Part shown: positions 1-34,163 of the stretch, one piece after another
Position numbering within the stretch: position 1 is the stretch's first letter
Layout: every line of letters begins with the position of its first letter
Virus record (IMG/VR): IMGVR_UViG_3300047375_000463
Coordinates: 1-34,163 of that record
Length of the DNA: 34,163 nucleotides
Direction: 5' to 3' (one strand)
DNA from: a virus
The notes under the pieces: generated by a model
What the model was told of the DNA's origin: nothing
What the model saw: the letters and a program-made list of their open reading frames with translations, nothing else
The model's database searches: none
Position numbers and translations under genes: made by a program

Positions 1-2
1 TT

Positions 3-1097
3 GAATGGTGGCAATATTGGGACGGGGCTCATACTGGTTATGGCTCAGTTTATGATAATAATTATGCTACGAATCCTAATTTAATTTTGCAAACAGGCAA
101 TGGCGTGGCACAATATAACGTTTATATGAACGGCACTAGTGCAGCATTTTTAGAATCGTCGGCTGCGGCTCTTAATGTTTGGACTCATTACGCATTAGTT
201 AGAAGCGGTACGACTGTTACTTTGTATAGAAATGGTACCTCAACGGGTAGTATGACCTATGCTGGAGCTGTTGGAAATAGTAGTGTCATCGTAGGTATTG
301 GTAGCGGAACACCGGCTAATGCTTATGGAATTAAAGGTTATTTTTCTGACTTTAGAGTTGTAAAAGGCACTGCAGTTTATACATCTGCATTTACTCCTCC
401 AACTGCTCGATTAACTGCTATTAGTGGTACATCATTACTGACTTGTACAAATAAGAATGATATTTGGGATGCTTCATCTGGAAGTCAAATAATGACTAAA
501 AGCGGTAACGTAACTGCTAGTAATACACAAAGAAAATTTGCAACTTCGTCTGCTATATACTTTGACGGTAGTGGGGATTATTTAGATTTTGTTAAAAAGG
601 ATGAATATCATTTTGGTGGTTCTGATGATTTTACTGTTGAAGGATGGTGGTATTTTGCAGCAAATCCGAGCAGTTCTATTCCGCTTATTCTAATGGGCAC
701 TGGAGTTGATGCAACGCCTGCACATTATTCTGATTGGATAATGTATAGAAATGGGTCTGGTAATTTTTCATTTGGTCAGTATAGTAATACCGGTAATACA
801 TTTAGAAATTTTGCCAGTTTCGCACCAACATTAAATACATGGTATCATATTGCTGTATCAAGAAGCGGTACAGATTTAAAAGGATTTATTGATGGTGTAC
901 AACAAGGAAGCACAATTACTGATTCAACTGCGTGGACAAATAAATCTGGATCTAGACCTCTTAGAATGGGTCGTTTCATAAGTGGAGGAGGATCGAGTAG
1001 TTATTTCAATGGATATGCTCAAGATGTTAGAATTACTAAAGGACTAGCAAGATATACTAGTAACTTTACACCACCAACTACAGAATCTAAAGGATAA
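3..1097 (+). CDS. Tail fibre/adhesin-like protein with LamG-type domains, 5' partial
   Basis: The frame is open to the left edge, so the start lies outside the window; 364 codons are visible. Two similar concanavalin/LamG-like jelly-roll units can be seen. The first is entered at its EWW motif (codons 1-3); the second has FDGSGDYLDF followed by FTVEGWWYF. Both contain a 'W.H.A..R.G' strand (WTHYALVRSG, WYHIAVSRSG) and end in a similar 'D.R...G...Y...FTPPT' segment. Such repeats are common in phage tail-fibre and appendage proteins that bind sugars on the host surface. The role is inferred from domain type and from the next gene, which is also structural. No collagen-like or chaperone segment is visible. 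Confidence 0.75.
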   Translation, partial: EWWQYWDGAHTGYGSVYDNNYATNPNLILQTGNGVAQYNVYMNGTSAAFLESSAAALNVWTHYALVRSGTTVTLYRNGTSTGSMTYAGAVGNSSVIVGIGSGTPANAYGIKGYFSDFRVVKGTAVYTSAFTPPTARLTAISGTSLLTCTNKNDIWDASSGSQIMTKSGNVTASNTQRKFATSSAIYFDGSGDYLDFVKKDEYHFGGSDDFTVEGWWYFAANPSSSIPLILMGTGVDATPAHYSDWIMYRNGSGNFSFGQYSNTGNTFRNFASFAPTLNTWYHIAVSRSGTDLKGFIDGVQQGSTITDSTAWTNKSGSRPLRMGRFISGGGSSSYFNGYAQDVRITKGLARYTSNFTPPTTESKG

Positions 1098-1102
1098 TAA
1101 AG

Positions 1103-2389
1103 ATGAGTAAGTCGCGTATAATTGCTGGAAATTTAGGTGCTTCTTCTGGTGCTTCTTCTGGTGGAGGAGTTACTATCTATGCAAATTCTGCAGCACTGCC
1201 AACTTCTGGTAATACTGCCGGCGATTTAGCATTTACTACAGATAAAAAGGGCATGTTTAACTGGGATGGTGCTGCTTGGGATAGAATTTATTCAGGAGCT
1301 AACGAAGTTCCTAGTTGGGATTCTGCTTTACCGGGTGTTCTTACGCTAAAAGCCAATGGTGAGACAAGCATTATTAAGTTTAAAGCTGCTAGCGATATCG
1401 AAGGATTTCCTATTAATTATACTTATGAGACAGTACCTTCATATCCAGCACAACTTGATAGTGCATTTGGCCAAGATAGTGCTAGTGGTGGATCAGGTAT
1501 TTTAGATAGCACTAATCATCCGACAGAGCCTCGTATTACTTTAAAGCCATCAGTAAGAGATTCAGATGGCGGTGATTTTACATTAAGAATAAAAGCAAAT
1601 GATGGTTCGCATGTCATAACTTCATCATCAACAGTGTCATTATCATTCTATGAAGGTGATTATTTCTATGTTGCTAATTCAACCTATGCCGCATCGAAAG
1701 ATACAGTCGGCGTAACGGCGGATACATATCAAGGTAGTGCCGTAAGTTTAGGAACAGTCGGCGGATATCAAGGACATTACGGTGGTAAAACTCAAGCACA
1801 AAGTGGTGGTAACGTTAACAATGCATTGGTATGGGATTTAACTAACACTGGTGGATTTGATGCATCGACTGATTTGATTGTGTTTAGTATGTGGATACCA
1901 AATGAAACAGGAACTGGAATCGGAATTGGTGTATATGATAACGCGGCGGCAAAAAGTATAACTTTGGCAACTACCTCGTCCACCGGTTTGGGTAGACTAG
2001 ATGGTAACATGGGACTTTTCTCTAACTGGGATAATGACGGTGAATGGATTATGGCAATATGGGGTGGAGGTAATGCTATTGCTACTATTAACAACACCAC
2101 TTCTTCAGGATTTAGAATGTGGCCTGCACAAACGGGCGGAACCACAACTCTTGGTACAGAAATCGGTTCTGGACTTGGTACTGGTGGAGGATACACTCCA
2201 CCTACAGTAAGTCAACCAGGAATGGTATTCTGGAATGGTGGTGACGCTGGTTCTTATACAGCTGGTTACACATCTAGAACCGCGTTAGAATGGTATGTTA
2301 GAAGCTTCCAAGTTTATTACAACCAAACAACAAGTGGTAGAACAGTAGAACAAATTGTAGGCGCCCATCAAAAGTTAGTCTTTGCATAA
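1103..2389 (+). CDS. Putative virion/tail fibre structural protein
   Basis: This 428-residue protein is rich in Gly, Ser and Thr and has no enzymatic motif. The N-terminus contains a Gly/Ser linker and then a 'GDLAFTTDKKGMFNWDGAAWDRIY' type segment (broken here for length: GDLAFTTD..MFNWDGAAW), a motif seen in many marine phage fibre proteins. A beta-rich region follows (about residues 70-180, 'LKPSVRDSDGGDFTLRIKA'), resembling cadherin-like repeats, and the C-terminal half looks like a jelly-roll. The start ATG lies five bases after the stop of the preceding LamG gene, so the two are probably co-transcribed as late structural genes. Large reverse-strand ORFs here are shadows. Exact function is unknown. 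Confidence 0.65.
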   Translation: MSKSRIIAGNLGASSGASSGGGVTIYANSAALPTSGNTAGDLAFTTDKKGMFNWDGAAWDRIYSGANEVPSWDSALPGVLTLKANGETSIIKFKAASDIEGFPINYTYETVPSYPAQLDSAFGQDSASGGSGILDSTNHPTEPRITLKPSVRDSDGGDFTLRIKANDGSHVITSSSTVSLSFYEGDYFYVANSTYAASKDTVGVTADTYQGSAVSLGTVGGYQGHYGGKTQAQSGGNVNNALVWDLTNTGGFDASTDLIVFSMWIPNETGTGIGIGVYDNAAAKSITLATTSSTGLGRLDGNMGLFSNWDNDGEWIMAIWGGGNAIATINNTTSSGFRMWPAQTGGTTTLGTEIGSGLGTGGGYTPPTVSQPGMVFWNGGDAGSYTAGYTSRTALEWYVRSFQVYYNQTTSGRTVEQIVGAHQKLVFA

Positions 2390-2396
2390 TTCTTAG

Positions 2397-2425
2397 TGTA
2401 CTTTCGACGTATTATGTATTATAAT
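2397..2425 (+). promoter_or_regulatory. Early/middle-type promoter upstream of uvsY
   Basis: TGTACT (2397-2402), 17-nt spacer, TATAAT (2420-2425). It lies in the short gap between the structural gene and uvsY and matches eleven other sites in this window in motif and exact spacing. Confidence 0.75.
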
Positions 2426-2449
2426 ATATAATACTGTATGGAGTAAATG

Positions 2450-2896
2450 ATGATTGATTTGAAAGCTATCCACGAAATGTGGGCAAAAGACTGTGTTATC
2501 GATTCAAACGAACTCGATAAATCCTCACGAGAACAACCTCTCTTACACGCTAAGTATCTTGAGCTTCTCTCAACGTATAAGCTACAATCAAAGCGTGCTG
2601 AGTTCCAACAAAAAGTTCTATTAAAGCAGAAATGGCTATATTACAATGGTAAGATGGATCATGAAACCTTACAGGAACTTGGTTGGGAAGCTGATCCTTT
2701 TAACGGTCTTAAAATACTTAAAGGTGAACTTGATTATTATTATGATAGCGATCCTGAAATTCAGAAATCTGAGGAAAAAATACAGTACTATAAGACTGTT
2801 ATAGATACTTTAACAGACATTATTAACAATATTAATTGGCGTCATCAGACGATATCAAATATAATTAAATGGAAACAATTCGAGTCAGGAAACTAA
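2450..2896 (+). CDS. uvsY: UvsY recombination mediator protein
   Basis: The protein (148 aa; T4 UvsY is about 137 aa) resembles T4 UvsY in size, in its acidic/basic pattern and in gene position directly before uvsW. The N-terminus (DLKAIHEMWAKDCVIDS..L) matches the 'DLQEELKKDVFIDSTKL' region of T4 UvsY, and a central KVLLKQKWLYYNGK stretch matches its KVALKARLDYYSG. UvsY helps load the UvsX recombinase on gp32-coated single-stranded DNA. Two ATGs are available, 2447 and 2450. I chose 2450 because GGAG (2440-2443) is then 6 nt away. It overlaps uvsW by 28 nt. Confidence 0.85.
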   Translation: MIDLKAIHEMWAKDCVIDSNELDKSSREQPLLHAKYLELLSTYKLQSKRAEFQQKVLLKQKWLYYNGKMDHETLQELGWEADPFNGLKILKGELDYYYDSDPEIQKSEEKIQYYKTVIDTLTDIINNINWRHQTISNIIKWKQFESGN

Positions 2897-4347
2897 ATCA
2901 TGCTAATCTTCACATTCAATGTGATAGTGGCACTGCCCAGGAATTAAACGAGTTTTTCTCGTTCTATGTTCCTGGTTATAAATTCATGCCAGCATTTAGA
3001 AATCGAATGTGGGATGGAAAGATTCGATTGTTTACAGTGATGTCAGGCGAATTACCTGCTGGCCTCTACCCACATCTTTTACAGTTTGCAGAAAAAAGAG
3101 ATTATCTTATTGAGGTAATTGACTCTCCATATGGTCGTATAGATGACTATAATAAAGTAGAAGTAAAAGAACTCTATAATTTTATTACAGATCTTGGCAT
3201 GCCGTATATCATTCGTGATTATCAGTTTGATGCAGTATCAACTGGAATACATCGTAAACGCGGTGTTCTTCTTTCTCCAACCGGATCTGGTAAATCACTT
3301 GTCATATATGCTTTAACTCGATGGTATCTTGAGAATGAAGATAAAATGGTACTTGTGATTGTGCCTACAACTTCTCTAGTTGAACAGATGTATGGTGACT
3401 TTAAAGATTATGGATATGATGTAGAGAATGAAGTTCATAAAATTTATTCAGGTAAAGATAAAAATACTACAAAAAGAGTTGTAATATCTACATGGCAATC
3501 TATCTATAAATTATCAAGAGATTGGTTTCATCATTTTGGTATGGTAGTTGGCGATGAGTGTCATGGGTTTAAATCAAAATCACTTATGTCAATTATGAAC
3601 AAAGCATCTGAAGCTGAGTATAGATTCGGAACAACAGGAACATTAGATGGAGCTCAAACACATGAACTCGTACTCCAAGGTTTATTCGGTAAAATATATC
3701 GCGTTACCACGACAAAGTCCTTACAAGATAACGATACTCTCGCCCAGCTCAAAATTAAACGAATTGTACTTAAATATGCAGAGACGGTACGTAAGGAGTT
3801 TGGTAAGAGAACATATCAGGATGAAATCGATTTCATTGTAAGCAATCAATTTAGAAATAAGTTTATTCGTAATCTTGCTCTCGATCTGAAAGGTAACACG
3901 CTTATTTTATATAACTACGTTGAGAAGCATGGTAAGCCTATTTTTGAGCTTATAGATAATAAGGTAGATGAAAATAGAAAAGTATTCTTTGTAAGTGGAG
4001 ATGTATCCGCGACAGACAGAGAAGCTATCAGAGCTATAGTGGAGAAACAAAAAAATGCTATCATTGTCGCATCTCTGGGTACTTTTAGTACCGGTATTAA
4101 TATTAGGAATCTACACAATATTATCTTTGCTTCACCTTCGAAGAGCCAGATCAGAGTTCTTCAAAGCATTGGACGAGGATTAAGAAAGTCAGAAGACGGT
4201 AGTGCTACTACATTATACGACATATCCGACGATATTAGTTGGGAAAAAAGAAAAAATTACTCATTACTTCATTCATTCGAGAGGCTTAAAATGTATCAGA
4301 AAGAACAATTCGAATATAAAACAGTACAATTAGAAATCCAATCATGA
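2869..4347 (+). CDS. uvsW: UvsW superfamily-2 DNA/RNA helicase
   Basis: 492 aa, similar to the roughly 500 aa of T4 UvsW. An N-terminal double-stranded-DNA-binding region (YKFMPAFRNRMWDGKIRL) matches the T4 start region. The Walker A motif PTGSGKS is near residues 137-143, a DECH box follows near residue 230, and the C-terminal RecA-like domain carries ASLGTFSTGINIRNL and QSIGRGLRK (motifs V and VI). UvsW unwinds branched DNA and R-loops, driving late recombination-dependent replication and shutting down origin initiation. The gene overlaps uvsY upstream and ends in an ATGA overlap with the next gene, so translation is probably coupled. Confidence 0.93.
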   Translation: METIRVRKLNHANLHIQCDSGTAQELNEFFSFYVPGYKFMPAFRNRMWDGKIRLFTVMSGELPAGLYPHLLQFAEKRDYLIEVIDSPYGRIDDYNKVEVKELYNFITDLGMPYIIRDYQFDAVSTGIHRKRGVLLSPTGSGKSLVIYALTRWYLENEDKMVLVIVPTTSLVEQMYGDFKDYGYDVENEVHKIYSGKDKNTTKRVVISTWQSIYKLSRDWFHHFGMVVGDECHGFKSKSLMSIMNKASEAEYRFGTTGTLDGAQTHELVLQGLFGKIYRVTTTKSLQDNDTLAQLKIKRIVLKYAETVRKEFGKRTYQDEIDFIVSNQFRNKFIRNLALDLKGNTLILYNYVEKHGKPIFELIDNKVDENRKVFFVSGDVSATDREAIRAIVEKQKNAIIVASLGTFSTGINIRNLHNIIFASPSKSQIRVLQSIGRGLRKSEDGSATTLYDISDDISWEKRKNYSLLHSFERLKMYQKEQFEYKTVQLEIQS

Positions 4348-4811
4348 GCGGTGAATATAAACAATTTAAGCTTACAAACGGTGAAGAAATGGTGTGTGAG
4401 TTAGTAGCATCTGGTGATGAAGATTCTACAGCCGATGTGATTATAAGACGCTGCATGAAAATTGTAGTTACAGATGACCTTGAAGATAATGTAAGATACT
4501 ATACATTAAAACCATGGATGTCTTTTATGGATGATACACAAGAACTAGTGGCTCTTAATTCTGTGCACATTGTAGGAGAATGTAAACCATCTGAAACAAT
4601 CATGATCCATTACGCAGCAGCTCTTGCAGACGCAGATAAATACAATAAGGTAAGACAAGCTGGATTAAGTCTAAAAGAAATAGAAGAAAAGCTAAAAGAA
4701 TTATCAGACGAAGAAATGGACGCATTTATTTCAGCTAAATTTGACGAAATTGAAAAAGATTCTGATACAGCGAATGTCATTCAATTTAAACCAAAAGGCA
4801 CATTACATTGA
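4344..4811 (+). CDS. Conserved phage protein of unknown function, Lsm-like N-terminus
   Basis: 155 aa, starting in an ATGA overlap with the uvsW stop. The N-terminus (YKQFKLTNGEEMVCELV, then IIRRCMKIVV) has the 'G....CEL' strand pattern typical of small Sm/Lsm-like beta barrels. The middle contains aromatic residues and the C-terminal third is a charged, probably helical or coiled region (KEIEEKLKELSDEEMDAF). I recall similar proteins in this position in marine T4-like phages, but no function is known to me. An RNA- or nucleic-acid-binding role would be a guess from the Lsm-like pattern. Confidence 0.7.
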   Translation: MSGEYKQFKLTNGEEMVCELVASGDEDSTADVIIRRCMKIVVTDDLEDNVRYYTLKPWMSFMDDTQELVALNSVHIVGECKPSETIMIHYAAALADADKYNKVRQAGLSLKEIEEKLKELSDEEMDAFISAKFDEIEKDSDTANVIQFKPKGTLH

Positions 4812-5440
4812 GTTTTTTAATCCATCCATTACCACCTGAAAACGTATTTGTTCGCAAAGAATATTTGTATGATCTAGAACATGGTCATGGTGAATTAACA
4901 CCTGGTATATGGATCTCTGTTAAATCAACACAATATAAGGCGCTATACTTTGAAACACTTCTTACAGAATATGGAGCACTCTATGATAAACTTCCTCTCT
5001 CCGCATTCGTTTGGAAAACAGATCATGGTGATCTTCCTCTTGATGTTTTGCAGCTTTGGGATTGCTTTGATTACGACTTAACAGTTGTAGAAAAACCTAT
5101 CCTAAGTAGGTGTGAGTTTTTCGGAAAAGACAAGCAGATGCACGCTGGGGAGTATATGTTCACAATAGACAATGCTCATCGTGACAAATCGACAATAGAC
5201 ATAAATTTTTCTGAACACGACCCCGAACATAAAAGCTTTAATATTATACAATTGGATAATGGACAATTTGCGGCTCAACCTAACAATAGAGTATTATTTA
5301 GAGATTCTAGTCTGACATTACCAGATCTAAAACAACCAGATTTTAAAGTATGTACTCAAAACTATAGAGTAGAAACCGAACCTAAATGGTCGGTTGGACA
5401 TACAGACGAATGGCAATACAAAACCCTTGATGGAAATTAA
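4808..5440 (+). CDS. Conserved phage protein of unknown function
   Basis: 210 aa. The frame opens with a TTG overlapping the upstream stop (TTGA); no ATG is present nearby in frame, so TTG is the likely start. The sequence is rich in aromatic and acidic residues with motifs such as FLIHPLPPENVFVRKEYLYDL and, in the C-terminal part, VCTQNYRVETEPKW and GHTDEWQYKT. There is no signal peptide, membrane segment or catalytic motif I can name. Position between uvsW and gp55 suggests a conserved member of the marine T4-like core. It is the last gene of the uvsY unit, since a 148-nt gap with a new promoter follows. Confidence 0.65.
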   Translation: MSFLIHPLPPENVFVRKEYLYDLEHGHGELTPGIWISVKSTQYKALYFETLLTEYGALYDKLPLSAFVWKTDHGDLPLDVLQLWDCFDYDLTVVEKPILSRCEFFGKDKQMHAGEYMFTIDNAHRDKSTIDINFSEHDPEHKSFNIIQLDNGQFAAQPNNRVLFRDSSLTLPDLKQPDFKVCTQNYRVETEPKWSVGHTDEWQYKTLDGN

Positions 5441-5535
5441 GTACTACTGCCTCCCGGAAAACTTTATAGTTTATTATATACTATCTGGCAGAAAAGTACA
5501 CACTTATATTTTCCTCTAAAAATAAAATTATACTA

Positions 5536-5564
5536 TGTACAAATACGACTGACTAGTATATAAT
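5536..5564 (+). promoter_or_regulatory. Promoter upstream of gp55
   Basis: TGTACA (5536-5541), 17-nt spacer, TATAAT (5559-5564) at the end of the 148-nt intergenic region 5441-5588. The rest of that gap is AT-rich and shows nothing else I can support. Confidence 0.8.
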
Positions 5565-5588
5565 TACTATAATATGAAAGGAAGCGAT

Positions 5589-6182
5589 ATGGCAAGAACT
5601 AAACGCGCTAGCATACATTACGTAAATAATGCTGAATTCTCACAGGCTGTAGTCGACTATGTTACTACTGTAAGAGAAGCTAAGGCAAAAGACGAAAAAC
5701 TCCCTATTGTAACTGATTACATTGCCAGCTGTTTCTTACGAATTGCTGAAGGGCTGTCTCATAAATCTAATTTTATTCGCTATACTTATCGTGAAGAGAT
5801 GGTTATGGATGCAGTTGAAAATTGTTTAAAAGCAATTGAAAATTACAACCTCGAAGCGGCAACAAGAACTGGCAAACCAAATGCATTTGCTTATTTTACA
5901 CAAATAACTTGGTATGCATTTCTTCGCCGCATTGCAAAAGAAAAGAAACAGCAAGACATTAAGTTTAAATATTTATCAAAAGCTGATATATCTGTTTTTC
6001 TCGATAATAATCTAGGTGATGATATGTCTCAACAAGTAGTAGGTGCATTTGTTGATACACTTCGTGATCGTATTGAAAAAGTAAGAAACGTTGACACCGA
6101 AGTGAAAGAATTTGTAAAAGAAGAAAAGAAAAAACGTAAAGCACGTGCAGCTGATTCTGATCTATCGGATTTCTTAAAATGA
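5589..6182 (+). CDS. 55: gp55 late-transcription sigma factor
   Basis: 197 aa, close to T4 gp55 (185 aa). The N-terminus RASIHYVNNAEFSQAVVDY matches the T4 'YNYVNNKELLQAIIDW' region. RIAEGLSHKSNFIRYTYREEMVMDAVENCLKAIENYN corresponds to its sigma region 2-like core, and the protein ends SDLSDFLK like the T4 hydrophobic C-terminal clamp-binding tail. gp55 replaces sigma70 on host RNA polymerase, recognises TATAAATA and is coupled to the sliding clamp gp45. I chose ATG 5589, preceded by AAGGA at 6-7 nt spacing, over ATG 5574, which has no SD. The 3' end overlaps gp47 (ATGA). Confidence 0.92.
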   Translation: MARTKRASIHYVNNAEFSQAVVDYVTTVREAKAKDEKLPIVTDYIASCFLRIAEGLSHKSNFIRYTYREEMVMDAVENCLKAIENYNLEAATRTGKPNAFAYFTQITWYAFLRRIAKEKKQQDIKFKYLSKADISVFLDNNLGDDMSQQVVGAFVDTLRDRIEKVRNVDTEVKEFVKEEKKKRKARAADSDLSDFLK

Positions 6183-7240
6183 AAGTAGCAGTATTAAATG
6201 ACACGCATTGCGGTATACGTAACTCTTCCGAAATCTTTCTCAACAACTCGGCAAAGTTTTACAAAGAAGTCTTTTTTCCTTACTGTCAAGAACATGGGAT
6301 TGAGCAAGTCTTACACTTGGGCGACTATTATGACCACCGGAAATTTGTAAACTTTAAAGCGCTTAATCATAATCGTAAGTATTTCTTAGATCCTCTTCGT
6401 AAACTCGGTATGAAGATGGATATTATACCAGGAAATCATGACACATATTATAAGAATACGAATGATCTTAATTCGTTAAAAGAATGTCTCGGCCATTATA
6501 TGAATGAAATCCATATTGTTATGGAACCGTCTGTAATGGAATATGGTTCTCTTCGAATCGCACTTCTCCCTTGGATCAATTCTGAGAACTATGAGACATC
6601 AATGAAGTTCATTCAAGAGTGCAAAGCTGACTGGCTCGGTGCGCACCTTGAATTGAACGGATTTGAAATGATGCGTGGAATTAAGAATACGCATGGTATG
6701 TCACCAGATATATTTAAACGTTTTGAATTAGTATTGACTGGCCATTTTCATTGTTCTTCTCGTAGAGATAATATTTGGTATCTTGGCAGTCAAACTGAAT
6801 TCTTCTGGTCAGATGCTCATGACCCCAAGTATTTCCATGTAATTGATACAGAAACTCGTGATGTAGAAAAAATAAGAAATCCTCACACTTTATTTGAAAA
6901 AATTGTGTACAATGACGAGAAAATAGATTATAATAACTATAATGTCGAAAATTTAGATGGCAAGCTTGTTAAGGTTGTCGTTGTAAATAAAGCAGACATG
7001 TTTACATTTGACAGGTTCATTGATCGTATTCAATCTCAGAATATCGTTGAACTAAAAATTGCTGAGAACTTTCAAGAGTTTCTTGGCGAAAATATTGAAG
7101 ATGAGAAGATTAATTTTGATGACACTCAAGAGATCGTTGATTCTTATATCGATGCTGTTGATACAGATCTTGACAAGGACAAAATTAAGATTCAAGTACG
7201 TGAACTTATGACGGAAGCACAGGCTCTGGATTTTGCATGA
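6179..7240 (+). CDS. 47: gp47 recombination nuclease subunit (Mre11/SbcD family)
   Basis: 353 aa, similar to T4 gp47 (about 339 aa). Calcineurin-like phosphoesterase motifs run in order: NDTHCG near residue 8, GDYYDHR near 48, GNHDT near 85, and later LTGHFHC with conserved histidines. Partnered with gp46, the Rad50 homologue, it resects DNA ends and degrades host DNA to feed phage DNA synthesis. It starts in an ATGA overlap with gp55 and ends in an ATGA overlap with gp46. Its coding sequence contains a promoter-like element at 6906-6934. Confidence 0.93.
   Translation: MKVAVLNDTHCGIRNSSEIFLNNSAKFYKEVFFPYCQEHGIEQVLHLGDYYDHRKFVNFKALNHNRKYFLDPLRKLGMKMDIIPGNHDTYYKNTNDLNSLKECLGHYMNEIHIVMEPSVMEYGSLRIALLPWINSENYETSMKFIQECKADWLGAHLELNGFEMMRGIKNTHGMSPDIFKRFELVLTGHFHCSSRRDNIWYLGSQTEFFWSDAHDPKYFHVIDTETRDVEKIRNPHTLFEKIVYNDEKIDYNNYNVENLDGKLVKVVVVNKADMFTFDRFIDRIQSQNIVELKIAENFQEFLGENIEDEKINFDDTQEIVDSYIDAVDTDLDKDKIKIQVRELMTEAQALDFA
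6906..6934 (+). promoter_or_regulatory. Intragenic promoter inside gp47, upstream of gp46
   Basis: TGTACA (6906-6911), exactly 17 nt, TATAAT (6929-6934), the same architecture as the intergenic promoters. It lies about 300 nt before the gp46 start and could raise gp46 expression. It also encodes VYNDEKIDYNN in gp47, so coincidence is possible. Confidence 0.5.
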
Positions 7241-8979
7241 TTAAATTTCAAACTCTCCGATACAAGAACTTCTTGTCATCGGGAAACACTTTTACTGAAA
7301 TCAATTTGAATAAAGACAAGACTACTCTTGTTGTAGGTCAAAATGGTGCAGGTAAATCTACTATGCTCGATGCCATATCATTTGGTCTTTTTGGTAAGGC
7401 ACATCGTAATATTAATAAAGCACAACTTGTAAACTCAATTAATAATAAAGGAAGTTTAGTTGAGGTAGAATTCAATATTGGTACAGCTCGATATAAAGTA
7501 TGTCGTGGTATCAAACCAAATGTATTTGAGATCTGGAAGAATGGTGATATGATTAATCAATCATCTCATTCAAAAGAATATCAAAAGATACTCGAACAAA
7601 ATATATTGAAGTTAAACCATAAGTCTTTCCATCAGGTAGTTGTATTAGGTAGCTCCTCATTTATCCCCTTTATGCAACTACCTGGCGGAGTACGTCGAGA
7701 AGTCATTGAAGATCTTCTTGACATTAATGTATTTTCAAAGATGAACATAATCCTAAAGGAACGAAATGCGCAGTTAAAAGATAATCTCAAACAGATAGAC
7801 TATAACATAGATATCGTAAAAACTAAAATTGAATCTCAAAAGAAGTACATTCGCGATATCGCAGCACTAACTGAAGAGAATCGGAAGGATTATGAATCTA
7901 GGATACATGCATCGCAGAATAACATCGATGAACTACAGGCTGAGAATAGTGAGCTTGGCCTCGGACTCGATGAATCTATATCAGAAGCCGATGAAAGGTT
8001 ACGATCTTTACAGAATCGGAAGCAGGACTTACTCCTCAGAAGTCAAGATAGGCAGACGAATATCCGCGACCTCGAGAAGCGGATCACCTTTTTCGACGAG
8101 AATGAGTCGTGTCCCGTGTGCGACCAAGCCATTTCAGACGGCCATAAACATGAGATTTTACGGTCAACGAAAGAATCTCAGGATAGGGGGAAGGCAGCGC
8201 TTAAGCAAATCGGAGTTGAAGGCCAAGGAGTGGAATCGCAGATTAATGATCAGACTAGCATACTTTCAACGCTTCGGGATCGGGTACATAAAATCACTTC
8301 CAATACCCGCGAGATTACGTCCCTCAACTCGACGATATCTGATTACCGAACGCATATAGAAAAAGAGGTTGGCACGGATCTTACTGAAGCTCGTGCCGAT
8401 CTTACAAAATTTGAAGATGACAGAAGCGATCAACTTGAAAACAAAATGAAAATATCTGAAGAGTTTAATTATAATTTTGTCATCGTAGAAATGTTAAAAG
8501 ACACAGGAATTAAGACAAAGATTATCAAGCAGTATTTGCCTGTTATGAATAAACTAGTCAATCAGTATTTACAAATACTTGACTTCTTTGTTCACTTTCA
8601 TCTTGACGAATCATTTCAAGAAGTAATTCGTTCTCGTCATAGAGATGAATTTACTTATGATTCATTTAGTGAAGGTGAAAAACAGAGAATTGATTTGGCT
8701 CTTCTCTTTACTTGGAGACAGGTAGCAAAGATGAAGAACTCTGTATCAACTAATCTTCTCTTACTCGACGAAACTTTTGATTCAAGTCTAGACCATGATG
8801 GCGTAGAAAATCTACTTAAGATTCTTTACACTCTTGGTGATGATACAAATGTATTTGTCATTTCTCATAAAGGTGAAATCCTTGATGGTAAGTTCAATAA
8901 TAAAATTGAATTCGTAAAAGAAAAAAACTTTAGCAAGATGAAAAATAACAGTGTACAAGCTAATGAACTTGTGTTATAA
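7237..8979 (+). CDS. 46: gp46 recombination nuclease ATPase (Rad50/SbcC family)
   Basis: 580 aa (T4 gp46 about 560). The N-terminal ABC-type ATPase half has Walker A GQNGAGKST (residues 34-42). A long coiled-coil follows, with a zinc-hook CPVC at residues 292-295. The C-terminal half carries the signature SFSEGEKQRIDLA and Walker B LLLLDETFDSSLD. It forms the end-resection complex with gp47. The central coiled coil (roughly 7860-8350) uses codons such as CGG, AGG, CCC and GGG that are rare in the flanking ATPase halves and leaves a 155-codon overlapping frame open. The promoter for gp45 overlaps its last codons. Confidence 0.94.
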   Translation: MIKFQTLRYKNFLSSGNTFTEINLNKDKTTLVVGQNGAGKSTMLDAISFGLFGKAHRNINKAQLVNSINNKGSLVEVEFNIGTARYKVCRGIKPNVFEIWKNGDMINQSSHSKEYQKILEQNILKLNHKSFHQVVVLGSSSFIPFMQLPGGVRREVIEDLLDINVFSKMNIILKERNAQLKDNLKQIDYNIDIVKTKIESQKKYIRDIAALTEENRKDYESRIHASQNNIDELQAENSELGLGLDESISEADERLRSLQNRKQDLLLRSQDRQTNIRDLEKRITFFDENESCPVCDQAISDGHKHEILRSTKESQDRGKAALKQIGVEGQGVESQINDQTSILSTLRDRVHKITSNTREITSLNSTISDYRTHIEKEVGTDLTEARADLTKFEDDRSDQLENKMKISEEFNYNFVIVEMLKDTGIKTKIIKQYLPVMNKLVNQYLQILDFFVHFHLDESFQEVIRSRHRDEFTYDSFSEGEKQRIDLALLFTWRQVAKMKNSVSTNLLLLDETFDSSLDHDGVENLLKILYTLGDDTNVFVISHKGEILDGKFNNKIEFVKEKNFSKMKNNSVQANELVL

Positions 8980-8980
8980 T
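8952..8980 (+). promoter_or_regulatory. Promoter upstream of gp45
   Basis: TGTACA (8952-8957), 17-nt spacer ending TGTGT, TATAAT (8975-8980). It overlaps the 3' end of gp46. An SD (GGAGG) and ATG 9006 follow. Confidence 0.8.
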
Positions 8981-9005
8981 ATACTTATCTTTTGGAGGAT
9001 ATATA

Positions 9006-9683
9006 ATGGAACTAAATGAAAATACCTTAAATGTCTTGAAAAATTTTTCGGGTATCAATCCGAATGTTTTGATTCGAGAAGGTAATACTGTAAAGACAAT
9101 TTCAGAAGCGCGCAACGTTGTTGCAACTGCTGTTGTTGAACAAGAATTTCCTCAAGACTTTGGCATCTATGATCTTTCTGAGTTCATTGGTGTTCTTGGT
9201 CTTGTTGATATTCCTCGGTTAAAATTTGCCGAAGAATATGTTACGATTGGTGATTCCACCGGTCGGACAAAAGTTAAGTACTTCTTCTCACCAGAAGAAA
9301 CCTTAACCACCCCTCAGAAAGACATCATCATGCCTGAAAGCGAGGTGAAGTTTACACTGACTAATGATACACTTAGTAAAATCAAGAGAGCTGCATCCGC
9401 TCTTGGTCATGACGAAGTGTCTATCACTGGCAAAGATGGTGTAATTAGTCTTTCTGTTGTAGATAGCCAGAACTCAACATCGAATGCCTTTTCGATCGAT
9501 ATCGATGGCGAGTATCCTGATGGAGTAGAATTTACTTTTATGCTTGGCATCTCAAATCTAAAAATCATAACAGGTGATTATGATGTAGAGATCTCAAGTA
9601 AACGTATTTCTCGATTCACACACAAAGAACTAAATGTTCAATATTGGATTGCATTAGAAAAAACATCTTCGTACGGAGTTTAA
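9006..9683 (+). CDS. 45: gp45 sliding clamp
   Basis: 225 aa, near the 228 aa of T4 gp45. The N-terminus (LNENTLNVLKNFSGINPNVLIREGN) and the repeated beta-alpha-beta pattern fit the PCNA/gp45 clamp fold. The end of the protein (FTHKELNVQYWIALEKTSSYG) matches the T4 clamp C-terminus. The trimeric clamp tethers gp43 polymerase and, together with gp55, activates late transcription. GGAGG (8994-8998) gives a strong ribosome-binding site. It is followed one base later by a small unknown gene. Confidence 0.93.
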   Translation: MELNENTLNVLKNFSGINPNVLIREGNTVKTISEARNVVATAVVEQEFPQDFGIYDLSEFIGVLGLVDIPRLKFAEEYVTIGDSTGRTKVKYFFSPEETLTTPQKDIIMPESEVKFTLTNDTLSKIKRAASALGHDEVSITGKDGVISLSVVDSQNSTSNAFSIDIDGEYPDGVEFTFMLGISNLKIITGDYDVEISSKRISRFTHKELNVQYWIALEKTSSYGV

Positions 9684-9684
9684 G

Positions 9685-9900
9685 ATGAGTGATAAAGAAC
9701 CAGATCAGTATGATCATCTGTTGACGTTGTCAAATCAAGTGTCACGTTCAACAGTCGCAGTTATTGATGCCATGACACAACGTGGTGCAGTAAAAGGCGA
9801 AGAAATGTCAACAATTGGTAAATTGCGTGATGACGCAATTCAAGTTATTCAAGTTGTTGAAAACATCCAACAAGAAAAGGCAATGGAAGAAGATCAATAA
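9685..9900 (+). CDS. Small acidic protein of unknown function
   Basis: 71 aa beginning one base after the gp45 stop; AAG-rich sequence before the ATG gives only a weak SD. The sequence is acidic with Gln/Asn, apparently helical (LLTLSNQVSRSTVAVIDAMTQ, then LRDDAIQVIQVVENIQQE), and has no membrane segment. Its tight placement between clamp and clamp-loader genes suggests a replication-associated role, but I recognise no domain. Confidence 0.65.
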   Translation: MSDKEPDQYDHLLTLSNQVSRSTVAVIDAMTQRGAVKGEEMSTIGKLRDDAIQVIQVVENIQQEKAMEEDQ

Positions 9901-9904
9901 ACTG

Positions 9905-9933
9905 TTTACACCGCTTGTGAACTTTGTTATAAT
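9905..9933 (+). promoter_or_regulatory. Promoter upstream of gp44
   Basis: TTTACA (9905-9910), 17-nt spacer, TATAAT (9928-9933), filling the 53-nt gap before the gp44 start at 9954. Confidence 0.82.
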
Positions 9934-9953
9934 ATATTATGTGAGGTGTAAAT

Positions 9954-10889
9954 ATGTCTAATGATTATCTATGGGTCGAAAAGTATCGTCCTAAAACTAT
10001 TGCTGAGACTATCTTACCAGATAATCTCAAACAAACATTCCAAAAGACCGTAGATACTGGTGAGTTGCCTAATATGCTTCTCACTGGTACTGCTGGTCTC
10101 GGTAAAACTACTGTCGCGAAAGCCATGTGTAATGAACTGGCGCTCGACTATATTATTATCAACGGTTCGGAAGAAGGTAACATTGACACGCTTCGAACCA
10201 AGATTAAACAATTTGCTTCTACAGTTTCTTTACAAGGTGGATACAAAGTTGTAATACTTGACGAAGCAGATTATCTCAATCCACAATCCACACAACCTGC
10301 ACTTCGTGGCTTTATCGAAGAGTTTGCAAATAACTGTCGATTTATTCTTACGTGTAATTTTAAGAATCGTATTATTGAACCACTTCATTCTCGCTGTGGT
10401 GTCTATGAATTCAATACATCTAAGAAAGATATGGCTCAACTTGCTGGTAACTTTATGGAAAGAGTCACAGCAATCTTAGAAGCTGAAAAAGTTGAATACG
10501 ATAAAAGAACTGTTGCAGACTTAATTATGAAATTTGCGCCTGATTGGAGGAGGGTACTCAATGAACTACAAAGATATTCTGTTTTGGGGTCTGTGGTGGG
10601 GTCTAATGCTAGCACTGGTAGTGGAGCCTTTGACAACCTTTTTGCTTTTCTAAAAGAAAAAGATTTCAAAAGAATGCGTTCATGGGTTGTAAACAATATA
10701 GATACAGATGCAGCCGCTATTTTTCGCGGTTTGTATGATCAAATGAATGATAAAGTACAGCCACAATCGGTGCCACAGCTTGTATTGATCCTTGCAGATT
10801 ATCAATATAAAAATGCATTTGTAGCTGATCACGAACTTAATGTAGTTGCCTGTCTTACGGAGGTTATGGCTAATGTCCAATTTAACTAA
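9954..10889 (+). CDS. 44: gp44 clamp-loader ATPase
   Basis: 311 aa (T4 gp44: 319). AAA+ motifs are clear: WVEKYRPKTI at the N-terminus, Walker A GTAGLGKTT (residues 45-53), Walker B VVILDEAD (99-106), and the clamp-loader SRC motif (HSRCGVYEF) with its arginine finger. Four gp44 subunits and one gp62 load the gp45 clamp on primer ends. The SD is GAGG 6-7 nt before the ATG. The gene overlaps the start of the following oxygenase gene by 17 nt, and gp62 itself is displaced by about 1 kb. Confidence 0.94.
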   Translation: MSNDYLWVEKYRPKTIAETILPDNLKQTFQKTVDTGELPNMLLTGTAGLGKTTVAKAMCNELALDYIIINGSEEGNIDTLRTKIKQFASTVSLQGGYKVVILDEADYLNPQSTQPALRGFIEEFANNCRFILTCNFKNRIIEPLHSRCGVYEFNTSKKDMAQLAGNFMERVTAILEAEKVEYDKRTVADLIMKFAPDWRRVLNELQRYSVLGSVVGSNASTGSGAFDNLFAFLKEKDFKRMRSWVVNNIDTDAAAIFRGLYDQMNDKVQPQSVPQLVLILADYQYKNAFVADHELNVVACLTEVMANVQFN

Positions 10890-11463
10890 TTTTATTGAAG
10901 AATATACTATTTCAGATTCTGTCTGTGATGAATTTTTAGACTATTATCACGCTAATAAAGATGAACAGTATGAAGTAACATCTCCTGATAAATCTATCAC
11001 TGCCACTTATCTTACTATTGGACCTAAAGATTATAATTTATTTGATAATTTTTTCAGCGATTTTGTAAAAAAAGTTGATGGCTATGTTGAAGATTATATT
11101 TTTTCCAAGCAAGGTGAACAGAGATCCTTTGGAAGTTGGGCTTTAACAGAGCCTTTTAATATTCAACATTACGCTCCTGGACAAGGTTACGGCGCGGTAC
11201 ATTGTGAAAGACAAACGTTTAATGATGGTCCACGTTTTTTAGTTTGGATGTTATACCTAAGTGATACTCCTAACGCAGGCACAAAATGGATTCATCAAGA
11301 CCATACAACTGAATGTAAAAAAGGATCGCTGGTTATTTGGCCTTCAGACTTTACGCACTTACATACGGGAATTCCGTCTATGAATGATGATAAGTATATT
11401 GCTACAGGCTGGGTTAGTATGATTCCTGATGCGGCAGCTACGGGATGGATGAATGCAGCATGA
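10873..11463 (+). CDS. 2OG-Fe(II) dioxygenase (prolyl-4-hydroxylase-like)
   Basis: 196 aa. The double-stranded beta-helix iron motif is HxE...H rather than the commoner HxD...H: H110 and E112 in GYGAVHCER, a distal His in FTHLHTG (162 or 164), and a 2-oxoglutarate-binding basic residue in DDKYIATGW (K174). RFLVWMLYLSD fits the core strands. Substrate is unknown; marine T4-like phages often carry such enzymes and protein or nucleobase hydroxylation has been proposed. The start ATG 10873 has GGAGG 9 nt upstream. It sits inside the clamp-loader operon between gp44 and gp62, and its stop overlaps the glutaredoxin start (ATGA). Confidence 0.82.
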   Translation: MSNLTNFIEEYTISDSVCDEFLDYYHANKDEQYEVTSPDKSITATYLTIGPKDYNLFDNFFSDFVKKVDGYVEDYIFSKQGEQRSFGSWALTEPFNIQHYAPGQGYGAVHCERQTFNDGPRFLVWMLYLSDTPNAGTKWIHQDHTTECKKGSLVIWPSDFTHLHTGIPSMNDDKYIATGWVSMIPDAAATGWMNAA

Positions 11464-11753
11464 TGCATGTTAAATTAATTTTGTATACTCAAAACGATTG
11501 TGTATATTGCGAAACTATGAAGATGAAACTTGAAAATTGGGGCTATACTTGGGATGAAGTTAATCTCAATAAAATGCCAGAACAAAAAGCCTTTATGAAA
11601 GAGCAAGGCCATAAAACTGTGCCTCAGCTTTATTGGAATAATAAACACTTAAATAAAGTTAGCACACATGAGTTTACTAAAGAACTTATGGAAGAACAAA
11701 TGGAGTGGGATAACTATGTGGGCGGAGTGGAAAGCTTTAGATCGATCCGATAA
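11460..11753 (+). CDS. Glutaredoxin
   Basis: 97 aa thioredoxin-fold protein with active-site CVYC (C14, C17) in LILYTQNDCVYC. A TVPQLYW segment supplies the cis-Pro (KTVPQ) typical of glutaredoxins. It likely donates electrons to ribonucleotide reductase or reduces protein thiols, as T4 nrdC does. ATG 11460 overlaps the previous stop as ATGA; ATG 11463 is an equally good second choice. The gene overlaps the next small membrane protein by 38 nt. Confidence 0.87.
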   Translation: MMHVKLILYTQNDCVYCETMKMKLENWGYTWDEVNLNKMPEQKAFMKEQGHKTVPQLYWNNKHLNKVSTHEFTKELMEEQMEWDNYVGGVESFRSIR

Positions 11754-11922
11754 GACTAGTTTAATATTAACATTGCAAGTTGCTATTATTTCTAGTTTTT
11801 TCTTAGACTTTACCGGTATGATATTGATAACCATACCACTTTATATTTTTCTTCGTTATGTACAAAGACCATGGAGTAAACACGATGACAAATCCGTTTC
11901 AATATTTGAACGCCATAAATGA
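11716..11922 (+). CDS. Small two-TM membrane protein, unknown function
   Basis: 68 aa. A basic/acidic N-terminus (WAEWKALDRSDK) is followed by two hydrophobic stretches (LILTLQVAIISSFFLDF and ILITIPLYIFLRYV) and then a basic tail. ATG 11716 is preceded by GGAG 10 nt upstream. It overlaps glutaredoxin and gp62 at both ends, showing tight packing. It is shown here as real because its frame is retained, a ribosome-binding site is present and the two hydrophobic segments look like a hairpin membrane protein; function is unknown. Confidence 0.6.
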   Translation: MWAEWKALDRSDKTSLILTLQVAIISSFFLDFTGMILITIPLYIFLRYVQRPWSKHDDKSVSIFERHK

Positions 11923-12265
11923 TACCAAACAAGATCTTATGGTTGACGATATAGCTGAAAAAAGTTATAATTCTTTTATGGTAAATCGCGGCCTTTCGTA
12001 TTTTAAAGATACTGTTCTATTTGCAAATGAGATGAATCGCCACCATCATCTTGACAGCCGTTTACAATTTGACTTTCTTATAAATATAATCAGAAAGCGT
12101 AAAAGGTTTTCCAAATGGATCAAACCTGATACTCTGAGTGACGTGGAAGTAGTTAAGGAATATTATGGCTATAGTAATCAAAAAGCCCGCCAAGTCTTGA
12201 CCCTTCTCACATCTGAACAGATTAATGATTTAAAGAAGAAGGTTTATAAAGGTGGAAGAAAATAA
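11885..12265 (+). CDS. 62: gp62 clamp-loader small subunit
   Basis: 126 aa, shorter than T4 gp62 (187 aa) but with matching features: the segment AEKSYNSFMVNRGLSYF..TVLFANEMN corresponds to '[27 protein letters not shown]' in T4, followed by a basic KRKRFSKWIK. Its position just before regA is the conserved T4 order. It is the non-ATPase subunit that completes the clamp loader with gp44. ATG 11885 has GGAG 8 nt upstream. The shorter form is usual in marine T4-like phages as far as I recall. Confidence 0.82.
   Translation: MTNPFQYLNAINDTKQDLMVDDIAEKSYNSFMVNRGLSYFKDTVLFANEMNRHHHLDSRLQFDFLINIIRKRKRFSKWIKPDTLSDVEVVKEYYGYSNQKARQVLTLLTSEQINDLKKKVYKGGRK
11943..11971 (+). promoter_or_regulatory. Possible sigma70-like promoter inside gp62, upstream of regA
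   Basis: TTGACG (11943-11948), 17 nt, TATAAT (11966-11971). Unlike the other sites its -35 box is TTGACG, not T(G/T)TAC(A/T), and it lies in coding sequence, so I am much less sure. It would give regA an extra transcript. Confidence 0.3.
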
Positions 12266-12665
12266 TATTGTCGAATGGACACCAGCGTCAATGCTGGAAA
12301 TAACGTTGAACGAACCTGACGATTTCCTTAAAGTAAGAGAAACACTAACACGTATCGGCGTAGCATCTCGTAAAGATAAAAAGTTATTTCAGTCTTGTCA
12401 TATATTACATAAGCAAGGCAGGTATTTTATTGTGCACTTCAAAGAGTTATTTCTACTTGACGGTAAGAAATCAAACTTAGAAGAAAATGATCTTGCACGT
12501 AGAAATACTATTGCACAACTTATGTCTGATTGGGGACTTATTTCTATTGATTCTGGTCTTAAAGTTGAATCCCTAGCTCCGATGAGGCAGATTAAGATTA
12601 TTCCTTATAAGGAAAAAAATGATTGGGAATTGTGTCCTAAATATAATATCGGAAATAAAAAGTGA
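12252..12665 (+). CDS. regA: RegA translational repressor
   Basis: 137 aa. From MLEITLNEPDDFLKVRETL onward the sequence follows T4 RegA (MIEITLKKPEDFLKVKETL) very closely, including KDKKLFQSCHILHKQG, IVHFKELF and the end CPKYNIGN. RegA binds the start regions of early phage mRNAs and lowers their translation. The frame begins with GTG 12252 (GAAGG 9 nt upstream), giving a 13-residue extension; ATG 12291 aligns with the T4 start and would give 124 aa (T4: 122). The gene overlaps gp62 and ends in a GTGA overlap. Confidence 0.93.
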   Translation: MEENNIVEWTPASMLEITLNEPDDFLKVRETLTRIGVASRKDKKLFQSCHILHKQGRYFIVHFKELFLLDGKKSNLEENDLARRNTIAQLMSDWGLISIDSGLKVESLAPMRQIKIIPYKEKNDWELCPKYNIGNKK

Positions 12666-13393
12666 AAAATGATATAGTATTTTTTAACAGTATGCCTGGA
12701 GTGGCTACTGCTTATCCTATTGTAAAAGCCGGCGAAATTAATTTTAAGTGGGTAGATAAGGTAAGAGCTAGTTACAAGCATTACATTAAAAGTCCTCAGT
12801 TTAATGAAGAAAGTAATGTTAATAAACACTCTCATGTTAGAAGATGCCCAGGTATATTTGAAATACTTGAAGCTGGATATATTGTAAGACTTCCATATGA
12901 TATAAAAGTGTATGCTGATAGGGAGAAGCAAAAGCTTCATCACACCTTACCTCAGCCAGCATTTGCGCAAGTTTTAGATGTTGAATCTATAATTCATCCA
13001 AACAGCGGAATACCAGGAATTGAAAAACTAAATCTTAAAATTGCTACTGGCTGGGAAGTTTTATCACCTGTTAAATTTTTAATTATACCTATTCCCTATC
13101 CTGACGGCGAACCTCCAATTGAATCAAGTATTGGAATATTGGATCCATCGTTCTCATCAGAAATTAATGTACAAGGATGGTGGAACGCTGATGGTGAAGT
13201 ACTGCTGCCGGCTGGCATGCCTCTTATGCAACTTATTCCTCTTACTGAAAAAAATATGAATTTAATTTGTAGAGAAGCAACTGTCTCAGATATTAGATGG
13301 AGTAACGCTAAGAAGTATTTACAGCAGCATACATTTTCTTCACCAATAGCAAAAAAAGTAATACAAAAAGTATATCAACAATTTTGTTTGTGA
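12662..13393 (+). CDS. Phage protein of unknown function
   Basis: 243 aa, starting with GTG in a GTGA overlap with the regA stop. It looks globular, beta-rich and soluble: VFFNSMPGVATAYPIVKAGEI near the N-terminus, then RCPGIFEILEAGYIVRLPYDI, IPIPYPDGEPPIESSIGILDPSF, and LLPAGMPLMQLIPL. The pattern of short proline-bounded strands suggests a compact beta domain, but I cannot name a family. It closes the gp44-regA unit: a late promoter begins one base after its stop. Confidence 0.65.
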   Translation: MKNDIVFFNSMPGVATAYPIVKAGEINFKWVDKVRASYKHYIKSPQFNEESNVNKHSHVRRCPGIFEILEAGYIVRLPYDIKVYADREKQKLHHTLPQPAFAQVLDVESIIHPNSGIPGIEKLNLKIATGWEVLSPVKFLIIPIPYPDGEPPIESSIGILDPSFSSEINVQGWWNADGEVLLPAGMPLMQLIPLTEKNMNLICREATVSDIRWSNAKKYLQQHTFSSPIAKKVIQKVYQQFCL

Positions 13394-13401
13394 TATAAAT
13401 A
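13394..13401 (+). promoter_or_regulatory. Late promoter TATAAATA upstream of hsp20
   Basis: Exact T4-type late box at 13394-13401, directly after the preceding stop codon and about 60 nt before the hsp20 start. It is expected to be read by gp55-RNA polymerase. Confidence 0.82.
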
Positions 13402-13460
13402 GATTCGGATGCCGCATACTGCGGGTCCATTTTAACCTTGCATAAGTCATGGAGGTACAT

Positions 13461-13934
13461 ATGACTGGAACATTCGCATACCCGCGAAACGCCTTTTTGG
13501 GTTTCGACCACATCTTCGATCAGCTTGAGAACATTCACAAGCATGCGAAGGATACCTATCCACCACACAATGTTGTAAAAGAAGAAGAACTTAAATACTC
13601 TTTGGAACTTGCAGTGGCTGGATTCAAACAAGAACATATTGACATTGAAGTAAAAGATCACGTTCTAACGATTGCTGGTAATAGACCGGCACGTAGAAAT
13701 CAAGATATGTATGTTCACAAAGGTATTAGTGCTCGAAACTGGAATAAGTCATTTAGACTGTCTGAATATACAGAAGTCACTGGAGCTGATCTAACGGATG
13801 GAATCTTAACTGTCGGACTTGAAGTTGTCCTTCCGGAAGAAAAGCGGCCTCGTAAAATTTCAATCACGAAACACGAGGAATTAACAAATGACCACTCTCG
13901 CACTAAAAAACTTAAGTCTGCCGAACCCGCTTAA
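13461..13934 (+). CDS. hsp20: Hsp20/alpha-crystallin small heat-shock protein
   Basis: 157 aa. The N-terminus has FLGFDHIFDQLENI. The alpha-crystallin domain runs from about residue 40 (KYSLELAVAGFKQEHIDIEV) to DGILTVGLEVVLPEEKRPRKISI, with the classic G-x-L motif (GILTVGL). Small heat-shock proteins of this kind are nearly universal in marine T4-like phages and may act in capsid assembly or folding; that role is not established. ATG 13461 follows GGAGG (13451-13455) and is preferred over in-frame ATG 13449. The last 47 nt overlap the next gene. Confidence 0.92.
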   Translation: MTGTFAYPRNAFLGFDHIFDQLENIHKHAKDTYPPHNVVKEEELKYSLELAVAGFKQEHIDIEVKDHVLTIAGNRPARRNQDMYVHKGISARNWNKSFRLSEYTEVTGADLTDGILTVGLEVVLPEEKRPRKISITKHEELTNDHSRTKKLKSAEPA

Positions 13935-14109
13935 AGCGGTTACCGGTTTCTTCGCATCAGTCGGCACAGCTATGCAGATGTCCCGCCAAATTGCAGCTAA
14001 TGAGCAAATCGCTCGAGTGCTGTTAATTGAATATCCGGAGCATACGTATTACAGTCTATTGGCTGAGCTTAACCACAAAACTATGGAGGCATATAAAAAG
14101 AATGTTTAA
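13888..14109 (+). CDS. Small protein of unknown function
   Basis: 73 aa, ATG preceded by GAGGA at good spacing and overlapping the 3' end of hsp20. The N-terminus is mildly hydrophobic (KAVTGFFASVGTAMQM), the rest helical (RQIAANEQIARVLLIE and SLLAELNHKTMEAY). No known domain. It belongs to the late hsp20 transcript, so a virion or assembly role is possible but not shown. Confidence 0.65.
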   Translation: MTTLALKNLSLPNPLKAVTGFFASVGTAMQMSRQIAANEQIARVLLIEYPEHTYYSLLAELNHKTMEAYKKNV

Positions 14110-14263
14110 ATTTTTAAAAAAATTCTTTGTGGTTGATATTCAACCATCTAATCCATGGCAACACATGGCTCGGCCACTCAAGTACAGAGAGTATCAATAT
14201 ACTCTTTCAGAACTTGAGCGTCGACTTAATGCTGAAGTAAATGGATTTGGAACTAGATATTAA
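14102..14263 (+). CDS. Very small basic protein of unknown function
   Basis: 53 aa, starting at ATG 14102 with GGAGG about 13 nt upstream, inside the end of the previous gene. The N-terminus FKFLKKFFVVD is basic and hydrophobic; the rest (NPWQHMARPLKYREYQYTLSELERRLNAEV) is charged and helical. A longer frame upstream lacks a ribosome-binding site, so the short form is reported. Last gene before the terminator-like hairpin at 14276. Confidence 0.6.
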   Translation: MFKFLKKFFVVDIQPSNPWQHMARPLKYREYQYTLSELERRLNAEVNGFGTRY

Positions 14264-14268
14264 GTTAG

Positions 14269-14276
14269 TATAAATA
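14269..14276 (+). promoter_or_regulatory. Late promoter TATAAATA upstream of the lysozyme unit
   Basis: Exact late box at 14269-14276 in the gap after the previous stop. Its last base is also the first base of an 11-bp terminator hairpin, so transcripts from it would begin within the hairpin arm and not form it. Confidence 0.7.
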
Positions 14277-14305
14277 AAAGGGAACAGCTTATGTTGTTCC
14301 CTTTT
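14276..14305 (+). terminator. Terminator-like hairpin
   Basis: AAAAGGGAACA (14276-14286) is a perfect 11-bp inverted complement of TGTTCCCTTTT (14295-14305), with an 8-nt loop. The stem is flanked by A and T runs, so it could act in both directions. It would end the hsp20 transcript. Confidence 0.72.
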
Positions 14306-14320
14306 AACGTAGGAGGTAAT

Positions 14321-14476
14321 ATGCAAGGTCCACCACGCTATTGTAAAAACTGTGGTTGTAGATGCCATTGTTTAACAACAGAATGCATGACATGCATTAA
14401 CGATGTTTGTAATAGATGTGATTGCGAACAACCTTTAAGAGATTTACCTGACTCATTTACTTTGGAGAATACATGA
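14321..14476 (+). CDS. Small cysteine-rich, probably zinc-binding protein
   Basis: 51 aa with eleven cysteines in paired CxxC/CxC patterns (CKNCGCRCHC, CMTCINDVC, CDC), suggesting one or two small zinc knuckles or ribbons. ATG 14321 follows a perfect AGGAGG (14311-14316); a longer in-frame start at 14291 lies inside the hairpin and is rejected. It could bind nucleic acid or host protein, which is a guess. It overlaps the next gene as ATGA. Confidence 0.65.
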   Translation: MQGPPRYCKNCGCRCHCLTTECMTCINDVCNRCDCEQPLRDLPDSFTLENT

Positions 14477-14688
14477 TGAGAAATAGTTTTAGTAACGTAC
14501 AAGAAAATCGTAGAAAAAATTATATAAAAGTTCGTATCAGCCAGCTCATGGACGATATGAATAAAGCACATGACCAGCATGATAAAAACTGGTATAATCG
14601 TTTAATTCAAGAACTTAACTGGGTTCAGCAGGCAGACAGCAAGCCGGACCGTAACTGCTATATGGAAGTAAAAGGAGCTACGTGGTAA
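14473..14688 (+). CDS. Small charged protein of unknown function
   Basis: 71 aa (or 70 from the second ATG, 14476). GGAG lies 5-8 nt upstream. The sequence is highly charged and helical (YIKVRISQLMDDMNKAHDQHDKNW, cut for length, then RLIQELNWVQQ), with no cysteines beyond one and no membrane segment. It overlaps both neighbours (ATGA upstream, TAATG downstream) and is probably co-expressed with lysozyme. Function unknown. Confidence 0.65.
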   Translation: MMRNSFSNVQENRRKNYIKVRISQLMDDMNKAHDQHDKNWYNRLIQELNWVQQADSKPDRNCYMEVKGATW

Positions 14689-15131
14689 TGAATATTGATA
14701 ATCTAAGAGAACAACTAAAAATTGATGAAGGCGTGAAATATGAAATCTACCTCGATCATTTGGATCTCCCTACTTTTGGCATCGGCCATTTGGTTCTTGA
14801 TAGTGATCCTGAATCTGGGCAACCAGTTGGAACAGCTATCACAGAAAGCCGAGTTAACGAATGCTTCGATAAAGATGTTGAAGTCGTGTTATCGGAATGC
14901 AGAATCCTCTATCCAGACTTCGATGATTTGCCAGAAGAAGTCCAACAAATTATAGCCAATATGATGTTTAATATGGGTCGTCCTCGTTTATCTAAATTTA
15001 AAGGAATGAAACGCGGAGTAGATGCTCAAGATTGGAATGCTGCTGCTGATGAAATGGTAGATAGCGCATGGTACCGCCAGGTAACCAATCGTGCGGATCG
15101 ACTCGTAGAAAGAATGAGAGCAATCGCATAA
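14688..15131 (+). CDS. e: T4-type lysozyme (endolysin, GH24)
   Basis: 147 aa (T4 lysozyme 164). The catalytic triad has the exact T4 spacing: E14, D23, T29 here against E11, D20, T26 in T4, in IDEGVKYEIY, LDHLDLPTFGIGH. Later SAWYRQVTNRADRLV matches T4 SRWYNQTPNRAKRV. It hydrolyses peptidoglycan at lysis. ATG 14688 overlaps the upstream stop (TAATG) and aligns with the T4 start; GTG 14682 is an alternative two codons upstream. No signal peptide, so a holin elsewhere is expected. It lies in a late unit, as fits its role. Confidence 0.93.
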   Translation: MNIDNLREQLKIDEGVKYEIYLDHLDLPTFGIGHLVLDSDPESGQPVGTAITESRVNECFDKDVEVVLSECRILYPDFDDLPEEVQQIIANMMFNMGRPRLSKFKGMKRGVDAQDWNAAADEMVDSAWYRQVTNRADRLVERMRAIA

Positions 15132-15137
15132 AAACAG

Positions 15138-15166
15138 TGTACAATCCGTTGAAACTAGTGTATAAT
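15138..15166 (+). promoter_or_regulatory. Promoter upstream of gp43
   Basis: TGTACA (15138-15143), 17 nt, TATAAT (15161-15166); GGAGG and ATG 15189 follow. Confidence 0.83.
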
Positions 15167-15188
15167 ATATTATGTTGTTGGAGGTTGT

Positions 15189-17690
15189 ATGTCTTTTTAT
15201 ACGAATGTAGATCGTCGTGGAAATAAAATATTATATCGCGGATATAACCATCAAGGTGTTCCGCAAACTTTAGAATATAAACTTGGTCTTGATAGAGGTA
15301 ATGACTATCGACCGGTATTGTATGTGCCCTCAAAAAGCCAAACCGAATGGCAAGCTCTTGATGGCAATTATGTAGAGCCTGTTTATTTTCATAACTATAA
15401 TGAAATGAAAGACTTTATTAAAAAGTATGAAAACGTAGATAGTTTTAAATGGTATGGTCAAGATAGAATTATTTGGCAGTTCATACAGAAAAAATTCCCT
15501 AAAGAACCTGAAGTAAATACCTCTCTTATTAACACTGTCTTTATGGATATTGAGGTTCATTCAGAAGATGGATTTCCTAATCCCGATGATGCACAATGGC
15601 CTGTGACTGCTATTGCTTTAAAGTCTTCGAAAGAAGGAGTGTATCGTGTATGGGGCTGCGGTGAGTATGACAAAGAAAAATCACCGCACACACATCTTAA
15701 TATTCGATATATTCGTTGCGAAGATGAATATGCTTTACTTGAATCATTTATGGCATATTGGACGTCAGCGTATCCTGAAGTAATTACAGGCTGGAATGTC
15801 CGCGGCTTTGATATTCCATATCTTGTTAATCGTATAAAACATTTATTCGGTGAACACATTGCTTGTTTGCTTTCACCGTGGTATAAGCAATTTAAAGACT
15901 GGGCTATTCGCGACAAGACTGTAGCGTTTAAAATGAAGACTATGAAAACCTATCAAATTGCAGGTATTTCACAGCTCGATTACATGGATCTTTTCCAAAA
16001 GTTTGGCTATAGCTACGGCCCTCAAGAATCTTATTCACTTAATCATATCTCACATGTCGTGCTTGGCGAAAGTAAGATGTCATATGAAGAACATGGTAGC
16101 CTGCGTAATCTCTACAAAGATGACTACCAACTCTATATTGATTATAATATTAAAGATGTTGAACTTGTAGAAAAGCTTGATACTAAACTTGATCTATTGA
16201 ATCTTGTCTTTACAATGGCTTACAAAGCTGGTGTTAATTATGGCGATACATTTGGTACTACAGCAATATGGGATTCTATTGTGTATCGCGAACTGTCAAA
16301 AAGAAAAGTTATAATTCCCGGTCCACCTGACCGTCGTGATCGTGAAGGCGCATATACCAAGTTCGAAGGTGGCTATGTAAAAGAACCACAAGTCGGCGCA
16401 CATGACTGGGTAGTTTCCTTTGATTTGAATTCTTTGTATCCAAATATTATTGCGCAATGGAATATGTCACCTGAAACTATTGTAATGAATGGAGATAATC
16501 TATCTCGTTCGGCAAAAGCTGGCGTATCATTTAATAACAATCGCGAAGGTGTATTCCCTATGCTTGTTAAGCAGTACTACGATGATCGTAAAACTGCTAA
16601 GAAAGAAATGATTGAATGGCAAAAGAAACAACAGAAAGAAGGTACAAGTGTTGAGATCGAAAAACAAATTGCTTCATTAAACAATAGACAAATGGCAATT
16701 AAGATCTTAATGAACTCTCTGTTCGGTGCTATGGGTAATAAGTGGTTCCGTTATTTTGACCTTCGAGTTGCAGAAGGTATTACTCTTACCGGTCAACATG
16801 TCATTAAGACCTGTGAAAAGGTAGTAAATGATGAAATGAATAAACTACTCGGAACTCAAGATGATTTTGTAATTGCTATTGATACAGATTCAATCTATGT
16901 TAACTTCTCAAAATTTGTACAGAAGTTTCAGCCAAAAGAACCTGTAAAGTTCCTTGATGAATCGTGTCAGAATCACTTCCAAAAAATCCTCGACGGTGCT
17001 ATGGAAAAACTCTTCAAAGATATGAATTGTTTCGAAAATCGTATGGTCATGGAACGTGAGGTGATTGCTGATCGTGGTATCTGGACTGCAAAGAAAAGAT
17101 ATATTTTGAATGTGCACAACTCTGAAGGCGTGCAGTACGAAGAACCAAAACTCAAGATTATGGGTATTGAAGCAATCAAGTCTTCTACACCTACAATATG
17201 TCGTGCTAAGTTCAAAGAGATATTTAAAGTTATTATTTCTGGTACAGAAGAAGATGTACAGCAATATATCTTAAAGTTCAAACAAGAATTTAAACAACTT
17301 CCTGCAGAAGAAGTTGCCTTTCCACGTGGTGTGACTAATCTTACAGAATGGCGTGATAAGAAAACAGTCTATAAGAAAGGCACTCCTATTCACGCGCGTG
17401 GTGCCATACTTTATAATAACATTCTTAAAGAAAGCAATCTCACAAATAAGTACGAATCGATTAGTAATGGTGATAAGATAAAGTTTATCTATCTGCGATT
17501 ACCAAACCATCTCAAAGAGAACGTTGTATCTTTTCCAGTTGTAGGTCTACCACGAGAATTCAAATTAGATCAATATATCGATTACGATAAACAATTCGAG
17601 AAAACTTTTCTTGATCCTCTAAAAATAATCCTTAATGCGGTTGGTTGGAATGCAGAAGAGCAAGCAACGTTGGAAGCTTTTTTTGGATAA
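15189..17690 (+). CDS. 43: gp43 family B DNA polymerase
   Basis: 833 aa (T4 gp43: 898). Proofreading exonuclease motifs are [10 protein letters not shown] (about residue 118) and [15 protein letters not shown]. Polymerase motif A is [15 protein letters not shown] (about 410), motif B the K..NS.FG stretch ([14 protein letters not shown]), and motif C DTDSIY (about 566). KKRYILNV is the KKRY motif after motif C. This is the replicative polymerase, working with the gp45 clamp. It is transcribed alone from its own promoter; strong GGAGG before the ATG. RegA probably controls its translation, as in T4, but I did not identify an operator. Confidence 0.96.
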
Positions 17691-17695
17691 AGTAG

Positions 17696-17724
17696 TGTAC
17701 ATTCACTATAATATGTGTTATAAT
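17696..17724 (+). promoter_or_regulatory. Promoter upstream of the MazG-like gene
   Basis: TGTACA (17696-17701), 17-nt spacer ending TGTGT, TATAAT (17719-17724), in the 53-nt gap after gp43. Confidence 0.83.
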
Positions 17725-17743
17725 TATAAAAATGGAGATATAA

Positions 17744-18163
17744 ATGTCAGAAAATTGGGTACAAGATATTAATGATATGCATCGTAAATTCGGTGTACAC
17801 ACGTGGATGTCAGAACAGCTCGTAGCGGGCGACAAAGAAAAACTACAGAAGTTTCTTGAGTTTAGAATTAAATTCTTACAAGAAGAATTAAGTGAAACTG
17901 CTAAAGCTGTTAATGAAAAAGATCCTGAAGAAATCGTTGACGGTTTAATTGATTTATGTGTTGTCGCTATCGGCACACTAGATGCGTTTGGAATTGATGC
18001 TTACAAAGCATGGGATGAGATACATAATGCAAATATGTCTAAAGAACCAGGAGTTAAAGAGTCACGTCCTAACCCACTCGGACTACCAGATCTCATCAAG
18101 CCTGAAGGTTGGAAAGGTCCAGAGCACGGCGGAAACTATGGATATCTCACTAACAGTATTTAA
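17744..18163 (+). CDS. MazG-type nucleotide pyrophosphohydrolase
   Basis: 139 aa all-alpha NTP pyrophosphohydrolase. The metal-binding signature EExxE (residues 47-51, QEELSE) is followed by ExxD (63-66, EIVD) with a further D70. MazG-family enzymes cut nucleoside triphosphates to monophosphates. In a phage that makes hydroxymethyl-dCMP, this enzyme could act as the dCTP-removing activity that T4 supplies with gp56; that is an inference. The alternative is the (p)ppGpp- or NTP-tuning role proposed for other marine phage MazG proteins. The 3' end overlaps the next gene by 26 nt. Confidence 0.82.
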   Translation: MSENWVQDINDMHRKFGVHTWMSEQLVAGDKEKLQKFLEFRIKFLQEELSETAKAVNEKDPEEIVDGLIDLCVVAIGTLDAFGIDAYKAWDEIHNANMSKEPGVKESRPNPLGLPDLIKPEGWKGPEHGGNYGYLTNSI

Positions 18164-19067
18164 TTCAATATTTGATAATAAAACTGATAAAGGTTTAGAC
18201 CTTGATAATTTTGATGCGTTCGAAAAGTTTCTTTATAAATTATCTGAGATAGAAAAAAAATCTAAGAAAGATGCTGTACTCATATCTCCAGCAACTTACC
18301 AGCCTGACACCACTCGAGCAAATGCAAATGTTATCGATTGGGCAGGCTGGTGTTGCGTAGATGTTGATGAATACAAACCTAACGGAGATTTGCAAGATGA
18401 CTTATGTAATCGTTTTTCTAGTTATCGCTTCGTCTGCTATAGCACTGCTAGCAGTACACTGGATTCGCCTAAGTTCAGAATGGTGTTCCCTTTGCGAGAA
18501 CGACTTGGAAGTGACAGAATCAGACATTTCTGGCATTCTCTTAACACAGAACTCGGAGAACTGGGTGACATCCAAACTAAAGACTTATCACGCATGTACT
18601 ACATCCCTGCGAAATATTCTGGCGCTTTCAACTTTATTTTCAGTCATGATGGCGACCCACTTGATCCTACAGATCTTATGAGGAAACATCCATATGCCGA
18701 AAAAGCCAACCTCAATAACTTCTTCGACAGACTCCCAGATGGATTACAAAAACAAATCATTGAACATAGAAAAGGACAAATGGATAACACTCACGTGGTG
18801 TGGACGTCCTATCGTGACTGTCCCTTCTTCCCTCGTAAACTCGAAGCGGAATACAGACTCATAAATAATACTGGTTGGTATCATAAGATGTATCAAATTA
18901 TGGTTGCAGTTGCTGGTAATGCGGTAAAACGTAAATATCCTATTACATCAAATGAAATTGCTAAGATGTGTCAAGAGCTTGATATGGAAACTGGTAATTG
19001 GTATAAGAATCGTCCACTCGATAAAGAAGCAGATCGTGCTCTCGAATACGTATACAAAAATATGTAA
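18138..19067 (+). CDS. Putative primase of archaeo-eukaryotic (Prim-Pol) type
   Basis: 309 aa from ATG 18138, inside the end of the MazG-like gene. The pattern 'WCCVDVDEY', then a serine-rich strand 'FVCYSTASST', 'PKFRMVFPL', and 'LSRMYYIPAKYSG' fits the D-x-D and 'YST.S....P.fR...PL......R..Y.P' layout of phage/plasmid AEP-family primases. No Toprim (T4 gp61 type) motif is visible. A primase is needed next to gp41 and gp43, and no gp61-like gene is in this window. Family assignment is from pattern only; the alternative is an unrelated replication accessory protein. Confidence 0.5.
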   Translation: MDISLTVFNSIFDNKTDKGLDLDNFDAFEKFLYKLSEIEKKSKKDAVLISPATYQPDTTRANANVIDWAGWCCVDVDEYKPNGDLQDDLCNRFSSYRFVCYSTASSTLDSPKFRMVFPLRERLGSDRIRHFWHSLNTELGELGDIQTKDLSRMYYIPAKYSGAFNFIFSHDGDPLDPTDLMRKHPYAEKANLNNFFDRLPDGLQKQIIEHRKGQMDNTHVVWTSYRDCPFFPRKLEAEYRLINNTGWYHKMYQIMVAVAGNAVKRKYPITSNEIAKMCQELDMETGNWYKNRPLDKEADRALEYVYKNM

Positions 19068-19075
19068 AAAAACTA

Positions 19076-19104
19076 TTTACTTTTATGGAAAAATAGTATA
19101 TAAT
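19076..19104 (+). promoter_or_regulatory. Promoter of the nucleotide-modification operon
   Basis: TTTACT (19076-19081), 17 nt, TATAAT (19099-19104); GGAG and ATG 19128 follow. Confidence 0.82.
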
Positions 19105-19127
19105 AGATCTATAAAATGGAGTAATAA

Positions 19128-19490
19128 ATGAAAGAATCTCTTAAATTTCTTCAGCGCTGTGCTGAAATACAAGTCAAAAAATCTAATGACTATCAAAATC
19201 CAAATTCACGTGTAAAGCAAGCTGATTACTATCCACGCGGTTGTGCTACTCTTCTTGATACAATGTATGCTAAAGTTCTTCGTATGCAGTCTGTACTCGA
19301 AGCTATGGAACATGATCCTGACTATGAACAAAACTTTGAATCACTCGAAGATTCATGTGTCGATCTTGCTAACTATGCTTCTTTCTTTGCTGCTTATATG
19401 AATCAAGGTATTGAAGGTCAAGATGGTACTCGTGATATGTTAAACCGACCAGCAAAATTTGAGGTAACTCTTGATGAAACTAGCGATTGA
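19128..19490 (+). CDS. Nmad1/DUF1599-like protein (nucleotide-modification associated)
   Basis: 120 aa all-alpha protein. The pattern 'KKSNDYQNPNSRVKQADYY', '.LLDTMYAKVLRMQSVLE', 'NFESLEDSCVDLANYASFF' looks like the DUF1599 family, which has been named nucleotide modification associated domain 1. The assignment is from memory of the family pattern and not from a search. It fits the context: the same operon holds a cupin, a cytidylyltransferase-like protein, dCMP hydroxymethylase and dCMP deaminase. Exact biochemical role is unknown. GGAG sits 6 nt before the ATG. The 3' end overlaps the cupin by 17 nt. Confidence 0.6.
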   Translation: MKESLKFLQRCAEIQVKKSNDYQNPNSRVKQADYYPRGCATLLDTMYAKVLRMQSVLEAMEHDPDYEQNFESLEDSCVDLANYASFFAAYMNQGIEGQDGTRDMLNRPAKFEVTLDETSD

Positions 19491-19800
19491 TGATATTGGT
19501 GGCGAGGTTGTTAAAGAAGATGACCGCTACATTGTAAAAGATAATAAGTTACTTAATAATCTTGTTGTAAGTAGCACTAAGCTTAAGCCAAAGAAAAGTA
19601 CTTCAGGTCATAGCCATGCTGGCCAAGAAGAAGTGTATTACTTTGTCAAAGGTTCTGGTAAAATGGAACTGGATGACAAAACTGTTAATGTTAAAGTCGG
19701 TGATGTAGTTCTTATTGAAGATGGTGTATTCCATCGCGTGCATGCAGGCCCGTACGGATGTTACTTTGTTTGTGTATTTGATGGACGGAGAACACATTGA
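19474..19800 (+). CDS. Cupin-fold protein
   Basis: 108 aa single-domain cupin. Motif 1 is GHSHAGQEEVYYFVKGSGKM, with probable metal ligands H46, H48 and E52/E53; motif 2 is GDVVLIEDGVFHRVHA with H87 or H90. ATG 19474 has GAGG 9 nt upstream and is preferred over TTG 19471. Small cupins can be sugar isomerases/epimerases, dioxygenases or binding proteins, so the reaction is open. Its location beside the cytidylyltransferase-like gene may point to sugar or polyol handling. It ends in a TTGA overlap with the next gene. Confidence 0.78.
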   Translation: MKLAIDDIGGEVVKEDDRYIVKDNKLLNNLVVSSTKLKPKKSTSGHSHAGQEEVYYFVKGSGKMELDDKTVNVKVGDVVLIEDGVFHRVHAGPYGCYFVCVFDGRRTH

Positions 19801-20219
19801 AAGTAGGATTTACTGCATCAACATTTGATTTACTTCATGCTGGTCATATTACTATGCTTCGTGAAGCAAAGGCTCAATGTGATTATCTTATTTGCGCACT
19901 TCAAGTAGATCCAACTTTAGATCGCGCTGAAAAGAATGCGCCAGTTCAAACCATAGTAGAAAGACAGGCACAACTTTCTGCGGTAAAATATGTTGATGAA
20001 GTACTTATTTATTGTACAGAAGCTGATTTACTTGATATAATAAACATGTATCCAATTGATGTACGGATACTCGGTGAAGAATACAGGCAAAAAGATTTTA
20101 CCGGTAAAGATGAATGTCGTAATCGTGGCATTGAATTATATTTCAATAAGAGAGATCACAGGTTTTCATCAAGCGATCTAAGAGGAAGAGTGGCAAATGC
20201 AAATGCAAACAGTGAATGA
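19797..20219 (+). CDS. Cytidylyltransferase-like nucleotidyltransferase (TagD/RfaE-N type)
   Basis: 140 aa. The HxGH nucleotide-binding motif is in FDLLHAGH (H14, H17). The rest follows the glycerol-3-phosphate cytidylyltransferase pattern: VDPTLDRAEKNAPVQTIVERQAQL, YVDEVLIY, DVRILGEEY and an SSSDLRGR end corresponding to the S-T/S-T-x-I/L-R motif. It probably couples CTP or ATP to a small phosphorylated sugar or polyol. Start TTG 19797 overlaps the upstream stop (TTGA), with GGAG 8 nt upstream; no in-frame ATG lies close. Substrate unknown. Confidence 0.8.
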   Translation: MKVGFTASTFDLLHAGHITMLREAKAQCDYLICALQVDPTLDRAEKNAPVQTIVERQAQLSAVKYVDEVLIYCTEADLLDIINMYPIDVRILGEEYRQKDFTGKDECRNRGIELYFNKRDHRFSSSDLRGRVANANANSE

Positions 20220-20859
20220 TATTAGAAAACATTTTATTGGAGAATTAAATGACGGAGCCTTTACAACAGACAAAACCGGTCAAAATACGATCGAACTACT
20301 TGGCGCTTCATTTATCGCAGACGAACCCGCAATCTTTGGAACTCCAAACCAAGAATACATTAATCGAGAAATTGATTGGTATATTTCTGCTTCTACTAAC
20401 ATTCACGATATTTATGACAGGGGGACTGCTCCTCCTGAAGCATGGCAATACGCTGCTGACAATCATGGGAACATAAATTCTAATTACGGTTATTTGATTT
20501 TCAGTGATATATATTATAGGCAGTACGATAATGTGCTAACAGAATTACTTGAAAACCCTGATTCTCGTAGAGCATCAATGATATATCAAAGGCCATCTAT
20601 ATGGACAGAGTATAATGAAAATGGTAAAAGTGATTTTATATGCACTAATGCTGTCACTTATTATATTCGCAATGATGAACTACAGTCAGTGGTCCAAATG
20701 CGGTCAAACGATGTCGTGTATGGATACAAAAATGACTATGCTTGGCAGCAATATGTTTTAACTACACTTGCCAAAGATCTTGGTATTCAACCAGGATTTA
20801 TTACTTGGCAAGTACAAAACCTCCACGTTTACGAAAGGCATTTTAATCTTGTCAAGTAA
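20197..20859 (+). CDS. 42: Deoxycytidylate (dCMP) hydroxymethylase, gp42
   Basis: 220 aa (T4 gp42: 246), thymidylate-synthase fold. It tracks T4 gp42 throughout: GASFIADEPAIFGTPN, GNINSNYGY, NPDSRRASMIY, SDFICTNAV, VQMRSNDVVYGYKNDYAW, HVYERHF. The catalytic Cys is C149 and D180 (in KNDYAW) takes the place of the Asn of thymidylate synthase, the change that gives cytosine specificity (C148 and D179 in T4). It makes 5-hydroxymethyl-dCMP from dCMP and methylene-tetrahydrofolate, so phage DNA is expected to contain hydroxymethylcytosine. A second ATG at 20203 is also possible. It overlaps both neighbours. Confidence 0.93.
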   Translation: MQMQTVNDIRKHFIGELNDGAFTTDKTGQNTIELLGASFIADEPAIFGTPNQEYINREIDWYISASTNIHDIYDRGTAPPEAWQYAADNHGNINSNYGYLIFSDIYYRQYDNVLTELLENPDSRRASMIYQRPSIWTEYNENGKSDFICTNAVTYYIRNDELQSVVQMRSNDVVYGYKNDYAWQQYVLTTLAKDLGIQPGFITWQVQNLHVYERHFNLVK

Positions 20860-21310
20860 ATGGGATATTAGATATCTTCAATTAGCCGAGAACATTGCTT
20901 CTTGGTCAAAAGATCCTTCAACTCAAATCGGCGCAATTGCTGTTGGAACCAAAGGGCAAGTATTGGCTCAAGGTTACAACGGCTTTCCACGTGGAGTTGA
21001 GGATAGAGTAGAATATTATGAAGATCGTGAGACTAAATATAAGTATGTCGTTCATGCAGAAATGAATGTCATATATAATGCTACATATAACGGTGTTTCT
21101 TTAGATGGCGCCACACTATATGTAACTGGCTTGCCAGTCTGTTCTGACTGCGCAAAGGGTGTAATACAGGTCGGCATTAAAAGAGTTGTCATGAAAGAAC
21201 AGAATATTCCGCCTAAGTGGATAGAATCTTGGAAGACAACCGCAGGTATGTTCGATCAAGCAAAAATAAATTGGGAGTTTATAAATGTCACAGATTCAAG
21301 AACGTCATGA
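20849..21310 (+). CDS. cd: Deoxycytidylate deaminase
   Basis: 153 aa from TTG 20849; the longer upstream frame would overlap gp42 far inside and has no support. Zinc and catalytic motif: HAE (H69-E71) in VVHAEMN and the PxCxxC pair as PVCSDC (C98, C101). STQIGAIAV and NGFPRGVED match the T4-type dCMP deaminase N-terminus. It converts dCMP to dUMP for dTTP synthesis, consistent with thyX downstream and competing with gp42 for dCMP. The TTG start overlaps the end of gp42 by 11 nt. Confidence 0.88.
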   Translation: MSSKWDIRYLQLAENIASWSKDPSTQIGAIAVGTKGQVLAQGYNGFPRGVEDRVEYYEDRETKYKYVVHAEMNVIYNATYNGVSLDGATLYVTGLPVCSDCAKGVIQVGIKRVVMKEQNIPPKWIESWKTTAGMFDQAKINWEFINVTDSRTS

Positions 21311-21494
21311 AGATTACATGAAACGTCGTTTGCGTGAAGAAGGTATTGGTGTCAATACAGAATACACCAATATGAGGCTTACAAAAGAAATTGAAGAACT
21401 TAAAAATAGAATCAAAACACTTGAAACTGATATGGCATATACAGCGTATGCAACTAGCCCAGAAGAACAACGGATATATGATTTAAAGAAATAA
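21285..21494 (+). CDS. Small coiled-coil protein of unknown function
   Basis: 69 aa, ATG 21285 with GGGAG about 8 nt upstream, overlapping the deaminase end by 26 nt. Strongly charged; the middle (LTKEIEELKNRIKTLETDM) has a heptad pattern typical of a short coiled coil. No recognised domain. It is the last gene of the modification operon. Confidence 0.65.
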   Translation: MSQIQERHEDYMKRRLREEGIGVNTEYTNMRLTKEIEELKNRIKTLETDMAYTAYATSPEEQRIYDLKK

Positions 21495-21501
21495 GCATAT
21501 T

Positions 21502-21578
21502 CCCAGACATGCAGCTGGGTGCATAGGATGAATAACTATACACCTTAGCTTGCCCGCGTACGTCTGGCTCAGACTACG
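21502..21578. other. Two small hairpins in intergenic region
   Basis: CCCAG (21502-21506) pairs with CTGGG (21515-21519) over an 8-nt loop. CGTA-c-GTCTG (21557-21566) pairs with CAGAC-TACG (21570-21578) over a GCT loop, 9 bp with one bulge. A near-late-promoter TATAAATG follows at about 21580. The 239-nt gap has no ORF with a ribosome-binding site. A structured RNA or leader is possible; no known family matched. Confidence 0.4.
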
Positions 21579-21594
21579 TATAAATGCTAAAACA

Positions 21595-21650
21595 TAATTA
21601 CCATGTAGTTTAAAACTGAGATATAATATTTCAGAACTACATGGTAATTA
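21595..21650. repeat. Perfect 16-bp inverted repeat, probable terminator or structured RNA
   Basis: The 16 bases at 21595-21610 are the exact reverse complement of 21635-21650. The 24-nt loop itself contains CTGA/TCAG (21616-21619, 21631-21634). It lies between the modification operon and the promoter of the glycosyltransferase operon (21676), where a terminator would be expected, but no clear T-run follows. Confidence 0.6.
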
Positions 21651-21675
21651 GTAATAATATTATGCAAAATAACTG

Positions 21676-21704
21676 TTTACTTTTTACTTCGTTTAGTTTA
21701 TAAT
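21676..21704 (+). promoter_or_regulatory. Promoter of the glycosyltransferase/Glf operon
   Basis: TTTACT (21676-21681), 17 nt, TATAAT (21699-21704). AGGAG and ATG 21734 follow. Confidence 0.83.
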
Positions 21705-21733
21705 ATACTTATAAATCAGGAGAACACTATATT

Positions 21734-22750
21734 ATGAAAATATTGATTACTGGCATGAATAAGCAACAGTGTACTGAGAACTTTTACAAAACTTCTCAAC
21801 TGAAGGTTATGCCATCTCACCTTTCTTTGATTGCATGTCTACGAGACATGGGTCATACAGTAGAACAACGTATTGTCACGATTGGTGAAGATCTATCTGA
21901 ATATGATAGAATCATTTGTTACATCCATAACCCATCCGGTTTTGCAGGATTTGTCTATAATGGGTTGTGGCTAATCAATGAATATCCGGAATGTATTCTT
22001 GCTTTTGATGATTGGCAAACAGATAGTATCTACAAAGGTTTGACTGCACTCGAAGATCCTGAGAAACTCTTTAGACCATATGTCAAAGATGGTCATAAGC
22101 ATGTACCAGATAATATTGAAGATTATCAAAAGCAATTGCTAAGTGGTATTGAGATAGTAAAATCGAAGAAAAACAAAATGTTGATTAGTGCTTTTGCTGG
22201 TGGTAATCTTAATTTGTTAATTGACTATCCGAAGGAACTTATGTTCTCTTTTAATCCAAATCCATATCATATTAATCTTTCCTCTAATTTTAATTCACTC
22301 TTCGAAGAAAAGCAAAAAGTATTTAACTTTGCTGGTCTGATTCAAGACAAAACAAAGAAGTGGTTGAAAGCACAGAACATTGGTGATTGGCCACTTAAGA
22401 AATACGGTTCACGTAAAGATGGTCAGGATCGGGTAATCGAACCAGAAATGGTTAATATCTATGGTCAACAATGGGGTATCCTTATGCCAGGTTATTTCCA
22501 TGCGGGATCTGGTTGGTGGAGAGCAAGACCTCTACAGGTTGCAGACAGTGGATCGATCCTTATTGGTGATTGGAAAGAAATGGTACTCTATTATGACGAT
22601 GATGACCTTGCTTCTTTGAAAGCATCTGATGTAATTATGATGTCAGATAAACAACTTGAAGACGTGGCAGCCGCCCAAAAAGAAGCCATATATACTACTC
22701 ACCCGCTCGATAAGAGCGTAACTCAAGAAGAACTAGGGAGAGTATTATGA
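21734..22750 (+). CDS. GT-B-like glycosyltransferase, possible DNA (hydroxymethylcytosine) glycosyltransferase
   Basis: 338 aa. The start ILITGMNKQQCTENF with 'SHLSLIACLRDMGHTVEQR' and 'SEYDRIICYIHNPSGF' resembles the N-terminal Rossmann half of T4 beta-glucosyltransferase in layout. The C-terminal half has GWWRARPLQVADSGSILIGDW (about 260-280), like the 'R.WE.MAS.AVML' donor-binding segment of GT-B enzymes. Similarity is patterned and weak, so the acceptor is not certain. Context supports DNA: the phage has gp42, and this gene is the first of a three-gene operon with UDP-galactopyranose mutase and an epimerase. The alternative is a cell-surface or virion glycan enzyme. Confidence 0.55.
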   Translation: MKILITGMNKQQCTENFYKTSQLKVMPSHLSLIACLRDMGHTVEQRIVTIGEDLSEYDRIICYIHNPSGFAGFVYNGLWLINEYPECILAFDDWQTDSIYKGLTALEDPEKLFRPYVKDGHKHVPDNIEDYQKQLLSGIEIVKSKKNKMLISAFAGGNLNLLIDYPKELMFSFNPNPYHINLSSNFNSLFEEKQKVFNFAGLIQDKTKKWLKAQNIGDWPLKKYGSRKDGQDRVIEPEMVNIYGQQWGILMPGYFHAGSGWWRARPLQVADSGSILIGDWKEMVLYYDDDDLASLKASDVIMMSDKQLEDVAAAQKEAIYTTHPLDKSVTQEELGRVL

Positions 22751-23763
22751 AATGCTTAATAGTTGGTGCTGGATTTGCTGGTGCTACAATTGCGCGAATG
22801 CTTGCAGACGCAGGTCATAAAGCGGTTGTGATAGATAAAAGAGATCATATTGCCGGCAATGCCTATGATTATGAGAATGAATATGGAATCCGTATACACA
22901 AATATGGACCACATTTGTTTCATACTAACAATAAGAAAGTATATGATTTTGTAAGTCAATTTACTGAATGGGTAGATTACAAACATAAAGTCAAAGCGCA
23001 ATTAAGTGACGGTCAATACGTTACTTTGCCTGTTAATAAAGAAACAAAAGAAATTGTTGGCGAAGAAAATGTTATAGATATATTTTTCAGACCGTATACC
23101 TACAAAATGTGGGGTAAAACAATCGAAGAACTAGATCCAAGTATTCTAAAAAGAGTACCAGTTCGAGACGATGATAATGAATACTATTTTCCAAATGATG
23201 AGTATCAATGTTTGCCAAAAAACGGTTACACAGATTTGATTAAGAACATGCTCGATCATGAAAACATTGAAGTCATGCTTAATACTTCATGGGCTGATAG
23301 ACACAAAGTTTACGATGACTATTCACATTGTTTTAATAGCATGCCCATTGATGAATACTTTAAATTTAGATACGGAGAATTGCCATATCGTTCTATTAAA
23401 TTCCATGATGTGACGTTACCTATGAAAAAGGTATTGCCTACAGGCACTGTTAATTTTACTCATGATGGGCCATATACTCGAGTGACTGAATGGAAAAATT
23501 TGCCGTGTCACGGAGACACTGATAAATATACCACTCTTACTTATGAAGAGCCATGTGATTACCAAGATAATAATATGGAAAGATATTATCCTGTCAAAGA
23601 TGTTGATGGCGAAAACAGAAAAATTTACGAAAAGTATAAAAACATTGTAGAAGAGAATATGACATTTATTGGTAGATGTGGTCAGTATGTCTACGTAGAT
23701 ATGCATCAGGCAATTAACTCTTCAATGGTAACAGCAGAAAAATTTCTAAAGGAAAACAAATGA
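22747..23763 (+). CDS. glf: UDP-galactopyranose mutase
   Basis: 338 aa flavoprotein. FAD-binding GxGxxG motif at residues 7-12 (VGAGFAGATIAR), then VIDKRDHIAGNAYDY, and the family motif GPHLFHT near residue 55. Later FRPYTYKMWGKTIEELDPSIL and RVPVRDDDNEYYFPNDEYQ, and the C-terminal GRCGQYVYVDMHQAI (arginine and tyrosine residues that bind the UDP-sugar) are typical of Glf. It interconverts UDP-galactopyranose and UDP-galactofuranose. It starts in an ATGA overlap with the glycosyltransferase, with GGGAG upstream, and ends in an ATGA overlap with the epimerase. Rare in phages to my knowledge. Confidence 0.9.
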   Translation: MKCLIVGAGFAGATIARMLADAGHKAVVIDKRDHIAGNAYDYENEYGIRIHKYGPHLFHTNNKKVYDFVSQFTEWVDYKHKVKAQLSDGQYVTLPVNKETKEIVGEENVIDIFFRPYTYKMWGKTIEELDPSILKRVPVRDDDNEYYFPNDEYQCLPKNGYTDLIKNMLDHENIEVMLNTSWADRHKVYDDYSHCFNSMPIDEYFKFRYGELPYRSIKFHDVTLPMKKVLPTGTVNFTHDGPYTRVTEWKNLPCHGDTDKYTTLTYEEPCDYQDNNMERYYPVKDVDGENRKIYEKYKNIVEENMTFIGRCGQYVYVDMHQAINSSMVTAEKFLKENK

Positions 23764-24509
23764 AAATTGCAATTACAGGATCGAGCGGCTTTATTGGCGG
23801 TCATTTAAAAGAAAAACTTGAAAGCGATGGTCATACGATTATTGAATGGGATCGTAAAAACGAAAGTAGAAACATTCATAACTTTGAATTAGAAGGAGCC
23901 GAGTTTGTTATTCATCTTGCGGCTGATGCAGATGTACGACGTTCTATCGAAGACCCAGATGCATATTGGCATAATAACGTAACACCAACAACTCGTATTC
24001 AGCGTATGTGTCATGAAGCAAACGTACCTCTTCTCTATGCCTCCTCTTCTTGTATTCATGCGTGGCATCAATCGCCATATGGTATTAGTAAGAAAGTTAA
24101 TGAAGAGACTGCATTTCCCGGTCAAGTAGGATTAAGATTTACTACAGTTTATGGTGGTCGCGGTGCTGGGCGTGGTATGTTTATGGATAAAATTAAAGAC
24201 GGTAGTCTTAGATACGCTACAAAACATATTCGTGATTTTATTCACATTGATGATGTGATTCAAGCTATTGATCGTATTATGTTGAAGATTACAGATCCAG
24301 GTTTGATTGATGCAGCCCTTCGGCCGGCATACGATATTGGTACAGGTACAGGTTATATGGTATATGAACTTGCAATTATTAGAAATCCAGGTGTTGATAT
24401 TAAATATGGTGATGATTGTGAGGCACAAGATAATACAGCAGATGTTACGCACATTCAAGAACTTGGATTTAAATCGACTATTGACGTAAAAGACTATTTA
24501 CATTCCTAG
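23760..24509 (+). CDS. NAD-dependent sugar epimerase/dehydratase
   Basis: 249 aa extended short-chain dehydrogenase. N-terminal GSSGFIGG (residues 7-14) binds NAD(P); HLAADADVR is the usual 'HLAA' strand. Catalytic Ser is in YASSS (95-97) and the YxxxK pair is Y107/K111 (YGISK). The C-terminal part (RDFIHIDDVIQAI, YDIGTG) binds the nucleotide sugar. It probably makes or interconverts a UDP- or GDP-sugar for the neighbouring transferase, for instance UDP-glucose to UDP-galactose, the Glf substrate. That exact reaction is inferred from context. Translationally coupled to glf. Confidence 0.85.
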   Translation: MKIAITGSSGFIGGHLKEKLESDGHTIIEWDRKNESRNIHNFELEGAEFVIHLAADADVRRSIEDPDAYWHNNVTPTTRIQRMCHEANVPLLYASSSCIHAWHQSPYGISKKVNEETAFPGQVGLRFTTVYGGRGAGRGMFMDKIKDGSLRYATKHIRDFIHIDDVIQAIDRIMLKITDPGLIDAALRPAYDIGTGTGYMVYELAIIRNPGVDIKYGDDCEAQDNTADVTHIQELGFKSTIDVKDYLHS

Positions 24510-24525
24510 TAGAATGTGTTATAAT
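24497..24525 (+). promoter_or_regulatory. Promoter upstream of uvsX
   Basis: TTTACA (24497-24502), 17-nt spacer ending TGTGT, TATAAT (24520-24525). It overlaps the end of the epimerase gene. Confidence 0.83.
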
Positions 24526-24548
24526 ATAGTTATTACAAGGAGAAATAT

Positions 24549-25595
24549 ATGAGTATTATGGATAAACTTCAGAAGAATAGTAAGATCAAAGAAACTTCTA
24601 TTCTTGCCGATTCAAAATTTTTTACAGAAAAAGATATGGTTGCCACCAGTGTTCCTATGATCAATGTGGCACTATCTGGTTCTGTCGATGGTGGTCTAGC
24701 GCCCGGTCTTACTGTACTTGCAGGTCCATCAAAACACTTTAAGACTTCGTTCGGTCTTATTATGGCAGCAGCTTATCTCAAAAAACATAAAGATGCTGTA
24801 CTCTTATTTTATGATTCAGAGTTTGGTTCACCTCAAGCTTATTTTGAACAATATGAAATTGACACGACAAGAGTTCTTCATACTCCAATTAAAAACATTG
24901 AAGAACTAAAATTTGATTTGATCGGTCAGTTGGAAAATATTGAACGTAAAGACAAAGTCATAATTATGATTGACTCAGTTGGCAACGTAGCATCTAAAAA
25001 AGAATTAGAAGATGCTATTAATGAAAAATCTGTTGCTGATATGTCACGTGCTAAAGCTCTTAAGGGTTTATTCCGTATGACAACGCCTTATCTAAATATG
25101 CGCGATATTCCTTTGATTGCTGTTAATCATACGTACATGGAGATTGGTCTATTCCCTAAAGCTGTAGTCTCTGGTGGTACTGGAATCTATTACTCTGCTG
25201 ATAATATCTGGATCTTAGGTCGTCAGCAGGACAAAGTTGGTACAGAAATTAAAGGCTACCACTTTGTTATTAACGTGGAGAAATCTAGGTATGTCAAAGA
25301 AAAGTCTAAAATACCTATTAGCGTGTCTTGGGATGGCGGCGTTCAGTCTTATAGCGGCCTTCTCGACGTCGCTCTTGGCGGCAATTACGTTGCTAAGCCT
25401 AGTAACGGTTGGTACTGTCGTGTTGATAGAGATACTGGAGAACTCGTCGATCCGAAATGTAGAGAAAAAGATACATTGGAAGCCGGATTTTGGGAACCAA
25501 TCTTTGCAGAAACCGATTTCAAGGATTATATTCAATCCAAATTTGCCATTGGAGGAACGAGAGATAATGTCCTTGTACTCGCCGATTCCGCATAA
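24549..25595 (+). CDS. uvsX: UvsX RecA-like recombinase
   Basis: 348 aa (T4 UvsX about 391). Walker A GPSKHFKTS at residues 59-67, the YDSEFG strand, Walker B VIIMIDSVGN, and the L2-adjacent VSGGTGIYYSADNIWILGR region are those of UvsX. It forms filaments on single-stranded DNA, with UvsY as mediator, for recombination-dependent replication. AAGGAG precedes ATG 24549. The end overlaps the next gene by 29 nt. Confidence 0.94.
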   Translation: MSIMDKLQKNSKIKETSILADSKFFTEKDMVATSVPMINVALSGSVDGGLAPGLTVLAGPSKHFKTSFGLIMAAAYLKKHKDAVLLFYDSEFGSPQAYFEQYEIDTTRVLHTPIKNIEELKFDLIGQLENIERKDKVIIMIDSVGNVASKKELEDAINEKSVADMSRAKALKGLFRMTTPYLNMRDIPLIAVNHTYMEIGLFPKAVVSGGTGIYYSADNIWILGRQQDKVGTEIKGYHFVINVEKSRYVKEKSKIPISVSWDGGVQSYSGLLDVALGGNYVAKPSNGWYCRVDRDTGELVDPKCREKDTLEAGFWEPIFAETDFKDYIQSKFAIGGTRDNVLVLADSA

Positions 25596-25881
25596 GGAAA
25601 ACGAAACTTATGTGCTAGTACCTGGAGGAGACGGCGATCAGCATTGGCTAGTTCGTTTTCTCGAAGGTCCGTTTGCTGAAACTGTAATTCAATTTGGATC
25701 TATTAGTGTCAATGAAGAAGCTCAAGGCAATATGTCTTTTAACTTCTTTGTTGAATCATCGCCTGATACTGAACTTACGTCTGAGAATGTTGACTTACAA
25801 TTATGGGCTGGAGATGTTTTGCAAGAAATTTTACGAGAAGCTATTGAAACAGGTAGTGCAGTAATGAAAGAAAGAGAATGA
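25567..25881 (+). CDS. Small phage protein of unknown function
   Basis: 104 aa from ATG 25567, with GGAGG 9 nt upstream; a longer open frame reaching back into uvsX is a shadow. The sequence is acidic and beta-rich at the start (YVLVPGGDGDQHWLVRFLEGPFAETVIQFGSI, cut here: LVPGGDGDQHWLVRF), then helical (LQLWAGDVLQEILREAI). Resembles small conserved proteins next to uvsX in marine T4-like phages as I remember them. No function known. Confidence 0.68.
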   Translation: MSLYSPIPHKENETYVLVPGGDGDQHWLVRFLEGPFAETVIQFGSISVNEEAQGNMSFNFFVESSPDTELTSENVDLQLWAGDVLQEILREAIETGSAVMKERE

Positions 25882-26333
25882 AGATTTTAATTTGTGGATT
25901 GCCTGGTAGCGGTAAGACTACACTTGCAAAACCATTAGCTGAATTACTTGGTGCAGTATGGATCAATGCTGATCAAGTAAGAACAAAATACGATGATTGG
26001 GACTTTACACCTGAAGGTCGTATTCGTCAAGCACAACGTATGAGGTATCTTTCAGACGGCGCGGTAATGGCAGGTAAAGTGGCTGTAACTGACTTTGTAG
26101 CACCAACAGAAAAAGCACGTAAAGCTTTTGAAGCTGACTATGTAATTTGGATGGATACTGTAAATAAAAGCAAATCTGTAAATGGACCAGCAGCTGAAGG
26201 TAGTACATTCGAGCAAACTGATAAGATGTTTGAGAAGCCTGCAGATTGTAATTACCATGTTGCAGATTGGTTTGAAGATACTCATGCACAATTATTACCA
26301 ATTATTAAAAATTATATGGAAAGGAATAAGTAA
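25878..26333 (+). CDS. P-loop kinase, adenylylsulfate-kinase (CysC)-like
   Basis: 151 aa. Walker A GLPGSGKTT (residues 6-14), then AVWINADQVRTKYDDWDFTPEGRIRQAQRM, which mirrors the 'DGDNVR...GFs..dR..N..R' pattern of APS kinases. It probably phosphorylates a nucleotide or small polar substrate. The D-G-D of true APS kinase is N-A-D here, so APS specificity is doubtful. It overlaps both flanking genes (ATGA, TAATG) and sits two genes upstream of a nucleotidyltransferase, which could supply its substrate. Confidence 0.75.
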   Translation: MKILICGLPGSGKTTLAKPLAELLGAVWINADQVRTKYDDWDFTPEGRIRQAQRMRYLSDGAVMAGKVAVTDFVAPTEKARKAFEADYVIWMDTVNKSKSVNGPAAEGSTFEQTDKMFEKPADCNYHVADWFEDTHAQLLPIIKNYMERNK

Positions 26334-26578
26334 TGGAAGCAGCAATTATATTAGGATTATTAGGTTATGGTATGCATCAATACATTGATCATAATGATAA
26401 GCCGACTACACAATATGTTTATTCTACTCAAACAACCGAAGATGTTGAAAGCTGGTCCAAAATTAATAATCAAATTAAAACAATTGCTCAAGTTGATTGG
26501 TCGAAAGCTGGCAATTCAAAGGTTGGTGATTCTCCTGAAACAGGGGTTCAGTGGGTATTCGTTACAGGCGGAGAATAA
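26333..26578 (+). CDS. Small protein with N-terminal hydrophobic segment, unknown function
   Basis: 81 aa with a short N-terminal hydrophobic stretch (AAIILGLLGYGMHQYI) that may be a membrane anchor; the rest is polar. TAATG overlap with the kinase upstream and TAATG with the nucleotidyltransferase downstream. SD AAGGAA is nearby. No domain recognised. Confidence 0.6.
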   Translation: MEAAIILGLLGYGMHQYIDHNDKPTTQYVYSTQTTEDVESWSKINNQIKTIAQVDWSKAGNSKVGDSPETGVQWVFVTGGE

Positions 26579-26994
26579 TGAAATTTAATCCATTAAATCC
26601 TACAGTTCAAATGCTTGGTCGTTGGCAGCCATGGCATGATGGTCATTCAGAACTATTTAAACGATGTCATGCTATGACCGGTCAAGTTGCTATTATGATT
26701 CGACAGGTTCCAGAGAAACGGGAAGCAAACTCCCGTGTACCTGGGCAAGACGATAATCCATTTGATCTTGAGACGGTAAAACAAAATATTATTGATGGTT
26801 TAGCAAAAGAAGGGTTTACTTTTGATGAAGACTTTGTTATAATAGTATTACCAAACATTGTTGACATTAGTTATGGTCGCGGTGTTGGTTATACATTTAC
26901 AGAGCATCAATTTGGTGAAGAGATTACAAGTATTTCTGCCACCAATATTAGAGCGCAAATGAGAGAAGAAGGTAAACTTGCAAGCAAATCTTGA
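26578..26994 (+). CDS. Nucleotidyltransferase of the HxGH family
   Basis: 138 aa. The start follows NPTVQMLGRWQPWHDGH (motif GRWQPWHDGH, residues 14-23) and the end has ISATNIR (119-125), the two signatures of adenylyl/cytidylyltransferases such as NMN, pantetheine-phosphate or sulfate adenylyltransferases. It joins a nucleotide to a phosphorylated or oxyanion substrate with release of pyrophosphate; substrate unknown. ATG 26578 lies in a TAATG overlap and a longer frame upstream is rejected. It contains an internal promoter-like site for gp41. Confidence 0.82.
   Translation: MKFNPLNPTVQMLGRWQPWHDGHSELFKRCHAMTGQVAIMIRQVPEKREANSRVPGQDDNPFDLETVKQNIIDGLAKEGFTFDEDFVIIVLPNIVDISYGRGVGYTFTEHQFGEEITSISATNIRAQMREEGKLASKS
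26815..26843 (+). promoter_or_regulatory. Intragenic promoter upstream of gp41
   Basis: TTTACT (26815-26820), exactly 17 nt, TATAAT (26838-26843), about 135 nt before the gp41 start. Same architecture as the intergenic set. Confidence 0.6.
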
Positions 26995-28345
26995 ACAGAC
27001 GATCTTACGAAATCTTTTAACTGATGAAAACTATATGCGTAAGGTATTACCTTTCATCAAGCCGGATTATTTCGAAGGTGTTTATCGTATATTATTTAAA
27101 GAAGCTGGTAAGTATGTTGGTAAATACAATAAACTGCCAACTGCTGAATCTTTTAAAATTGAACTTGATCAAACTGATAAACTAACCGGCGAACAGTATA
27201 CAATGGCAGTTGATATTCTGCCACAACTGTTTACCGGTGAACAGATTGACAATCAATGGTTACTTGACACTACAGAAAAGTGGTGTCAAGATAGAGCCAT
27301 ATATAATGCTATTATGGAATCGATTTCTATTATTGATGGCAAACATGAAACAATGACAAAGGGTGCATTACCAGATCTTCTTAGTCAAGCTCTCGGTGTT
27401 GCATTCGATACAAATGTGGGTCACGATTATGTTGAAAACTATGAAGAACGTTTTGACTTCTATCATACCGAAGAAGATCGTATCCCGTTTGATCTCGATT
27501 ATCTTAATCGTATTACAAAGGGTGGTGTACCGCGTAAAACACTTAACATTGCCCTTGCAGGTACTGGCGTTGGCAAGTCTCTATTCATGTGTCATGTTGC
27601 TGCTGGTGCTTTGGTAGAAGGCAGAAATGTCTTATACATAACTATGGAAATGGCAGAAGAAAGAATTGCAGAACGTATCGATGCTAATCTTCTCAATACA
27701 CCGATCGATCAGTTGTCTAATATGTCACGCGAAATGTTTAAAAACAAAGTTGAAGACATTGCTCGTAAGACAGCAGGTAAATTGATTGTAAAAGAATATC
27801 CTACTGGATCTGCTCATGCTGGTCATTTTCGTGCTTTGTTAAATGAACTGAAGCTTAAACGTCAGTTCGAACCAGATATTATTTTTATTGATTATCTTAA
27901 TATCTGTGCATCATCAAGAATGAAAGCTATGGGAGGATCGATCAATTCTTATACATACATTAAGGCGATTGCTGAGGAACTTAGAGGATTGGCGGTGGAG
28001 TTTAATGTACCGATTTTCTCGGCGACTCAAACGACTCGGTCTGGCTTTGGTAATTCGGATGTCGGTTTGGAAGATACATCTGAGTCTTTCGGCCTACCAG
28101 CTACGGCGGATCTTATGTTCGCTCTTATCGCGACTGAAGAACTTGAGCAGCTTGGGCAAATGATGGTCAAGCAACTGAAGAATAGATATAATGATCCAAC
28201 ACAACATAAAAGATTTGTTATTGGTGTAGATCGATCTAAGATGAGATTATATGACGTCGATATACAAGAACAAACATTAACAGACGATACTCCAGTTTTT
28301 GATAACACAGAAACAGGACAAAGGTTTAAGGATTTTAAGCTATGA
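26978..28345 (+). CDS. 41: gp41 replicative DNA helicase (DnaB family)
   Basis: 455 aa (T4 gp41: 475). Helical N-terminal domain, then a RecA-like motor: Walker A ALAGTGVGKSLFM (about residues 190-202), VLYITMEMAEERIAERIDANLL, Walker B IIFIDYLNI, and FSATQTTRSGFGNSD with the arginine-finger region after it. Hexameric helicase of the replication fork, partner of the primase. The start is TTG 26978 with GAAGG 6 nt upstream, overlapping the nucleotidyltransferase by 17 nt. A stretch near 27960-28150 uses GC-richer codons than the rest. Confidence 0.93.
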   Translation: MQANLEQTILRNLLTDENYMRKVLPFIKPDYFEGVYRILFKEAGKYVGKYNKLPTAESFKIELDQTDKLTGEQYTMAVDILPQLFTGEQIDNQWLLDTTEKWCQDRAIYNAIMESISIIDGKHETMTKGALPDLLSQALGVAFDTNVGHDYVENYEERFDFYHTEEDRIPFDLDYLNRITKGGVPRKTLNIALAGTGVGKSLFMCHVAAGALVEGRNVLYITMEMAEERIAERIDANLLNTPIDQLSNMSREMFKNKVEDIARKTAGKLIVKEYPTGSAHAGHFRALLNELKLKRQFEPDIIFIDYLNICASSRMKAMGGSINSYTYIKAIAEELRGLAVEFNVPIFSATQTTRSGFGNSDVGLEDTSESFGLPATADLMFALIATEELEQLGQMMVKQLKNRYNDPTQHKRFVIGVDRSKMRLYDVDIQEQTLTDDTPVFDNTETGQRFKDFKL

Positions 28346-28551
28346 GATATAAAGGACCAACAGTAAGTACCTTTTGGGGTGATGAAAATTATTCTAATAG
28401 AATGGCGCACGTTATGCTTAATGAAATGGGATTTTACGTTGATATGTACAAAGATGAAAAGCTTATTGAAAGCAGACCGCTGTACGAACATAGTGAGATC
28501 TATGCAGAAAATGCTGCAGAAAATTATGTATTAGGAATTCTGAATCCATGA
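28342..28551 (+). CDS. Small phage protein of unknown function
   Basis: 69 aa starting in an ATGA overlap with the gp41 stop and ending in an ATGA overlap with thyX. Compact alpha/beta pattern (VSTFWGDENYSNRMAHVML, FYVDMYKDEKLIES, EIYAENAAENYVLGIL). It resembles small conserved proteins of T4-like marine phages with an N-terminal strand and two helices, but I know no function. Confidence 0.68.
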   Translation: MRYKGPTVSTFWGDENYSNRMAHVMLNEMGFYVDMYKDEKLIESRPLYEHSEIYAENAAENYVLGILNP

Positions 28552-29231
28552 ATGTAAAACTAATTAGTTATTCACAAGGGGAAAAAAATGAAAGTCTCCA
28601 AGACATCATTGCCTATACGGCCCGTGTCTCGAATCCATCCAACCAAGACAACACCGAAACGTCAGAAAGACTATTACGATATCTCATCCGAGAAAAACAC
28701 TGGTCACCATTTGAAATGGTTAGCGCTTGCTTGGAAGTAACTACAACGCGTGATATTGCAAGACAACTACTACGACATAGATCATTTTCTTTTCAAGAGT
28801 TTTCTCAAAGATATGCAGATCCTACTAAGGATTTAAATTTTCATATGCGAGAAGCAAGACTGCAAGATACAAAAAATAGACAAAATAGTATTGAATTATC
28901 TGATATGATGGATAGTGATCAGAGAGTTGATTTAGAACTTAATTGGTTACAAAAACAAGCAGGAGTTATAAATGAAGCAAAGAAAGCCTACGAATGGGCT
29001 ATTGAAAGTGGCATTGCTAAAGAACAAGCTCGTTCAGTTCTACCAGAAGGTATTACAGACTCTCGACTATATGTCAACGGAACCATTAGGTCCTGGGTCC
29101 ATTACATCGACTTACGCTCTGGAAATGGCACGCAAAAAGAGCACATCGAAATAGCACAGCAATGTGCACTTGCATTGAAACCTATTTTTCCAATGATTAT
29201 GGAGTTTTGCCATGGCGCAGATAGATTATAA
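28548..29231 (+). CDS. thyX: ThyX flavin-dependent thymidylate synthase
   Basis: 227 aa. The ThyX signature RHRx7S is present at residues 76-86 (RHRSFSFQEFS), followed by QRY, with HWSPFEM upstream and a C-terminal SRLYVNGTIRSWVHYIDLR substrate-binding region. It makes dTMP from dUMP using FAD and methylene-tetrahydrofolate, taking the dUMP that dCMP deaminase supplies. Starts in an ATGA overlap and overlaps the DUF3310 gene by 20 nt. Confidence 0.94.
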   Translation: MNVKLISYSQGEKNESLQDIIAYTARVSNPSNQDNTETSERLLRYLIREKHWSPFEMVSACLEVTTTRDIARQLLRHRSFSFQEFSQRYADPTKDLNFHMREARLQDTKNRQNSIELSDMMDSDQRVDLELNWLQKQAGVINEAKKAYEWAIESGIAKEQARSVLPEGITDSRLYVNGTIRSWVHYIDLRSGNGTQKEHIEIAQQCALALKPIFPMIMEFCHGADRL

Positions 29232-29490
29232 ATTTGATGAAAAGAATCTTATTACTGAATTTCAAAAGTATATTGATTCAACATATAATTCACATTACTC
29301 AAAAGACAAGTTCCAAGCCACGGAGTTTATTATCGATGGTGGCCATGGAACAGGCTTTTGTATTGGCAATGTGTTAAAGTATGCGCAACGTTACGGTAAG
29401 AAAGGTAGTAATGAAGACGCACGTAAGGATCTTATGAAAGTTCTTCATTACGCTCTTATTCAGTTGCATGTTCATGACACGTCACAGTAG
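29212..29490 (+). CDS. DUF3310 (SaV-like) protein
   Basis: 92 aa. SHYSKDKFQATEFIID, FCIGNVLKYAQRYGKKGS, EDARKDLMKVLHYAL match the DUF3310 pattern found in many marine and Gram-positive phages next to nucleotide-metabolism genes. Function is unknown; proposed links to nucleotide kinases are not proven. GGAG 7 nt before ATG 29212. Its 3' end overlaps a convergent minus-strand gene by 35 nt. Confidence 0.82.
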   Translation: MAQIDYKFDEKNLITEFQKYIDSTYNSHYSKDKFQATEFIIDGGHGTGFCIGNVLKYAQRYGKKGSNEDARKDLMKVLHYALIQLHVHDTSQ

Positions 29491-29623
29491 TAGGTTTCCA
29501 CTTATACATTAAAAGCCATTCTATTTTTGCTTTGTGATATTCGCACGTCTGTAGATCTGAATAAGTTAGATTATCAAACGTGTGAATTGTAGCACCTATT
29601 TGAATAATAATCGCGAATAACAA
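29456..29623 (-). CDS. Small secreted or membrane-anchored protein of unknown function
   Basis: 55 aa on the minus strand from TTG 29623. It has a short hydrophobic N-terminus (LFAIIIQIGATIHTF) that resembles a signal peptide or anchor, then LTYSDLQTCEYHKAKIEWLL and CHEHATE, with two cysteines. The start overlaps the stop of the gene before it, and the frame stays open over 168 nt including the 3' end of the opposite DUF3310 gene. No clear SD. Supported by codon-like composition and operon position only. Confidence 0.5.
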   Translation of the reverse strand: MLFAIIIQIGATIHTFDNLTYSDLQTCEYHKAKIEWLLMYKWKPTTVTCHEHATE

Positions 29624-29775
29624 TGGATATATCTTTCTTTATTTAATTTTGTTTTTCTTTCAATATCTGTTTCTTCATAAGGAACATAGAAATTTTCTAC
29701 TTTGTCATAGGCAATTGCACCATAAAATACTAGTCCTATTAGATAAGTCATGATTATTAAGAAAAGATATATCAC
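29596..29775 (-). CDS. Small membrane protein of unknown function
   Basis: 59 aa from GTG 29775 in a GTGA overlap with the stop of the upstream gene. The N-terminal half is a strong transmembrane segment (IYLFLIIMTYLIGLVFYGAIA); the rest is charged (DKVENFYVPYEETDIERKTK). ATG-initiated form from the internal Met (MTYLIG) is possible. Holin- or spanin-like shape, which is a guess. Member of the minus-strand late unit. Confidence 0.55.
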   Translation of the reverse strand: MIYLFLIIMTYLIGLVFYGAIAYDKVENFYVPYEETDIERKTKLNKERYIHCYSRLLFK

Positions 29776-30248
29776 GCTGCATACATTGCGGCAATAAGAG
29801 CTCCGCCACCCATAATTACACATCCAGCAATAATCATAAACGTCTTAACCTGTTCCCAAAACTCTGCATCTTCTCTACGCTTTTTAATTGCAGCCTGTTT
29901 TGCAGCTTCTTTTGCTTCTGCAATTCTTTTAATTCTTTCATCAATAATACTTTGCCAAGTTCCCGGGCCGAATCGAAGATCTACTAGAGTTCTCATCTCT
30001 TGCATTTTTTCTTCAACTAACTTAGCGTCAATCATTTCTTGTGCTACGCTATTTATTCCAAATTGATCTGCAAGTCCAGGCTTTGACTTTTTATTCCTGT
30101 CTTTTTGCACATCTTCATTTCCGCGAAATAGTCCATCAATTGCGCCAGCTATTTCACCTACATCTTTTGCGGTATCGATATTTGATTTTATGAAATCAAC
30201 GCTCGCCTTTACAAGCGAGATTCCAGCCAGTATCTCTGCTACTGCCAT
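29772..30248 (-). CDS. Conserved phage protein with C-terminal transmembrane segment
   Basis: 158 aa. The N-terminal half is helical (EILAGISLVKASVDFIKSNI), followed by a basic/charged middle (QKDRNKKSKP), another helix with FGPGTWQSIIDERIKRIAEAKEAA, and a C-terminal hydrophobic segment (FMIIAGCVIMGGGALIAAMY). Marine T4-like phages often have such a single minus-strand gene here, sometimes in the virion; I cannot assign a role. AAGGT precedes ATG 30248, and a minus-strand TATAAATA lies at 30316-30323. Confidence 0.72.
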   Translation of the reverse strand: MAVAEILAGISLVKASVDFIKSNIDTAKDVGEIAGAIDGLFRGNEDVQKDRNKKSKPGLADQFGINSVAQEMIDAKLVEEKMQEMRTLVDLRFGPGTWQSIIDERIKRIAEAKEAAKQAAIKKRREDAEFWEQVKTFMIIAGCVIMGGGALIAAMYAA

Positions 30249-30315
30249 CTTGATCTACCTTTGTTTTGGTTAGATAGATGTAATTCAATTTTAGAATAAA
30301 ACTCACTCTCGTTAT

Positions 30316-30323
30316 TATTTATA
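30316..30323 (-). promoter_or_regulatory. Minus-strand late promoter TATAAATA
   Basis: The plus strand reads TATTTATA, so the minus strand is an exact late box. It lies 68 nt upstream of ATG 30248 and abuts the divergent plus-strand promoter of the tmRNA. Confidence 0.72.
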
Positions 30324-30352
30324 TGTACAAGCGCTAAAATATGTGTTATAAT
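30324..30352 (+). promoter_or_regulatory. Promoter upstream of the tmRNA
   Basis: TGTACA (30324-30329), 17-nt spacer ending TGTGT, TATAAT (30347-30352). Confidence 0.83.
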
Positions 30353-30357
30353 ATAAG

Positions 30358-30365
30358 TATAAATA
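30358..30365 (+). promoter_or_regulatory. Plus-strand late promoter TATAAATA at the tmRNA
   Basis: Exact late box 30358-30365, just after the early-type promoter, so the tmRNA and the genes after it could be transcribed both early and late. Confidence 0.7.
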
Positions 30366-30445
30366 TAGATGATTCAGTGAAGCTGGATGGATGTAGGCTG
30401 GACGTGGGGGCAGTACCCACCGCCTCCACCATAAGGAGTCTTATA

Positions 30446-30553
30446 ATGGATGAAGTATTATTGTGGCAGTTTAGACAAAAATGTGTAGAATATATTTGCA
30501 TCAATAACTACTCAATATATCACGCGAGACTCATTATGATGGGGGCGAAATAG
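30446..30553 (+). CDS. Possible 35-residue ORF in the tmRNA intervening segment
   Basis: ATG 30446 is preceded by AAGGAG (30433-30438) two bases after the tmRNA CCA end. The ORF (MDEVLLWQFRQKC, ending GAK) runs through the intervening segment and stops within the 5' tmRNA piece (TAG 30551-30553). It would be translated only from uncut precursor. Chance cannot be excluded for so short a frame. Confidence 0.35.
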   Translation: MDEVLLWQFRQKCVEYICINNYSIYHARLIMMGAK

Positions 30554-30597
30554 GATCGACAGATACGAGAAGGCAGTGGAGAATCAAAAAAGTAAAT

Positions 30598-30639
30598 GCA
30601 AACGATAACTTTGCTCCTGAGATGCGCCTAGCGGCATAA
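30598..30639 (+). other. tmRNA proteolysis-tag reading frame
   Basis: GCA AAC GAT AAC TTT GCT CCT GAG ATG CGC CTA GCG GCA TAA encodes ANDNFAPEMRLAA. The start (ANDNFA) is typical of alphaproteobacteria and the end LAA is the usual ClpXP degron. Confidence 0.92.
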
Positions 30640-30650
30640 TCTCTGGGCCC

Positions 30651-30687
30651 GCAGGAGCCTCGAAACAGAATCCTGCAACTTATTTTT
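30651..30687 (+). terminator. Alternative hairpin at the tmRNA 3' end, possible terminator or processing site
   Basis: GCAGGA (30651-30656) can pair with TCCTGC (30671-30676), followed by a T-rich stretch. It competes with the tag-enclosing stem for 30652-30658. It may define the end of the coding piece or attenuate transcription into the next gene. Confidence 0.45.
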
Positions 30688-30698
30688 AAGGAGAAATT

Positions 30699-31784
30699 AT
30701 GCCACCACGTAATCATAGTAATTGGACTAAGACGCCAAAGGTAGAATATATTAGCAGTGAATGCTATAATGATCATAGCATTTATCTACGTGAACAAGAA
30801 GAAATCTTTTCAAAGGTGTGGGTTCCTATGTGCCACATCAGTGAGATGTATAATAAAGATGACTATCGTACTACACAAATTGCAGGTCAAAATGTAATTG
30901 CATGGAATACTGGTGACGGTATTAAGGCAGCATATAATTTACAAATGCAATCACCTGCTGGCAATCAAGTCTCTATTGATAGAGGTTGTGGTAAAAAGCT
31001 ACACTGTGAAGTCAAACATGGTGGTATGGTATGGGTAACACTTGATCCCAATCCTACACAATCAGTTGATGAATGGACAGCGGGTGCATTTGATTGTATT
31101 GCTGATGCTATTGACACCGAAGAGATGGAAGTTTTTCATTACCATAAAGCAGTTATAGATACTAATTATAAATTATGGCATGATACAAACAGCGAATTCT
31201 ATCATGACTTTATGCATTATTTTAATCGTGTGTCAGGATTCAACGATGAATACTTTGCCAGAAAAAATATACCATTCGATAATGGCCACGTTAATGTTAG
31301 TTCATTTACAGTCAACTACGAAGAGTATGATGGGTTTGAGGATAGAGGCGAGCTTAGTTTCCCTAACCTCCCACCAAATCAATGGTATATGGTTGATTTA
31401 TTCCCTGGATTTAATTTTAATTTACGCGGTAGCGCTTATAGAAGCGACAGCGTCACACCTCTTGGGCCAAACAAAGTACTTATTGAGTTTAGAGGGTATG
31501 GTCTCAGAAAAGATACGCCAGAAGAAAGGCAAACTAGAATAAAACACCATAACTCTATATGGGGACCATTCGGTCGTAACCTACATGAAGATTTAATTGG
31601 TGTTGCAGGTCAAGGTACTACTATGAGAGAAGGTACAGAATCGAGAAACATTCTACACGGTCGCCATGAAAATTCTACAATTCATGATGAAGTTGGAATG
31701 AGACATTATTACGAAGCATGGGGAAATATGTTGGGCGTAACTCCAATGAATCCTTTACAATTTGAAAAGGCAAAGGCTGCATAA
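30699..31784 (+). CDS. Ring-hydroxylating-oxygenase alpha-subunit-like protein with degenerate Rieske domain
   Basis: 361 aa. The N-terminus follows the ring-hydroxylating dioxygenase alpha-subunit pattern (YLREQEEIFSKVWVPMCHISEM, then DDYRTTQIAGQNVIAWN). The Rieske Cx1H...Cx2H is lost: the first site is NLQMQSPAG (residues 80-88) and the second keeps only C103 and H107 spaced as Cx3H. The catalytic domain keeps probable mononuclear-iron ligands: H169 and H173 in SEFYHDFMH, and D298 in NLHEDLIGV. It may be an oxygenase with another electron source or a non-canonical enzyme. AAGGAG precedes the ATG. It ends in a TAATG-type overlap with the next gene. Confidence 0.68.
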   Translation: MPPRNHSNWTKTPKVEYISSECYNDHSIYLREQEEIFSKVWVPMCHISEMYNKDDYRTTQIAGQNVIAWNTGDGIKAAYNLQMQSPAGNQVSIDRGCGKKLHCEVKHGGMVWVTLDPNPTQSVDEWTAGAFDCIADAIDTEEMEVFHYHKAVIDTNYKLWHDTNSEFYHDFMHYFNRVSGFNDEYFARKNIPFDNGHVNVSSFTVNYEEYDGFEDRGELSFPNLPPNQWYMVDLFPGFNFNLRGSAYRSDSVTPLGPNKVLIEFRGYGLRKDTPEERQTRIKHHNSIWGPFGRNLHEDLIGVAGQGTTMREGTESRNILHGRHENSTIHDEVGMRHYYEAWGNMLGVTPMNPLQFEKAKAA

Positions 31785-32005
31785 TGGCTGAAGAAAAAAA
31801 GACTGGTGTTGTGGTTAAAAACGATCATAACGAATTCGAGTTGTTGTTAAGATTTTTAGGCAATGAATTAATTGCAATTAGATTGGCAGCAACAAACTTT
31901 AATGGTAAGTTGATTATGTGGAGTATTGTCCTTATGATCTTTACGTTTATGATAATGGAGGTTTTCGGTCTGAGCGCAATGCTCGGTTTCGGCGATATGG
32001 GATAA
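31784..32005 (+). CDS. Small membrane protein of unknown function
   Basis: 73 aa. Polar N-terminal 40 residues (VVVKNDHNEFELLLRFLGNELIAIRL) and one C-terminal transmembrane segment (LIMWSIVLMIFTFMIMEVFG). It starts at the stop of the oxygenase-like gene (TAATG) and overlaps the next gene's start (TAATG). It might anchor a partner at the membrane; no family recognised. Confidence 0.65.
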   Translation: MAEEKKTGVVVKNDHNEFELLLRFLGNELIAIRLAATNFNGKLIMWSIVLMIFTFMIMEVFGLSAMLGFGDMG

Positions 32006-32361
32006 TGACAAAATTCGGTAAACAATTATTAGCCGCATGGATTTTTTCTATTGGCGTTATAGTATTAACTAACCTAGCTTTTGCTGCTCCGTATTGGGCA
32101 CAAAAGCCTATTCAATGCGCTTCTCCGGGAGAAGTATTTAATAGATTGGATAGAGATGGTCTCGTACCATTATTTTCTTCTACAGGAAATGCTAAAGTAG
32201 AAGATAACATTTATACTAAAATGTATGCTATGTTGTATAATCAAGACACCGGTGCGTGGGCCTTTATAGAATTTTTTGATGAAGAAACAACATGCGTCAT
32301 AGTAGTCGGCGAAGGTGTAGACTTTGATGTACAAGGCGAAGAAACAAAAGCACCGTACTAA
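32005..32361 (+). CDS. Secreted/periplasmic small protein of unknown function
   Basis: 118 aa from ATG 32005 (TAATG overlap; a longer upstream frame is a shadow). It has a clear signal peptide: basic start, hydrophobic core (AAWIFSIGVIVLTNLAFA) and probable cleavage after AFA before APYW. The mature part (about 91 aa) has two cysteines (IQCASPG and TTCVIVVGEG) that could form a disulfide, and a YNQDTGAWAFIEFF strand. Export by the host is implied. Function unknown. Confidence 0.72.
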   Translation: MTKFGKQLLAAWIFSIGVIVLTNLAFAAPYWAQKPIQCASPGEVFNRLDRDGLVPLFSSTGNAKVEDNIYTKMYAMLYNQDTGAWAFIEFFDEETTCVIVVGEGVDFDVQGEETKAPY

Positions 32362-32381
32362 AATGTATTAGGAATTTTAAT

Positions 32382-32999
32382 ATGAGTTATAATAGTTTAT
32401 TATCTTTTGGTGACTTGATACCTTTAAAATTAAAGTGTAATGTTAAGAAGTTATTTGACGAAACGGAAGAGTTCGTCTATCTAAAATACAATCCAAGAAA
32501 AGATATAGAAAGATACGGTTTAAGTATTACCAGTTTAGACGGTTCTTTAAATGGTATAGATTTAGATTCTATAAAAGAATATAATAAAGAAAATAATACT
32601 GAATATGATGAGTTATCTTTTAATAAATTTACAGATGTTTATAATATTAGTTCAGAAATACAAAAAATAGTAGAACCATTTAAAAATCATATAGGTCGTT
32701 CACACATTTTACATTTGGCAAAGGGTGGTTATTTTCCACCTCATAGAGATTTGCCTGTGTATGTAGAACAACAGAATAGTTTAAGAGTATTAATACCTTT
32801 GAAAGGTTGTAATCCACCAGATATGTATTTTATGTACGAAGATAAACCATTACATTTTGAACATGGTAGGGCATATTTTTTAAACACAAATAAAGCACAT
32901 AATCTATTTGCATTTAAAGATAGTTATATGATAGTATTAAATATAAAAACAAGTGAGCAAGTGTATCAGATTTTAGGAAACAATTTCCAGGCGAGTTAA
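32382..32999 (+). CDS. 2OG-Fe(II) hydroxylase, aspartyl-beta-hydroxylase-like
   Basis: 205 aa. The cupin/jelly-roll core has PPHRDLPVY (H121 and D123) and NKAHNLF (H173), the 2-His-1-Asp iron triad, with RVLIPLKG and HGRAYFLNTN as conserved strands. It resembles aspartyl/asparaginyl or free-amino-acid (for example proline) hydroxylases found in marine phages. Substrate unknown. The region is very AT-rich. GGAATTTTAAT before the ATG is a weak SD. Followed at two bases by the desaturase. Confidence 0.82.
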   Translation: MSYNSLLSFGDLIPLKLKCNVKKLFDETEEFVYLKYNPRKDIERYGLSITSLDGSLNGIDLDSIKEYNKENNTEYDELSFNKFTDVYNISSEIQKIVEPFKNHIGRSHILHLAKGGYFPPHRDLPVYVEQQNSLRVLIPLKGCNPPDMYFMYEDKPLHFEHGRAYFLNTNKAHNLFAFKDSYMIVLNIKTSEQVYQILGNNFQAS

Positions 33000-33000
33000 T

Positions 33001-33561
33001 TTGACGTTTTTATATATTTACATTTTGTATTACACTATGGTAACTATTGGAATTACTTGGGGTTATCACCGATGTTTTGCACATAATGAAATAAAAGTAA
33101 ATTTAGTAATCGAATGTATAATGCTTTATTTTGGATTATTGTGTGGAGGACAGTCTGCATTAAGTTGGTGTGGTGTTCATAGAATGCATCATGCCTATTC
33201 AGATACACCACAAGATCCTCATAGTCCATTATATAAAAAATGGTATGAAATAGTTTTTTCGAGTTGGAAAGTAAAAAATATTCCAAGGAAATTTGTAAAG
33301 GATCTATATGAAAATCCTAGGGTAATGTTTTTCCATAAGTATGGTTGGCCAATAATAATATCAACATGGGCATTGGCAATATATTTTTATGTCATCCATT
33401 ATTTAATATCAGTATATCTATTATCATATATATTTTATGGTATGCTAAATTTATTTGGTCACTCAGAAAATGGTCCAGTAAATAAATGGTGGATTAATCT
33501 ATTTGCACCATTTGAAGGACAACACAGAGATCATCATGAAACAAAACATATTAAATCGTAG
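33001..33561 (+). CDS. Membrane fatty-acid desaturase (short form)
   Basis: 186 aa. All three histidine boxes of the delta-9-type desaturase family are present: GYHRCFAH (H23, H28), HRMHH (H60-H64) with DTPQDPHSP after it, and HRDHHE (H175-H179). Hydrophobic segments are near residues 1-20, 35-55 and 115-150. It is clearly shorter than the roughly 250-320 aa usual for the family: almost nothing before box 1 and seven residues after box 3. TTG 33001 has AGGCGAG upstream; ATG 33037 would cut into box 1's membrane segment. Electron donor unknown. Overlaps the next gene by 26 nt. Confidence 0.85.
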   Translation: MTFLYIYILYYTMVTIGITWGYHRCFAHNEIKVNLVIECIMLYFGLLCGGQSALSWCGVHRMHHAYSDTPQDPHSPLYKKWYEIVFSSWKVKNIPRKFVKDLYENPRVMFFHKYGWPIIISTWALAIYFYVIHYLISVYLLSYIFYGMLNLFGHSENGPVNKWWINLFAPFEGQHRDHHETKHIKS

Positions 33562-34163
33562 TAAAGCAGTTAGAACCTCTATTCTACCAGAAGTTTATAA
33601 TACAATAAAAGATATACCTGTAGATTTTGACGGTATAACCAATTACAAAACAAATATCATTGAGTGGTTAAAACCAATGGTAGACCTAACAGGCTATCAT
33701 GTTTATCCACGCAATGGTATTACTGAAGGATTAGATTGGTGGTATAATAGAGAGTTGCGCGGCGTAAATATAAGAGAAGGTGACTATCAATGGATTGATA
33801 GTAAAAAGGGTGAAGGTAAAATTGCTTACATTAGTCTACCTAGTTCTATAGATGGAAATATAGATATAGGACCAAAACTTTGTCCTATTGCGCTAGATCT
33901 TGCATATGTTGGTAGTACACAAATTAAACCAATTGAGTTAGATACAATCGATTATGCTTTCTATAGTTTAAGTAAATCATTCGGCGTAAGAAATATAAGG
34001 ACCGGATGGATATTTACAAAGGAACCGGATCCTAAACTAGAGGCATTGACTTTTAGTGCAAAGTATTATAATTATTATGCACATCAAGTTGCTGAAAATA
34101 TTATAAGTAACTACGATATAGATTATGTACATAATCGTTTATATGACGAACAACTACGTGTAT
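33536..34163 (+). CDS. PLP-dependent aminotransferase-like protein, 3' partial
   Basis: At least 209 aa, open to the right edge. ATG 33536 lies inside the desaturase end. Fold-type-I features: GITEGLDWWYN (like the 'G.TEG' PLP-phosphate loop), IALDLAYVG with D121 (binds the pyridine nitrogen), and YSLSKSFGVRNIRTGWIFT with the probable PLP lysine K147. The D-to-K distance (26) and short N-terminus suggest a compact class I/II enzyme. An amino-group transfer or C-N lyase reaction is expected; substrate unknown. It extends the metabolic cluster past the window. Confidence 0.75.
   Translation, partial: MKQNILNRSKAVRTSILPEVYNTIKDIPVDFDGITNYKTNIIEWLKPMVDLTGYHVYPRNGITEGLDWWYNRELRGVNIREGDYQWIDSKKGEGKIAYISLPSSIDGNIDIGPKLCPIALDLAYVGSTQIKPIELDTIDYAFYSLSKSFGVRNIRTGWIFTKEPDPKLEALTFSAKYYNYYAHQVAENIISNYDIDYVHNRLYDEQLRV

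Follow-up and report, generated by a model that had tools for sequence, protein, structure and literature searches.

The beta-glucosyltransferase of phage T4 (BGT; PF09198) draws on the UDP-glucose of its host, and phages of the RB69/Mosigvirus type run an arabinosyl-cytosine pathway in which an unusual, phage-made nucleotide sugar is combined with a DNA glycosyltransferase encoded near gene 43-uvsX, with 5-hydroxy-dCMP and an arabinose-5-phosphate isomerase as further components (PMC13390438). A third kind of hypermodification, known from base J and from phage TET operons, couples a TET/JBP enzyme with a glycosyltransferase; according to a 2026 study, alpha-GT and beta-GT are sisters of the GT-B fold, and the Tet-associated glycosyltransferase (TAGT) belongs to GT-A (PMC13216743).

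Here we analyze an operon that resembles each of these systems in part. It lies in a record of a marine T4-like virus (34 kb; the whole stretch of 34,163 nt is referred to as the window) and encodes a putative glycosyltransferase (GT), a UDP-galactopyranose mutase (Glf) and a nucleotide-sugar epimerase. With T4 BGT, its best structural match, the GT shares a predicted GT-B fold, a length of ∼340–350 residues, the gene slot between 42 and uvsX and a remote N-terminal profile similarity; unlike T4 BGT, it lacks a Pfam match, is acidic, shows only ∼15% identity, has a motif (GSGWWRxRPxQ) of its own and is accompanied by a phage-encoded Glf and epimerase. The combination of a phage-made sugar donor and a DNA-type transferase near gene 43-uvsX recalls the RB69 pathway, and one branch of the GT family (phrog_14998) in fact sits in an RB69/Mosigvirus-type arabinosyl gene cluster, whereas the window carries a gp42-type hydroxymethylase and Glf. 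As in the TET/JBP systems, a sister clade couples TET/JBP with GT, Glf and epimerase, but in contrast to the GT-A fold of TAGT the phrog_14998 transferase is modeled as GT-B and would be a further branch beside alpha-GT and beta-GT. Glf shares its domain, FAD motif and active site with the bacterial mutases, from which it differs in being shorter in mid-protein by roughly 35–40 residues and in being encoded by a phage, next to a DNA-type GT and not within an envelope-glycan cluster. Literature searches returned no report of galactopyranose mutase or galactofuranose in connection with phage hydroxymethylated DNA, with 2025 incompletely covered and an earlier description of the family possible. 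We consider it likely that the phage uses the operon to hypermodify its own DNA, with epimerase, Glf and GT together giving galactofuranosyl-hydroxymethylcytosine (galactofuranosyl-hmC).

Operon layout and supply of the acceptor base

The T4 replication core is carried on the + strand of the window, with uvsW and uvsY (2447–4347), gp46/47-like genes (6179–8979), the sliding clamp (from 9006), the clamp loader (from 9954), DNA polymerase B (15189–17690), uvsX (24549–25595) and a DnaB-type helicase (from 26978). In T4 the order is 43 - imm - 42 - b-gt - segA - uvsX - 40 - 41, and in the window it is 43 ... 42 - dcd - GT - Glf - Epi - uvsX ... 41, with the GT in the slot of T4 beta-gt. The preliminary description had spoken of three coupled genes, and GT (21734–22750, 338 residues), Glf (22747–23763, 338 residues) and epimerase (23760–24509, 249 residues), all on the + strand, are indeed joined by 4-nt ATGA overlaps. 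Their order recurs across many separate contigs; for the GT, dN is 0.10 and dS 0.92 (compared with locus L014), and the genes are under purifying selection.

The hydroxymethylcytosine operon that the same description had placed directly upstream is real. A thymidylate synthase (TS) homologue (20197–20859, + strand) matches T4 gp42 with E = 2.6e-69, whereas the best true TS gives 3.6e-11, and keeps the catalytic Cys148 and Asp179 (T4 numbering), the residue that makes the enzyme use dCMP; by sequence match and by these residues it falls within the gp42 type. Asp is likewise found at T4 position 179 in the TS homologues of GT-bearing Aeromonas, Erwinia and Morganella phages, Gordonia phage GMA2, actinophage DSL-LC01 and the long contigs G009, G012 and G013, and two true TSs encoded in the same genomes as such Asp-bearing homologues have Asn. 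Given the gp42 match, the retained Asp and the presence of ThyX (28548), which covers dTMP, the predicted synthesis of hydroxymethyl-dCMP by the window phage is well supported. Genes like the window hydroxymethylase were found in 1,049 of 50,697 phage records (∼2%).

The neighboring genes, again on the + strand, include a dCMP deaminase (20849–21310, the open frame beginning at 20768 and the likely start being a TTG at 20849) and a small protein with weak similarity to DUF1599 and a phrog hydrolase (19128–19490), tentatively dCTPase-like, a homologue of which directly precedes the GT in a freshwater clade. A cupin (19471–19800), an occasional partner of the GT, and an RfaE-C/TagD-type nucleotidyltransferase (19797–20219), a recurrent one, overlap the hydroxymethylase; the nucleotidyltransferase, also a neighbor of GT-Glf at TET loci, may produce an activated sugar.

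The operon had also been credited with its own promoter. The 240-bp gap 5' of the GT does contain a promoter-like site (TTTACT-17-TATAAT, 21676–21704, + strand, 10/12 match), the -10 box of which is kept in all seven aligned sequences and the -35 box in those without an intervening gene, but such sites are no commoner in the region than in shuffled sequence (29 found against 25.7 expected), and we regard the promoter as a candidate. The gap (21495–21733) resembles the remnant of a ∼123-residue UDG-superfamily-like gene that is intact in loci L013 and L019, and holds a perfect 16-bp inverted repeat (21595–21650, + strand; arms 21595–21610 and 21635–21650), the arms of which change together in L011, L012, L014 and L020. 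Elsewhere in the window we noted a permuted tmRNA gene missed by ARAGORN (30331–30680, + strand; Rfam alpha_tmRNA, 96.4 bits, E = 2.7e-25; tmRNA_permuted, 89.5 bits), a phage-borne tmRNA of alphaproteobacterial type that hints at the host, and, at the right end (30699–34162), a cluster of Rieske-type ring hydroxylase, Asp/Asn-hydroxylase-like and fatty-acid-desaturase-like genes.

Family, predicted fold and conserved residues of the transferase

The GT, like every one of the 56 sequences in the family alignment, matches phrog_14998 ("unknown function"); it has no sequence match in Pfam, NCBIfam or the PDB; PF09198, the profile of the T4 BGT family itself, does not match it either. Its assignment as a glycosyltransferase comes from the structure model. 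An AlphaFold2 model built on the 56-row alignment (pLDDT 91.5, pTM 0.90) was compared by VIA with 998 PDB chains chosen by Foldseek, and the top match was T4 BGT (Z = 17.5, rmsd 4.0, 297 of 338 residues aligned), two Z units above the next family (Z = 15.5); T4 AGT was also listed. With Foldseek alone, T4 AGT bound to DNA ranked second. The suggestion that the transferase has a layout like that of T4 BGT, for which structure prediction against BGT and AGT had been proposed, is thus borne out at the level of the predicted fold. For the GT of an Aeromonas phage, 30% identical to that of the window, BGT was again the top match (Z = 17.5; SenB, 16.4), with other GT-B enzymes within about one Z unit of it.

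When the GT profile was compared with a profile of seven BGT homologues, the probability of a match, remote and N-terminal, was 83%, as against at most 27% for seven unrelated control families and 1% for the single sequence of the RB69 arabinosyltransferase ORF003c. A generic Rossmann similarity was rejected as the source of the match, since SDR, Glf and other control families scored far lower, and so was descent from ORF003c, no homologue of which was found in six GT-bearing isolates.

Ten residues (D93, W94, G225, E236, G258, W262, R263, R265, E282 and Q315) are invariant across both alignments, and S259, W261 and Q268 nearly so. Asp93 follows the fourth strand, and Arg265 and Gln268 lie on the matching helix with the same spacing as Arg269 and Glu272 of BGT. 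Because global hhalign gave no usable alignment of GT and BGT, the catalytic residues were matched by secondary-structure order alone; in the model, D93 would correspond to BGT D100, G225 to G214, R265 to R269 and Q268 to E272. In BGT we take D100 to be the base and Arg269/Glu272 to be UDP-binding. The phosphate-binding arginines of T4 BGT are not clearly kept in the GT, and the calculated isoelectric points differ (5.6 for the GT, 9.0 for T4 BGT), although those of BGT homologues span 5.2–9.1, which makes this value undiagnostic as a test of DNA binding. Since it fails the PF09198 profile, we file the GT as a separate branch that would work like T4 BGT, outside the BGT family proper.

Linkage to hydroxymethylase or TET/JBP in related phages

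Searches of IMG/VR gave more than 120 GT loci, of which the 104 with at least 2.5 kb of upstream sequence were used to count linkage. A hydroxymethylase was present in 74 and a TET/JBP gene in 18 (Tet_JBP, PF12851, confirmed by Pfam in six loci), always on one strand with the GT; 12 loci had neither and none had both. If loci were independent, the chance of the two never co-occurring would be 1e-12; they are not, because the TET loci form a single supported clade of the GT tree, and the switch between hydroxymethylase and TET is therefore one deep event that counts once. In one of these loci (L137) the window's flanks are retained (a primase-like gene, then Glf, Epi and uvsX), with TET replacing the phosphohydrolase-hydroxymethylase-deaminase block. 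Among isolates, C48C1 has a TET gene (L002:7586–9001) that overlaps GT-Glf, in a complete genome with no hydroxymethylase and no PF00145 methylase, for which reason its acceptor may be hmU (T to hmU); the dioxygenase may oxidize thymine as in base J. A C5-cytosine DNA methylase (PF00145) follows Glf/Epi in locus L046 (10866–12062) and in 45 other loci, though hmC should replace C, and was not seen in the operon of the window.

GT-bearing isolates with another gene order still encode an enzyme of the dCMP type, gp42 in Aeromonas and Erwinia phages (50%–53% identity) and an RB69-like enzyme of the 5-hydroxy-dCMP type in a Morganella phage, and the GT records with neither hydroxymethylase nor TET (G003, G010 and G011) are fragments of 35–70 kb. 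Aeromonas phages 25, Aes012 and 50AhydR13PP and Erwinia phage FBB1 have GT-Glf together with gp42. Neither AGT nor BGT turned up in any of the 22 GT-bearing genomes searched, with T4 as positive control, and the GT profile had no match in T4, RB69 or three other BGT phages. This exclusion bears on two alternative roles in which the GT would not be the primary DNA transferase: extending a base that already carries a sugar, or modifying hmdCMP while it is still a free nucleotide. Di-arabinosylated cytosine does occur in mosigviruses, which have two putative transferases (PMC13390438), an additional GT1 glycosyltransferase is found at some TET loci, and the GT is acidic; yet a first transferase of the AGT or BGT kind is missing from those 22 genomes and at most loci the GT is the sole recognized glycosyltransferase of the operon, and we hold such a role to be very improbable. 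As separate observations, actinophage DSL-LC01 has a second, weak GT paralogue right after Glf (L006:11121–12134, 21% identity), and GMA2 a gene with an N-terminus similar to that of the GT (L007:11361–12344).

A pattern-limited scan covering 84,980 species of bacteria and archaea turned up no relative of the GT. Together with the BGT-like fold, the BGT slot, the occurrence of hydroxymethylase or TET but never both, and the exclusion of AGT and BGT, this makes the acceptor of the GT very probably a 5-hydroxymethylpyrimidine in DNA. The preliminary description had left open, as the other possibility, a glycan of the host envelope or virion (for superinfection exclusion or tail/capsid decoration), in which case the hydroxymethylase neighborhood would be incidental. 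Glf usually works on envelope glycans, occurs in other phages without a phrog_14998 GT and, in a freshwater relative, lies among the tail genes, but fold, slot, hydroxymethylase/TET alternation, AGT/BGT exclusion and the lack of bacterial relatives weaken this reading to the point where we think it improbable. The freshwater relative (L126; G006, 106000–119000) is the longest contig of a branch without adjacent Glf; its only Glf is the one in the tail region, beside two similar glycan-enzyme-like genes, and probably serves a separate virion or envelope glycan. T4-like phages of Rhizobium/Agrobacterium have Glf and no detected phrog_14998 GT; one of them, Atu_ph04, which encodes a GT1-type transferase as well as a dCMP hydroxymethylase (PMC6630229), is possibly a parallel system.

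The sugar donor and its implications

For the DNA-directed reading, the question becomes which sugar is transferred. Glf had been taken to make UDP-galactofuranose, and it matches Pfam GLF (E = 1.4e-54; PF03275, 185 bits against a cut-off of 26.3, with the FAD-binding N-terminus present) and a mutase (UGM) in the PDB (E = 7.7e-77), keeps every UGM active-site residue that could be placed from 3hdq (conserved in 53–55 of 55 alignment rows) and, with its shorter mid-protein segment, narrowly misses the TIGR00031 equivalog cut-off (293.3 against 303.75 bits). Glf was found at 110 loci, and at 104 of these it lies within 60 bp of the GT. The epimerase, proposed as a source of UDP-galactose, matches Pfam Epimerase (E = 6.2e-25), and GalE (TIGR01179) is its best NCBIfam model, at 61.7 bits against a cut-off of 262.3; it is a shorter SDR, not confidently GalE, and its sequence does not assign a substrate. 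In many relatives an epimerase of a second type immediately precedes the GT, and one example of it matches GalE with E = 6e-60 (TIGR01179, 202.7 bits, cut-off 262.3). This upstream, GalE-like epimerase suggests a route in the relatives from UDP-Glc to UDP-Galp to UDP-Galf.

The family as a whole is not tied to galactofuranose, because the Morganella GT stands between an arabinose-5-phosphate isomerase and an NTP-transferase, among genes linked to arabinosyl-cytosine (PMC6024577, PMC13390438); phrog_14998 enzymes may serve several donors. IMG/VR yielded no further relative of the Morganella type. A GT acting on hydroxymethylated DNA with a sugar other than galactofuranose, for example to give arabinofuranosyl-hmC, would need Glf to act on UDP-arabinopyranose or on an NDP-sugar made by the cupin and the RfaE/TagD-like nucleotidyltransferase, which recurs near the GT in 41 loci. 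5-Arabinosyl-dC occurs in RB69-type phages (PMC13390438), and at ten freshwater loci the hydroxymethylase and GT occur with no Glf nearby. Against this, the GT is paired with Glf at most loci and has a GalE-like epimerase at many, a direct route to UDP-Galf, and no arabinose-5-phosphate isomerase homologue was encountered in the IMG/VR neighborhoods; we regard another sugar as unlikely, if less so than a surface glycan. With Glf and GalE-like genes adjacent to the GT, galactofuranose is our best guess for the Glf-bearing loci. Of the galactofuranosyl-hmC first proposed for this phage, the DNA acceptor is thus supported, the Glf assignment stands on domain and active site, and the sugar and the contribution of the window epimerase are kept as the best reading of the adjacent genes.

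Alongside the observed gene content, gene order, residue conservation, linkage and exclusion patterns and the predicted fold, we infer an acceptor, donor, linkage and benefit that would combine as follows. By analogy with T4, the hydroxymethylase would make hmdCMP, which would be incorporated during replication. As members of their families, the epimerase would supply or top up UDP-galactopyranose and Glf would contract its ring to give UDP-galactofuranose. The GT would then attach the furanose to the 5-hydroxymethyl group in DNA, the invariant Asp93 probably acting as base. The resulting galactofuranosyl-hmC may shield the phage from restriction, CRISPR and type IV nucleases in the way that glucosylated and arabinosylated cytosines do.

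With its predicted furanose donor, the operon probably stands for a new branch of phage DNA glycosylation. We see about an even chance of the wider reading, in which phrog_14998 is a third phage-specific GT-B branch of DNA glycosyltransferases, widespread in aquatic phages, that transfers furanosyl groups, above all galactofuranose, to 5-hydroxymethylpyrimidines made by hydroxymethylase or TET/JBP; in that case a hexose in furanosyl form would be present on DNA. The analysis predicts a DNA sugar for which we found no report and offers a function for phrog_14998, a family annotated as of unknown function that has members in isolated phages; as a practical use, hmC could be labeled with the GT-Glf pair. 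The swap of hydroxymethylase for TET beside a conserved transferase suggests that two acceptor routes feed one sugar-adding step, and galactofuranosyl-hmC would extend the arms race between phages and type IV nucleases, antiviral DNA glycosylases and CRISPR.
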